The translations under genes were made by a program, and so were the position numbers. From the NCBI GenBank assembly GCA_030407315.1, contig JALQPE010001855.1:1-64000 (forward strand): a stretch of DNA of 64,000 nt, read 5' to 3'. This DNA is from Asparagopsis taxiformis. Lineage: Eukaryota > Rhodophyta > Florideophyceae > Bonnemaisoniales > Bonnemaisoniaceae. Positions 1 through 64,000 of this stretch are shown here, one piece after another. How positions within the stretch are numbered: the stretch's first letter is position 1; each line of letters starts with the position of its first letter. Under the pieces are notes generated by a model, which worked only from the letters and a program-made list of their open reading frames with translations, ran no database searches and was not told the origin of the DNA.

Positions 1-3000
1 AACTACTCTCGCTGGCAAAGACTTCCTCCGCCTCTTGCTGGATTTATTCGCCCACTCAAGTTTCGCAGACTTGACGGACAAGCCGGGAGGTTTCACATAC
101 GCGGACCTTGGCGCTTGGGTTGCGCAGGGCACGGAAGAACAATTTGTGGGCGCTGCAAGGTCGACTCAGCATGTCCTTCAGCGGTCGTTCGAAGATGCTG
201 GAGTCGAGGCGGATGTTGCCGAAATCGTCATGGCAGAGATGAACGTTGAGCGAGCCAAGCAGATTGTTCGTCTGGCATTACCCATTGCCGAGTTTTCAAG
301 ACAGGATGAGCGTATCGGGCAATGGGTTGAGCACTGCATCCTTTCTGGGATCGTGCCGCAGACCTTCCTTATTGGATGTAACATGCTTCCTTCGCCACTA
401 CAGGCGCCGCAGCGCGGGGAAACAAGCGCCTTCGTTCTTGCTCACCGGAAACGTTCGAGGTATTGATGTATTTCCAAGCGTTGTCTATCATCCGAAATCA
501 CAACAAGAACCTGCCGCGTCGCCGAATAGAGAGAGATGCGGCCGAAGAGGGGAACGAAGCCGCACGCGTCCCAGCCCATCGGAAAAGCACTAATCGAGCT
601 TGTTACGTGTTTCAAGTTTTATACCATGCTTGGACCGATGTGGCCTACGCCGCAAAGTTTTCCAGCTTCGAAGAGTTGATGGCGCCGTACATCATTTTTC
701 GACAGGCAGTGAGCATTGGTTTGACGTGCTCGATGAAGGTCTATTCGCACCGATGGAGCAGAAGCTAGATCTCTACCACAACAAAGCTCCCTATCTCATC
801 CTGATGGATATGGTGGAAAAGTAGAGACAAGAACAGTGCGCAGCACAGGCATTTAGGGACCTTGTGAGGAAGTTCTTCGACCGTTTCAGTTTCTTATCGT
901 CAACCCGGACCTGTACACTGGCCGGAGTCCGACCGCTGGGGGGCACTGGAAAATACTTCTCAAGCGGAAATCCGGACAAGCTGCCAGCGTATTTTGACAC
1001 CCTCGACGAAGACGTTATGGCTGTCCTCCGCCCGGCACCACAAGCCGCGGACGCAAGAGAAAGGTCCCCAAGCGGTTGATGACACTCCCACTCGTCGCAA
1101 CACAGGAGGGAGAGGTTTGGTTCCGTCGACAAGACACACAACCAGCTTCAACTTGGACCTGGGAGGACCAGTCTTACTGCCCAAGGGCCGTCTCCCCCGT
1201 CACCGTCACCCCATGCGACAGAAGAGCAGGAAAGTGAAGGGCAGGCTCTCGCAAAGGACTTTCTTTCGAAAATGAGTCAGTATTGCCGGGTGTACGACGT
1301 CCCTTTCGAAGATTTGGTCAGTGCCGACGAGAGCCGAGAACACGTGCCAATCACGGGCAACGTTCAGCTCATTCTGACTGATCCGCCCTACAATGTTCGT
1401 CGTAAGAGGAACGATTCCAACTCTTCGTACGACAGCTAACTGCAGAAGATATGCAGGCTAGCATCGAAGTGTTTGACGAGCTGTTGCGCCCCGTGGCCAC
1501 GGCATCGTGTTCTGCTCGGTTTTGCAGTTCTACGAATGGTTCCATTACTTGGAAACGTACAAAGGACCGCAGTCAAAGGCCCAACCGATACTGCTGCCAG
1601 TGATGACGGGTCGGATGAAGAAGAGGTTACGTCCATGAATTCGGACTCCGAAGCATCGCAGCACAGTGGCGAAGAAAGTGCGGATGAGGAGGAGGACGAG
1701 GAGGAGGAGGACGTCGTTCGGAATTCAGTTTCTTCGTTGACGAGGTACCTCTGTTGTTTGTCCGACTACCTGGGCACCTCTATCAAATGCCGGGCGGAAG
1801 AGGTACCAACGCATGAACATGGCAGAGGTCGCTATCCACTTCTGGAAGCGAGGTGTTCCGTTCAAGACCGGAAGCGAGATGGTGGCCTATAGGAACCACG
1901 GATACATGGACGGCACGTAACCGGCGTGGTGCAACGTCACCATCAATATGCCCGCCATCGATTCGAATGAGATGGTGTGGCGAACAAGGAGCACAACCGG
2001 TGCTACGGTCAGAGTTCGTGCAGAGCAGAGAAGAGCGTCGCTCTCATGATGGAGTTGATCAGCCAGCAGCATTCACAGCCTGGTGATATTGTTGTCGATC
2101 CATTCTTCTGGCACTTTCGCAACGGGAAAAGCAGCTATGAGCTTGCCTGAGCACCGTGTTTTCGTCGGCAGTGACATGGACAAATTGTGTGTGGTACGAT
2201 CGCTTCCAAAGCTGTGTGCAGTCATGTCACGTGTAATTCTTTCAAACAACACTGACATGAGGGTCACGACAGAAGCGAAACAGAGTGCTGAGAAGTTCTT
2301 GGCGTCCCCCCCTGTCACGATGCGTACGCAGAGGGAACGCAGGATCATCGAAACCCCACCTGGCCTTCCCCTGTACCAGAGGTTCCCGAAATATATTCGG
2401 CAGTAGTACCTCTGGCAGCTGTGCCCAGAGTCGATTGCGTCGCGCGAGCACATGGAGAAACCGGTACATTACTGGCCACCTTCCTGCGCCGCTGGTTGCA
2501 AACTGAAAACCCTCGCGTGATGCGGGCACACGATTGTGTTGCGAAAAAATTGAGCGTTCGACCATCGCTGATTAAGCATCCAAATGCAGGAAGAGGGCTC
2601 TTCGCTGAACAGACATTAATTTGGTGACGAAGTATGTGCATACTACGGAACTGTTGTGTACTCTGATATGAGCAAGGAGTCGATGAGGTTCGCGTACGGA
2701 GGAGGTCACATGGCGATAACGAAGGAAACATTCTTGATGTATGCTATCAAGCTGTATGCAACAGCGGAGGACGACGAAAAACATCGAGCATCCAATTTGG
2801 ATTCCGGCTCCGTTCTGTTCGGCGCAGTTCATCAACGACCCGCGGTATTTGCGAGGTGAGGACACTCCGGCGGAAGACACCAGGCGGATGGCCAACGTCG
2901 AGTTGTCGAGAACTACAGCAGCGGTTCGACGGGGAAGAAGCTCAAGGCGAAGGACCTAGAAAATCCGAAGATCATTGTAGTACGTGCAATCCGCGATATC

Positions 3001-3056
3001 CGTCCGGGGCAGGAGCTCTACGTTCATTATGGGACAGCGTTTAGAGCATGGAATTA
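1..3056 (+). pseudogene. DNA methyltransferase-SET fusion, copy A (broken, 5' cut by window edge)
   Basis: This is about 97% the same as 25603-28664 by eye and begins inside that gene at the window edge. It keeps the catalytic DPPYN of amino-DNA methyltransferases (1380-1394), an acidic linker (about 1600-1715), a motif I region related to DPFSGT near 2098 that carries an inserted base, and a C-terminal SET domain ending in GQELYVHYG just before the stop. The order DPPY then DPFSGT is the permuted (beta-type) order of N4-cytosine/N6-adenine methylases. Many single-base changes break the frame relative to copy B: an extra g near 148, a lost g giving a stop near 1437, and others near 1495, 1917, 2098, 2406 and 2620. 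In life the family methylates DNA bases, and SET domains methylate lysines, usually on histones. This copy should not make the full protein. Its lesions differ from those of copy B, so the two decayed separately, unless some are sequencing errors. Confidence 0.8.
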
Positions 3057-3280
3057 GGGTCACGAAAGATGTTTCATTTCGACTACAAATAAAGCTACGT
3101 TCCAGAGTTGAAGTATATCATATAATGCAGAATGTCCAGCCACCATTAGTCCAGGGTGAAACCTATTCGGCAGTACTCGCCTGTCAAAAACCAATCGTTC
3201 ACACTCTAGGTGCACTTCGTCGAGCAGTGAACCTGACTGCTTGGTTGCTGTTATGCGTGCAGATGCAAAATACAAGACCA

Positions 3281-3500
3281 AGTTGAAATGGACGCCCGGT
3301 GGATGTCCAGCTCAGTTGCATTGCTGTCCAGCCCAGAAATTCTACAATTCAGGGCAGAAAAAATATTGCAAAAAACATCGATTTCAGCGGGTCGATTGTG
3401 CCGTACGGCACACCCCCATCTCAAAAACATGTTCACATGTGCATGTTTTGAGAATAGCCCAAATTTTAAACTCAAATCAGGGTGTTCCCCGGATAAAGGG
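3281..3500 (+). repeat. R1 repeat unit between methyltransferase-SET and ParB-like genes
   Basis: One unit of the R1 family (fullest description at 8036-9460). It carries the GGTGGATGTCCAGCTC start, the palindrome TGTGCCGTACGGCACA and the CAAAAACATG hairpin. The same spacer sequence that joins R1 monomers elsewhere precedes it (about 3205-3280). It is followed by a stretch (3490-3547) shared with 29100-29140 and, inverted, with 24390-24440. Confidence 0.8.
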
Positions 3501-3830
3501 GTGCTCGCAGCCGCCCCAAAAGCCGCCTAGCTTGACAGCTGTAATTTTAACACATTACACATCAAGGACACTGCCTGCTTCACGCCACCTCGTCAGGTTT
3601 CGAGAGCCCGACTCGGGCCCGTTCTGAACGGACACTAACATCTCGATTGCCTGTCTTGCATTCCAGCGGTCACGATAGGTGTGTACCTAACAAAAATTTC
3701 GGTTGTATTGTGTTATTATTTCCAGCGATTGGCGTTCACGACCATTCTTCAACTTAACGTGAAACATACCATCCACATCACTCGAATACGTCAACGTCAA
3801 CCATCTCTTTTCCTTTCCAACTCAACAACC

Positions 3831-6118
3831 ATGGCGGATACGCATTTCAGCAGTTTGTTTCAACGGTTTGCGGCGATCAAGTGAGCGCGTCAGCGGAGTC
3901 GCGCGGACTCAAGCGCGGCGTCGATGTCGACTTGTTTGCGGACGTGGACGGTGCGGCTGTGCATATTGGGACGGCTTCGGTGAGCACTGCTGGTGGCGAT
4001 GTTGGCCTTCCGCGCACGCTGCACAACCACAAGCTGCCGGAAACCGACGAGGCCGACTATATCGTCGTGCGCAACATTGCGACTAAGGACAAGTTCAAGG
4101 ACCTCCCGTTCCCGTACATGTTTGATGGCGCCGAGGGACCGCCGGAGACGATGGGTGGAGCATACGCCGCGGCGTTTTACCCTTGGGATACTCGGATGAT
4201 GCGCCCCGCTGCGGAGGATGGCTCTAGCGACATTCGTACCCCTGCTGCAGCGTCAAACTTCAACGCAGCGACGAACCAGGCCAGCTCGGGACGGATGCCC
4301 AGTACCGGTCCAGCAGGCGAAATCACTGGTTCGGGGGGTACGAAGCATCCAGCACGCTCCGTCCCGGTTTCGGGAGGCACGAAGCGCCCTGCTCGCTCTG
4401 CCAGAGCCTCCAGTGGAGGCACGAAGCACCCTGCTCGCTCCAACGTCACCGAAGCTACTACGCAGGACGTAACCGAGGTGGACGACGAACCGGAGGTGGC
4501 GGAAAGCATTCGTGAGCAGCAGGGGACGCAAATTATGGTGCCCAAGTTTGTGACGTCGGATTACGTCGGAGAAGGAGCGACTGTGTTGGTGAGGCAGCTA
4601 GTGGAACCGGCCGTGACCCTTCGCGATGTGAAAGAAGACCACGTGGAGGACCTGCGCAACAATATGTTGGCTGTGGGGTATGTGAGCTCTTCGCGTATCA
4701 CTGTGACGGTGCTGAGGTCGCAGAACACGCATTTGTCCGCCGACACGCGTCTGTTCCAGAATGGCAAATTCCATGCCAATGCGAACGTGACCGTGATCGA
4801 CGGACTGCATCGTCTCAATGCTATGCATAGCATTGCGGATGACTTCACGCGCCTCACCCGTATGCACAGAACCAAGCTGCCACAGGAGGCAAACCGCTTG
4901 CGCTGGGTTACTCAGCCTCTGGATGTGTACTACCTTCGCCGCAAGGACGACAGTGATCTCCAGCCTCATGAGATCATCCACAAGAGTGCAGAGTCGAACC
5001 ATACGACTGGGACGCAACTGACGGAGCGCTCCCTGGTTCGAATCTTGTCGTCCATCCAGCAGTTCATCCGTACGATTGCTGTTGCAAACAACGTGGAAAA
5101 CGCTGGCGACTTGCGTGAGTCTGATGTCATCCGAACATTGTTCGAGGCGCAGTTCATGGGGATGATGAATTCGACGAACACGGCTCGGCGGTGGACGCGT
5201 TTGGCTATAGCAACGCTGAAGCATCCTGTTCTCGACGACGTGTTGCGTGAGCTGAACAATTCCGAGCGCCGCAACGAGATTGGGATAACGCACCTGGACC
5301 ACAAGATAGTGCGCGAGTTGCTGGAAGAAAACTTTGTCTTCGTCTTGCGTGGTCTTTCGGAGTACTTGAACCCTGCTCATGGCGGACGTCCGGATGGACG
5401 CTTTGACGTGAACGACTTTTATACATACGTCCGTCGCGTGACTGCAATAGCAAATTCTCTGTACGCTGCGTTTGGGCGCCCAAAGAGTATTATGCGCAAG
5501 TCATTTCTGAGCACAGAGATGGCAATTGGGTCGGTTAAGCAGCCGAAGGAGTTGCAATGGCATCTCACCAATGCCATTGCAATGTATAGAGGGGACGACC
5601 GGAGCAGTGAGGTTCGAATGCGACGGAGAACCACGCGTTTACAGGATTTGGAAACGAACTTGAAAGAGTTTTTCAATCCGACATTGAAGAAGAAGACTAA
5701 GGCTCGACGCAAACGCCGCCCTTCTGCTGCCAATGTGAGACTCACTCACAAGAAGCAGCGGAATGTCGAACATGAGCCTGCTTCGCATGGCATCCGCCGC
5801 CGTTCACAGCGACTTCGCTCGACGGGGAGCACACGCCTCGAGGAAGAAGAGCCGGTTGTGGTACAACAATCCGCCGGGGAAGAAGAGCAGGCCGTTGTTG
5901 ATAAACCCACCGATCAACAACAAGCCACTGCTTCCGGTGATGAGGTTGACGAAGACTCCGCCCGTTCCCCGATTCTGCCGTTGAGATTGTCCCCCAAGAT
6001 AACCAACGTGCTGGTGCGACTCCCTCCAACCAAGAATCTGTCCATACCGCTTCGGACGAGGAAGACAAACAGGGTGCAGACGAGGGCCAAGTCGAAAGCA
6101 AGGGGGTCCGCGAAGTGA
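3831..6118 (+). CDS. ParB/sulfiredoxin-like domain protein
   Basis: An open frame runs unbroken from before 3881 to the TGA at 6116. ParB-like N-terminal domains bind or cut DNA and use CTP/ATP. Here the diagnostic box is DGLHRLNAM (about residues 307-315 counting from 3881), inside a ParB-like core (roughly 225-420). The N-terminal region is low complexity, with three tandem GGTK(H/R)PARS repeats (about 152-190). The C-terminal third is basic, then acidic and Gln-rich. The ATG at 3831 reads only 17 codons before a stop. The inverted copy at 24018-24099 has one more base in a T/A run, and there the same ATG is in frame with this ORF, so this copy probably lost a base near 3858. The next in-frame ATG is near 4119. 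The last 166 nt overlap the oxygenase frame; see 5950-7677. Function in a eukaryote is unknown. Confidence 0.7.
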
Positions 6119-7677
6119 CAATTACATTCACTGTTCCGGAAGGAGTGGAAGTCGATGAAGACGGTTACATCGTTCGTGACTCTCCTTCTGAAGACGACCT
6201 CCTCTTCGACGACCGTATGCCGTCTCTTCCTGACGATTTCGAAGACCGAGCCGAAGGGCATCATCTGGCGCAGCGTCCCGCGGATGTCATCGCATCGGTG
6301 AGGGTTGGCTGTCTGCCCCCGATTGAGCTCAGGTTGTTATTGGAGAGTGTGGAAATCGATGAGGAGGGCAGAGAGGTGAGGTATTTGAAGCAAGTGGCGA
6401 TGGACCCTGTGTTTGAGGGGCTGCATATTCCGGAAGAACATCGGGCTCGTGTGCTATTCGAAATCGATCACGTCTATCCGATGTTCTTCGCAGCGTGGAA
6501 GATGGCTGCCAAGGCGATGTGTGAGCCTACATCGACGTTTCTACCCTCGAGGCTGGACTTCGCCCAGGTTGCGCGAATGTCTACAAGCTGGAAGGATTCG
6601 TATGAGGCCGGCACTGGTATGGCGTACTTCCACAATTGCCGAACGGAAATCAACGAGCGAGGGTATACGGTGATGCACAATTTCGCGGATGTAAGCTACC
6701 TAGATGCGTCGGACAAGTTCCCATTTGACTTGGGTCTCATGGAAGAAATTCCTAACCAGGAATTGTTTCGGTACTTTTTGGGAACGTGGGAGGGGGAGCA
6801 GGTGCACAAGGACCCTGGGAACCGGCAGCTGTGGAGTCCCATTGTCAATACGGGGGACGATGAAACAGACGAGAAGAACCGGAATGAGGGGAGGGCTCGC
6901 TTCACGTCTACGCGCCACTGCCTGGTTGACTATGCCGAGAACGATGAGACGCATATCGACCGGTTCAAGTTTGTGACGCGGCGAGCCCTGCTGGATGTGT
7001 GGTTGGGAATCCTTGTCCGGCTGACAGGGCTGGAGGAGTGCGGTTTACCGGGAGAAAAACTTGTCATGCCGGCATCTGGGGGACGGTTTTTGATAACGGG
7101 AAAGGGGTGTCCTCGGCAGGTCCCACACAATGATTTCCCTGTTCCTCCTCGCGACCGCAAAGATCAACTTCCGGGTTACTTTGTTATTGCCAACGGAGAT
7201 GACCCATTCCCTATCTGGGTGTGTCCAGGGTCCCACAAGTACGTCTTTTCCAAAGCGCTGGAATTAGATATGTACGCCAAGACGATGAAGCTGAAGAAGG
7301 TAATCGTTCCGCCACGTTCAGTCTTCATCGGTCACGGCCATGTACAACATGCCGGGGCAGGGCATGTCGACAGAGTTGTGTCACACACGACAACGAGGTA
7401 TCACACGTATTTCAGGAATGCGTCGTATCCGATTCCCGACAATGTTTCGTTTGGTTTCATCAGGCGGTTGGGATTCGAAGAAGAAGTCATCGCCAATGCT
7501 CCGCGCCGGTCTGCAAGGCAAAGTCAACCGGCACCTGTCAATGTTCGCCACAAGACAGTTGTTCCCATCCCGGTCAAGAAAGATGGTAGGCCGAAGACAG
7601 GGCAGCTCGGAATGATGCGGATGAAGACGACAGAACCTCGCAAGGATGTAATGCACACGCCGAGTGGGGCCCGGTAG
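5950..7677 (+). CDS. 2OG-Fe(II) oxygenase (phytanoyl-CoA dioxygenase-like) domain
   Basis: This frame is open from 5950, just after two stops, to 7677. It has no ATG until about 6217. It reads protein-like acidic sequence through the overlap with the ParB ORF (GATPSNQESVHTASDEEDK), so it is probably the C-terminal half of one ParB-oxygenase fusion separated by a one-base indel near 5955-5970. The double-stranded beta-helix signature is present: the metal-binding HxD as HND (7126-7134), a distal His in VQHAGAGH (about 7345) and a downstream Arg in TTTRYHTYF. The family uses Fe(II) and 2-oxoglutarate to hydroxylate substrates, and TET/JBP enzymes are distant relatives acting on DNA. Whether this one acts on DNA is inference from its neighbours. 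The C-terminal tail after about residue 450 is basic. Confidence 0.7.
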   Translation, partial: RRLRPFPDSAVEIVPQDNQRAGATPSNQESVHTASDEEDKQGADEGQVESKGVREVTITFTVPEGVEVDEDGYIVRDSPSEDDLLFDDRMPSLPDDFEDRAEGHHLAQRPADVIASVRVGCLPPIELRLLLESVEIDEEGREVRYLKQVAMDPVFEGLHIPEEHRARVLFEIDHVYPMFFAAWKMAAKAMCEPTSTFLPSRLDFAQVARMSTSWKDSYEAGTGMAYFHNCRTEINERGYTVMHNFADVSYLDASDKFPFDLGLMEEIPNQELFRYFLGTWEGEQVHKDPGNRQLWSPIVNTGDDETDEKNRNEGRARFTSTRHCLVDYAENDETHIDRFKFVTRRALLDVWLGILVRLTGLEECGLPGEKLVMPASGGRFLITGKGCPRQVPHNDFPVPPRDRKDQLPGYFVIANGDDPFPIWVCPGSHKYVFSKALELDMYAKTMKLKKVIVPPRSVFIGHGHVQHAGAGHVDRVVSHTTTRYHTYFRNASYPIPDNVSFGFIRRLGFEEEVIANAPRRSARQSQPAPVNVRHKTVVPIPVKKDGRPKTGQLGMMRMKTTEPRKDVMHTPSGAR

Positions 7678-8035
7678 TGCCTCTTCTGCCGGGACAACCT
7701 GGATATCTAGTTCACTATCATAGTGAGGACGAAGAGGAAGAACAGTTTTCCGACGGCTAGATATCTTAACAACAACTACTTTAGCAAACAATTATCGAGA
7801 ATATAATCATCTCCTTTATCACTTTCAATCTATGAACCTACTATAATGCACTTCCGTTCCATGCTTTCAAACTAGATTGTCCATTCCCTAGTGGGTTGGA
7901 GCATGATTCCAGGACGATTCCCTCACATCTCTAGACTCGATGGTCTATGCTAGAAATAGCAGAACAATTGGGTTTATACGTGCTTCATCGCCAACTTGCT
8001 TCTGGTAATGGCTGGACGTGCACGATACACGATCA
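7678..8035. other. Intergenic, no gene seen
   Basis: 3' flank of the oxygenase gene. It is AT-richer than the coding region and has no ORF of note. It runs into the R1 array. Confidence 0.6.
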
Positions 8036-9460
8036 CCTGAAATGGACGTCCGGTGGATGTCCAACTCAGATGCATTCCTGGCCGGCCCAGAAATTCTACA
8101 ATTTCGGGCACAAAAAAATATTGCAAAAAACATCGATTTGGGCGGTCGATTGTGCCGTACGGCACACCCCCATCTCAAAAACATGTTCACATGTGCATGT
8201 TTTTGAGAATAGCCCAAATTTTAATTCAAATCAGGGTGTCTAATTTGGCCACAACGGCCCCAGGCACCGGCCACCGGCCCCGATCGGGGCTATCACTGGC
8301 TTCTGTAAGCACTAACTGTAAGGCTAAATGGCGTCTGACGAAGGGTCAATTTCAGGCTCAATACGCCAGGGACAGGTCTTGGTCCTTGTTCCATCATGGT
8401 CCCGCCCCGCTCTCTCACGACCAACCTGAAATGGACGTCCGGTGGATGTCCAGCTCGATTGCATTGCTGGCCAGCCCAGAAATTCTAAAATTTCGGGCAC
8501 AAAAAAATATTGCAGAAAACATCGATTTGGGCGGTCGATTGTGCCGTACGGCACACCCCCATCTCAAAAACATGTTCACATGTGCATGTTTTTGAGAATA
8601 GCCCAAATTTTAATTCAAATCAGGGTGTCTAATTTGGCCACAACGGCCCCAGGAACCGGCCGCCGCCCCGAGCGGGGCCATCACTGGCTTCTGTAAGCAC
8701 TAACTGTAAGCCAAAATCGCGTCTTACGAAGGTTCGATTCCAGGCTTGAAGCCTAAGTTATGCTTGGGTGACATCTTTTTCCCTGTTTCATCATGGTCCC
8801 GCCTTACTCCCTCAACACAAACACTACTCACCTATCACGTTACTCATATTCCGTGTACTTTGTATTAGTAGTGAACCCGCTGGCTTAGTTTCTGCAATGC
8901 GTGGATGTAGGCAGCACACGACCAACCTGAAATGGACGTCCGGTGGATGTCCAGCTCAGATGCACTGCTGGCCAGCCCAGAAATTCTAAAATTTCGGGCA
9001 CAAAAAATCTTGCAAAAATCAACGATTTGGGCGGTCGATTGTGCCGTACGGCACACCCCCATCTCAAAAACATGTTCACATGTGCATGTTTTTGAGAATA
9101 GCCCAAATTTTAATTCAAATCAGGGTGTCTAATTTGGCCACAACGGCCCCAGGAACCGACCGCCGGCCCCGATCGGGGGCTATCACTGGCGTCTGTAAGC
9201 ACCAACTGTAAGCCGGAGCCGGCTGCCGCCCCGATCGGGGCTATCACTGGCTTCTATTAGCACCAACTGTAAGCCAAAATCGCGTCTCACGAAGGGTCGA
9301 TTTCAGGCTCAACACGTCAGGGAAAGGTCTTGGTCCTTGTTTCATCATGGTCCCGCCCCACCCTCTCGCGACCAACCTGAAATGGACGTCCGGTGGATGT
9401 CCAGCTCGATTGCATTGCTGGCCAGCCCAGAAATTCTAAAATTTCCGAAAAATCAATTTG
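8036..9460 (+). repeat. R1 satellite-like array, three full units and one partial
   Basis: Full units start near 8036, 8425 and 8925, and a partial one near 9373; spacing is 390-500 bp. Each has TGGACGTCCGGTGG, then GCCCAGAAATTCTAAAATTT, then a perfect 16-bp palindrome TGTGCCGTACGGCACA (8540-8555 in unit 2). Next comes a 34-bp hairpin with 12-bp arms CTCAAAAACATG/CATGTTTTTGAG around CACATGTG (8563-8596), and a tail with GGCCACAACGGCCCC and CACTGGCTTCTGTAAGC. Some tails contain GGTTCGATTCC. Spacers are also shared between units. The partial unit at 9373 diverges after the AAATTTCC and marks the start of segment E. Confidence 0.85.
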
Positions 9461-11091
9461 GTGGCCCAGCATCTCCTGTGCCGAAAATTCCCGCACTCAG
9501 TTCTGATATACGTCTAGACGTGTTTCCCACTTGTACGCATCAGGGAAGGCGTCACGGAAGGTTGACACTACGCTACTTGTGTACCGCGTCGTCTGAAATA
9601 GCGAGTAGTGTTTGTTGTATAGTTGTGGAGTATGCGTCTAGTGGTTTGTAAAGCTTGCAGAACGGGATAGGGATGTGGGTGGCCCTATTTTATGAATACA
9701 TGAGTACCAATATTCAGGTTGACAAAGCGGAAAGGCATAGGCTCATACATGTTTGAGATTGCATAGTAGAGAAAATATTTTCATCGAAATTTACATGGAG
9801 CTGATGGAGGTTTTAAGGATGAGGTATGAGAGGAAGAAAATTCTTCTGTGGTATGAGGATGTGTTCTGTGGGGGGATGGAATCTTGGGATGGTACAGGGG
9901 GAGGTGGAAATGTACGGAGTGCGGGTTTAGAATGGATTGTGATTCGGAGAGGAGTGCCGACAAGCATATTATGGGGATTGGGGAGACGCTGCGGGGTGTT
10001 GGGGTAGTGAGGGCGGAGGAGGTGTTTAGGTGGGACCGTAGGAGGGTGCGGTTGAAGGCGCCGAGAGGAGGGGTTTTTAGGAAAGTGAGGAGAAAGAAGG
10101 GGAGGGGGTGGCGTCTGTTCTGGCTGTGGTGAGTGGGGATGTGATGGAGAAGAAGGGGGTTATTGTATTTGGGGAGGGAGGGGAGTGGGAGGAAGGGTGC
10201 GAAGTGGGGGGTTGATATGTGTTTCAGAGCGGGGAGGTTTCTGGGGATACGGCGGGGGAGCCACCCCGCAGTGCGGGAGCGTGGGCCGGTGGTGGTGGTG
10301 TATACGGTATCGAAGATGCGGATGGCGTGGGGGCATGGAGCAGCTGAGGGAGGGAGGGGTGGAGCAGGTCGGGTACGGGATGGGGAGTGAGAGGTTTTGG
10401 AAGAGTAAGCTGCAGGGGAAGTTTGTGTAGAGGGCGAAGGAGAGGGGTTGAGGGTAGAGGAGAGAGGGTACTGAAGAACAATACGTTTCAAAGGTGATGG
10501 GGGAGAGCATGGTCGAGGAGATAGGGGTGTTTTGCCCTATTCTGAGGTAGTATGAGGACTGGTTATACGAAATCTGTACGGTAGAGCAGAAAAGTAGGTA
10601 TGGAATGGAGGTGTGCACCGTGGAAGCGGGGATAGGTATCTGAAAATGCGTGCTAGAGTGGTATTGGGGGTGTTTGAGGTACAGTACGGGGGAGGTGAGC
10701 ACCAACAGGAAGGGGGTGTGAGCGAGAGGATGAAAAAATTAAAGACGAAATTGGAGTCGACCGACAAGGAAAAATAGAGTGGTCGCCGTGATGGATGCGG
10801 ACATCCATGTCGAGCACGGCGGCAGAAATTTCTGGGGTCGAAATTTTTGAATTTCTGAACCGGCGCCCGTCCTAGGTGGACATAGACATGGCGGAAGTCC
10901 ATCCCGAGGGGGACATCCGTGGTACTAGAAACAATGAATGTCGCCCTAGTAATACTAGACGTACTAGACCGCATGGACGTCCGGTTCTAGGCGGACATCC
11001 AAAAATACTGGAGAACATGGACGTCCGCCTAGTAATACTAGGTGTACTAGAGGTTGTGGACGTCCGCGTCCATTTCCGAGAACACAGACGT
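9373..11091 (+). repeat. Duplicated segment E, copy 1
   Basis: This matches 22303-24017 in the same orientation, with small indels. It starts with a truncated R1 end and closes with an inverted, degenerate R1 end (10830-10905), so the two ends are inverted-repeat-like. The body (9780-10700) is very G-rich on the plus strand. After the inverted end lies an array of GGACGTCC and TACTAG motifs (10870-11085). The right limit is sharp: after AACACAGACG the two copies run into unrelated sequence. I saw no target duplication. Flanking R1 sequence is also duplicated, so the left limit is uncertain. Confidence 0.7.
9884..10132 (+). pseudogene. Zinc-finger-like ORF in segment E, copy 1 (frame broken)
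   Basis: Counterpart of 22774-23379. It keeps the Cys-rich box KCTECGF followed by SADKH, but single-base indels end the frame early compared with copy 2. Composition is dominated by Gly, Arg and Trp because the strand is G-rich, so coding status is doubtful. Confidence 0.25.
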
Positions 11092-12442
11092 CGCTCCAAA
11101 CGACGTTATAGAAGTTCAATGGGAACTTCGGCCGTTTGGGAGGAAACGAAAAATTGTCTGGTGGTCTGCAATCGTCAAGGAAATTACTCAGGTCAAGACT
11201 GAAACAGACCCATTCCTCCATGCATTGCTCGAATAGAAAGCTGAATATGGTTTCGACTCTACCCTTTCTCAAGTCAAGATTTCAGATCGTAACGAGCTCG
11301 TCGACAAGGATTCCGGAAGGGTTCTCCCGTGGCGAAGTGGTGAGCTTCGCAGTATGGACTCACCTCCATCCCCAGCAGAGAGAGACCCAGACTACGGCAT
11401 TGACCACACTCGCCACCGCCACCGCGGCATCCCTCAAGATTGCACTGCGGATCAAATGAAGAAGACCGTAGCAGAAATGCTGGCAAGATTGGAAAAGCTG
11501 GAGTCAGCTACCAAACATCCTCTACCCCCTCCATTCGATTCCAACAGTTCCATGGCCTCCTCTGCTCTGACTGTATGTAGCATTCTGTTTCAGAAGCTTG
11601 GTGTGTACACAGACAAGCCCCTCTCCCTCCGGATGACGAAATCCGAGCACTCCAGGGGAATGCGACAAACATCGCAAGAAGAAATCAGAGTACAGGCCGA
11701 CTGCTCCCTTGCTCAATTCCGCACTATTGCCATTCAATGCAAGGCGAAAGAGAATCGTGACGTTCTCTTCCAGCCGTCCTTTGAGGACATCACCTTTCCC
11801 TCTGGAAATGAGTCGGATCTTTCCATCATTTTCCCCACCTTTCAGGCACTATGTGACTCCATAGGTACCTCGCAACACGGGTTCCAGAAAATATTGGTGA
11901 AGAGCAGGGCGGAACGCGATGGAGGCAGCTCATCGATTGTCCGAATTTTAGGAAATCTAGTCGACGTTGATTGCTCTCATGATGCTCCTTCTTCCGCATT
12001 TCTCGTCGGCTCATCTGCTTACGTCCTGTCCAGCCCAGACCAACGTATGACAGTTCTTTGCAGAGACTCCTACGAGTTTGACCACGTCAACAATACATTT
12101 TTACATCCCCTATGTCTTAGCCAACTATCACAGTCTAGCATCGTGGACTCTTTCCATCTACGTGATAAGGCTACTGTTACCTATGGAGCAACGTTTTCGT
12201 TACTGTGGAGACGTATTCAGCGCCGAGCTTGTTACAGCACTTTCCAGCCTCTATCAACCGCAGAGACGTTTGGTACACTACATCTACGCTTACCCTGCTG
12301 TATTTTCAGTGGTACTATTACATGCCAGGAGCTTGAAGACATTGGCTATGAGGCTATCTCTCGTCTTGGCTTCAATGCGGATTCAGACACTACCCACCCT
12401 CCCTCTCCTCCACCTGCCACCTGCAGTCCGGAGCAAAAATGA
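11091..12442 (+). CDS. Hypothetical protein, 5' end abutted by segment E
   Basis: An ATG ORF of 362 codons lies at 11354-12442. The same frame is open upstream to the E boundary except for one TAG at 11234-11236. The upstream part reads VIEVQWELRPFG and VWWSAIV, which resembles the start of a PWWP/Tudor-type chromatin-reader fold; this is a resemblance only. The main ORF has a short helical segment (AEMLARLEKLE, about residues 39-49) and a Ser/Pro-rich C-terminus; no family is recognised. It converges with the minus-strand gene at 12759. Either translation starts at 11354, or the gene once began further upstream and was truncated by E and hit by a nonsense mutation. Confidence 0.5.
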
Positions 12443-12758
12443 TAAAGCACACCTATCCGTAGTTATCCTGTTCCTGGGTATTCCATTCTAGAGCTCCTGT
12501 GGCCATCAATTTCTAGTAAAGACGGATACCCTCGCCCCTTCCTACTTCGACTATTCCACTACCTGTCTCTGCGCTGTTCCTTCGACTTGACACTATCGTC
12601 TGACTGGTTACCTGATGTCTCGTATCTATCTACTTCCATCTATTACAAAATTCAACTCAACAGAAATTTTATTTCTTCATTCTTCGTCTACTACACCGAA
12701 ACTGGTTTCATCCGATACTACTCCCCTTCATTCTCGATTTCATCATCGACGAATACCT
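12443..12758. other. Convergent intergenic region
   Basis: Pyrimidine-rich 3' flanks of two convergent ORFs. No further gene or repeat was seen. Confidence 0.5.
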
Positions 12759-14237
12759 TCACATATTCTGCATCTCCTCCGTCCTCTTCCATAGACCTGA
12801 AGCTCTCCTCCAGCACTGATTCCCCCCATCGTCTACATTCAGTTCTTCATATCTATCACGCGATATAGTCAAAACCTCCTCATTCATAAAACGACTACTC
12901 ACCCGCTCCCCGGGAAGAAGCAGTTTCACTGCTTCATTGATTTCCCGGATTTGCGCTCCTCCCACCTCTGCTCCACTTTGAAATTTCAAAATCGTTCGGA
13001 ACCCGTATGCAAGTATGTAGATGAATTGCAAGGAGTATTCTGAACGTCGCAGGAACATGTTCCTATCAGAACATTGCGTGTAGGCGACTGCAAAGTTCAG
13101 TGCAACCTCTACTAAATTGATCCTCCTAGTCACAAACCTCTTGTCCGGTTCTCCAATTATTTGAACTTCGTACTCGACTTTGAATACCATTTCTTTTCGC
13201 ACAGCAATGAAGTCGCGAAGAATCTTCATATTCTTGTCATCCATTGCTGCGCGCTCCGCTGCATTCATTTTCCTCTGCGTCGAGTACAGACTTGGAACTG
13301 ACTCAATGTCCAGCCCACCGTCGTGCAAATGATGCTCCATGCGGACTGAACCTTGAAACCCACTGTATAGAACGAATCCAAGATCTCGGATGAACCGGTT
13401 TCGCACATGATCTCTGGACTTGTTCATAAACCCGGTCACTGCCGTGAGTGCCGATTTCGTCACAGTGATGCCTACCTCCTTTCTGTGCAACGGCCCATTG
13501 TCACCAACCTTTCTTCGCTTCTGCTTTCGAGCGGCCCCATCACTTGCCTCGGACGTCCCATGCATTCCATCCATGCGAGCAGAGTCCGTTCCGCGAATTG
13601 TCTCCTCAATGGTCCCGGTAGTCACATACCCCCGCGCCCTCCACCGTTCCATACCTTCCGACGTTCCATTGGAGCTGGAACGGTCTCCTCCCTCTCTGAA
13701 AGAATTGTTTTGACACGTATTCTTGATTAAAGAGGTCACAACTTGGCAGCGCAAGTCAATGTGGTTCCGGCCGGCAAGCGTCCTATTGAACACATCCTTT
13801 CGCTCATTGCTCTGCCTGGCGAACATCAGCGTATTGATTAGCTGGCATCCGTTGAAATCCCTCTTATCCACCATTGCCTTCATGTACGTTGGAACAACAG
13901 CACACAGCACAGCACACACCATTTCGAACGTGAACGATTTCTCCGCATCCTGCGCAATGCGGAGACGTTCCCTGTCCTTCTCAGAGGCGATCTTCTTCGG
14001 ATGTCCTTGTCCCTGGCTCAGAAGCCCATTGACGATGCCCTTGACCTCCTGCATATCGGTGTTTAGCATGGAGACAGTCTTGGCGACATTTCCGAGAGTC
14101 TCGCGTAATTGAATGGTGCTCTTCTCGACGGCATCCATTTTATCACTCAGGGCTTTCAGCTCTGCAGTGATGTTCGAAAAGCCCTCACGCGTTATTTCGG
14201 AAAATGCAGCGATGCTCACGGAGGTTTCGGGATTCAT
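12759..14237 (-). CDS. Hypothetical coiled-coil protein, 492 aa
   Basis: A complete ATG-started frame with no break. Residues about 20-75 are predicted coiled coil by heptad-like spacing (TAELKALSDKMDAVEKSTIQ). A Ser/Gly-rich middle holds a basic, NLS-like KQKRRKVGD (about 240-248). The C-terminal half (about 260-490) looks globular, with alternating hydrophobic strands and helices (VFKVEYEVQIIGE, YSLQFIYILAYGF). No catalytic motif or known family is recognised. The length, intactness and amino-acid composition make it a believable gene, possibly nuclear. It lies tail-to-tail with the gene ending at 12442. Confidence 0.6.
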   Translation of the reverse strand: MNPETSVSIAAFSEITREGFSNITAELKALSDKMDAVEKSTIQLRETLGNVAKTVSMLNTDMQEVKGIVNGLLSQGQGHPKKIASEKDRERLRIAQDAEKSFTFEMVCAVLCAVVPTYMKAMVDKRDFNGCQLINTLMFARQSNERKDVFNRTLAGRNHIDLRCQVVTSLIKNTCQNNSFREGGDRSSSNGTSEGMERWRARGYVTTGTIEETIRGTDSARMDGMHGTSEASDGAARKQKRRKVGDNGPLHRKEVGITVTKSALTAVTGFMNKSRDHVRNRFIRDLGFVLYSGFQGSVRMEHHLHDGGLDIESVPSLYSTQRKMNAAERAAMDDKNMKILRDFIAVRKEMVFKVEYEVQIIGEPDKRFVTRRINLVEVALNFAVAYTQCSDRNMFLRRSEYSLQFIYILAYGFRTILKFQSGAEVGGAQIREINEAVKLLLPGERVSSRFMNEEVLTISRDRYEELNVDDGGNQCWRRASGLWKRTEEMQNM

Positions 14238-14765
14238 GTTGAACTTGCAATTGGAGTTTGCTAAAAGGAGAAGTGCTTTGAAGGAAGGGTGTCACGCTTA
14301 GTACAGCAGTGTTGTAGCAAATATCATTCCAGTGGATGCATCCATCCTGTTCTACTCTACATAATAATAATGCTTCTCGGTGCTCCGTAACAGTTATTTT
14401 TCATAATTTAGTGGTGGATGGTGCGTATTCTTTCCTTTGCTACCACCCACGTCCTGTGAATACCACACCTCGCTACCAGACTGACCTCTCCTACTCGACA
14501 CTTTCAATGCAAAGATAGATAGGTATAATTTGAAATGCTAAACTCAACATAATATAGTCTACTCTGTACTTTCTCTCCTTACGGTGAGACAAACGAGATA
14601 TGTTCAATCTTCCCTATCTTTCTTTCTACAACGTCCTATTCAGCATCTAGCTTCCCCGCACCCAACTATCTGTAAAGCACCATCACAATTACTATAGTCG
14701 TATACCACACACCATTCCAATATTTACCTTCACACTAACACTATGCTCCATATTTCCTCTAAGTC

Positions 14766-15118
14766 CACTCCACCAGACAGTGCTGTCAACCAATGCACGG
14801 TACTACCCGCAGACAATACAATTTGCTATCTACACTACTGTCTACAGATTTCCCCAGACAGTGCAGTAATACAATACAATGTACTGCCTCAGACAGTAAA
14901 ATGTACTGTCTGCACATACTGTCTGGCGGCAACACTTCCGGACAGTAAAATTTACTGTTCTGGACAGTAAATTTTACTGTTTTTGGTACTGTCCAGATTT
15001 CGTGCCAGTTTACTGCTGCAGCAGTTTCTGAAATTTCCAGACAGTGAATTTTACTGTCTCCGCGCACTGTCTTGGCCAGACAGTAATTTTTACTGTCTCA
15101 GACAGTAAATTTACTGTC
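14766..15118. repeat. Cluster of GACAGTAAA/TTTACTGTC palindromes
   Basis: More than a dozen half-sites of ACAGT(A/G) or its complement occur in 350 bp. Many pair as near-perfect dyads with 6-10 bp arms, for example GACAGTAAATTTACTGTC (15100-15117), CAGTAAATTTTACTG (about 14966-14980) and the pairs near 14897, 14940, 15040 and 15080. Density falls off sharply outside the stretch. No ORF explains it. Confidence 0.8.
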
Positions 15119-15149
15119 TTTCTTCATTCCCAACACCGTAGTGCATATC

Positions 15150-15830
15150 TTCGCGGAACTTAACTAAGCGCTCAATGTAACTTACCTTCCGTCATCACCA
15201 TTCCAGAATCACCTACACAAAATCAACATCAACCAAAGCAGTCAGACTCAAAACCCACATTCCACTCACTGCACCCCTCAAATGCTCGCCTACCTCCCTT
15301 CCACCCTTCAGCAAATATGCACCATGACTCACTAAGATCCCAATAAATAAATATTGCATAAAAGACGACAGTCAAATTCAAAACAAACACTTCCCTCGCT
15401 TCATACCCTCAGGACGCACTTAACCTCTTCATCTCGTTGCATCATACAAACAATACAACCAATAAGTCACAAATCGTGCAACGAAAAAATGTAGTCAGCA
15501 TTCCATTTCATCGCGAAACCCGTCTTTAAGCTCAATGAAATTTACCTTACTTCATCACTATTCCTGCACCACCTATACAACATCAAAATGAACCAGAACA
15601 GTCAGACGAAAAACCCATGCATCCCTTATTGCACACCCGCGAGACTCACTTACTTACCTGCCTCCCATCGTTGACAACATGCAAACCATGACTCACGAAG
15701 CTTCTAATGAATCAATATCGCATCAACGACAACAGTACGACTCAAAACACACGCTTCCCTCGCTGCATACTCTCCAAACTGGCATACTCACCGTCGTTCT
15801 ATCCTCTACACCAAACAAAGGAAACACGAC
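15150..15830. repeat. Diverged tandem duplication, unit about 360 bp
   Basis: The stretch from about 15165 to 15440 (GCTCAATGTAACTTACC onward) is repeated from about 15525 to 15800 (GCTCAATGAAATTTACC onward). Matched landmarks follow: CAGTCAGAC, GCACC/GCACAC, ACCATGACTCAC and CTTCCCTCGCT. Many substitutions and indels separate the two. No coding potential was seen. Confidence 0.6.
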
Positions 15831-16379
15831 CAAAGAACCTCAGCCAGTGACAGCGGAGAAGTGGAATTCCACAGGTTAACCTGCGGCGTCGACTGGACAG
15901 CTTTCAACGTCAGCTTAAGTCCTGCTGTGCATACTCCATATCATCGCCGGTATTGAGATTAATAATGGCCCAAGCCATGGTCTCTGAACTCCCGAATGAT
16001 GAGATCCGGATCGAGAACATCGAAATGGTATAATCATATATATCACAATCCATTTGCTTCCCTTAAATGATCCCTGTAATATCCACTGTAAAGCACAAAC
16101 TTATTCCATGAAGTTCGCAATTAATATAATTTTATTATTTCAAATGAATTAATTGAAAATCCATCTCCCACGGCGGTCATTCGTCCTTCCAAGCACAGGT
16201 TGCCAGCAAAATGTGTGACCTAGCAGTAGGTGATGATTGATCGCTCAGGCACATTCCACCATTGGGCTGCCAGAAGTGAGCACAAAACTGATACCCACAA
16301 AACCACGAGAACATTACAAACGAGGTCTCGAACGCACATTTAGAATACAATATAAATACTATACAACAAACTCTACTCG
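15831..16379. other. Intergenic, AT-rich, nothing recognised
   Basis: No ORF or repeat of note was found. A homopolymer-like AT stretch lies near 16100-16150. Confidence 0.5.
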
Positions 16380-18140
16380 CTATCTCAGACGACGCGGCTC
16401 ACAAGTGGCGTAGTCCCAATTTTCCGTAACGCCTTTCCTAATGCGTGAAAGTAAAAAACATGTCAAAACGTATATCAGAAATGAGTGCGAGAGTTTCCTG
16501 CACGGGAGATGATGGGCCACCAATTGACATTTTAGAAATTTTAGAATTTCTGGGCTTGCCAGCAATGCAATTGAGCCGGCCATCCACCAGACGTCCATTC
16601 TGGTTTGTTCGTGTGCTGCTCACATCTACGCATTACAGCAACCACGCAAGCGGGCCCACTGCTCATACGAAGTGCACGTAGTATGTGCAGCATGATGGGT
16701 GAGTAGTGTTTGTCGTGAGAAAGTGGGGTGGAGGTATGCCGAAACAAGGACCAAAACTTCGCCCTGGCGTATTGAGCCTGAGCCTGGAATCGACCCTTCG
16801 TGAGATGTGGCTTTGCTTACAGTTGGTGCTTACAGAAGCCAGCGATGGCCCCGCTCGGGGCGTCGGCTGGCTTCTTCTGGGGCCGTTGTGGCCAGATTAG
16901 ACACCCTGATTTGAATTGAATTTTGAGCCATTCTCAAAAACATGCACATGTGAACATGTTTTTGAGATGGGGGTGTGCCGTACGGCACTTTCGACCGCCC
17001 AAATCGATATAATTTTGCAATTTTTTTTCTGATTGAAATTTTAGAATTTCTGGGCTCGCCGGCAATGCAATTGAGCTGGACATTCACCGGACGTCCATTT
17101 CAGGTTGGTCGAGTATTGCACATGGATACAGTTTTGCAGCTATTTCGCAGCCCAACATTTTAGAATTTCAGGGCTGACCAGCAATGTAACCGAGCCGGAC
17201 TTCCACTGGACGTCCATTTCAAGTTAGGCGAGTGCTGCACATTTGCTCGCATCGCAGCAACTAAGCAAGTGTTGAGAGCACCGAGATGCCATACAGACAA
17301 GAGGGAATCGGCTGCAAACGGCTTCCTTGGTCGGCAGCTGGATGTCTGGATGTCAATGGCTGCAAGCATGGAAATCTTGCTACCGCACGGCGCATACACA
17401 CTGCAGCAGCACATCACTGACGCATGCGAAAGTTGGGTGCTGCAGTGCGTGGTTGTTTGTGTGTTTGTGTGTGTACGACGAACCTTGTGGTATCCCTAGG
17501 CGTGCACTGGTGCAAAACGTTTGGACTGCCCCATCGGTCGTACTTTGACGCATTTACATGCATCGGAGAACGACCAAGGAGGTAGAGCAGCAATCGCTGT
17601 TGTCTGAGCGTCCAAACTGGAGGGCTTGGGGCAATGTTTCTATAGCAGTCATTTATAGGACGCCCACCGTTGATGACTGAGATCCACGGTGGGTTTAGTA
17701 TTCATGGTGTTGTCCTGCATTGGCGGACGTCGAAGACGAGTACTTCCAGTGAGCGTCCAAGGTGAACAGCTCAGCAGAGGATTATGATGTGGATGTGAAG
17801 GCATGGATGAGGCCAGCAGGAACGTTTCTGCAAGATGGGCGTGAGTGGGTAAGTGAGCGGGGAGGGGCCGCTCGGGGCGCTTGGTAGCTTCTGGGGCCGT
17901 TGTGGCCAAATTAGAATCAAGCCTATGTCCGGCGGACGTCCTGAATTGCTTTATTTTTTGGGCTATTCTCAAAAACATGCACATGTGAACATGTTTTTGA
18001 GATGGGGGTGTGCCGTACGGCACTTTCGACCGCCCAAATCGATATATTTTTGCACTTTTTTTCTGACTGAAATTTTAGAATTTCTGGGCTCGCCAGCAAT
18101 GCAATTGCGCTGGTCATTCAACGGACGTCCATTTCCATTT
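16380..18140 (-). repeat. R1 units in minus orientation
   Basis: Two full units (16870-17106 and 17890-18135) and two partial ones (16515-16620 and 17155-17230). The partial unit near 16515 with its outer flank to 16320 resembles the left end of segment E, inverted. 16560-17110 is an inverted copy of 20880-21440, with shared private variants such as AGAAGAAGCCAGCCGAC. The hairpin and the GTGCCGTACGGCAC palindrome are kept in both full units. Confidence 0.75.
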
Positions 18141-19749
18141 CAGATCTACTGGTTGCACTAGGCCTGAAAGTTTTTCTGGATCGGGCCGAATAACGACCTG
18201 GGCAGCACGCACTGCGTAAGATGATCTGTGTGATGCAGACTGCAAGGATTGCTATGGTGATTCTAGCTGGGGAATGTGGTAAGCTTGATTGTTGCGTGGC
18301 TTTGTATCTCCTTGCCTGCCATTTTGCTTGGATATTTACACGAGCGATCAAACCGAAGACGCCGACTCGGCACAACTACCAACTCTCCTAGCTTCGAGTC
18401 AGCGCCATCTAATTGCAACTTGTGACACTCAAGACGAATACGTTGTGCTGATCTCTGTAATGAAAATTGAGTTAGTGCTGCAGTTCTTTTGGTCGATGCC
18501 AATATGCAGGGATACTGTTTACACCATTTGGGAGTCAGGAAGTTCTCGGATTGCAAATCAAATCAGATCATGGTAGAATATCTGACTGTTCTCTCTTCCC
18601 TTCACCACATCTGCATCCGGAGCTGAGCTAAGCTGAGCTGGAGGGAACCCGGCCGTTGACCCCTGTCATTCTCATAAAAATCTTTAATGCAATACTATTC
18701 GTGTTTGGTAATGTAAGTGCTAATGAAAATGTATACAAGTCTGGAATAAACGTTGCAGTGGTTTTTTGTAGCTATCGATACTTGCTAAAAATCTGTAGCT
18801 TTTGCTTCTCGCATGGACGGGGTGCAGTAGGGGGGTTACAAAACGTATTGTTTCATATTTAGCACCGTGACTCCGAGCTCCAGGCCGCATACGACCGCCT
18901 TCAATTCAGATTACCTGGTGCTGCGCATCGGGGTTTGACAGGTGTGGAACAAGACAAATCCTACCACTTTGTGTTTGTTTCATTTCTGCCACAAACGAGA
19001 GGCAATCAGGGTCTGTTTTCACATAGAGAAGGATTTAATATATGCGCCCATTGCCGTCGTAGATACTTTTAACAATGGCCAGTACGTTTCTCTCGGCCGC
19101 CGCCAGGTACGGTCGGACTGAAAGATCGGGGAGATGTGTGGAGAGTGGTGTTTGGATAGAGACGCACGTTGCGATGGATGGAAAGGTGATGATTTCATGC
19201 TGAAGCGATGGGAGATGGATGGATATGGTTGAATGAAATCTAGTATTCTGAAGGAGGCCTTTTCTCGAGGAAGAGGCATTATATTCTCACAAAGCATGTA
19301 GATACTGGTTTCCAGTTTGGTATGCTATTGTAGCTCAATTCACATCTTATCTACACGTACGTATGGAGAGAGATCCAAGTGTGCGTGGCACAAGTCCAAC
19401 GGTGAAACAACGCAGTATGAAACTACCATAGATAAGGCGGCGTACAAAAGCCTCGACTCAAGGCAGCTCTCAGGCTTTCGTGAGCACCGACTTCGTTCCA
19501 CCAAGATGTTGCGGAAATATGTGCTGGTCTAACTTGATACGACCATTGGACAGTTTTGCTCTCTAAGCAATGAGCGAAAAATCAATGATTGCGCGTGTCG
19601 TCGGTACAGTCTTGTAATGTTGGCTCAACCAATAACATCTAACGTTGAGTTATCCACCCTCCGCCGTGTCGCGTCGTAAATTTGCACAGAAAATTTATTT
19701 CACATCTTTGCTCCAATTTTCAGCTCAAATACGGCATTGATCTCCAGCT
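18141..19749. other. Intergenic, no convincing gene
   Basis: Only short ORFs with no family signal and poor starts were found. A G-rich tract lies near 18820. No repeat matching the rest of the window was noticed. Confidence 0.5.
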
Positions 19750-20650
19750 TCATCTGGACAGAAACACCGATCGCTCGAAGTCTGTCTCAGATAAACCGCC
19801 GTCAAACGCCATGCGGAAAGTTTCATCGCTTCCCGTTGCGACTGAATCTGCAAACGCCACACAACAATTTGCCCTTTCCGCGTCCGGAACGAACGCCGAG
19901 TACATGTCGTCAGGTTCCTGATCGACTGGATCGATGGAGCTTGCTCTGCAGGAGAGCAGGACAGGCGGTTTGTTATGCCTGGACAATTTCCATACCGATC
20001 TCCCTTCTTGAGTGCAAAATTACGAGTCTAGAAATTGACCTGCATCGGCTGCTGTATCACATCTGTACTAAGGATTGATGATACCCGTACCGCTGAGAAA
20101 TTGCAGCTCTGGTAACGTGGGGATGATGTGCTGAACACGCAGAACGCTGATCCATAACGGGACTGCTTCATAGGCATAGTACGGAATGTATTGAGACAGC
20201 CCAAGCGAATTCAGGAGGGAGCACCAGGGCAGTGCGCGGTGACTCAGCAGATACCAGTAGTGAGTGGTCCAAATGGGGCTACACACGAGTTTGTCAATGA
20301 ACAGTCTAGTTTAGTTTGGAAATGTGTCGGATGGATGGTATGTTGTAAATGTCGACAGATTTGAGGAAGCGATAGAAGCAATCAGCACCGTGTAGTTGCA
20401 TCAAGGCTTTAGTGGCCATTGCCAGAGAACTTTCTCCAATGCCCTTATTGCAGGATAGGCAGAAAACCTGGCCGGCTTCGAGATTGAAGAATTCATTGCG
20501 CAGATTGAATGAATGCAATTGACGGAGAATGCAGAAGTATACAATGGTATCGTTTTGCAGGGTGACGTAGGGGAAACATGTTGGGCTTGTTGGAAATGCT
20601 GAGAGCGATGATGAGATCCAGTCGTTTCTGTCGTACATGGCGGTGCTTAT
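19750..20650 (-). pseudogene. Possible decayed hypothetical gene between inverted R1 units
   Basis: Three protein-like minus-strand segments follow one another with frame changes: 20306-20650 (MYDRNDWISSSL, then a Cys-containing stretch), 20068-20286 (hydrophobic: WYLLSHRALPWCSLLNSLG) and 19750-19986 (DPVDQEPDDMYSAFVPDAE). Together they read like one degenerate protein of about 280 residues. No family is recognised. The inverted R1 groups at 16.5-18.1 kb and 20.9-22.4 kb enclose it, as they enclose the methyltransferase copy B. Confidence 0.25.
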
Positions 20651-20887
20651 TTTCTGCACGGCTAGCTTGTCTGCTGGGCGACTGGGCGGTATTGGCGTAC
20701 GATGAAGCAGGACTGGTGGTATTTAAATGACATTTTTTGTTTGAAGATGGATGTTTGTGTGCGACTAGAATGTAGTAAGAGGATGGAATTGTTTATGTTT
20801 GATGGGCGTCGCATGTTGGGGGACTTTATGTCGTGTTGGGCAATAATGTCTCAGGTATTTGAAGCAGACAGCAATCGCTTGAGCGCA

Positions 20888-22385
20888 TATAGACGTCCGG
20901 TGAATGACCAGCGCAATTGCATTGCTGGCGAGCCCAGAAATTCTAAAATTTCAATCAGAAAAAAAATTGCAAAATTATATCGATTTGGGCGGTCGAAAGT
21001 GCCGTACGGCACACCCCCATCTCAAAAACATGTTCACATGTGTATGTTTTTGAGAATGGCTCAAAATTCAATTCAAATCAAGTGTCTAATCTGGCCACAA
21101 CGGCCCCAGAAGAAGCCAGCCGACGCCCCGAGCGGGGCCATCGCTGGCTTCTGTAAGCACCAACTGTAAGCAAAGCCACATCTCACGAAGGGTCGATTCC
21201 AGGCTCAGGCTCAATACGCCAGGGCGAAGTTTTGTGGTCCTTGTTTCGGCATACCTCCACCCCACTTTCTCACGACAAACACTACTCACCCATCATGCTG
21301 CACATACTACGTGCACTTCGTATGAGCAGTGGGCCCGCTTGCGTGGTTGCTGTAATGCGTAGATGTGAGCAGCACACGAACAAACCAGAATGGACGTCTG
21401 GTGGATGGCCGGCTCAATTGCATTGCTGGCCAGCCCCGAAATTCTAAAATTTCGGGCAGAAAAAAATATTGCAAAAAACCTTGATTTCAGCGGGTCGATT
21501 GTGCCGTACGGCAGACCCCCATCTCAAAAACATGTTCACATGTGCTTGTTTTTGAGAATAGCCCAAATTTTAATTCAAATCAGGGTGTCTAATTTGGCTA
21601 CAACGGCCCCAGGAACCGGCCGCCGCCCGAATGGGGCTATCACTGGCTTCTGTAAGCACTAACTGTAAGGCTAAATGGCGCCTAAACAATGGGTCGATTC
21701 CAGCCTTCAAGCCCAAGTTATGCTAGGGAGATATCTTTTTCCCTGTTTCATCATGGTCCCACCTTACTCCCTCACGACAAGCACTACTCACCCATCACGT
21801 TACTCATATTCCGTGCACTTTGTATGAGTAGTGAGCTCGCCTGCTTAGTTGCTGCAACTTGCTGCCCACATCCATGCATTGAATGCATGGATGTGGGCAG
21901 CACACGACCAACCTGAAATGGACGTCTGGCGGATGTCCAGCTCAATTGCATTGCTGGCCAGCCCCGAAATTCTAAAATTTCGGGCAGAAAAAAATTGTGA
22001 AAAATCATCGATTTTGGCGGGTCGATTGTGCCGTACGGCACACCCCCATCTCAAAAACATGTTCACATGTGCATGTTTTTGAGAATAGCCCAAATTTTAA
22101 TTCAAATCAAGGTGTCTAATTTGGCCACAACGGTCCCAGAAACCGGCCGCCGCCCCGAGTGGGGTCACCACTGGCTTCTGTAAGCACCAACTGTAAGCCA
22201 AAATAGCGTCTTACGAAGGGTCGATTCCAGGCTCAATACGTCAGGGACACGTCTTGGTCCTTGTTTCATCATGGTCCCCGCCCCACTCTCTCACGACGAA
22301 GGAACACTACTGGACGTCTGCTGGATGTCCAGCTCGATTGCATTGCTGGCCAGCCCAGAAATTCTAAAATTTCCGAAAAATCAAT
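20888..22385 (+). repeat. R1 array, three full units and one partial
   Basis: Full units at about 20888-21115, 21385-21625 and 21912-22145; a partial unit at 22303-22385 starts segment E copy 2. Monomer spacing is 510-530 bp. Spacers with CACTACTCACCCATCA and TTGTATGAGTAGTGAG are shared with 8800-8900 and, inverted, with 24650-24780. Confidence 0.8.
21861..21901. repeat. Perfect 41-bp palindrome in an R1 spacer
   Basis: Two 20-bp arms, GCTGCCCACATCCATGCATT and its exact reverse complement, flank a single G at 21881. Other spacers carry only one arm (for example GCGTGGATGTAGGCAGC near 8900), so the second arm is a local inverted duplication. Confidence 0.9.
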
Positions 22386-24017
22386 TTGGTGGCCCAGCAT
22401 CTCCTGTGCCGAAAATTCCCGCACTCACTTCTGATATACTATATCGTAGTAGTAGTGTAGTCTAGACGTGTTTCGCACTTGTACGCATCAGGGAAGGCTG
22501 CACGGAAGGTTGAGACTACGCTACTTGTGTACCGCGTCGTCTGAAATAGCGAGTAGTGTTTGTTGTATAGTTGTGGAGTATGCGTCTAGTGGTTTGTAAA
22601 GCTTGCAGAACGGGATAGGGATGTGGGTGGCCCTATTTTATGAATACATGAGTACCAATATTCAAGGGTGACAAAGCGGAAAGGCATACGTTCATACATG
22701 TTTGAGATTGCATAGTAGAGAAAAATTTACATCGAAATTTACATAGAGCAGATGGAGGTTTTAAGGATGAGGTATGAGAGGAAGAAAATTCTTCTGTGGT
22801 ATGAGGATGTGTTCTGTGGAGGGATGGAATCTTGGATGGTACAGGGGGAGGTGGAAATGTACGGAGTGCGGGTTTAGATTGGAGTGTGATTCGGAGAGGA
22901 GTGCCGACAAGCATATTATGGGGATTGGGGAGACGCTGCGGGGTGTTGGGGTAGTGAGGGCGGAGGAGGTGTTTAGGTGGGACCGTAGGAGGGTGCGGTT
23001 GAAGGCGCCGAGAGGAGGGGGTTTTAGGAAAGTGAGGGAAAGAAGGGGAGGGGGTGGCGTCTGTTCTGGCTGTGGTGAGTGGGATGTGATGGAGAAGAAG
23101 GGGTTATTGTATTTGGGGCGGGAGGGGAGTGGGAGGAAGGGTGCGAAGTGGGGGTTGATATGTGGTTCAGAGCGGGGAGGTTCTGGGGAGACGGCGGGGG
23201 AGCGGGAGCGTGGGCCAGTTGTGGTGGTGTATACGGTATCGAAGATGCGGATGTCGTGGGGCATGGAGCAGCTGAGGGAGGGAGGGGTGGAGCAGGTCGG
23301 GTACGGGATGGGGAGTGAGAGGTTTTGGAAGAGTAAGCTGCAGGGGAAGTTCGTGGAGAGGGCGAAGGAGAGGGGTTGAAGGTAGAGGAGAGAGGGTATT
23401 GAAGAACAATACGTTTCAAAGGTGATGGGGGAGACCATGGTCGAGGAGATAGGGGTGTTTTTCCCTATTCTGAGGTAGTATGAGGACTGGTTATACGAAA
23501 TCTGTACGGTAGAGCAGAACAGTAGGTATGGGATGGAGGTGTGCACCGTGGAAGCGGGGATAGGTAGCTGAAAATGCGTGCTAGAGTGGTTTTGGGGGTG
23601 TTTGAGGTACAGTACGGGGGAAGTGAGCACCAACAGGAAGGGGGTGTGAGCGAGAGGATGAAAAAATTAAAGACGAAATTGGAGTCGACCGACAAGGAAA
23701 AAATAGAGTGGTCGCCGTGATGGATGCGGACATCCATGTCGAGCACGGCGGCAGAAATTTCTGGGGTCGAAATTTTTGAATTTCTGAACCGGCGCCCGTC
23801 CTAGGTTGACATAGACATGGTGGAAGTCCATCCCGAGGGGGACATCCGTGGTACTAGAAACGAATGTCGCCCTAGTAATACTAGACGTACTAGACCGCAT
23901 GGACGTCCGGTTCTAGGCGGACATCCAAAAATACTGGAGAACATGGACGTCCGCCTAGTAATACTAGGTGTACTAGAGGTTGTGGACGTCCGCGTCCATT
24001 TCCGAGAACACAGACGT
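22303..24017 (+). repeat. Duplicated segment E, copy 2
   Basis: Second copy of 9373-11091, with the same G-rich body and the same GGACGTCC/TACTAG array (23810-24010). It ends after AACACAGACG at about 24016, where it abuts a ParB gene fragment. The inverted degenerate R1 end is at about 23740-23830. Confidence 0.75.
22774..23379 (+). CDS. Possible zinc-finger-like protein in segment E copy 2
   Basis: An ATG frame of 201 codons. It contains KCTECGF...SADKH (about residues 29-46), which fits a C2H-type zinc-ribbon or finger start, and a second pair CSGCGEW (about 97-103). Much of the rest is Gly/Arg/Trp/Glu, as expected from any frame on a G-rich purine strand. The opposite strand has an equally long Pro/Ser frame, so selection for coding cannot be shown. 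Copy 1 is frame-broken. Confidence 0.3.
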   Translation: MRGRKFFCGMRMCSVEGWNLGWYRGRWKCTECGFRLECDSERSADKHIMGIGETLRGVGVVRAEEVFRWDRRRVRLKAPRGGGFRKVRERRGGGGVCSGCGEWDVMEKKGLLYLGREGSGRKGAKWGLICGSERGGSGETAGERERGPVVVVYTVSKMRMSWGMEQLREGGVEQVGYGMGSERFWKSKLQGKFVERAKERG

Positions 24018-24099
24018 TGAATCCGCGCGACTCCGCCGACGCGCTCACTTGATTGCCGCAAACCATTGAAAACAAACTGCTGGAATGCGTATCCGCCAT
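24018..24099 (-). pseudogene. ParB-like gene, N-terminal fragment
   Basis: Inverted copy of the 5' end of the gene at 3831. It reads MADTHSSSLF, then QVSASAESRGFN, and stops at the edge of segment E, about 27 codons in. Here the ATG is in frame with the ParB frame, unlike at 3831, which identifies the lost base in the other copy. Homology continues upstream through the promoter (24100-24430). Confidence 0.8.
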
Positions 24100-24429
24100 G
24101 GTTGTTGAGTTGGAAAGGAAAAGAGATGGTTGACGTTGACGTATTGGAGTGATGTGGATGGTATGTTTCACGTTGCGTTGAAGAATGGTCGTGAACGCCA
24201 ATCACTGGAAATAATAACACAATACAACCGAAATTTTGTTAGGTACACACCTATCGTGACCGCTGGAATGCAAGAGAGGCAATCGAGATGTGAGTGTCCG
24301 TTCGGAACGGGCCCGAGTCGGGCTCTCGAAACCTGACGAGGTGGCGTGAAGCATGCAGTGTCCTTGATGTGTAATGTGTTAAAATTACAGCTATCAAGCT
24401 AGGCAGCTTTTGGGGCGGCTGCGAGCACC

Positions 24430-25130
24430 CCTTATCCGGGGGACACCCTGATTTGAGTTGAAATTTGGGCTATTCTCAAAAGCATGCACATGTGAACATG
24501 TTTTTGAGATGAGGGTGTGCCGTACGGCACAATCGACCCGCCGAAATCGATGTTTTTCGCAACATTTTTTTCTGCCCTGAATTGTCGAATTTCTGGGCTG
24601 GACAGCAGTGCATCTCAGCTGGACATCCACCAGACGTCCATTTCAGGTTGGTCGTGTGCTGCCTACATCCACGCATTGCAAGAACTAAGCAGGCGAGTTC
24701 ACTACTCATACAAAGTGCACTGAATATGAGTAACGTGATGGGTGAGTAGTGTTTGTCGTGGAGGAGTAAAGCGGGACCATGATGAAACATGGAAAAAGAT
24801 TTCTCCCAAGCATAACTTAGGCTTGAAGCCTGGAATCGACCCATCGTTAGGCGCCATTTAGCTTTACAGTTAGTGCTTACAGAAGCCAGTGATGACCCCG
24901 CTCGGGGCGGCGGCTCCGGTTCCTGGGGCCGTTGTGGCCAAATTAGACACCCTGATTTGAGTTAAAATTTGGGCTATTCTCAAAAACATGCACATGTGAA
25001 CATGTTTTTGAGATGGGGGTGTGCCGTACGGCACAATCGACCGCCCAAATCGATGTTTTTTGCAATATTTTTTTCTGCCCGAAATTGTAGAATTTCTGGG
25101 CTGGCCAGCAATGTATCTGAGCTGGACATC
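24430..25130 (-). repeat. Two R1 units upstream of methyltransferase copy B
   Basis: Units at 24435-24650 and 24905-25125, minus orientation, joined by a standard R1 spacer. The first is joined to the ParB promoter exactly as at 3281-3547 but inverted. The second lies about 340 bp before the methyltransferase ATG. Confidence 0.8.
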
Positions 25131-25465
25131 CCCACGTCCAGTGGCCGTCCGGATGTCGCTCACCTGGTAAGCGTGAGGCACCTGTGACAACCTATGTGAC
25201 TGGCGGCCTTGCAGTACAACACTCAAAGGCAGGGAATCACAATCTTTTTAAAATTTTTCTCTACCACGTATCCGTCACAACTTATTACCTACACCGGGTA
25301 CGGGTTTCAAGACCTTTCCAGTGCTGTGTACCCGTATACTCTGTTCCGTTCGATATCAACCAGTGTTCCTCACGAAAGAGTGCAAACGTCACGAGATACG
25401 TCGTCAAATTTGACTGTCTCGCCGAGCGGTCGCCATCCTGTACCGAATTTTCCACTCATTCCATT

Positions 25466-28400
25466 ATGGCGAATAAGCGCAGGCGCAACAGCAATCCGAT
25501 CGTTGACGACGCAACCGTGCCAATTCTGCGCGAACCCGCTAGCCCTTGGGAGGATTCTAGTGACATGGGTACACGTCGAAACGTAGGTCGCGCCGCCCGC
25601 GAAACTACTCTCGCTGGCAAAGACTTCCTCCGCCTCTTGCTGGATTTATTCGCCCACTCAAGTTTCGCAGACTTGACGGACAAGCCGGGAGGTTTCACAT
25701 ACGCGGACCTTGGCGCTTGGGTTGCGCAGGGCACGGAAGAACAATTTGTGGCGCTGCAAGGTCGACTCAGCATGTCCTTCAGCGGTCGTTCGAAGAATGC
25801 TGGAGTCGAGGCGGATGTTGCCGAAATCGTCATGGCAGAGATGAACGTTGAGCGAGCGAAGCAGATTGTTCGTCTGGAATTACCGATTGCCGAGTTTTCA
25901 AGACAGGATGAGCGTATCGGGCAATGGGTTGAGCACTGCATCCTTTCTGGGATCGTGCCGCAGACCTTCCTTATTGGATGTAACATGCTTCCTTCGCCAC
26001 TACAGGCGCCGCAGCGCGGGGAACCAAGCGCCTTCGTTCTTGCTCCACCGGAAACGTTCGAGGTATTGATGTATTTCCAAGCGTTGTCTATCATCCGAAA
26101 TCACAACAAGAACCTGCCGCGTCGCCGAATAGGCGATGCGGCCGAAGAGGGGAACGAAGCCGCACGCGTCCCAGCCCATCGGAAAAGCACTAATCGAGCT
26201 TGTTACGTGGTTCAAGTTTTATACCATGCTTGGACCGATGTGGCCTACGCCGCAAAGTTTTCCAGCTTCGAAGAGTTGATGGCGCCGTACATCATTTTCG
26301 ACAGCAGTGAGCATTGGTTTGACGTGCTCGATGAAGGTCTATTCGCACCGATGGAGCAGAAGCTAGATCTCTACCACGACAAAGCTCCCCTATCTCATCC
26401 TGATGGATATGGTGGAAAAGTAGAGACAAGAACCAGTGCGCAGCACAGTGCATTTAGGGACCTTGTGAGGAAGTTCTTCGACCGGTTGCAGTTTCTTATC
26501 GTCAACCCGGACCTGTACACCTGGCCGGAGTCCGACCGCTGGGGGCGCTAGAAATATACTTGTCAAGCGGAAATCCGGACAAGCTGCCAGCGTACTTTGA
26601 CACCCTCGACGAAGACGTTATGGCTGTCCTCCGCCCGGCACCACAAGCCGCGGACGCAGAAAAGGTCCCCAAGCGGTTGATGACACTCCCACTCGTCGCA
26701 ACACAGGAGGGAGAGGTTTGGTTCCGTCGACAAGACACACAACCAGGCTTCAACTTGGACCTGGGAGGACCAGTCTTACTGCCCAAGGGCCGTCTCCCCC
26801 GTCACCGTCACCCCATGCGACAGAAGAGCAGGAAAGTGAAGGGCAGGCTCTCGCAAAGGACTTTCTTTCGAAAATGAGTCAGTATTGCCGGGTGTACGAC
26901 GTCCCTTTCGAAGATTTGGTCAGTGCCGACGAGAGCCGAGAACACGTGCCCATCACGGGCAACGTTCAGCTCATTCTGACTGATCCGCCCTACAATGTTC
27001 GTCGTAAGAGGAACGATTCCAACTCTTCGTACGACAGGCTAACTGCAGAAGATATGCAGGCTAGCATCGAAGTGTTTGACGAGCTGTTGCGCCCCGGTGG
27101 CCACGGCATCGTGTTCTGCTCCGTTTTGCAGTTCTATGAATGGTTCCATTACTTGGAAACGTACAAAGGACCGCAGTCAGAAGGCCCAACCGATGCTGCT
27201 GCCAGTGATGACGGGTCGGATGAAGAAGAGGTTACGTCCATGAATTCGGACTCCGAAGCATCGCAGCACAGTGGCGAAGAAAGTGCGGATGAGGAGATGA
27301 CGAGGACGAGGAGGAGGAGGACGTCGTTCGGAATTCAGTTTTCTTCGTTGACGAAGTACCTCTGTTGTTTGTCCGATTACCTGGGCACCTCTATCAAATG
27401 CCGGGGCGCAAGAGGTACCAACGCATGAACATGGCAGAGGTCGCTATCCACTTCTGGAAGCGAGGTGTTCCGTTCAAGACTGGAAGCGAGATGGTGGCCT
27501 ATAGGAACCACGGATACATGGACGGCACGTACCGGCGTGGTGCAACGTCACCATCAATATGCCCGCCATCGATTCGAATGAGATGGTGTGGCAACAAGGA
27601 GCACAACCGGTGCTACGGTCAGAGTTCGTGCAGAGCAGAAGAGCGTCGCTCTCATGATGGAGTTGATCAGCCAGCATTCACAGCGTGGTGATATTGTTGT
27701 CGATCCATTCTCTGGCACTTTCGCAACGGGAAAAGCAGCTATGAGCTTGCCTGAGCACCGTGTTTTCGTCGGCAGTGACATGGACAAATTGTGTGTGGCA
27801 CGATCGCTTCCAAAGCTGTGTGCAGTCATGTCACGTGTAATTCTTTCAAACAACACTGACATGAGGGTCACGACAGAAGCGAAACAGAGTGCTGAGAAGT
27901 TCTTGGCGTCCCCCTCTGTCACGATGCGTACGCAGAGGGAACGCAGGATCATCGAACCCCCACCTGGCCTTCCCCTGTACCAGAGGTTCCCGAAATATAT
28001 TCGGCAGTACCTCTGGCAGCTGTGCCCAGAGTCGATTGCGTCGCACGAGCACATGGAAAAACCGGTACATTATTGGCCACCTTCCCTGCGCCGCTGGTTG
28101 CAAACTGAAAACCCTCGCGTGATGCGGGCACACGATTGTGTTGCGAAAAAATTGAGCGTTCGACCATCGCTGATTAAGCATCCAAATGCAGGAAGAGGGC
28201 TCTTCGCTGAACAGACATTTAATGTTGGCGACGAAGTATGTGCATACTACGGAACTGTTGTGTACTCTGATATGAGCAAGGAGTCGATGAGGTTCGCGTA
28301 CGGAGAGGGTCACATGGCGATAACGAAGGAAACATTCTTGATGTATGCTATCAAGCTGTATGCAACAGCGGAGGACGACGAAAACATCTAGCATCCAATT

Positions 28401-28664
28401 TGGATTGTTCCGGCTCCGTTCTGTTCGGCGCAGTTCATCAAAGACCCGCGGTATTTGCGAGGTGAGGACACTCCGGCGGAAGACACCAGGCGGATGGCCA
28501 ACGTCGAGTTTGTCGAGAACTACAGCAGCGGTTCGACGGGGAAGAAGCTCAAGGCGAAGGACCTAGAAAATCCGAAGATCATTGTAGTACGTGCAATCCG
28601 CGATATCCGTCCGGGGCAGGAGCTCTACGTTCATTATGGGACAGCGTTTAGAGCATGGAATTAG
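25466..28664 (+). pseudogene. DNA methyltransferase-SET fusion, copy B (full length, frame-broken)
   Basis: ATG at 25466 (MANKRRRNSNP). The first 362 codons are open: a novel N-terminal helical region with no family recognised. Then come the methyltransferase with LTDPPYNV (26982-26996) and RPGGHGIVFC, an acidic linker (about 27195-27320), motif I DPFSGTFATG (27702-27731) and a SET domain (about 28160-28660: HPNAGRGLFAEQ, VCAYYG, AQFIKDPRY, GQELYVHYG). The usual SET NHSC box is replaced by FIKDP, so lysine-methyltransferase activity is uncertain. Breaks: frame shifts near 26545, 26790, 27293, 27535 and 27592, and a TAG at 28388-28396 where copy A has GAG. Comparing the two copies restores the logic of one long ORF, so an intact parent probably exists elsewhere. 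It is flanked by R1 on both sides. Confidence 0.8.
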
Positions 28665-28889
28665 GGTCACGAAAGATGTTTTCATTTCGACTACAAATAA
28701 AGCTACGTTCCAGAGTTGAAGTATATCATATAATGCAGCATGTCCAGCCACCATTAGTCCAGGGTGAAACCTATTGAGCAGTACTCGCCTGTCAAAAACC
28801 AATCGTTCACACTCTAGGTGCACTTCGTCCGAGCAGTGAACCTGACTGCTTGGTTGCTGTTATGCGTGCAGATGCAAATACAAGACCAA

Positions 28890-29100
28890 GTTGAAATGGA
28901 CGCCCGGTGGATGTCCAGCTCAGTTGCATTGCTGTCCAGCCCAGAAATTCTACAATTCAGGGCAGAAAAAAATATTGCAAAAAACATCGATTTCAGCGGG
29001 TCGATTGTGCCGTACGGCACACCCCCATCTCAAAAACATGTTCACATGTGCATGTTTTTGAGAATAGCCCAAATTTTAATTCAAATCAGGACGTCTTCCG
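28890..29100 (+). repeat. R1 unit downstream of methyltransferase copy B
   Basis: Nearly the same as the unit at 3281-3500. Homology with copy A continues to about 29140 (CTAGCTCGACAGCTGTAATT), then stops before the next gene's promoter. Confidence 0.8.
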
Positions 29101-29322
29101 GACATAGGGGTGCTCGCGGCCTAGCTCGACAGCTGTAATTGTACCTCATTAAATACTGTTGATGACTGCCTACCGTATACAATCTGGGCTGTTGGCGTAT
29201 TCTCCGTACTTGACCTGACCTGAACGTTCATCGCAGACCGTTGTGGTTACCGACACTATACAGCAATCTTTTTTGTATCTCGTGCAACTCAATCGTTCCA
29301 TCGCTTCCGGGAAGGCTTCATT

Positions 29323-31598
29323 ATGCCGCCGCGTATTGCGAAGAAAGCTCCAAAGCCTCCGGGCCTCCAGAAAAACGGTCAGCAGCTGCTGTATCGAGTG
29401 CCCGACAATCCCGTGCGAAGAAGCGGTCTGGGCCTACCGGCAGCATTGAACCGCGGTCCGGTAGTCGCAAGACGGACCGGCGCAGAACTGGGGATCCGCA
29501 GCGAGAAAGTGAGGAAGGAGGAACGGCGCGGAGAGAGATGGGGCTTGACCGAGGCAAGCGTGCTCGCAGGGACAGTGAACATCATGATGATGACATGATA
29601 GTGGCTCAAAACATGTTGGAATTGCGGCAGAGTGCTATGGCAAAGGTAGTTTCTCCCGGGTTGGCAGATGCGGAGGTGCTGCAGACGGAGTCCCAGCCGG
29701 GGGTTCGCGAGACACTGGAGGCTGTGACCCCCACTGCGCCAACTATGCCGAGTACATCAGCCCCAGCAGGTAATGCAGTCAGGGACCCGAGGATAGCGGC
29801 AAGGGATGTTGTTTCTGAGCAACGTTCACAGGATGCCAACTATCATCGGCGGTCAGGTGGTACTGAGGGGAGAGAGCAGCCGGAGTGCGGGCCTCGTCAC
29901 AACAGACTGTCATTGGTGCCAAATATGCGCGTAACGCCCCCGCGACGTCAGGCTATTGCCGATGGAGGACATCATAATCCCGATAGCGTGCGAGATGGGG
30001 GGACGGTGAGGGCAGAGAGGTTGCATCCGCCGGAATCCATCGATTTAATGGCGAGTCGCATCAATGCGCAGAAGAAGAAGATCGCGGAGCTGGAAAAAAG
30101 TGTTTAGCCAGGACATAGCAAACAAGGCGCTCACCACGGAGATAGTTGCGTTGGAGGCTAAGGTGAAGACTCTGCAGGCGGAAAATGCCAGCCTTACTGC
30201 AATTGCGAGAACAGGTAGAATCAGTGATCACGGTGGCGGTAAGTCGAAAATACAGAAAGCCATTCCTGTGAAATACCTTGGAGTTCTTAGGGCGGTTGAG
30301 GAAAACCTGACAAAGTGGTGCAAGAACGAGACTATGGAGCTGGACCCTATAGCGGAACAAACGCAGAGACGTTGGACTGGACGTACCATCGAGGTAGAGC
30401 CGGTAGAAGGGACACTTTGGAGCGAAAACGGTGTAGGATATATGCTACCCCTCCGGGCTAATATCATCAAGAATCTGCAGTGGTATACACCTTCGTACAG
30501 GGACGAGAGTGATCTGCTGAATGACTTGGTGCGACACGTACTGCGTCAAAGTCCGTGGTGTGATGTGTTTTCCGATGAGGAGCAGCGTGGTTGCTGTCAA
30601 GAGGCTGTGGCGGGGAGCAAGGCATTGAAAGTGAAGGTGACGCAGAAACTGTCAGACGGGATTGAGTGCACGGAAGCGTAATGCGAGGGACAGATTGTTC
30701 GGTTCGCTGGGTACACACGAAAATTAATGTCTAGATGCACGATGCTGACGACGCGAGCTGAGATGGACGAGCGAGAGGATCAAAGCGCGAAGCGTCTGAG
30801 AAGCTTTGAAACGGAAAGAAACGGTGATTTGGATATCGGGAGGTGGCGAACGCACCGTTCTCAGAGCTGCGATACAGCAAAGGCTTGGTTCCTGACAGCT
30901 TCGAAATGAAGTGAATGGTGATGCATGGTTTAACAACGAGTAGCTGGAATGTGCTGGACATTTCAGGGGTTATTCGATACGACCAGAACAAGTAATGGAC
31001 ATAGAGACGAGCATACTAACGCTGGCGCGCCTGGATGCTTGGCTAGTGACTACTGTGGAGTGTTTGGATGAACCGAAGGGGAAAGGAGGTGCACGGCAGA
31101 AGGAGTTTACAAGGCGGTACAGTCAATATGTGGGGTAGCTTTTCAGCAATTAGTTGGTATGGTGGTGTACTGCATGTCTTGTCTCCAAGGCTCGCAAGCA
31201 AGGAAAGAACGGACGTTGTCGAGAGCGAACAGCGGACTAGTGCACAGTCACGGAATGTGTTTGCAAGCCGTACTGTGACAAGAGAGGCTGTTGAAGTGTG
31301 GCAAAGCGGAGAGGGGTCTGGAATTGTTCATGTCGTTGATGATGTAAACCGCTGCTCATCACTTGTTCTAGTGTCCGAGGATTGGATTCAATCGCATATT
31401 ACGTCAAACCTCGGTGCTGTAATGGATTGTGTGATTGCGCAAGGACTAATTGGCGCAGAACTTTTCGTCGTTGACCCATATGCTGGACACCTGAGTGCAA
31501 ACCTGAATGTCGAAATCAATGCCCCACAGTATGGGGGCATGGAGTGGCGCCATCCAGCCACTGCTGATAACGGTTTTGGCGTAATGGAGGATGGCTGA
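29323..31598 (+). pseudogene. Hypothetical coiled-coil gene, frame-broken
   Basis: ATG at 29323 reads MPPRIAKKAPKPPG. The longest frame (to 30107) then carries a basic, low-complexity region and ends in a coiled coil (AQKKKIAELEKS). The coiled coil resumes without gap in another frame from about 30109 (KALTTEIVALEAKVKTLQ), so an extra A in the A6 run near 30095 breaks it. The following globular part (IPVKYLGVLRAVEENL to about 30660) ends at TAA 30679, yet the same frame continues protein-like to 30909, and a further segment lies at 31068-31598. No family is recognised. It occupies the place that the ParB gene has next to copy A, behind the same R1 junction. Confidence 0.4.
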
Positions 31599-31849
31599 AA
31601 TTAGTGCAGTAAATGTGACGTTGGCTAGAAGGCTTATCATGTAGTACATTATCAATAGAGTGCTGCGATTTAGATTTATTCTTCTTCATTATCATCTGTG
31701 AACTGGTAATCAGTGTTGGTGTAGAAGCGGTTGAGATAGAAACGGTGGTCCGACCAGTGCATTTGTTTCGTAAATGGCTGACTGGAAAGTTACTTCGTAC
31801 GATGTGCACGGTGCCAGATATAGTAGATGCAGAATGAGGTCAACCAAGG
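31599..31849. other. Short intergenic stretch
   Basis: No gene seen. The exact upstream breakpoint of the Copia remnant is not resolved. Confidence 0.4.
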
Positions 31850-33943
31850 ACCACCTGCACTGGGATGCAGTGTCATTGCTGTCAACGGATCCTGGACTCG
31901 CACCTCACCTGACGCCACCACTCTCCTCCCGTTCGGCACACAGGGCTATGTCCACGATCGCTCCCGCACTCCAAACTTGGACCATGAGCCATTCTAATGC
32001 ATTACCTGGCCGCTAAGATTGCCGACACTATTTCGTATTCAACCCTGACAAGAATACTGTACACAGATGCCGCATCTCCGACTTTGCCGAATACCACCCC
32101 ACTGCGGACCCAATTCAGACATACTTCCCCGAACCTGATTCGTTCTCCAATCATGTCACCGCCTTTGCCGATCAAACCGTATCAGAACCCAAGACCCTCT
32201 CCCAGGCACGCCAGGCACCAGATGCCGCTGACTGGGAAGCTGCCTGGAATACCGAAATTGACAACTTAGAATCCCGAGGCATTCTCTCCTATGTCCCACT
32301 CTCCACTATCCCGCCTGACACGAAAATAATTCCACTCACCACAGTATTCAAACTGAAGCGTGACAGTGATGGCACCCCGACCAGTCGCAAAGCTAGATGC
32401 ACAGTACGAGGGGACAAACAGATCCCCGGAATACATTATGACCCGTATGACCTCTCCAGTCCAGTCACTCACCGCGACACAATTCGATCAGCACTCGCTC
32501 TTGCTGCTGCAAACTCATATCATGCAATACACTGGGATCTTGAAGCTGCATTTCTGCATGAGAAATTCAACGAGGACAGAATGATATTCGTCCACCAACC
32601 CACCCGCTTTGATGGCTCCCTCCGATATCCAAATCATGTGGCCCAACTAACTGGGAACATGTATGGAAGCAAACAAGCGTGCAAGATATTCACAGAGGGT
32701 TTAGCCTCTTTTCTCCAATCCCACCGCTTCACCCGTCTACACTCTGATCCATGCTCTTTCATCCGTCACGACCAAAATGATACTTCCCGCTTTATCCTTC
32801 TTATCATTACTGTGGATTATTTCCTCGTTATATCCAATTCCAGAACGCTCATTTCTTCAACCAAAAACACCCTCCTTCAGAAGTATGCCCTCAAGGACCT
32901 CGGTCCTGTCTCCACCTTGCTTGGATGGAAAGTAACGCAATCAAAACAAGGCATAACTATATCTCAACCGGGATATATCCAATCCCTCCTCGACAAGTAT
33001 CGCCACACTCACGCCAAGCCGTCACCCTCTCCGATTGCCTCAGAGCTTCTCTATTCAACCAACAAGGACTCTAAACCACTCAACACATCCAAGTACGACT
33101 ATACAGGCCTTATCGGCGCCCTGCGATATCTCGCCGACTGTACGCGCCCGGACATCTCATTCATAGTTGGCTTTCTGGGCCGCTATTTACACAACCCCAC
33201 CACTTACAACTGGTTGGCTGCATTGCGTGTCCTGCGACATCTCCGCGGCTCACTGAACACGGGAATAACATATCACCGCCATTTCAAGTCCTCTCTCATT
33301 GCATTCTCAGACTCGGATCACGCTGCGTGCCCGGACACACGTCGTTCTACTACAGGTAGCCTGATTATCTATAATGGTTCTCCTATTGCGTGGCAGTCCA
33401 AACGCCAGCGCACAGTGTCCCCATCTACTCACGCCGCCGAATATGTTGCAACGTTCCACACCACCCAGCAACTACTAGCCGTTTCCAACTTCTTTTATGA
33501 GACCCGCCACCTTACCCGTGCCCCAATCCCCCTTTACATCGACAACGCCGCCGCCATTGTCACCGCCAAATCCTCTTACCCGACACCCAAGGCGTCACAT
33601 TGACATCAAGTACCACTGGCTCAAAGAGCAGGTACAAAAAGGGCTCATTGCACCACAGCATATCTCCTCTATTGACAACCCTGCTGATCTATTAACGAAG
33701 GCGCTCAAACCGGCTCAATTCACTCTCAAACTTCCTTTACTCCGCCTCTCAGCGCCCACGGCGCGCGGCGACTGACAAATAACTTTTCTTTTCCGCACCG
33801 TGGCCACTTCGCAGCTCTACCAAATAACTTTACATTTGACAAATAACTATATGCTTACAGCCACTTACAGCACTCCTCTAGTACTTTAACCTCCGCCGTC
33901 GCTCCACTCCGTCAATAAACAGCCAGGAACACTGTTCTCTTCA
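31850..33943 (+). mobile_element. Copia retrotransposon, 5'-truncated
   Basis: The remnant starts in the region after integrase (TLLPFGTQGYVHDRS). It holds reverse transcriptase with GNMYGSKQACK and ITVDYFLVISN, where the usual DD is DY, and RNase H with SDSDHAACPDTRRSTTG and THAAEYVATF. The frame is open from about 32030 to 33603, then shifts by one base near 33595 and ends at 33774. Stops near 31998 and 32016 break the upstream part. The D to Y change in the catalytic pair suggests dead polymerase. A probable 3' LTR starts at 33837 (TGACAAATAACT) and could end at TTCA 33943; the end is a guess because there is no 5' LTR to compare. Confidence 0.75.
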
Positions 33944-35130
33944 CACGCCAAGCATCCGCAGCACATGGCCATTTCAGTAGTGTATAGTGAAGTAGCTGGA
34001 GAGTAGTTTATGCACAGGGTGCTCTGTCTGCAATTGTGACACTATACTTCGATCCTGTAAAAGTGTATCCAAGCCTAGGTAGAGCGGCGAATACGGTACT
34101 TATGAGGACATGATACACTTCCATAGTATGTTCGGGTGTATGGGTATGTAGGAATGGGAATCTATTGGTGGATTGCGAAGTAAGACCTGCCTGCTCTGGC
34201 AAACAGAATTTCAGTTAATCGGATTCACGCGCGCGCGAGACGCGCGCCAGCGCGTACAGGGCACTTGTTAGACTATATAGAATGTTTGTTGTGCCTGCGC
34301 AGCCACAACAGTTGACTTGTCGCCTTGTTGTATGGATATCCCAATAGTCACAGAATAAAGGTATGAAGCTAGCCTCATCATCAACATGTACACCGTCAGT
34401 CTCCACTGTCGGATGATCATACCAGTACAGCATGACATTACAGCAATTAGCACATCCGGCACTTAACCGACGCCGACGAGCCGGCAGTCACAGAATAAAG
34501 GTATGGTTCTACTCTCATCATCAACAATCTAGGCAGATTATGACTCGATTACCACCCAGCACAGTCACATCCTAGGGTTCTTCGTATGCCATCGTGCCCT
34601 GTAGGTATCCTGCTTTCAGTGCCATACCCCGCGGAATCATCCGGCATCATCGGCTGCGTTGTCGGCGAAAACTTGCCACGATTTTGAGGTAACGCTGTGC
34701 GCGAATTAGATCCCACGAATCGACGCACGGTGCGTGCTTAAAGGCTGAGTGGCTGGCAAATAGAACGCGGTATGACGGTCATATTGTGACCTGCGATGTG
34801 ACGAAAGAATTGCCGCATGACCAGTCCAACATGTCGTGTGCGTCAGGCCTGGCTGCAATGCTTACCATCTGCGACATAGACTCACCCAAACCTCTGTGGA
34901 ACCGCACGTATCATACCTTCGCACACCGCTGCCTGCATTTATGCAATGTCGCTCGTGCGACCGGATGACCGTCATGACAACCGACGAATCGCTCATAGTA
35001 TCTGCGACATGTTCAATTACGTCGGAGAACCGCCCGATCGCGCCGTTCATATCCTCCAGCTGCAGCATGCATACATGTAGTCAAGTCTAGTATCGATAAC
35101 CGTCGTACAACAAGCAAGTAGAATGCTTTC
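33944..35130. other. Intergenic with minor repeats
   Basis: No convincing gene. GTCACAGAATAAAGGTATG occurs at about 34347 and again, preceded by CA, at about 34485. A relative of the 77-bp element lies at 34266. Confidence 0.5.
34266..34346 (+). repeat. Diverged relative of the 77-bp TG...CA mini-element
   Basis: It begins TGTTAGACTAT and keeps TTGTGCCTGCGCAG and ATGGATATCCCAA, like the copies at 48165 and 48409. It ends in CCAATA instead of CAACA and has extra bases. Flanks do not form a target duplication. Confidence 0.7.
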
Positions 35131-35135
35131 CGTAT

Positions 35136-35384
35136 ATAGACCGTTAGTACAATCGAAGCTGACACACAACTTATTCCCCAATCTGCCTGTACCACTCTCA
35201 CCAGAGTGCAATGTGGTACTGCCTTTTATACTGCTAACATAATCTAATGTTTGTATCCTATCCTGTAATAATTACCATCGCAACATGTGATGTAATTATT
35301 ACGCGTCACTCTCCTCTTAAACCTCTTGCATTCTTTCATTCTCTTCACCGTTATTATTTCGTGTTAGGATCTTCAATCTCCACA
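35136..35384 (-). repeat. 3' LTR of the gypsy element
   Basis: 249 bp, matching 40124-40371. The left flank CGTAT is the target duplication. Confidence 0.92.
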
Positions 35385-35424
35385 CCGCCCCATGACTATC
35401 ACCAGATGCTTCAGGTGTATGTAG

Positions 35425-38268
35425 TCATTTTGATGTAGATCCTGACAACAATTTCTTTGCCTGCTTTGCGACTGACTTTTTGCATCCATCTAAGAAGTCC
35501 ATAACCATTTCTGGGACATCCTCGTATAGTTCTCTGATCGGTTGCCACGTCCAATCCTGCTTTTCTGGCAGACCCGTCCACTTCACCTGTATGTATATTC
35601 CATCCTTGTCTGAACCACTGATTCCCATCAGCTCCTCTATCAATTCATATTTGGTCTCGCTGTGTTTAGCATGATTAAGCAACTCTTTGCTTATTTCCTT
35701 ACCGTCTTGATCTGCTCGATACAGTATTAGTCGTTCGGCGTGCACCCGCTCAACATGCTTTGTTAAAATATTCTCTACATCATAAACAACCTCACCAACC
35801 ACTCCCTTGATACGTCTTGGCCCAACCCATCGGAAGGACTGTTTATGTCCTTTGTCTTGTGGGCGTCGCACCAGCACGAAATCACCGGTAGTAAAGTTGG
35901 CCTTAGTTACATTTGTTTTGTCATTATGATACTTAATTTGCCGTGCTCGGTTTGTAGAAACCTTTGTAGCGACATCCTTGTGTATGAACTCAAAAGCTGT
36001 TTGAAGTTTGTCGCATTCCATGAGCTGCATTGCTCTGACTTTTTCTATTTTCCGTGGACTGTGCTCAGCTGTGCCGATTTGGCTTGTGTAAAGCATTGAA
36101 CGAGCAGGTTTTATGCCAGTCATTACCTCCAATGGCGTTCTATGTGTGCCATCCGCCCTGGAGCCTAATCGTCTCAGCGGTGCCTCATTCAGTACTGTCT
36201 GTATCATACCAACAGTCGTAGGCCAGTCTTGAGGTCCTAACATCATCTCTGATTGTAAGCATCGGTATGCGGCTTGCACATGCTTCATGCAGCTTTCAAC
36301 TGTGCCGTTAACCCATGGTGAATATGCCACTGTAAATCGATGAGTAATGTTGTAGCTCTTAGCTAGGTTTTCCATTGTCACATTATGGAAATGAGATCCC
36401 TGGTCACTTACCCAGAATAACATCAATGTAAACACTCGTATCCATCGAGATATTTCGGCGGCGGCAGTCTGAGCATCCGCTCGCTGTGTAGGGGTAAGCC
36501 AAAGATAGCCTGACAAGTCATCGCGTATTACCAGTATATACTTCATGTTTCCGATTCCCGGGCCCATGTATAGGTAATCAAAGTGAATAACTTCGTTAGG
36601 TGCCGTCGCATGCAATGTGGTTGATAATGGACGAGCAATCTTATGGCCTGTCTTTCCAGTAATACAATGCAGGCAAGCTGCAATGAACTCGTGACAATCA
36701 TCCTTCATTCCTGTCCAATAGTATCCTTCGCACAAAATGCTTTGAGTCGCTTCTTTTCCTCTGTGTCCTGCTCTGCCGCAGTGAGCTATGACTAATAGCT
36801 TCAATTGCAGCTCTGAATCATGCTCTGGGATCCATACTTTGCCGTCGACCTTCCAAAAGTCATTCTTGTCCATTATGACGTTGCTTGGTACTCTGGTTTT
36901 GTGTTCCATTTGCGATTTTCTTATCCAATCACCTTCTGGTGCCTTGAAACCGTCCGCCAATGGTGATTGCACAACGTCTTGCTCTGAAAGAAGGCGTGTA
37001 ATTCTCCTTACTGATGCACGTTTGCCTCGATAGCCCTTCATCCATCTTGTCATTATGTCCGCCATTACGTTTTTGTCGCCAGCTACATGTTCAATAACAT
37101 ATGAAAACCGAGACAAGTACAGTCCCCACCTTTGTACTTTGCTTATGACATGACGGCCGAGTGCAGGATCTAGAGCTAGTGGGTTGAACACAAATAACAA
37201 GTTGCGATGATCTGTGTATATATGTGTTTCTCGCTCTGTAAGCAGCAGATAGTCCAACTTTTTGAATACTTGATATATTGCATATGCTTCCTTTTCAAAA
37301 GTTGTCCAAAGCTTCTCTGTTTGCTTGAATGCAGAGCCTAAGAATGCCATGGGATCGTGTTTTTGCGAGGCAAGTTCTTTTGTCAAATCTGTTGGAGTGG
37401 TTTGTGTGATTACTGCAGACCAAAATTCATCCGATGCGTCGGTGTAAATGCAGGTGACTTTCCCGGGCTCCTTGTGTGCTAATTTCGCTAGCTTTTTCAA
37501 CTCGTCTTGCAAGTCCATGAAAGCAGAGCTGTGTGTGGTGCTCCATCCAATAGACTCAAGTGGAATACACTTAATTTTCCTTTTTGTACGAGCACCCGCT
37601 CTGTCGTATGCAGCTTCTAATATTTGGCGAAGAGGCGCAATCCTCTGTGCAAAATCAGGTATGTTAGTTGACATCCATTGCAGGCAGTGAATGTATTCAC
37701 AAAGTTCACTTGCCATACGTGGCAAATGCATATCTGTGAGCCCGCTGAGATTCCTTGGGTCGTAAGTGATTCCATCTCCATCCAATATACGTCCACACCA
37801 TCGTACACTGCGCAGAAAGAACTTAGACTTTCGTACTGAAATTTTCAACCGTTTCTTGCGGCAGGTCGATAAAAATTGTTCGATGACTTGTAGATGGTCG
37901 TCTTCACTTCGACTATGCAATACGAAATCATCCAACCATGCCTTTAGAGCGTGTCTTATGGTCGCAAACAGTGGCTCTATTTTAGATTGGAAGTTTGGTC
38001 CAGCGTTTTTTGCTCCTTGTGTACATCTTGTTGGCATGATAATCCTGTTAGATGTTGTAAAACTGAGTAGTTCTTGACTTTCAATCGATAATGGCAACTG
38101 CCAATATCCACTTACAAAGTCAACTGTAGCAAAATATGTACTGCCAGCCACATCACTCAATTCAGATTCTATACGAGGCATCGGCCAGTTCATATCGACT
38201 GTGACGGCATTAACAGGCCTGTAATCAAAAGTAAGTCTGAAATTCGCTGGTGGTGGTTTCGCCACCAA
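35425..38268 (-). CDS. Gypsy pol polyprotein: RT, RNase H, integrase, chromodomain
   Basis: Frame open from about 38370. RT: FRLTFDYRPVN, then catalytic WLDDFVLHS (WLDD in place of YxDD). RNase H: YTDASDEFW, KEAYAIYQ, YTDHRNLL. Integrase: HHCC zinc domain (HCGRAGHRG...CLHC), then the catalytic triad as HFDY, SDQGSHF and NGTVES. The C-terminus is a chromodomain (YIQVKWTGLPEKQDWTWQP), which in chromoviruses steers insertion into marked chromatin. The frame join with gag-pro falls near 38320 by homology (after VDRVIQYG). A -1 relation fits programmed frameshifting, but I see no clean slippery heptamer, so a mutation is possible. Confidence 0.88.
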   Translation of the reverse strand: MVAKPPPANFRLTFDYRPVNAVTVDMNWPMPRIESELSDVAGSTYFATVDFVSGYWQLPLSIESQELLSFTTSNRIIMPTRCTQGAKNAGPNFQSKIEPLFATIRHALKAWLDDFVLHSRSEDDHLQVIEQFLSTCRKKRLKISVRKSKFFLRSVRWCGRILDGDGITYDPRNLSGLTDMHLPRMASELCEYIHCLQWMSTNIPDFAQRIAPLRQILEAAYDRAGARTKRKIKCIPLESIGWSTTHSSAFMDLQDELKKLAKLAHKEPGKVTCIYTDASDEFWSAVITQTTPTDLTKELASQKHDPMAFLGSAFKQTEKLWTTFEKEAYAIYQVFKKLDYLLLTERETHIYTDHRNLLFVFNPLALDPALGRHVISKVQRWGLYLSRFSYVIEHVAGDKNVMADIMTRWMKGYRGKRASVRRITRLLSEQDVVQSPLADGFKAPEGDWIRKSQMEHKTRVPSNVIMDKNDFWKVDGKVWIPEHDSELQLKLLVIAHCGRAGHRGKEATQSILCEGYYWTGMKDDCHEFIAACLHCITGKTGHKIARPLSTTLHATAPNEVIHFDYLYMGPGIGNMKYILVIRDDLSGYLWLTPTQRADAQTAAAEISRWIRVFTLMLFWVSDQGSHFHNVTMENLAKSYNITHRFTVAYSPWVNGTVESCMKHVQAAYRCLQSEMMLGPQDWPTTVGMIQTVLNEAPLRRLGSRADGTHRTPLEVMTGIKPARSMLYTSQIGTAEHSPRKIEKVRAMQLMECDKLQTAFEFIHKDVATKVSTNRARQIKYHNDKTNVTKANFTTGDFVLVRRPQDKGHKQSFRWVGPRRIKGVVGEVVYDVENILTKHVERVHAERLILYRADQDGKEISKELLNHAKHSETKYELIEELMGISGSDKDGIYIQVKWTGLPEKQDWTWQPIRELYEDVPEMVMDFLDGCKKSVAKQAKKLLSGSTSK

Positions 38269-40082
38269 TACTGGCGCTGCGACCCATTTTGCTGTGGTGG
38301 TAACCTTTCCAAACCATACTGTATCACCCGATCTACGTAGTTTTCCATGAACTTCCTTCCTTCCATCGAGAAACTACGTGGTTTAGCAGCCACTGGCTTC
38401 GCGTCTGATCTTATTTCCACTTTCATTGGCTCTACATCGGCTGGGGGGTCATTTCCAAGCCTCACTCTCATTACATCTCGGTAAGTTTCGAACATTTGTT
38501 TCAATTTCATAGCTCCTGTTACTGTAATGCCATTTTCACTTGCTTCTTTCATGCATTCTTCAATGCAATTGTCGACTTCTTCGTCGTTATCTGGGCCGAG
38601 ATCTAACCAATCTTCTTCTTCGAAATCTGCATCACACTGTACGCCTTTGTCACTGTGATATATGCCGTCACTAATGATCCTTGCAATACTCCCCTCTGGA
38701 TACTCGGAATATGCATTGGCTGATGACATATCCACTGAGTTACCCAACCTGTCGACTGCCGCTGCCAATAACTCTTTGGTATTGATTCCTAGGAGTTCTA
38801 GAGTTGGCCTGCCTAAAATCGGCTCTGACATAGACGTGGTTGACACATGCCATGTCATATTACGCAGCTCTAGATAGTACCCGTGGCGGATGTATAATTC
38901 AATATTCATGGTTGCAAATTTGTCACAGGTGATATTTATGTTATTCCCGTGCTCGTCAGTTGTGGCTGCCAAGCCAAAATTGCGAGGTGTGTCAAATTGC
39001 ACAACTTTCACCTCCCCATTCTTCTTTTGTACCTCCTTCAGGACTTCAGGAGGTATTATATTAAGATCAGATCCCCCGTCTGCACAGATAATACTGTCCA
39101 CACAATTCGCGAAAGACGCTTTGACAATTGTGCTTTTGTCATCACTAGATTCCAATTTCTTGACAATTTTAGCTTGCTCTTTTTGGTATTGGTTGCGACT
39201 TTTGTTCGCCTCTCTCAATAGCCTTTTTGCTTCAGCTTTTGATGTTATTTCGCACTCTGTTAGCACGTAATGCCTCAAAACTTTGCTGGCGCACGATTTG
39301 TTTAAACATAATGGCCGTTTTTTCGATCCTCCCTTGTTATTCCTTCTGTAGTGTGGTTCACTGCCTTGTTTGTCAACATGGTTGTCATTGTTTCGAAACT
39401 TTCCACGTACCGTAGCTTGTCTAGAAACGTCTTTGTACTTTTCGAACGCCTTTGCTTCCTCGCACAATAGCTCTATGTATCCAACCACGTCTGACTGTAT
39501 TGTTTCATGGTATTCCAAAGTCTTCTGCATTACTTCTTTAAACCTCACTGGGTATAGGTGGTCCTGAAGCAACTTGATGGTCTTTTTGGGGCTTACTTCC
39601 TTGAAGTTTTCGTATCCCACAGCCTCCAATCTTCCGAAGAATTCATTACAGTATTCCATGATCCGTGCTTCCGGATCTGCTATAGACATTGGCATCCTTA
39701 ATGATGCAATTGCGCGCTCAATTATAGCATAGTCAAAAGTTGTATCCTCTCTCTCAACCAAACTTTTCACCCATTTCTCAATGTGGGCTCCTGTAAGCTG
39801 CCCAAATGTCTTCCCCGGTGCAATTTCTTTGAATCTCCCCAAGAAGTGCATTCTACGCAGCATGCCTGTGTCGACTGACACTTTGTAGGTTGCCTTGGTG
39901 AGGGAAGGAACCTCCTTTTTCTTTTCGGCAACATCGATCTCATATCTCTCTCTTTCTTTTAAGAACTGAGCAACCTTGACAGGGTCAACACTTCTTAATA
40001 CGGGATGCGCTATTGCGCTGAACACCGTACTGCTTGAACCTGTTTCGCTTTGACAAGCTTCGGAATTTGCGTCGTCTGCCAT
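38190..40082 (-). CDS. Gypsy gag-protease polyprotein
   Basis: ATG at 40082. The N-terminal gag domain has SVDPVKVAQFLKERERYE, known from gypsy gags of algae and oomycetes. A zinc-knuckle-like stretch CLNKSCASKVLRHYVLTEC (about residues 263-281) follows a basic region. The aspartic protease has the active-site loop as ADGGSDLNIIP, where the usual D(S/T)G is DGG, an atypical site. The C-terminus enters the start of reverse transcriptase (KPRSFSMEGRKFMENYVDRV) before the frame diverges. It is -1 relative to the pol ORF and overlaps it. Confidence 0.85.
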   Translation of the reverse strand: MADDANSEACQSETGSSSTVFSAIAHPVLRSVDPVKVAQFLKERERYEIDVAEKKKEVPSLTKATYKVSVDTGMLRRMHFLGRFKEIAPGKTFGQLTGAHIEKWVKSLVEREDTTFDYAIIERAIASLRMPMSIADPEARIMEYCNEFFGRLEAVGYENFKEVSPKKTIKLLQDHLYPVRFKEVMQKTLEYHETIQSDVVGYIELLCEEAKAFEKYKDVSRQATVRGKFRNNDNHVDKQGSEPHYRRNNKGGSKKRPLCLNKSCASKVLRHYVLTECEITSKAEAKRLLREANKSRNQYQKEQAKIVKKLESSDDKSTIVKASFANCVDSIICADGGSDLNIIPPEVLKEVQKKNGEVKVVQFDTPRNFGLAATTDEHGNNINITCDKFATMNIELYIRHGYYLELRNMTWHVSTTSMSEPILGRPTLELLGINTKELLAAAVDRLGNSVDMSSANAYSEYPEGSIARIISDGIYHSDKGVQCDADFEEEDWLDLGPDNDEEVDNCIEECMKEASENGITVTGAMKLKQMFETYRDVMRVRLGNDPPADVEPMKVEIRSDAKPVAAKPRSFSMEGRKFMENYVDRVIQYGLERLPPQQNGSQRQYWWRNHHQRISDLLLITGLLMPSQSI

Positions 40083-40123
40083 TTCGACTGATTCCCAACT
40101 TCTCCTGCAGGATAGAAATTTCT

Positions 40124-40371
40124 ATAGACCGTTAGTACAATCGAAGCTGACACACAACTTATTCCCAATCTGCCTGTACCACTCTCACCAGAGTGCAATG
40201 TGGTACTGCCTTTTATACTGCTAACATAATCTAATGTTTGTATCCTATCCTGTAATAATTACCATCGCAACATGTGATGTAATTATTACGCGTCACTCTC
40301 CTCTTAAACCTCTTGCATTCTTTCATTCTCTTCACCGTTATTATTTCGTGTTAGGATCTTCAATCTCCACA
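40124..40371 (-). repeat. 5' LTR of the gypsy element
   Basis: 248 bp, followed on the plus strand by the CGTAT target duplication. Confidence 0.92.
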
Positions 40372-40439
40372 CGTATCATGTCTGTGGATTATCGAGGCCA
40401 TAAATGCCATACACCTACACTTGTACCATCTCATACCGC

Positions 40440-40460
40440 TTCTTGATCACTATATATTCG
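40440..40460 (+). promoter_or_regulatory. TATA-like element of the Cys-rich gene
   Basis: ACTATATATTC at about 40447-40457 lies roughly 90 bp before the ATG at 40544 and about 75 bp from the edge of the gypsy element. Confidence 0.4.
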
Positions 40461-40543
40461 CACCTAATACATCTTCTCACTCTGCGCTCACCGAGTCCTA
40501 TCATCCTATCGCCCATGCTCTGAAGACCGAGCCATCCCGCAAC

Positions 40544-41407
40544 ATGACGAGCATCCTATCACTCTTCCTCCCCCTAGCGTGCCTGGCAGCTTTGGTGCAC
40601 AATTCCCTCGCACAATGCCCCGCTTTGTCCAATTTTGTTGACGGAGTATGCACGTGTAACGTCGGCGCCCAACCTATTCCTCAGCAGCTATTTTTCCTTT
40701 GCCAACCCTGTCCCGGCGGAACATTCAAGCCTTTCGTAGGTAACGTGGCATGCTCTCGATGCCCCCCGAACTCATTTTCAGTCCCTGGTTCGGCACTATG
40801 TACCACATGCCCAGCGGGTCTCTTTACAGTCAGTTCTCAATCTGCTGTCACTGATTGCGTGGTTCCGTGTACAGCAGGCCAATTCTTCTTGCCAGTAGAC
40901 TCCACTGCCGTGCCTCCAATAGCCACCCCTTCATGTCTCCCATGTCTCCCAGGATCAGCCTCTGCGGAAAGTGGCTTCCCATTGATGTGTCCTTCATGTC
41001 TGCCGGGTACAATCCAGCCATTATCAGGACAAACTGCGTGCATACCTTGCCCTCCGGGACTTATTTCTAATCCAGGCAGGACAGAGTGTATTCTGGTGAC
41101 GACTCGTCCTCCGACAACCACCAGTCTATCGAAGCCCTGTCCGCAAAGGGAGAAGAAGTGCATTAAGCGTTTCAGAAGGAATCGCTGCAGGATTTTAGTT
41201 ACTCTTATCCGGTGCAGTGGCCAGAAAATATCACGTCCATACTTGCACGCGGAAGGATCTGCAGAATTCTGTGCCGGTAAAGGTGTGAGCGGGCATATGT
41301 TGTTTATTCTTCTATCTTTGGCAATTATAGTAGAGACGATGCATGCGGTAATCGAGTTAGCATTTGTCAACAAGGAAATCACAACAACATTATGTAGAGT
41401 AAAATGA
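40544..41407 (+). CDS. Secreted or membrane Cys-rich protein with ephrin-receptor/TNFR-like repeats
   Basis: The frame is open from 40421, but the ATG at 40544 starts a clear signal peptide (SILSLFLPLACLAALVHNSLA), so I chose it; 287 residues. The body has repeats with paired cysteines of the GCC2/GCC3 or TNFR type: CQPCPGGTFKP, CSRCPPNSFSV, CTTCPAGLFTV, CLPCLPGSASA, CPSCLPGTIQP, CIPCPPGLISN. After a TTRPPTTT linker there is a basic Cys-containing stretch and a hydrophobic segment (MLFILLSLAIIVETMHAV) near the C-terminus that could anchor it. Such proteins sit outside the cell; ligand unknown. The frame is intact. A young gypsy element now separates it from its distal upstream DNA. Confidence 0.75.
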   Translation: MTSILSLFLPLACLAALVHNSLAQCPALSNFVDGVCTCNVGAQPIPQQLFFLCQPCPGGTFKPFVGNVACSRCPPNSFSVPGSALCTTCPAGLFTVSSQSAVTDCVVPCTAGQFFLPVDSTAVPPIATPSCLPCLPGSASAESGFPLMCPSCLPGTIQPLSGQTACIPCPPGLISNPGRTECILVTTRPPTTTSLSKPCPQREKKCIKRFRRNRCRILVTLIRCSGQKISRPYLHAEGSAEFCAGKGVSGHMLFILLSLAIIVETMHAVIELAFVNKEITTTLCRVK

Positions 41408-41864
41408 ATATCACCTAGCGTGTGCTATTCATCATTCCACATAGCAGGTCCGGCTTCTGTGGTACTCTCGAGGATATCCATATGCTCCCTTCATATAGAG
41501 CTTTGGTGCTTACTCCAGCCCCAGCGCTGGAAATTAATTGTTCATAGTTGTAAAACCAGATACACCACATAGCCGGTACTATCGCTGAAGGCTATTTATT
41601 CAATCCGCAGGGCAACGAATACGGAGCTTTAAGGCTTCGCTGTGCAGACTGGGGTGCTGAACGACTTGATTTTTTAACGATCTCGAAAGTACGACAATAA
41701 AACGTGTACGCGTCGCACGTTGGATCATTAATGACCCAATCGGACGCGGGCGTGCACGTGTTGACAAACAACTCACCAATTACACAGCTTACAGTACAAC
41801 TAGGTATTATCTGACCTCTCCGGACAATTAACAAGCGTCACATTCTTTCCACACGTGTGCCAAT
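41408..41864. other. Intergenic between Cys-rich gene and Copia element
   Basis: No gene seen. It ends in CCAAT, the target duplication of the Copia element. Confidence 0.5.
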
Positions 41865-42017
41865 TGTCAGCACGCTAACTCAATAACCACAGTACGCACG
41901 GACAAATACACTAACAGACACTACACTGACAACAGGACAGAAAACGAGAACAGTACTTAAGGCCAATTAGAATAGGATCAGTAAACGGACGACGGTAAGG
42001 AGATTGTCCTTCTAACA
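41865..42017 (+). repeat. 5' LTR of Copia 41865-46740
   Basis: 153 bp, TG...CA, preceded by CCAAT. Confidence 0.93.
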
Positions 42018-42058
42018 GGTTATCGGCCCTCACTTCTACCACTGCGTAGCAAAACAAC

Positions 42059-43058
42059 ATGACGACTCCCACCATCCCGCCACTGAAATTTAACAATGCA
42101 AAATTCTGGCATCGCATGCTCCAAGCCGTCGCACACGACATTAATCTCGACCAGTTTCTCGATGCCACACACACAGCACCACAAGACCAAGACCAGTTCG
42201 CAACATACAAGCGCGACCGAGAACGACTTACGATGATCATCCTGGCTAGCCTACCAGACGAAATCACATTTACACTCACAGACGAGCAACTCAAACTCTC
42301 CCCTACCTCCTGACCCAACACGTACTTAACACGGTTAACGAACACACAGCCGTAGATCACAATCTTCTGGAGGCAAAAGCGCGTAACACCCACCTAACGT
42401 CACTTCACAACGCAGAAGAATACATACTGAAACACAAGGAACTCCGACTGTCCATGCGCAACGCAAATTACCCAAACATTAATGACGAACTGACGACCGT
42501 CAACTTCATGGTAAATGGAATCCAGGACATAGAAGAGCTCTTCCCTACCCACGACATGATGATCCAAAGCCCCCTCCGACCATCTCCGAATTCTCCACTC
42601 GCCTACACAGGGTGATAAACAGCATCCAAGCCCGGAAACGACGCATCACAAATCACGCTCCTCATCACCAACGACACGCTCACTTCATACACCGCCACCG
42701 CTTCCCCGTAGCAGCGCCCAGCACACAAAACACACCACACTGGCGCCAAAACCAAAAACTCAAGCCTACAACTGCCCGCACATGGTGCAACTACCACAAC
42801 TCCGCATCGCACAGTAACAGCGAATGTCGCGCACAAAGATTCAACCGCAAGAACACATACAACGCTCACATGCTCTCCCCATTTCCCCCACCCGACAACA
42901 TGACCACACCTGTCCACCCGGCTACAGCGCCCAATGCCGCCACACAACAGTCGAACCACAGTGACGATGTTTCCGAATCCGAGCGTAAGTTCTACATCCT
43001 GGATTCAGGGGCTCACCCCACCCACCTCACACACCCCCACCCCACACCACACCACTAA
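42059..43058 (+). pseudogene. Copia gag and start of protease, frame-broken
   Basis: ATG at 42059 reads PPLKFNNAKFWHRMLQAV to 42313. The gag sequence continues in the next frame (LTQHVLNTVNEHTAVDHN) to about 42615. A third piece (42612-43058) holds a C-x2-H-x4-H-x4-C knuckle (WCNYHNSASHSNSEC) and the protease site YILDSGAHPTHL. At least two frame changes. Confidence 0.75.
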
Positions 43059-43141
43059 CACACACTCGCTACACACGCACTGCCGCCGACCGACGACACC
43101 CGGTCACACACTCCGGACCTATACAGATCCACACACCGGAG

Positions 43142-45073
43142 ATGAAGCTGGATATTAACGATGCCATCGTCACGCCGGACCTTCGACACAACCTGGTCTC
43201 AGTCCACTCGCTAGCCCGCCGACATGGACCGGTCACATTCACCCCATCTACGGCATATATCAGCACCAATGGCCGACAAAACACACGCAAAATAGCTTCA
43301 TTCAACAATGGCCTTTACATCATCAACAATAAAACAACGGATTCCCCCTCACGCAATCACGTGTGCAACAACACCACGTCTCAATCCTCACAGGCACCCC
43401 GCACACGCCCTACAACCACTCCGACAACATACAACTCAAATCGAACGCGAACCAAACAGCAGGCGCGCACCAATAACAATTCTCACTCCACTCGCCCACC
43501 ACTGCTGGACACCCCATCCCAGAATACACGATCTAAAACAAGAGCTCGAGACTGGGACAGGCCATGGCGCACGAGTCACACCTCTAAAACGACGACACCA
43601 AACCGCCAAACCAATTCCCCCACCACCACGACGCCAACAAACCGCAAACCAACGACTCCCCCACCACCTCGCCCACAGCAAACCCTACCTCATACAGCCA
43701 CACAAGCACCCAAACCGAACGACATAAACACAAAAACCGCCTCGGTCACAAGTGCCAAACATGACCCAACCACCCCAACAAGGCAGACTCTGCCCAAAAC
43801 ACCCCAAGAACCCCAGCCACCTCTGGTCATCAGATTCAACGCACCTACATCCTCTCCCCAGGCGATAACTACATCCCGGCCCCAGACAGCGACAGAGCGG
43901 AATCGCAACCCACTCTACGCATCCCACCCGGATGATCAACCACACCCCGCCCACGACCTACACCTCCGGCTAGGTCACCCTAACCCACAAACAATTCGCC
44001 GTATGTGCCGGCACAAGTCCATACCAGCACTCGCACCATATGAAAACCTAGTCATTCCCGACATGACTTGCAGTGCCTGCGCCATCGCCAAGATCAAAGC
44101 GGCCCCACACAAACCAACCCCACACGACCACCAAATCGGCGAACACATATCATCAGATGTATGCGGACCACTACCAACCACATCGATGCAGGGCAATCGC
44201 TATTTCGTCACTTTCATCGATACAAAAACGCGATACATCACTGTGTACTTTATCCAAAACCGCACCTCCATTCCCAACATTACCATTCAACACATGGAAT
44301 ACGTACACACCATGCATGGTAAATACCCACGCTTCTTTCGATCGGATAATGCCCGCGAATATACATCATCCGCTCTACAAAAACAACTTTCCCTTCGCGG
44401 CATAACCCACATAACCACAGCCCCCTACACACCACAACAGAACAGTATAGCGGAACGTATCAACCACACTTTAATGGACACTGTCCGCGCCACTCTGACC
44501 CACAGCTCTTCGGATAATGCTAACTGGCAATACGCCATGATGGACGCAGTCTTCAAACGCAACCTGACTCTACACACAACCACCAACAAAATACCATACA
44601 CCGAGTGGCACCAAATGACCCCGCGCATCCAACGCCTTTTCGCGTTTGGCCAGGTTGGCCACATACCGGTACAACAACCCAAAAACAAGCTGGACGACCG
44701 TGGCACCCTCGTACGATACCTTACAGCGTGTGACCAAGACAACATACTAGTCGAAAACACCACCACACGACAACCAATTAAGATCCCGGCACTCGACTTC
44801 CACCCATACGTCACCACAACTGACCCCACTGCAACGACCACAATGGCGTTTCAGGCCAACGCCTACACACCTGCCCATGCACCCATACCACAGATTATCA
44901 CCACCCAAACCCCCGCTCCGCCCAATCACCGTACGGCCCGCAAATACCCCGACGCCCACCTCTGGGCCGAAGCTCATAACGACGAACTTAACAAGATCGA
45001 CGAAATGCACGCCATCCGATGGATCCCCAGACACAATACACCCCCAAGATACGCCCCATTCCACTCACCATGA
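43142..45073 (+). CDS. Copia integrase region
   Basis: Continues the protease (LRHNLVSVHSLARR) after a frame change near 43050. A long Thr/Pro-rich linker follows, then the pre-integrase zinc domain (HLRLGHPNPQTIRRM...CSACAIAK) and the catalytic core with SSDVCGP, RSDNAREY and QQNSIAERINHT. It ends at 45073 by a frame change in a C-run near 45035, where the RT frame takes over. Confidence 0.8.
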   Translation: MKLDINDAIVTPDLRHNLVSVHSLARRHGPVTFTPSTAYISTNGRQNTRKIASFNNGLYIINNKTTDSPSRNHVCNNTTSQSSQAPRTRPTTTPTTYNSNRTRTKQQARTNNNSHSTRPPLLDTPSQNTRSKTRARDWDRPWRTSHTSKTTTPNRQTNSPTTTTPTNRKPTTPPPPRPQQTLPHTATQAPKPNDINTKTASVTSAKHDPTTPTRQTLPKTPQEPQPPLVIRFNAPTSSPQAITTSRPQTATERNRNPLYASHPDDQPHPAHDLHLRLGHPNPQTIRRMCRHKSIPALAPYENLVIPDMTCSACAIAKIKAAPHKPTPHDHQIGEHISSDVCGPLPTTSMQGNRYFVTFIDTKTRYITVYFIQNRTSIPNITIQHMEYVHTMHGKYPRFFRSDNAREYTSSALQKQLSLRGITHITTAPYTPQQNSIAERINHTLMDTVRATLTHSSSDNANWQYAMMDAVFKRNLTLHTTTNKIPYTEWHQMTPRIQRLFAFGQVGHIPVQQPKNKLDDRGTLVRYLTACDQDNILVENTTTRQPIKIPALDFHPYVTTTDPTATTTMAFQANAYTPAHAPIPQIITTQTPAPPNHRTARKYPDAHLWAEAHNDELNKIDEMHAIRWIPRHNTPPRYAPFHSP

Positions 45074-46683
45074 CATACAAATACAAACGAGATGCCAATG
45101 GCCACATCGAAGAGCGTAAAGCTCGATGCGCCGTACGCGGAGACCGCATGAAACCACACCTGCATTATGACCCAGACAGCACGGCGACATTCGCCGCAGA
45201 CAAAACCACCATACGCCTCCTCCTAGCCCACGCAGCTGCACACAAATTACACACAGAACACCTAGACATATCCTCCGCATTCCTTCACGAAAAATTCGAC
45301 CACACCGAACCGGTCTTCGTACGGCAATACCCTTTATTTGATGGTACCTTCCGCCACGACTCACAGGTTGGCCAACTCTGCGGGAACCTTTATGGCACCC
45401 GCCAAGCCGGTCGAATATTCTCTGATGGCACACGACAATTCCTCCAAAACTTAGGATACAAGCAGCTCAAATCCGACCCGTGTTTGTTCACTAAATCCAC
45501 AACACACAACCAAATCATCGTCGCCACGACAATTGACGACTTCCTCATATGCGCCACCGAACCACACCTCATCACAGACCTTTACGAGCAACTGAAAACC
45601 AAATACAAAGTCAAACGACTTGGCGCCCCCACAAAATACCTAAACTGGAAGATAACCCACCACCCCAATGGCATCCACATATCACAACCGCACGTAATCG
45701 ACTCAATCATCACAAAAACGAAAATGCAAGACGCGAAACCAATCGACCGTTTATACTCCGACGGCATCGACCTTTCTCCACCTACAGATGATGACGAAAT
45801 TGACCTCACAACGGCAACCACATACCGCGAAACCCTGGGCGAACTGCGCTACTTGACAGACTCCACACGCCCCGACATCCATTTCTTTACAAACTCACTA
45901 GCGCGCGCGAACCACAAACCCACCGCCAGACACTGGAAACTGCTCAAGAGGCTAGTTCGCTTCCTGAAACACACAAAACACACTGGAATACAGATGCAGA
46001 ACAATCCCACGGATGAAGTACTAACATCATACTCCGACGCTGACTTCGCGAACGACACATCTACCAGAAAGTCCATCTCTGGATCACTCCACACACTACA
46101 CGGCGCACCGATACATTGGACGTCACAACGACAGTCTCTCGTAGCGACTAGTACATGCGAAGCCGAAACTATTGCCGCTTCAGAAGCAGTACGACAAACA
46201 AACTGGCTCGGAGACCTCCTCAAAGAACTGAAACTCATCCACCCTGACAAAGCTATCCTCACCTATATCGACTCCCAATCTGCCATAGCCATCGCGAAGA
46301 ACACTGCGCCGACAAAACGCCGCAAGTTCATTGACATCCGACATCACCACCTAATGGACAACGTCCAAGCTGGCCGGATCAATCTACAATACCTTCCATC
46401 ACAGCAGATGCTGGCCGACATTTTTACAAAACCCCTAACAAAGCAACCATTTCAACGACTCACATCAGCTCTACAAATCAGCGAAGGACCTAACCAACGC
46501 ACAACAATACCGCTCCCCGCCCCTGGGCGACAGGGGGAGTGTCAGCACGCTAACTTAACCACACGTCGCCCAGCAACGACTCGCTATTGTCAGCACGCTA
46601 ACTCAATAACCACAGTACGCACGGACAAATACACTAACAGACACTACACTGACAACAGGACAGAAAACGAGAACAGTACTTAA
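45019..46683 (+). CDS. Copia reverse transcriptase-RNase H region
   Basis: RT: DISSAFLHEKF, LCGNLYGTRQAGR and the catalytic TTIDDFLICA. RNase H: SYSDADFANDTSTRKS, CEAETIAASEA, YIDSQSAIAIA and RRKFIDIRHHHL. The frame runs into the 3' LTR-like sequence. The ATG at 45019 is incidental; the frame belongs to the polyprotein. Confidence 0.85.
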   Translation: MDPQTQYTPKIRPIPLTMTYKYKRDANGHIEERKARCAVRGDRMKPHLHYDPDSTATFAADKTTIRLLLAHAAAHKLHTEHLDISSAFLHEKFDHTEPVFVRQYPLFDGTFRHDSQVGQLCGNLYGTRQAGRIFSDGTRQFLQNLGYKQLKSDPCLFTKSTTHNQIIVATTIDDFLICATEPHLITDLYEQLKTKYKVKRLGAPTKYLNWKITHHPNGIHISQPHVIDSIITKTKMQDAKPIDRLYSDGIDLSPPTDDDEIDLTTATTYRETLGELRYLTDSTRPDIHFFTNSLARANHKPTARHWKLLKRLVRFLKHTKHTGIQMQNNPTDEVLTSYSDADFANDTSTRKSISGSLHTLHGAPIHWTSQRQSLVATSTCEAETIAASEAVRQTNWLGDLLKELKLIHPDKAILTYIDSQSAIAIAKNTAPTKRRKFIDIRHHHLMDNVQAGRINLQYLPSQQMLADIFTKPLTKQPFQRLTSALQISEGPNQRTTIPLPAPGRQGECQHANLTTRRPATTRYCQHANSITTVRTDKYTNRHYTDNRTENENST

Positions 46684-46740
46684 GGCCAATTAGAATAGGA
46701 TCAGTAAACGGACGACGGTAAGGAGATTGTCCTTCTAACA
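46588..46740 (+). repeat. 3' LTR of Copia 41865-46740
   Basis: Same 153 bp, followed by CCAAT. Confidence 0.93.
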
Positions 46741-48164
46741 CCAATGTCTCAAGTTCAAATTTATTGAAAATAAGGACACCTGTCCAAAACACTCACGCCG
46801 GCAATAGGACACTACTTGCGCAAGGGCTAGATCAGATGGCGAGCGTCGGAAAAACTGATCGCGACTCGTGGGCGTACTATCCAAAGTCCTATCTCGGGTT
46901 GTGTCTATGCCAGCGAGCGGTATCAGAGTAGGAAACACACATCGGGACTGGAGCGCTATAGCTCCAATCGTATGCAGCTTGCGTCATGAGCAGCTTTTTC
47001 GCTGCGTCGAGTGATGTACACAACGGATCAGAGCGAAGCGAATTCCCGAGGCGGTTCGGCTCGACATGGGCGGGTGTACGTCTAGGCGGCTCGTCACCTC
47101 GTCTCGTCTCGGGTTTTATCAACGGTTGATCGGCCGATGATGAATCGGTGGATAACGTTCTGTACCAACTGGTTGTTTCGTGGCGGGTGCTAGGACGGCG
47201 ATGTCTCCACGCCCTTGCAAAGTTGCCGATGACACCGCCATCGATCACGGCGATGCGAGGCTTTCTTACGCGGATGGAACGTGATACTTTTCGCGGTGCG
47301 ATGCTAAATTGGCATGGAATCGCCAAGCTATGATGGTATACCTGAGGAGTGGGATGATTACGGAATGTTACTTTGGTACATCTATGGACTGTAGGGCAGA
47401 TCCGAGATTGACTGCCACATCCCCGTTTGGAGCGTTCGCCAACTGGAAGACCAGTCTGCCCTTTTTTTCGAAGGGCGTTGCGGTCAGCAGAAACGCACTC
47501 GTCCACACATCCCACGGTGCGCATTGGCCAGCACACGATCTGTGAGATAATTCGTGGCCACAATATGTCGCATAGACAGGTCGTGACTACATGCAATCGC
47601 TTGCTAGCTGCAGATTCCCAGAGGAATGTCATACAGATTCTCCCATGAACGCACACGAGCAACCACGCACTTCGCACGCATCCGCACAAACGACCACATT
47701 CCACTCGGAAATGTCCGCGCGCACGTCGGCGTCAATCCGGGGAATTTCACAGCCGTGCGCGCTCGCCGGGTGCATGCAACATGCAGTGCTGAAGCAGCAG
47801 ACCACGCGACTGCCGACGACTGATCGCGCTGCGCAACAGGATGCTGAACGCGCATCGGGGATGGCGCGGTTGACGTACATGTGTCGGGCGGTGGTGGGAG
47901 TGGAATAGGCATGTGTGCTTTGTCGCTCGTCGCATAGCAATGTTGCTCTGTCATGTAGTTATTCTTGAGCCGCCACCGTATGGGCGAGATCGAGGGAGCT
48001 TAATATGCCATGTTACGAGAAGAGGACTGTGTTCGTTGGACGTTTTCAGTTCACAGGGACGGCCGAGGGTAGTGAATTGGTGAATTACATTACGTGAATC
48101 CTACAATTACAATGGTATAAAGTAAGTTGTCAATTTGGGACGTCGCGGCGCATCGCACGCGGTC
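46741..48164. other. Intergenic, no supported gene
   Basis: Right flank of the Copia element. A 271-codon minus-strand frame (46889-47704) starts on GTG and shows no family signal; I do not call it. Confidence 0.5.
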
Positions 48165-48241
48165 TGTTAGACTTTAAAGAATGTTGTGCCTGCGCAGACA
48201 CTAGAGTTGGCATGTCGCCTGGTCATATGAATATCCCAACA
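48165..48241 (+). mobile_element. 77-bp TG...CA mini-element or solo LTR, copy 1
   Basis: TGTTAGACTTT...ATCCCAACA. Flanked by a perfect 5-bp duplication CGGTC (48160-48164 and 48242-48246). TG/CA ends and a 5-bp duplication match LTR integrase products; the length is far below a usual LTR. Confidence 0.75.
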
Positions 48242-48408
48242 CGGTCTGTGTGTTGTGCCGGTCGCATGACGTGGAGATGCGCTGCGAGGGTGATTCACGC
48301 GTGGTTGGTTAATTTTGGAGACAGGACGTATTTCTATCATCCATGGGCACTTGCGAGGACGTTGTGGCGACGACGACTCGGTCCAACATTCAACGTTTTG
48401 ACTGTCAC

Positions 48409-48485
48409 TGTTAGACTATAAAGAATGTTGTGCCTGCGCAGACACTAGAGTTGGCATGTCGCCTGGTTATATGGATATCCCAACA
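48409..48485 (+). mobile_element. 77-bp TG...CA mini-element or solo LTR, copy 2
   Basis: Differs from copy 1 at only three bases by eye. It has its own perfect 5-bp duplication GTCAC (48404-48408 and 48486-48490), so it is an independent insertion and not the second LTR of one element. Confidence 0.75.
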
Positions 48486-48826
48486 GTCACGGTTCCAAAT
48501 ATTGACACAGTATTATTCGCTATCATAGTGCAGAAAAGAACAGAACTAACTGCAAACTCAACAGAGATGTATAAAGGTTCTGTCAGAGATAGATGTAGAT
48601 AGATAAAGAGTCTGTATTGACAGAACCCATGTATGAGCTGCCAGGTGCTCACTGGCTGCCCTCATGCTCCCCACACACATCTGGTTGTCACATCACGCCA
48701 CGCCGGGTGCGCGGCCCGTTTCACGTCGTGTTGTCACGTCGTGTGCGCGTAGCATAAATGGCACAGTTTGGCGTGGCGTGTTGTGTGTTTGTTGTGTACT
48801 CCTCGTCCGCATTCTGACAAAGAGTT

Positions 48827-48867
48827 GTCACGTCGTGTGCGCGTATTAATACGCGACACGACGTGAC
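48827..48867. repeat. 41-bp palindrome with one bulge
   Basis: GTCACGTCGTGT, then GCGCGTATTAATACGCG, then ACACGACGTGAC. The arms match fully except for one extra G. The left arm with its flank also occurs singly at about 48727-48748. Confidence 0.85.
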
Positions 48868-48961
48868 TCGCCAAGAGAATGCGGTAATACCGCATGGAGA
48901 TACCTTCTCCTTCGCGCCGCACTGCGCGGTCTGTCGAACGATGTCACATCTGGCCGTGCAG

Positions 48962-49053
48962 AATCAAGCTGGTCACCAATCAAGCTTGATTAGCTTGACC
49001 AATCAAGCTTGATTAGCTTGACCAATCAAGCTTGATTGGTGACCAGCTTGATT
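48962..49053. repeat. 92-bp inverted repeat with three AATCAAGCTTGATT copies
   Basis: Outer arms of 30 bp (AATCAAGCTGGTCACC...) are exact reverse complements. Inside, the self-complementary 14-mer AATCAAGCTTGATT occurs three times, joined by AGCTTGACC. Confidence 0.85.
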
Positions 49054-49626
49054 GGTATTGGTGCGCTGCGAGTGCCGGAGGCGCTGCGGTAGGGCAGTCA
49101 CCAGCGGCTCTATCATACTGATCTACTGCGGGCGGATGGCGGATCATGGGCATTAGTTGCTGCCCATCTACAGTACTTACAGTAAGTCCCGCACTTATGG
49201 TCCATGGTCCTGCGGTTCGCCGATGCCGATTGGCTGGATTGCCCATGAAGCAGAAGCAGCGGCGATACGTACGGAGGGACTCGACCCTGCGACCAAACAT
49301 ATCTCATCTTCATACCCGTCTGCACCCGAATCGTGAGCGTTTTGGCACCCGCACCGCTTCCACTAAACCACTCATCCTGGTTATCGCACGGTTGATGGAA
49401 GTGAAGTTTATTTTCAGAGAATTGCACGAAAACTCTTCAATTCAACGTCGTGACTGCCTCATCCGTGACATCATGTTCATTGCGGTAACGTTTGGGAAAT
49501 GATATTGATATGTAGAAATCCACCTCACCCACCCCTGCTACATTTTCCTCACTTGAAAGCCCATTCCAGGCGACGATTCTGCGCCAACACGACACACTCG
49601 ATCTCCGTCACCGCCCGCAAATTACG

Positions 49627-49638
49627 GTATAAAACCGC
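49627..49638 (+). promoter_or_regulatory. TATA box before small ORF
   Basis: GGTATAAAAC lies about 78 bp before the ATG at 49707. Confidence 0.45.
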
Positions 49639-49706
49639 ACCGCGAGTATGCGACGGGATAAGAAAGAGTCTAGCATTCAGAAAGCCTCACTCATCTCGCC
49701 CACGAC

Positions 49707-49946
49707 ATGAAGTTCTGCTGTATCACCACATCGCACTCTCCTTCCACACCAGTGGCGCATACGCCACAGAGAAAGGCACCCGATGCGCCCCGCGTGCCGC
49801 TCAATCCTGCTATCTACCAGCCCGACATGGCGCATTTCAAACTTCCGCCAAACATCATGGATTGCCGTCCGCCTGAATGCAACAATTCCGGCTCATTTCT
49901 GACTCGCATCCGTGCGTGGATTCGTCGCATGACATGCCGCATGTAA
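49707..49946 (+). CDS. Small hypothetical protein, 79 aa
   Basis: ATG-started short frame (MKFCCITTSHSPSTPVAHTP...) with Pro-rich N-terminal half, Cys residues and a basic C-terminus (RIRAWIRRMTCRM). A good TATA box lies upstream. No family is recognised; coding status rests on start and promoter only. Confidence 0.35.
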   Translation: MKFCCITTSHSPSTPVAHTPQRKAPDAPRVPLNPAIYQPDMAHFKLPPNIMDCRPPECNNSGSFLTRIRAWIRRMTCRM

Positions 49947-49949
49947 TGC

Positions 49950-51475
49950 ACATTCATGACCGGACGACTTTGGTCTCTGTTTTTGGTAGGCGACGGAGAT
50001 TTTATGCTGGTGTGTGTACACAATACATGCACTCTGAGACAGAATTGTTTGCTTTTTATTCTGTGAGGCTTCGATGTATGACTGCAGCTTGTGCAAGGCT
50101 GTGTACAGGCTCTACGTTTGGATATTGTTGAAACGCGGAATGATTTCCGGGTGATTGTGGTTATAGATTAGTGGATAAGGACAGTTTTCTTGTACTGAAA
50201 ATGTATGTGGGATATGTATTCGGTACTGCGATGGGGAAATAAAGCTTAGCCATGATGAAAATAAAAAGGGAACCGAGCAGCAGCTTGGACCTTGATGAGT
50301 TAGTTGTTAAAAATGCAGATAGCATTCGATTGGATCTATAGATGAACGAGACCATTCACAAGATGGAATTTGTGTCAGCTCATGGAAAAATGAACGAGAT
50401 GCTGTTGTTGCAAGCATGCTTTTTTGATCATATTACAGATACAGGTGTAGCAGTATTTCAATAATTCACTTTTCTGTGCCAGTTCAAGGCCTGACAAGTT
50501 TAGTATACTCTCGGAACAGGTTCTGGGCGTGTATGAAATGGAGGTGCTAGTGATTTTCAAAAACGTGACACCGCAGAAAACCAGACCGCGGCAATTTGTA
50601 ATGTCATGATAGCCAGTCGCGCAAGAGCATACCATCAAGACGGTACACTGACACTCGTTTGAAAGATAAACTTCTGAGCGCCCGAGAATAGGATGTTGTC
50701 GAATAGTTTATTAAAGTCTGAATATTTAAACGGACGACATAATTTCTATTAAAATTTATTCGCAAAACATGATTCAGGAAAAATCTATGGCGTTCGTTAC
50801 AGTTATCAGACTTTTCAGTTTGTATTGGCAGTGGAGAACTTGTCAGGATGCTAATAACAGACAACCTGTCCCAGACACCGCCGCCGGTCACAGGACAGAA
50901 GATTATACTTAACCACTTAACCAAATGAATAAACTGAAGAAGGTACTCGCAAGAGACACAATCTTCTCACAGAACTTACGTACTCAACTGCTGATTGTTA
51001 TTTCAAATAAATTAATCAAGTTGAACTTCTCCGATCCCTGTGATGAGATTTGTGAATGCTGTACCTCCATTGCTCTTTCGCATAGTCCACGACCATGTAA
51101 ACTTTTTCAGTCCAGCCTCCGCGCAGAGCCCTCGTAAACACGTCTGGGAAGAAAATGGCTATAATGAGTCACGTCCATTGTTCGGTAACTCGACCGGTAT
51201 ATTTCTCGAAGCGCACGAAATGGTTAGGCTAACTAGCTAAGAAACTAACCAGGTTTGCATTATAGAATTGATACCGTCGCCTGAGAAATTATAGCCGACA
51301 AGAAATAAATAAACTTCTGACGTATGGCGGCGTATGAAGTCGGTGCGCACGAATGAGATTCGGGGAAGCTGAATAGATGGCCCTACGAGGGCGTAACGAT
51401 CGCAGCCGCGCCTCATCTCCGGCCATTGCGAAAGATATACCAGAATATCGAGAAAATATGTGTCATCATAATCAC
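49950..51475. other. Intergenic, nothing recognised
   Basis: AT-rich, with only short ORFs and no repeats matching the rest of the window. Confidence 0.5.
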
Positions 51476-51484
51476 GATTAACTA

Positions 51485-52162
51485 CAATACGTCGAGTCCA
51501 TGCAGCTGGTGTCACCGAATCGAGCCGTGGTTGGCACGCAATCCGGCCTGCTGTTACTCGTTGACGCATGCAGTGGCGACGTTATCAGCATTGCCAGGGC
51601 GCATAGCAAAGCGGTGAACGCGCTCGCCATTGCCGCTGACGGATCATTTGTTGTATCTGGTTCGTCGGACGGCTACGCGAGAATATGGAGTGTTCAAACG
51701 TTGCAGCCGGTCGGCGAGGTGCCAATTGGCCACGCGACGTCTTTGAACGGCTTGGCAGTGAGCCGGTGTGGACGTCTCGTGGTCTCGGCGGGGTACGACG
51801 GGACGATTCGGGTGTGCAATATATGCACATCGATGGGGAGTTGTGAAAAGCTGACAGCGCATAGCGGGATTGCACTGTCGGTGGTGTTCAGCGCTGATGG
51901 GAGCACGCTGTACTCTGGCGGTAGCGAGGAAATCTGTGTGTGGGATGTGGGCAATGTGGAAGGCGGTATCCGACTCGTAGGTAAATTGGAAGATGAGCGG
52001 ATGCGGAATGTTTCGTCGCTGCGAATGAGCGCAAATGGATGTGAGGTGATTGCGTTGGCATCGCATGTGTTCGTGTGGCGAGTCTGTGGAGAGAGAGGAG
52101 GCGGGGGAGAAGGGAAGGTGATGCGTTATGAGCGGATGGTGGTTGGGGGCGGGAGTGATTGA
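51485..52162 (+). CDS. WD40 protein, truncated paralog of the 53293 gene
   Basis: From YVES (51488) on, the product aligns with residues about 160-387 of the next gene: MQLVSPNRAVVGTQSGLL matches the LQLVSSSRAVVGTRSGLL of the intact copy. Usual starts: ATG 51500. A TAA lies four codons upstream at 51479-51481, and the first two blades and the N-terminal segment are missing. It keeps three to four WD repeats (FVVSGSSDGYARIWS, LVVSAGYDGTIRVCN, TLYSGGSEEICVWDV) without internal breaks, so it may still be translated, but four blades do not close a usual propeller. Direct tandem duplicate of 53293-54456. Confidence 0.55.
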   Translation, partial: QYVESMQLVSPNRAVVGTQSGLLLLVDACSGDVISIARAHSKAVNALAIAADGSFVVSGSSDGYARIWSVQTLQPVGEVPIGHATSLNGLAVSRCGRLVVSAGYDGTIRVCNICTSMGSCEKLTAHSGIALSVVFSADGSTLYSGGSEEICVWDVGNVEGGIRLVGKLEDERMRNVSSLRMSANGCEVIALASHVFVWRVCGERGGGGEGKVMRYERMVVGGGSD

Positions 52163-52164
52163 GT

Positions 52165-53292
52165 AGATAGGAAAATTAAATTTTGAAGCGTTTGTGCGGG
52201 ATATCGATTGTCGAATAGGGAGGTAGGAAAGCGAGAAACAGCGAAGAGGAGTGTGGCAAGTGTGCTGACAGAAGGAGAGATAATTAGAATTGAGCAATTG
52301 AGATGAGTGGAAATGAATTGATCTGTCAGGAAGGATGCAACAGTCGGGATCTATCCAATTGATGTTAACCGGAGGTTCATTGCGATGTCGCGCTGATCTA
52401 TTCCACGCATGTTGTGGGCAGAATCGTTCGGGTGGACGCACAAATCCAGCGAATTGAACGATAGAACTGGAAGGAACAACAAACCAGAATGCAGCAAGTG
52501 TGACTGGCATCCTGTTGCGGTGACAACACTGTTGTCTCGTCGAATCTCCCATTTTGTAAATGGAAATACTCACAACTAATTGATCTCCCCGAATCCTTCT
52601 TTCTTTCAATTAAACAAACATGAATCATGATGCTCTGGAATGACTCGATCGCATGAGACAGATACCCCCGGTCCATGCTACATCCGTATCGTACGTGCAA
52701 CCTGGTTCTGCAGACTCAAACTCGAAGCGTTCACCTGTGCGACGCCGTGCAATCAGGCAAACAATTCTAATGCAAACCACTGTAGTCTGTCGACGCGTAA
52801 TAATGTCTCCCATCAACTCTCACTTCACTCAAAGAATTTCAATCCCAGGCCACCAGTTCCTGACTCGCTCAATTCCGTCAGACCCAACACCTTCACAGTC
52901 TCCTCCCATGGCTCCTCCAATTCCTTCCACGAAACATGCCGCACTTCCATCCGCACGTTATCTTACCTGTGATCTTACGATACTCCCTCTCCTCGTTTCT
53001 TGCACTTTCCTCTAGTCACGTGTCTCACTCTACTGAAAGCTCTATCCCTCCGTATCCATTGACTCTCGAAAACTTTACCACAATGAAATTTTCACGCATC
53101 ATGCTCTCCCCCATTCAACTCTGCCTCAACACACTCAGCTATTCCTAGGACGCCCAGCCCCTTTCTCACTCACTTCCTCCATCTACTTAAGTTCCCCAAC
53201 AATGCCAATAACTGCAACCCACCATCCCTCTCCATCGCTCCATTCACATCTGCCATTCAGTTTTCAACACATCAAACAAAGTAACCAAAGCT
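52165..53292. other. Spacer between WD40 paralogs
   Basis: No gene supported. The last few hundred bases are C/T-rich and probably the promoter and 5' UTR of the next gene. Confidence 0.5.
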
Positions 53293-54456
53293 ATGTTTGG
53301 ATTTTCTCTCCTCGTCGGTCTTTTCCAGGCCATATTTTCCATTGGGCGAGCTCGAAGGAGCTCACCATCTACTTCCCCATCACCACAATCCTCCCCCAAC
53401 CAAGATGCTATGCTGGAGAGCCCCATCTCTAACGCTCATCCCCCACCATCACTCAAACCGCTTAAGTCCATCATTCGATGCACGCCGACGTCACCTACGT
53501 TGACCAATGTCTTCTCGGTCGACTACTGGCCATGGCGCATGGAAATCGCCCACTCCACTGGATCAATCATCCTCGGCGCCTACAGTGGTGAGTTGCGAGT
53601 GATTTCACCCCACAATGGTCAGGAGAGTCACGCCCACCATGGTCACGAGGACAATGCCATTACTGCCATCTGCGTCGGGCAATCAGGCTGCATGGTGTCC
53701 TGTGATTCTTCCGGAATCGTCATCATCTGGAACAACTACAAGCTCACTCGCTGGTTCCACATCCCCGGAACGGATTGCGAAGAATACGTCGAATGCCTGC
53801 AGCTTGTCTCGTCCAGCCGAGCGGTAGTCGGTACGAGATCTGGCTTACTTCTGCTCATCGACATGAACAACGGCGGCATCGTGAGCATTGCGAGAGCCCA
53901 TGCGAAAACGGTGCGTTCGCTCGTCGTGGCCGCCAACGGATCCGTTGTTGTATCTGCATCGGCCGATTGCTCTGCACGAATTTGGGATGCCCAGACGTTG
54001 CAACCAGTGGGCGAGGCGCTTGTCGGACACACCATGTCGCTAAATGGTTTAGCCGTCAGCGAGTGCGGACAGCTGGTCGCTTCAGCTTCATACGATAGCA
54101 ATGTACGTATCTGGGACGTGCGCACATGCAAGCAGGTATCCGCGCCGCTCATAAAACATTATGGCAGTGCTCTGTCTGTGGTTTTCAGCACGGACGGCAA
54201 GCTGTTGTACTCCGGCGGCAGTGACCGAATCTGCATGTGGGACGTTAGGAACCTGGATGACGGGGTAAAATTCGTCGGTGAACTGCAGCACGAGCGTATG
54301 CGAAATGTGTGCTCCCTGCGTATAAGTGCAGACGGGAAATCGCTGATCGCACTGGCCACGGGTGTGTTTGTGTGGGGTGTGAGTGGAAAGGAGGGCGTGG
54401 GTGGTAGAGCGGAAGAGGGGAGGGTGGTGAGGTTTGAACGACTGAATGTAGTATGA
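53293..54456 (+). CDS. WD40 repeat protein, 387 aa
   Basis: ATG at 53293 begins with a hydrophobic segment (GFSLLVGLFQAIFSI), which could be a signal anchor, then a Ser/Pro-rich linker to about residue 75. WD repeats follow: around 110-150 (CMVSCDSSGIVIIWNN), 175-200 (AVVGTRSGLLLLIDM), 205-245 (VVVSASADCSARIWDA), 250-280 (LVASASYDSNVRIWDV), 290-325 (LLYSGGSDRICMWDV) and a final one ending in GVFVWGV. That is about six to seven blades, a normal propeller. WD40 propellers are protein-binding platforms; the partner is not inferable. The frame is intact, with no intron. Confidence 0.8.
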   Translation: MFGFSLLVGLFQAIFSIGRARRSSPSTSPSPQSSPNQDAMLESPISNAHPPPSLKPLKSIIRCTPTSPTLTNVFSVDYWPWRMEIAHSTGSIILGAYSGELRVISPHNGQESHAHHGHEDNAITAICVGQSGCMVSCDSSGIVIIWNNYKLTRWFHIPGTDCEEYVECLQLVSSSRAVVGTRSGLLLLIDMNNGGIVSIARAHAKTVRSLVVAANGSVVVSASADCSARIWDAQTLQPVGEALVGHTMSLNGLAVSECGQLVASASYDSNVRIWDVRTCKQVSAPLIKHYGSALSVVFSTDGKLLYSGGSDRICMWDVRNLDDGVKFVGELQHERMRNVCSLRISADGKSLIALATGVFVWGVSGKEGVGGRAEEGRVVRFERLNVV

Positions 54457-54693
54457 GAGAGTAGAAGAATGTAAATGAAAATATTTATTATTTGTACAAG
54501 GGTTTGGGAACTGTCGAATAGGAGTGGAGGAGTAGAAGAAACAGCGAAGGAGGATATGGCACGTGTTTAGTCTGCGGGTGGGAATGTGGGCTGTAATGGG
54601 TGTGGATGGAGTTGAATTACCAATTGAGGGGCGTGGAAACGAATTAAATTTAGTGTGGGAGATGTGGGAGATCGATCAATTAGAAACATGGCG
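54457..54693. other. 3' flank of WD40 gene
   Basis: No gene; runs into the LTR pair. Confidence 0.5.
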
Positions 54694-54817
54694 TGACGAT
54701 CTTGAGGTAGTCTCGTAATCGGATACCATTTACTTCATCGTCGGCGAGATCGCTTGACGCTACCTTAAATACTGAGTCTACTGTAATGCATTATTGTACT
54801 GGTATGATCTTCCGACA
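54694..54817 (-). repeat. Copia LTR a (124 bp)
   Basis: On the minus strand TGTCGGAAGATC...GATCGTCA. Identical by eye to LTR b and two changes from the LTR at 59978. Followed by AGATG (54818-54822). Left flank TGGCG. Confidence 0.88.
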
Positions 54818-54822
54818 AGATG

Positions 54823-54946
54823 TGACGATCTTGAGGTAGTCTCGTAATCGGATACCATTTACTTCATCGTCGGCGAGATCGCTTGACGCTACCTTAAATA
54901 CTGAGTCTACTGTAATGCATTATTGTACTGGTATGATCTTCCGACA
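54823..54946 (-). repeat. Copia LTR b (124 bp)
   Basis: Tandem copy of LTR a. AGATG lies on both sides (54818-54822 and 54947-54951), so it is either a solo LTR with its target duplication or a tandem duplication of a 129-bp LTR+AGATG unit. Confidence 0.85.
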
Positions 54947-55016
54947 AGATGCGGAGGCTTTTGGAGATACGACACGTTGTACGGATTGATCTTCCGACAG
55001 TCGCCGCGTGGCGTGT

Positions 55017-58000
55017 CTAAGAAAGCCGGAGGAGTTTAACTTGTTGGCGGAACTGAGCTGGTTTTAGTGCTTTAGTTAGGACATCCGCTGCATTTTGTTC
55101 CGATGGGATGTGTTGCACTGTGATCCTGTTGCGTGTAATTTGTTCCTTGAGATAATGATACTTGACATCCAAGTGTTTAGATTTTGGCGTGGGGTGCGAT
55201 GTGTTGGCTGTGGTTACTGCACCGGCGTTGTCCATGTTAATTGTTGTCGGATGTTTTTCTGCGTGATTGAGGTCAGAGAGGAGATGTCGAATGCAGTTGA
55301 CGTGTTGAGCTGTGTGATACCCAGCAACGTATTCGGCGGCCCACGTACTTGGTGCAACAAATCGTTGTCTCTTAGATTGCCAAGCCACGGGGGATCCATT
55401 ATACATTATCACTGTTCCCGTGGTGGAGCGCCGAGTATTCGTACAAGCTGCGAAATCGCTATCTGAATAAGCAGTTAATGTGCTCGTTAGTTTTGTGGAG
55501 TATGTCAGACCTCTTGTTTTGGTGTCCTTGAGGTATCTTAAGACACGGAGGCCTGCATGCCATTGCTGTTTTGTGGGTTGATGTGAATATCTTCCCAGGT
55601 AGCCCGTGATGTACGCTATATCTGGGCGTGTGGAATCAGCCAGGTATCGTAGGCTTCCAACTAATGAATTGTAGTTGTAGGCTTTGATGTCGAGTGGTGT
55701 GTCGAGGTGTTTTGTGGTGTTAATTATGTCTGTCGCTATTGGTGAATTGGCAGACTTGGCACTAGTTAGCCCAAATTGGTGGAGAAGCTTGTCGATGTAC
55801 GCTGGTTGTGTGATAGTGATGGAGTCTGAGTTGCGGGTAACCTTCCATCCCAGGATGTGTTCCACGGGGCCTAGATCTTTGAGGACATATTTAGATTGCA
55901 GATGTTGCTTTGCCGTTTCGCGGAGTTGTTGGCAATTGGAAACCACAAGGAAGTCGTCTATGGTGATCACAAAGAAGACAAATTTGGTGTTGTCCTGTTT
56001 GGAGCGAAGGAGAAATGTGCAGCTTTCACTTGTGAGACGTGTGAAGTTGTGCAGCTCAAGGTGTTTGGATAAACCTCTGGTGAAGGTACTGCAGGCTTGT
56101 TTGGCGCCATAAATGTTGCCAGTGACTTTTCCCACATATCCAGGATACTTAAAAGAACCGTCGAATCGCGGGGGTTGATGGATATACAGGGGTTTGTCAT
56201 CTCCAAACGTTTCGTGGAGGAACGCCGACTCTATATCCCAGTGATGCACGTCGTATCCATGTGCCGCTGCAATAGCCAGTGCCGTGCGTACTGCGTCGCG
56301 ATCGGCCACGGGTGACGTGATGTTATCAGGGTCGTAGTGTACGTTTGGTTTTTGCATGTCGCCGCGAAGATTACATCTTGTTTTCCGTGTCATTGGATTG
56401 CCATTGGCGTCGGTCTTTGTTTTAAGAACCATCTTGACGGGGAGGAGTTTTGTGTTCGGGGGAAGTTGACTCTTGGGGATGTATGTTATGGTACCTCTCT
56501 GCTCTAGTGAGTCTAGTTCTTTGTTCCAGGAGAGAGACCATTCATGGGCATCGTGTGCTTGACGCGCTTGCTGTAATGTTGTGGGGTGGCTGAAACTTTG
56601 TTCTATTTGGGGTGAGTTGACAGTTGTTGCAGATCGAGTGTGCGCGGCCATACTGGTCGCTACAGGGTCTGTGTTGGAGTTGTATGGCTTGAAATCATGA
56701 ATGCGGCAGCGGCTGATTTTATCTTCGCTTGCATTATAGATGTGGTAGTGATTTGCATCCAGACGCCCAACGTAGTGATACATTTGGGCTCGGGGCTGTA
56801 GTTTGGATTTTGGTTTGCGGTCATGGACATGTCCGAGCTGTCCGAAGGTGAGGAAGGTGGTGATGTCAGGTGTTTTGCCTGTCCATACAGCCATTGGGGT
56901 CTGTCCATGTGTCTTGTGTGGTGAGTGGTTGTGGTAGTCAACCGAGGCATGCAGCGCATAGTCCCACAGCTTGGTTGGTAGGCCGGACGTCAGGAGAAGT
57001 GAGCGAGTGGTTTCCATTAGCGTGCGGTTTACGCGTTCGGCTAAGGCATTTTCCTGAGGGCTGTGAGGTATTGTCGGGTGTGTCGTGATGTGTTCGGAGT
57101 CGTAGAACTGCTTAAGGGAGTTGGAAAAATATTCCTTTGCGTTGTCCATAGTTATGTCTGTGACTCGGAATGGGGTGTTAGCGTGGATCGTAGAGATGTG
57201 TTGTTGTATGTGGCTGGCCGCCTGGTTTTTGCGGGGTGATACGTGGACATGAAGGAATCTGCTATGCTCATCCAGGAAAGTCGCAAAGTATCTATTGTTG
57301 TGCAGCGACGGTGGGTTGAAGGGGCCACATACGTCTGTATGGATGTGTGCGCAGAGTTGTGCTGTGCGTGGTCTTGGTCGGAACGGAGCCGACGTTTGTT
57401 TCCCTATTGCACATCCCGTGCAAGTTAGATCTGGAGGGGGACTATGTTTAAGTGTGTCTGGGAGTCCTGTTACTCGACCATGTACCGCGAGGTGGTGTAT
57501 ACGTTTGGGGTGTAAATGACCAAGCCGCAGGTGCCATTCGTGGTAGTCTTGGTCAGTTGAGGTGAGGGTTTTGGTGGCCTTTGGTCGAATTGGCGGCGTG
57601 AGGGTGATACTTTTCGTCGCGGAAGAAGGGATATTGTTTGATTGAATGAGTGGTGCCGTTGGGTTGTGGGTGGGTGGGGTGATCTTGTTTGTTGTACGAT
57701 TGTGCGGAGAGGCATGAGGAGGGTATACTTGTTGTTGTATGGGAGGCTTCGGCTGTTGTGTCGCTGGTGTATTGTCTTTCACAGCTTTGCTCCGGTGTTG
57801 TGGTGACGGGAGGCGGATTTGGTGTGGTTCTGGCTGAACAAGGGGCGTGGCAAAGGTGACCTTTTTGCCATTTTGTTTAATTTGTTGAGGGATACTCGGT
57901 TTAGCGGTGCGTGTGCCGGAAAGGCGGAAAGGGCGGGGAGTTGTAGTCTTGGGATTGAATGCTCGGGGTGGGGCTGTAGGGTGATTTGGTTGCCGTCTAG

Positions 58001-59732
58001 TGTTGTGTGATTTCGGTATGTTGATGTTCTTGGAAGTGGGTTGGGCACGGGCACCATGGCACTGTGTGTGCTTATCTTGTACAGGACTTGTTATAGGGGA
58101 GGTGGGCAGGTAATAGAGGTTATTGTGGCAGGGTGCCTTGGCGATTACCTGTATATTGTCAGGGAGAGGGTGTGGCGTTGTTATGTATGCTGCATCTTTT
58201 TTGAAGATGACGTCATTTTGTTTTGCCAGTTGTCCTACAGATAGGAGGTTATGTTTGGCACTAGGCATGGACACAGCGTGCGGGATATGTACGGTGTGGT
58301 GTGGGGATATTTGAAGGGAGAGGGGACCGTGGTGGGTCAACGGTGCCTGTTGTCCTGATGCGGTGATGGTGGATGATGGATGTGCAACCATGGATGGGTA
58401 TGGGTGTCGGGTGTGTGTGGGTGACGCGCCCGAGTCCAGGAGATACAAATCGGAAGTGTGGTTTATTTCATGGGGGGACATGATCTCTGTGTGGTACGTC
58501 ATACGGTCGTTGTCATGTGAGGGGGAGTGCACTTCGCCATATGGAGAGTGCGATGGAGGTGAGAGGGGAGTTTGTGGCATGGGTGGGGAATGTGTGGAGG
58601 GTTGGTGAGTGGGATGGGGTGGAAGGAGAAGGGGAGAGTGAAAATTTGGTGGATGAATCTGAGGATGAATGGGGGGTGGATGAAGAGAAGTGTAAGGAAG
58701 GGGTGGTGAATTTGATGCAGCATGATTAGATTGTGAGGGTGAAGGAGTTGATCCTCGCTGCTGTTGGTTTAGAGATCTTTGTCGGGTGAAACACTGGTTT
58801 GTGTTGTGAGTACTGCTGCCATGGAAAGTGCACCATAGACCTTGATGGCCTGGTGGCGGATGCCTGACTTTGTGTAGCGCAAATCGCTTGTGATGTCGGG
58901 GTTTGTTGGGGGAGGGGGGTGAAGCGAGTCGCATCTGTGGAATGTAAGAATACGGAGATGGGGGAGGTGTGGTGATAATTGGTGGGTTGTGTTGATGTAG
59001 TAGGGTGGATGTCCTTGTCGGATAAGTAAATGGTTGGGGTGGTGATGGTATTGGGTGTTGGTGGCATGCGGAGGTAGCCTGCTCATGTTCGATGAGCATG
59101 GTCGTCACTAGTTCGAGTGTTGGGCGACGACCGTCATGGAAATTGTGGTAATTCGCTAGATCCCTGAGGAGGGAAGCGTACTCTGGGGTGTCGTAGAGAC
59201 CGTTCAGTATGAATTCCACTGTGGTGCTGTCGTCGTCAATATGTGGGTACTCGGATTGTATCATGAGTTCCCTAAGATCTGTATGTCTTTGGATGTACGT
59301 TTCGATGGGGGTGCCAGAAACGTAAGTTATTTGATTTGCACGTCTTCGGAGGTTGGCGCTGGAGTTTTTCGGGTGTATTGCGGATAGCTTGTTCTTCAGG
59401 TGCTGATATATTACCGGTGTTGGACTTGTTATGATGGAAGGGCTGACTCCACGCAGTATTTCCGGTGATATGTTTGGAATAATGAGGAGGCGTGCAAGAG
59501 CAGTTTTCTGTTGGTGGATCTTGTATGCAGTAGGGTTGACGGGGGTAGTTGGTGGTGGATCGTTGAGATAATCCGTTAGATCGTAAAGGGTAGCATGGCA
59601 TTCGATGGTGTTGCACCATTGGGTGATGTTGTCAGATGTAAGAGGTGGGATATCAAACCGAGGGGATAGGGAAGGGGAAAGGGGAATGGGGGATGGTAGG
59701 GTAGAGGGAGTTGTGACGTTTGGATCAGTCAT
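55017..59732 (-). CDS. Copia gag-pol polyprotein, 1571 aa, intact
   Basis: One ATG-to-stop frame. Gag is followed by a C-x2-H-x4-H-x4-C knuckle (WCTFHGSSTHNTNQC, about residue 300), protease YLLDSGASPTHT (about 440), pre-integrase domain HLRLGHLHPKRIHHL...CTGCAIGK, integrase core (HTDVCGPF, MDNAKEYF, QENALAERVNRTL), RT (HWDIESAFLHETF, GNIYGAKQACS, ITIDDFLVVSN) and RNase H (YSDSDFAACTNTRRSTTG, WAAEYVAG, NMDNAGAV). All catalytic boxes are present, so the element looks capable of making its enzymes. Confidence 0.93.
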   Translation of the reverse strand: MTDPNVTTPSTLPSPIPLSPSLSPRFDIPPLTSDNITQWCNTIECHATLYDLTDYLNDPPPTTPVNPTAYKIHQQKTALARLLIIPNISPEILRGVSPSIITSPTPVIYQHLKNKLSAIHPKNSSANLRRRANQITYVSGTPIETYIQRHTDLRELMIQSEYPHIDDDSTTVEFILNGLYDTPEYASLLRDLANYHNFHDGRRPTLELVTTMLIEHEQATSACHQHPIPSPPQPFTYPTRTSTLLHQHNPPIITTPPPSPYSYIPQMRLASPPSPNKPRHHKRFALHKVRHPPPGHQGLWCTFHGSSTHNTNQCFTRQRSLNQQQRGSTPSPSQSNHAASNSPPLPYTSLHPPPIHPQIHPPNFHSPLLLPPHPTHQPSTHSPPMPQTPLSPPSHSPYGEVHSPSHDNDRMTYHTEIMSPHEINHTSDLYLLDSGASPTHTRHPYPSMVAHPSSTITASGQQAPLTHHGPLSLQISPHHTVHIPHAVSMPSAKHNLLSVGQLAKQNDVIFKKDAAYITTPHPLPDNIQVIAKAPCHNNLYYLPTSPITSPVQDKHTQCHGARAQPTSKNINIPKSHNTRRQPNHPTAPPRAFNPKTTTPRPFRLSGTRTAKPSIPQQIKQNGKKVTFATPLVQPEPHQIRLPSPQHRSKAVKDNTPATQQPKPPIQQQVYPPHASPHNRTTNKITPPTHNPTAPLIQSNNIPSSATKSITLTPPIRPKATKTLTSTDQDYHEWHLRLGHLHPKRIHHLAVHGRVTGLPDTLKHSPPPDLTCTGCAIGKQTSAPFRPRPRTAQLCAHIHTDVCGPFNPPSLHNNRYFATFLDEHSRFLHVHVSPRKNQAASHIQQHISTIHANTPFRVTDITMDNAKEYFSNSLKQFYDSEHITTHPTIPHSPQENALAERVNRTLMETTRSLLLTSGLPTKLWDYALHASVDYHNHSPHKTHGQTPMAVWTGKTPDITTFLTFGQLGHVHDRKPKSKLQPRAQMYHYVGRLDANHYHIYNASEDKISRCRIHDFKPYNSNTDPVATSMAAHTRSATTVNSPQIEQSFSHPTTLQQARQAHDAHEWSLSWNKELDSLEQRGTITYIPKSQLPPNTKLLPVKMVLKTKTDANGNPMTRKTRCNLRGDMQKPNVHYDPDNITSPVADRDAVRTALAIAAAHGYDVHHWDIESAFLHETFGDDKPLYIHQPPRFDGSFKYPGYVGKVTGNIYGAKQACSTFTRGLSKHLELHNFTRLTSESCTFLLRSKQDNTKFVFFVITIDDFLVVSNCQQLRETAKQHLQSKYVLKDLGPVEHILGWKVTRNSDSITITQPAYIDKLLHQFGLTSAKSANSPIATDIINTTKHLDTPLDIKAYNYNSLVGSLRYLADSTRPDIAYITGYLGRYSHQPTKQQWHAGLRVLRYLKDTKTRGLTYSTKLTSTLTAYSDSDFAACTNTRRSTTGTVIMYNGSPVAWQSKRQRFVAPSTWAAEYVAGYHTAQHVNCIRHLLSDLNHAEKHPTTINMDNAGAVTTANTSHPTPKSKHLDVKYHYLKEQITRNRITVQHIPSEQNAADVLTKALKPAQFRQQVKLLRLS

Positions 59733-59977
59733 GTTGTTGACGTGATGGTATTGTGCTTCTAGTTGAGCTTGCCGGTAGAGTTCGTCGGGTAGATTTCGAA
59801 GCTCTTCTTCTGCTCGGAGGAATCTTGCTCGGGTCAGGGTGAATTCTGCGCGTCGGATCGCGCGTTGGTTAGTTGGTGGCGAACCTATTGTGATAGCTGT
59901 GGCTCATACTGTGAGCCTGGTGAGCGTCGCCGTGATCAATGGGTGAAATGAGGTGGGCGGGTTGTGAATGATGGCGC

Positions 59978-60102
59978 TGTCGGAAGATCATACCAGTACA
60001 ATAATGCATTACAGTAGACTCAGTATTTAAGGTAGCGTCAAGCGATCTCGCCGACGATGAAGTAAAATGGCATCCGATTACGAGACTACCTCAAGATCGT
60101 CA
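59978..60102 (+). repeat. Copia 5' LTR of the right-hand element
   Basis: 125 bp, TGTCGGAAGATC...GATCGTCA, plus orientation. It differs from LTRs a/b by one inserted A and one substitution (GTAAAATGGCATCC against GTAAATGGTATCC). Followed by GGTTATGGGACC (60103-60114), the likely primer site. Confidence 0.9.
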
Positions 60103-60369
60103 GGTTATGGGACCAGACCTCCTTGCGCCATCATTCACAACCCGCCCACCTCATTTCACCCATTGATCACGGCGACGCTCACCAGGCTCACAGTATGAGC
60201 CACAGCTATCACAATAGGTTCGCCACCAACTAACCAACGCGCGATCCGACGCGCAGAATTCACCCTGACCCGAGCAAGATTCCTCCGAGCAGAAGAAGAG
60301 CTTCGAAATCTACCCGACGAACTCTACCGGCAAGCTCAACTAGAAGCACAATACCATCACGTCAACAAC

Positions 60370-63300
60370 ATGACTGATCCAAACGTCACAACTCCCTCTA
60401 CCCTACCATCCCCCATTCCCCTTTCCCCTTCCCTATCCCCTCGGTTTGATATCCCACCTCTTACATCTGACAACATCACCCAATGGTGCAACACCATCGA
60501 ATGCCATGCTACCCTTTACGATCTAACGGATTATCTCAACGATCCACCACCAACTACCCCCGTCAACCCTACTGCATACAAGATCCACCAACAGAAAACT
60601 GCTCTTGCACGCCTCCTCATTATTCCAAACATATCACCGGAAATACTGCGTGGAGTCAGCCCTTCCATCATAACAAGTCCAACACCGGTAATATATCAGC
60701 ACCTGAAGAACAAGCTATCCGCAATACACCCGAAAAACTCCAGCGCCAACCTCCGAAGACGTGCAAATCAAATAACTTACGTTTCTGGCACCCCCATCGA
60801 AACGTACATCCAAAGACATACAGATCTTAGGGAACTCATGATACAATCCGAGTACCCACATATTGACGACGACAGCACCACAGTGGAATTCATACTGAAC
60901 GGTCTCTACGACACCCCAGAGTACGCTTCCCTCCTCAGGGATCTAGCGAATTACCACAATTTCCATGACGGTCGTCGCCCAACACTCGAACTAGTGACGA
61001 CCATGCTCATCGAACATGAGCAGGCTACCTCCGCATGCCACCAACACCCAATACCATCACCACCCCAACCATTTACTTATCCGACAAGGACATCCACCCT
61101 ACTACATCAACACAACCCACCAATTATCACCACACCTCCCCCATCTCCGTATTCTTACATTCCACAGATGCGACTCGCTTCACCCCCCTCCCCCAACAAA
61201 CCCCGACATCACAAGCGATTTGCGCTACACAAAGTCAGGCATCCGCCACCAGGCCATCAAGGTCTATGGTGCACTTTCCATGGCAGCAGTACTCACAACA
61301 CAAACCAGTGTTTCACCCGACAAAGATCTCTAAACCAACAGCAGCGAGGATCAACTCCTTCACCCTCACAATCTAATCATGCTGCATCAAATTCACCACC
61401 CCTTCCTTACACTTCTCTTCATCCACCCCCCATTCATCCTCAGATTCATCCACCAAATTTTCACTCTCCCCTTCTCCTTCCACCCCATCCCACTCACCAA
61501 CCCTCCACACATTCCCCACCCATGCCACAAACTCCCCTCTCACCTCCATCGCACTCTCCATATGGCGAAGTGCACTCCCCCTCACATGACAACGACCGTA
61601 TGACGTACCACACAGAGATCATGTCCCCCCATGAAATAAACCACACTTCCGATTTGTATCTCCTGGACTCGGGCGCGTCACCCACACACACCCGACACCC
61701 ATACCCATCCATGGTTGCACATCCATCATCCACCATCACCGCATCAGGACAACAGGCACCGTTGACCCACCACGGTCCCCTCTCCCTTCAAATATCCCCA
61801 CACCACACCGTACATATCCCGCACGCTGTGTCCATGCCTAGTGCCAAACATAACCTCCTATCTGTAGGACAACTGGCAAAACAAAATGACGTCATCTTCA
61901 AAAAAGATGCAGCATACATAACAACGCCACACCCTCTCCCTGACAATATACAGGTAATCGCCAAGGCACCCTGCCACAATAACCTCTATTACCTGCCCAC
62001 CTCCCCTATAACAAGTCCTGTACAAGATAAGCACACACAGTGCCATGGTGCCCGTGCCCAACCCACTTCCAAGAACATCAACATACCGAAATCACACAAC
62101 ACTAGACGGCAACCAAATCACCCTACAGCCCCACCCCGAGCATTCAATCCCAAGACTACAACTCCCCGCCCTTTCCGCCTTTCCGGCACACGCACCGCTA
62201 AACCGAGTATCCCTCAACAAATTAAACAAAATGGCAAAAAGGTCACCTTTGCCACGCCCCTTGTTCAGCCAGAACCACACCAAATCCGCCTCCCGTCACC
62301 ACAACACCGGAGCAAAGCTGTGAAAGACAATACACCAGCGACACAACAGCCGAAGCCTCCCATACAACAACAAGTATACCCTCCTCATGCCTCTCCGCAC
62401 AATCGTACAACAAACAAGATCACCCCACCCACCCACAACCCAACGGCACCACTCATTCAATCAAACAATATCCCTTCTTCCGCGACGAAAAGTATCACCC
62501 TCACGCCGCCAATTCGACCAAAGGCCACCAAAACCCTCACCTCAACTGACCAAGACTACCACGAATGGCACCTGCGGCTTGGTCATTTACACCCCAAACG
62601 TATACACCACCTCGCGGTACATGGTCGAGTAACAGGACTCCCAGACACACTTAAACATAGTCCCCCTCCAGATCTAACTTGCACGGGATGTGCAATAGGG
62701 AAACAAACGTCGGCTCCGTTCCGACCAAGACCACGCACAGCACAACTCTGCGCACACATCCATACAGACGTATGTGGCCCCTTCAACCCACCGTCGCTGC
62801 ACAACAATAGATACTTTGCGACTTTCCTGGATGAGCATAGCAGATTCCTTCATGTCCACGTATCACCCCGCAAAAACCAGGCGGCCAGCCACATACAACA
62901 ACACATCTCTACGATCCACGCTAACACCCCATTCCGAGTCACAGACATAACTATGGACAACGCAAAGGAATATTTTTCCAACTCCCTTAAGCAGTTCTAC
63001 GACTCCGAACACATCACGACACACCCGACAATACCTCACAGCCCTCAGGAAAATGCCTTAGCCGAACGCGTAAACCGCACGCTAATGGAAACCACTCGCT
63101 CACTTCTCCTGACGTCCGGCCTACCAACCAAGCTGTGGGACTATGCGCTGCATGCCTCGGTTGACTACCACAACCACTCACCACACAAGACACATGGACA
63201 GACCCCAATGGCTGTATGGACAGGCAAAACACCTGACATCACCACCTTCCTCACCTTCGGACAGCTCGGACATGTCCATGACCGCAAACCAAAATCCAAA

Positions 63301-64000
63301 CTACAGCCCCGAGCCCAAATGTATCACTACGTTGGGCGTCTGGATGCAAATCACTACCACATCTATAATGCAAGCGAAGATAAAATCAGCCGCTGCCGCA
63401 TTCATGATTTCAAGCCATACAACTCCAACACAGACCCTGTAGCGACCAGTATGGCCGCGCACACTCGATCTGCAACAACTGTCAACTCACCCCAAATAGA
63501 ACAAAGTTTCAGCCACCCCACAACATTACAGCAAGCGCGTCAAGCACACGATGCCCATGAATGGTCTCTCTCCTGGAACAAAGAACTAGACTCACTAGAG
63601 CAGAGAGGTACCATAACATACATCCCCAAGAGTCAACTTCCCCCGAACACAAAACTCCTCCCCGTCAAGATGGTTCTTAAAACAAAGACCGACGCCAATG
63701 GCAATCCAATGACACGGAAAACAAGATGTAATCTTCGCGGCGACATGCAAAAACCAAACGTACACTACGACCCTGATAACATCACGTCACCCGTGGCCGA
63801 TCGCGACGCAGTACGCACGGCACTGGCTATTGCAGCGGCACATGGATACGACGTGCATCACTGGGATATAGAGTCGGCGTTCCTCCACGAAACGTTTGGA
63901 GATGACAAACCCCTGTATATCCATCAACCCCCGCGATTCGACGGTTCTTTTAAGTATCCTGGATATGTGGGAAAAGTCACTGGCAACATTTATGGCGCCA
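60370..64000 (+). CDS. Copia gag-pol polyprotein, partial (3' end outside window)
   Basis: ATG at 60370 (MTDPNVTTPSTLP), open to the window edge, covering gag, the zinc knuckle, protease, integrase and the first part of RT (GNIYGA at the end). Same sequence as the left-arm ORF. Confidence 0.9.
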   Translation, partial: MTDPNVTTPSTLPSPIPLSPSLSPRFDIPPLTSDNITQWCNTIECHATLYDLTDYLNDPPPTTPVNPTAYKIHQQKTALARLLIIPNISPEILRGVSPSIITSPTPVIYQHLKNKLSAIHPKNSSANLRRRANQITYVSGTPIETYIQRHTDLRELMIQSEYPHIDDDSTTVEFILNGLYDTPEYASLLRDLANYHNFHDGRRPTLELVTTMLIEHEQATSACHQHPIPSPPQPFTYPTRTSTLLHQHNPPIITTPPPSPYSYIPQMRLASPPSPNKPRHHKRFALHKVRHPPPGHQGLWCTFHGSSTHNTNQCFTRQRSLNQQQRGSTPSPSQSNHAASNSPPLPYTSLHPPPIHPQIHPPNFHSPLLLPPHPTHQPSTHSPPMPQTPLSPPSHSPYGEVHSPSHDNDRMTYHTEIMSPHEINHTSDLYLLDSGASPTHTRHPYPSMVAHPSSTITASGQQAPLTHHGPLSLQISPHHTVHIPHAVSMPSAKHNLLSVGQLAKQNDVIFKKDAAYITTPHPLPDNIQVIAKAPCHNNLYYLPTSPITSPVQDKHTQCHGARAQPTSKNINIPKSHNTRRQPNHPTAPPRAFNPKTTTPRPFRLSGTRTAKPSIPQQIKQNGKKVTFATPLVQPEPHQIRLPSPQHRSKAVKDNTPATQQPKPPIQQQVYPPHASPHNRTTNKITPPTHNPTAPLIQSNNIPSSATKSITLTPPIRPKATKTLTSTDQDYHEWHLRLGHLHPKRIHHLAVHGRVTGLPDTLKHSPPPDLTCTGCAIGKQTSAPFRPRPRTAQLCAHIHTDVCGPFNPPSLHNNRYFATFLDEHSRFLHVHVSPRKNQAASHIQQHISTIHANTPFRVTDITMDNAKEYFSNSLKQFYDSEHITTHPTIPHSPQENALAERVNRTLMETTRSLLLTSGLPTKLWDYALHASVDYHNHSPHKTHGQTPMAVWTGKTPDITTFLTFGQLGHVHDRKPKSKLQPRAQMYHYVGRLDANHYHIYNASEDKISRCRIHDFKPYNSNTDPVATSMAAHTRSATTVNSPQIEQSFSHPTTLQQARQAHDAHEWSLSWNKELDSLEQRGTITYIPKSQLPPNTKLLPVKMVLKTKTDANGNPMTRKTRCNLRGDMQKPNVHYDPDNITSPVADRDAVRTALAIAAAHGYDVHHWDIESAFLHETFGDDKPLYIHQPPRFDGSFKYPGYVGKVTGNIYGA

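Follow-up and report, generated by a model that had tools for sequence, protein, structure and literature searches.

A predicted eukaryotic family fusing a bacterial-type DNA methyltransferase to a SET domain, with two copies in a repeat-rich region of Asparagopsis taxiformis

The analysed window, a stretch of 64,000 nucleotides from contig JALQPE010001855.1 of Asparagopsis taxiformis, contains two copies of a gene that joins an amino-methyltransferase to a SET domain. The copies lie about 22 kb apart, and the second is additional to what was reported in the original prediction:

2-3054, + strand: copy 1 of the methyltransferase-SET gene, its 5' end lost at the window edge and its frames broken; residues 47-1065 of the relative P0007 align piecewise (tblastn)
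1362-1430, + strand: start of the copy 1 N6_N4_Mtase domain with the catalytic DPPYN (Pfam PF01555 positions 1-25, E 0.083, under the cut-off on this short piece)
2588-3033, + strand: copy 1 SET domain, spread across frames (position transferred from copy 2 via the alignment; frame translations)
25466-28664, + strand: copy 2 of the methyltransferase-SET gene, complete in length, its frames broken and a TAG lying in frame at 28389; P0007 residues 1-1065 align piecewise (tblastn)
26964-27137, + strand: catalytic half of the copy 2 N6_N4_Mtase domain with DPPYN (PF01555 positions 1-59, E 0.0029, under the cut-off on this piece)
27633-27788, + strand: AdoMet-binding half of the copy 2 N6_N4_Mtase domain with DPFSGTF (PF01555 positions 164-213, 38 bits, cut-off 26.7)
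28191-28640, + strand: copy 2 SET domain (PF00856 positions 1-105 of 105, 32.2 bits, cut-off 22.4; one TAG taken as Q)

The original prediction had placed an amino-methyltransferase with DPPYN and DPFSGT motifs and a SET domain in one plus-strand reading unit. Pfam bears out the presence of both domains in one plus-strand gene, but not a single open frame, as several breaks interrupt both copies; the unbroken relative is P0007, of 1065 residues. The methyltransferase match of the copy 2 piece to PF01555 has an E-value of 2.2e-9 (37.5-38 bits against a cut-off of 26.7), and the SET match to PF00856 spans the whole model at 1.5e-7, with one TAG taken as Q. At the DNA level 1-3512 and 25603-29121 are 97.3% identical. 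The copies differ by 37 indel events, 26 of which break the frame and fall in the part of the alignment that covers the gene (columns 1-3075). Because 24 of the 28 one-base indels between the copies lie within homopolymer runs, the frame breaks in both are probably mostly long-read sequencing errors. BLASTP comparison of the main ORFs related copy 2 to P0007 and recovered no other relation (one chance match, E 0.66).

Using the stretch from motif I to the SET domain as query, nine relatives were found (E-values 9e-237 to 4e-17), one of them unbroken and 99% identical to the query piece and the other eight at 25-35% identity. PF01555 scores over its cut-off in all nine, and PF00856 in six, with two under the cut-off and one giving no match. 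The motifs DPPY/F, Dx(F/C)xGT, AGxGx(F/Y)A, (Y/F)(Y/F)G and PxP(F/C)C...ND are each present in 9/9, and in the relatives' alignment the catalytic DPPY/F precedes the AdoMet-binding motif, both again being found in all nine. A tyrosine near the end of the SET domain can be read from the alignment in eight of the nine, with phenylalanine in P0013. The usual SET motif is NHxC, at the position of which all nine relatives instead show ND; this substitution could mean that the substrate or activity of the SET domain is different. In the tree the nine fusions fall on one side of a branch with support 96/55 (SH-aLRT 55, the bootstrap not settled and the branches long), and 60 of its 67 viral rows are without the (D/N/S)PP(Y/F/W) motif in the trimmed part. 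A single origin of the nine fusions is thus weakly suggested. The database cluster of P0007 holds 13 member sequences, and that of P0001, a relative of the oxygenase-like part of the second gene described below, holds 32; these members may be gene copies or repeated assemblies.

The family profile matched 31 PDB sequences, all of them amino-methyltransferases or SET enzymes. The former include DpnA (1.1e-14), CcrM (2.6e-9), RsrI and MboIIA, and the latter SETD8 (1.1e-5), EZH2 and KMT2C/D, none of the SET matches having a single stretch that passes the limit alone. An AlphaFold model of P0007 (mean pLDDT 64.9, pTM 0.38) retrieved through Foldseek CcrM (7.6e-8), HpyAVI (1.3e-7), SUV420H1 (7.4e-5) and MLL1 (2.2e-4), the SET matches being modest (TM by target 0.36-0.58). 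The third-ranked Foldseek match is the rotifer N4-cytosine enzyme N4CMT. Apart from the SET enzymes, the PDB sequences matched by the profile are adenine methyltransferases or methyltransferases without a specific name. The enzyme is a candidate adenine-N6 methyltransferase, although its closeness in fold to N4CMT would also suit cytosine-N4 specificity. Profile, family, PDB-profile and fold evidence thus all support the predicted fusion of a DNA methyltransferase with a SET domain.

The order of DPPY followed by the AdoMet site is shared with CcrM, DpnA/HpyAVI, RsrI and MboIIA, which also give the best PDB profile and fold matches; to our knowledge these bacterial enzymes have neither a SET domain nor a 450-residue helical N-terminal region. 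The SET part resembles SETD8/KMT5A, SUV420H1 and the MLL family in profile and fold, and differs from them in having ND for NHxC and in being joined to a DNA methyltransferase. Among eukaryotic enzymes, N4CMT of bdelloid rotifers is reported to be an acquired bacterial beta-class (permuted) amino-methyltransferase joined to a chromatin domain (PMC8885841). The present fusion likewise combines a captured beta-class enzyme with a chromatin domain; however, the latter is a reader, a chromodomain, in N4CMT and a writer, SET, here. MetB (PF02384) of early-diverging fungi is another bacterial adenine methyltransferase captured by eukaryotes, but belongs to a different Pfam family, and the part of its report consulted mentions no SET domain (PMC13297926). 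Transposons offer a further precedent for repeats that carry enzymes of chromatin or DNA marks, as one report describes SET genes in HarbingerS and MuDR elements and TET/JBP genes in fungal DNA transposons (PMC12730594). In contrast to these, no DNA-transposon transposase occurs among the ORFs scanned here, no TET/JBP profile matches the oxygenase-like gene, and the SET domain is fused to a DNA methyltransferase. Among the matches listed in a search of open-access titles and abstract openings, we found no description of a fusion of a DNA methyltransferase with SET.

Downstream of copy 1 lies a second gene:

3831-6118, + strand: first long frame, ParB-like (ORF 3758-6118, 786 aa), the ATG at 3831 being in a different frame from the bulk
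4793-4822, + strand: ParB-like motif VIDGLHRLNA (PHROG 'ParB-like partition protein', E 0.31, fifth of five rows)
5950-7677, + strand: continuation in a different frame, 2OG-oxygenase-like, 575 aa (oxygenase relatives P0001-P0005)
7126-7398, + strand: 2OG-like core HxD...PGSHK...H...R, with H, D, H and R invariant in 6/6 aligned sequences, two of them near-identical

As predicted, this gene begins about 770 bp past the SET stop on the same strand, with the ATG at 3831, and coding periodicity passes from the frame of 3758-6118 into that of 5950-7677. It probably encodes a protein with ParB-like and 2OG-Fe(II)-like parts, a reading drawn from its motifs. DGxHR is the motif of the ParB/sulfiredoxin-like fold and occurs here as VIDGLHRLNA. 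The PhyH-like arrangement of HxD...H and a following R is kept in all six sequences (two near-identical), with PGSH not conserved in the oxygenase relatives P0003 and P0004. Both motif patterns were composed after the sequence had been seen; each occurs once among the 270 stop-to-stop ORFs of at least 80 residues in the window, and in 5 (VIDGLHRLNA) and 16 (HxD...PGSH...H...R) of 50,000 shuffles of its own ORF. Motifs in keeping with the ParB-like domain and the 2OG-Fe(II) fold of the original prediction are present, but the corresponding folds drew no support from Pfam, NCBIfam, PDB or PADLOC models.

For the ParB-like part the PHROG match at 0.31 is the only one to a ParB model, and it is outscored by unrelated models, namely HslU (0.024), a pyocin activator (0.1) and a topoisomerase (0.16). 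A protein search with residues 200-700 of its ORF returned nothing at E 0.01 among 8000 candidates scored, and the ParB motif patterns recovered nothing useful in IMG/VR loci. With tblastn its core gave 38 phage records (the best 30 listed) and four plasmid records, and the oxygenase core one of each, all at E-values of at least 1, with no listed record annotated as ParB or oxygenase. A profile search of genome contigs with the oxygenase alignment yielded no relative. The 2OG-like part did not score above shuffles in hmmsearch with PhyH/EctD (three sequences), and hhalign gave a P-value of 0.028 at 0.9% probability; no TET/JBP match was obtained with Pfam for the oxygenase-like ORF, for its core or for P0002-P0005. 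Of the oxygenase relatives, the four distant ones measure 325-443 residues, with no DGxHR seen, in a search whose length limit would hide a full fusion. An AlphaFold model of the oxygenase-like protein was discarded (pLDDT 32.6).

The surroundings of the two genes are rich in repeats, including a satellite, here termed R:

3273-3485, + strand: satellite R unit between the two genes
8028-9445, + strand: satellite R array 3' of the second gene
24017-24099, - strand: 5' part of the coding sequence of another ParB-like gene copy, cut short and pointing away from copy 2, with the counterpart of the start at 24099
24442-25140, - strand: satellite R array 5' of copy 2
28881-29096, + strand: satellite R unit 3' of copy 2

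Around the truncated end, homology with 3210-3912 extends further, over 24017-24720, such that the methyltransferase-SET and ParB-like genes adjoin twice in one genome, in differing orientation and with satellite R at the joints. Satellite R flanks copy 2 in inverted arrangement, as terminal inverted repeats would, but its units are scattered in either orientation. Satellites and retroelements abound around the window copies, with retroelement integrases at 35-60 kb. Pfam scans of 29 ORFs and pieces of the window detected no DNA-transposon transposase, and neither Rfam at the gathering threshold nor a tRNA scan gave any match in the window. The proposed two-gene module therefore holds as to adjacency but not as to a fixed order, the neighbour of copy 2 being truncated and inverted. 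Likewise, the repeats and copies suggest that the gene pair is mobile, as had been proposed, but no transposase accompanies it among the ORFs scanned.

Taken together, we consider it reasonably probable that these genes represent a eukaryotic family of proteins of about 1000 residues, in which a bacterial-type DNA methyltransferase fused to SET would couple DNA and lysine marks in association with repeats. Such proteins would begin with an N-terminal region of mostly helical structure, continue with a beta-class amino DNA methyltransferase of bacterial type, and end in a SET lysine methyltransferase. The computation shows the fusion itself, its retention across eight or nine diverged proteins, and motifs kept in both domains; if both domains are active, the protein would methylate DNA together with a lysine, on a histone or elsewhere, at one place and so link both marks. 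Most likely the gene spreads with, or rides on, repeats and would mark its own chromatin, but this reading is weak because no transposase occurs among the ORFs scanned. That the pair forms a repeat-borne self-regulating unit, with 6mA and a histone mark written on its own chromatin and the ParB-like/2OG protein binding there and erasing or converting one of them, appears improbable. Eukaryotes usually couple DNA and histone methylation via separate writers and readers, and a conserved single protein with both methyltransferases would make this coupling testable in one molecule. The fusion would also add a further kind of captured bacterial amino-methyltransferase beside rotifer N4CMT, and is a candidate eukaryotic 6mA writer outside the MT-A70 family.

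The alternative with the best, if still limited, prospects is a host defence or regulation family, in which a captured bacterial methyltransferase with a SET tail silences repeats in the manner of rotifer N4CMT/SETDB1, the repeat location being incidental. The identity of eight relatives at 25-35% over the query piece implies long selection and therefore favours such a family, as does the closeness in fold of N4CMT, reported as a eukaryotic captured beta-class enzyme with a chromodomain (PMC8885841). The near-identical copies some 22 kb apart and the gene fragment amid satellite arrays nevertheless look rather repeat-borne, and the clusters of 32 and 13 members may be copies or repeated assemblies. 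It is unlikely that the two genes constitute a writer-plus-eraser module, in which the fusion would place marks on DNA and histones, and the ParB-like/2OG protein would bind DNA and take off or alter one of these marks by oxidation, in a self-regulating manner. The adjoining genes at copy 1, the 5' piece of the second gene beside copy 2 and the 2OG-like H, D, H and R kept in 6/6 sequences are consistent with it, and the report of TET/JBP in fungal DNA transposons and of SET genes in some oomycete transposons offers parallels (PMC12730594). Against it, no profile names ParB or an oxygenase and unrelated models outscore ParB; the oxygenase model is poor (pLDDT 32.6), PGSH is not conserved in P0003 and P0004, and the distant oxygenase relatives show no DGxHR (length-limited search), while gene orientation differs between the copies with satellite R at the joints.

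An origin from an integrated large DNA virus is highly improbable. The family alignment does reach methyltransferase-part relatives in 122 IMG/VR contigs, and PHROG DNA methyltransferases match P0007 at 5e-17. However, none of the best 80 of these 122 matches reaches the SET part, all 80 lying within residues 456-841; searching IMG/VR with the oxygenase alignment, with the ParB-like ORF and with a methyltransferase-SET piece gave no relative, and no viral hallmark gene was present among the window ORFs scanned by Pfam. We also regard it as doubtful that the window copies are decayed, functionless pseudogenes. The frame breaks, the in-frame TAG at 28389 and the 26 of 37 indel events that disrupt the gene part would fit such decay, but the concentration of one-base indels in same-base runs (24/28) is the pattern of long-read error, and an unbroken relative exists that is 99% identical to the query piece.

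The first 7.7 kb of the window carry two genes on the plus strand, the first of which, a methyltransferase-SET gene, is clipped by the window edge; a further copy of it was absent from the original prediction:

2-3054, plus strand, methyltransferase-SET gene, copy 1 (5' end lost)
25466-28664, plus strand, methyltransferase-SET gene, copy 2
3758-6118, plus strand, ORF of the second gene, ParB-like part
5950-7677, plus strand, ORF of the second gene, 2OG-oxygenase-like part

In copy 2, Pfam detects the AdoMet half of an N6_N4 methyltransferase (PF01555) at 38 bits against a cut-off of 26.7 and, with one TAG taken as Q, the entire SET domain at 32.2 bits against 22.4. A protein search with the segment from motif I to the end of SET retrieved nine relatives, of which P0007 (1065 aa) shares 99% identity with the query piece and the other eight 25–35%; their lengths are 955–1069 aa, with the exception of P0015 (677 aa). 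PF01555 scores above cut-off in all nine and SET in six, with P0013 and P0014 under it and P0015 giving no Pfam SET match at E 0.1. Five motifs distributed across both enzyme domains are found in every relative, and the alignment places a tyrosine near the SET end in eight (phenylalanine in P0013). The family profile matched 31 PDB sequences, every one an amino-methyltransferase or a SET enzyme, the score of the SET enzymes being a sum over stretches of which no single one passes by itself. Among the best 50 of 495 Foldseek matches, the AlphaFold model of P0007 (mean pLDDT 64.9, pTM 0.38) is close in fold to CcrM, HpyAVI and the rotifer N4CMT (TM by target 0.5–0.76), and it also matches SUV420H1 and MLL1 (0.36–0.58). 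Given these profile, family, motif, PDB-profile and fold matches, the predicted DNA methyltransferase-SET fusion is real and conserved.

The DNA of copy 2 is 97.3% identical to that of copy 1 over 3.5 kb; across 3462 aligned columns the two differ by 52 substitutions and 37 indel events. As homopolymer runs contain 24 of the 28 one-base indels, and an unbroken protein of nearly the same sequence exists, uncorrected long-read errors would explain the pattern better than decay.

Judged by its DPPY/F motif and by the closest relatives in the profile search, the predicted DNA target would be adenine-N6. However, the rotifer N4-cytosine enzyme is close in structure to the P0007 model (best 50 of 495), so that cytosine-N4 may be the target instead. 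SET domains usually carry an NHxC motif; the relatives have ND at this position, so that SET activity and its target are only putative. In the model, helices make up most of the N-terminal 450 residues of P0007, with confidence there moderate to low. The natural reading is that a single protein would mark both DNA and a lysine at the same site.

Among the best 80 of 122 matches in IMG/VR, coverage spans the methyltransferase part and does not reach SET. A tree was built from the nine fusions and the 67 viral sequences that remained, of 79 loci with a hit, once short and duplicate rows had been removed; in it the fusions lie on one side of a branch with supports of 96 and 55, the branches being long and the bootstrap unsettled. 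The comparison set is imperfect, because within the trimmed part no (D/N/S)PP(Y/F/W) motif occurs in 60 of the 67 viral rows. A single fusion event is plausible. Among the literature matches listed, drawn from the open-access literature, no DNA methyltransferase-SET fusion is described. Related in idea are the rotifer N4-cytosine methyltransferase N4CMT (PMC8885841) and, in transposons, the SET genes of oomycetes and the TET/JBP genes of fungi (PMC12730594).

About 770 bp downstream of the SET stop, at 3831, the second gene begins. VIDGLHRLNA lies in its long frame 3758-6118, and around 5950-6010 the coding signal shifts into frame 5950-7677, suggesting that the intact gene probably unites both parts. 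Relatives of the 2OG-like part (P0001, 96–99% identity; P0002-P0005, 26–38%) share invariant H, D, H and R; PGSH is kept in the window copy, P0001, P0002 and P0005, and changed in P0003 and P0004. The original prediction had proposed ParB-like and 2OG-oxygenase folds, and these motifs agree with it, but none of the profile library or PDB searches run on the second named ParB or an oxygenase. For the ParB-like piece, unrelated models came out ahead of ParB: HslU at 0.024, pyocin activator at 0.1, and topoisomerase at 0.16 in the search where ParB had 0.31. A three-sequence PhyH/EctD profile did not score the 2OG-like part above shuffled sequences, the top score being a shuffle, and hhalign gave P 0.028 and a probability of 0.9%. 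An AlphaFold model of the oxygenase-like part was discarded as worthless. Both labels thus stand at the level of motifs.

The linkage of the two genes into one module was also predicted. Both are adjoined by satellite R, a repeat whose unit of about 500 bp contains an inverted repeat at positions 147-182. Satellite R recurs in either orientation as seven blocks within the first 30 kb:

3273-3485, 8028-9445, 16535-17225, 17868-18135, 20889-22373, 24442-25140, 28881-29096, both orientations, satellite R

At copy 1 the fusion is followed by R, the second gene and an R array. Copy 2 of the fusion is preceded by the second gene's truncated 5' end (minus strand) and an R array, and R follows it. The genes are therefore adjacent twice, with relative orientation reversed and the repeat at the joint. 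The arrangement is not fixed, and R at the joints may itself have produced the rearrangement.

The window is eukaryotic, as judged from its copia-type elements with RVT_2 (Pfam), a gypsy-type element and WD40-repeat genes. The 29 ORFs and pieces scanned, a subset of the window's ORFs, include no DNA-transposon transposase. Other features are:

12759-14291, minus strand, 510-aa ORF, weak coiled-coil-type Pfam matches only, under cut-off
35135-40372, gypsy-type element, chromodomain match below Pfam cut-off; bounded by LTR-like direct repeats (251 bp, 99.6% identity)
40355-41407, 350-aa ORF, cysteine-rich repeats, Ephrin_rec_like match 4.7e-10 (Pfam)
41863-46740, copia-type element, identical 155-bp direct repeats on both sides
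51482-52162 and 53212-54456, common strand, two WD40-repeat ORFs, similar by eye
54693-54951, exact head-to-tail 130-bp repeat

Positions 56102-64000 form a perfect palindrome (arms of 3876 bp, 100% complementary, 147-bp spacing) with one copia-type ORF per arm; its end coincides exactly with the window edge, and it is possibly an assembly artefact. A second direct duplication, of skewed composition (9219-11091 and 22143-24017) is 94% identical, its second arm stopping where the second-gene fragment starts.
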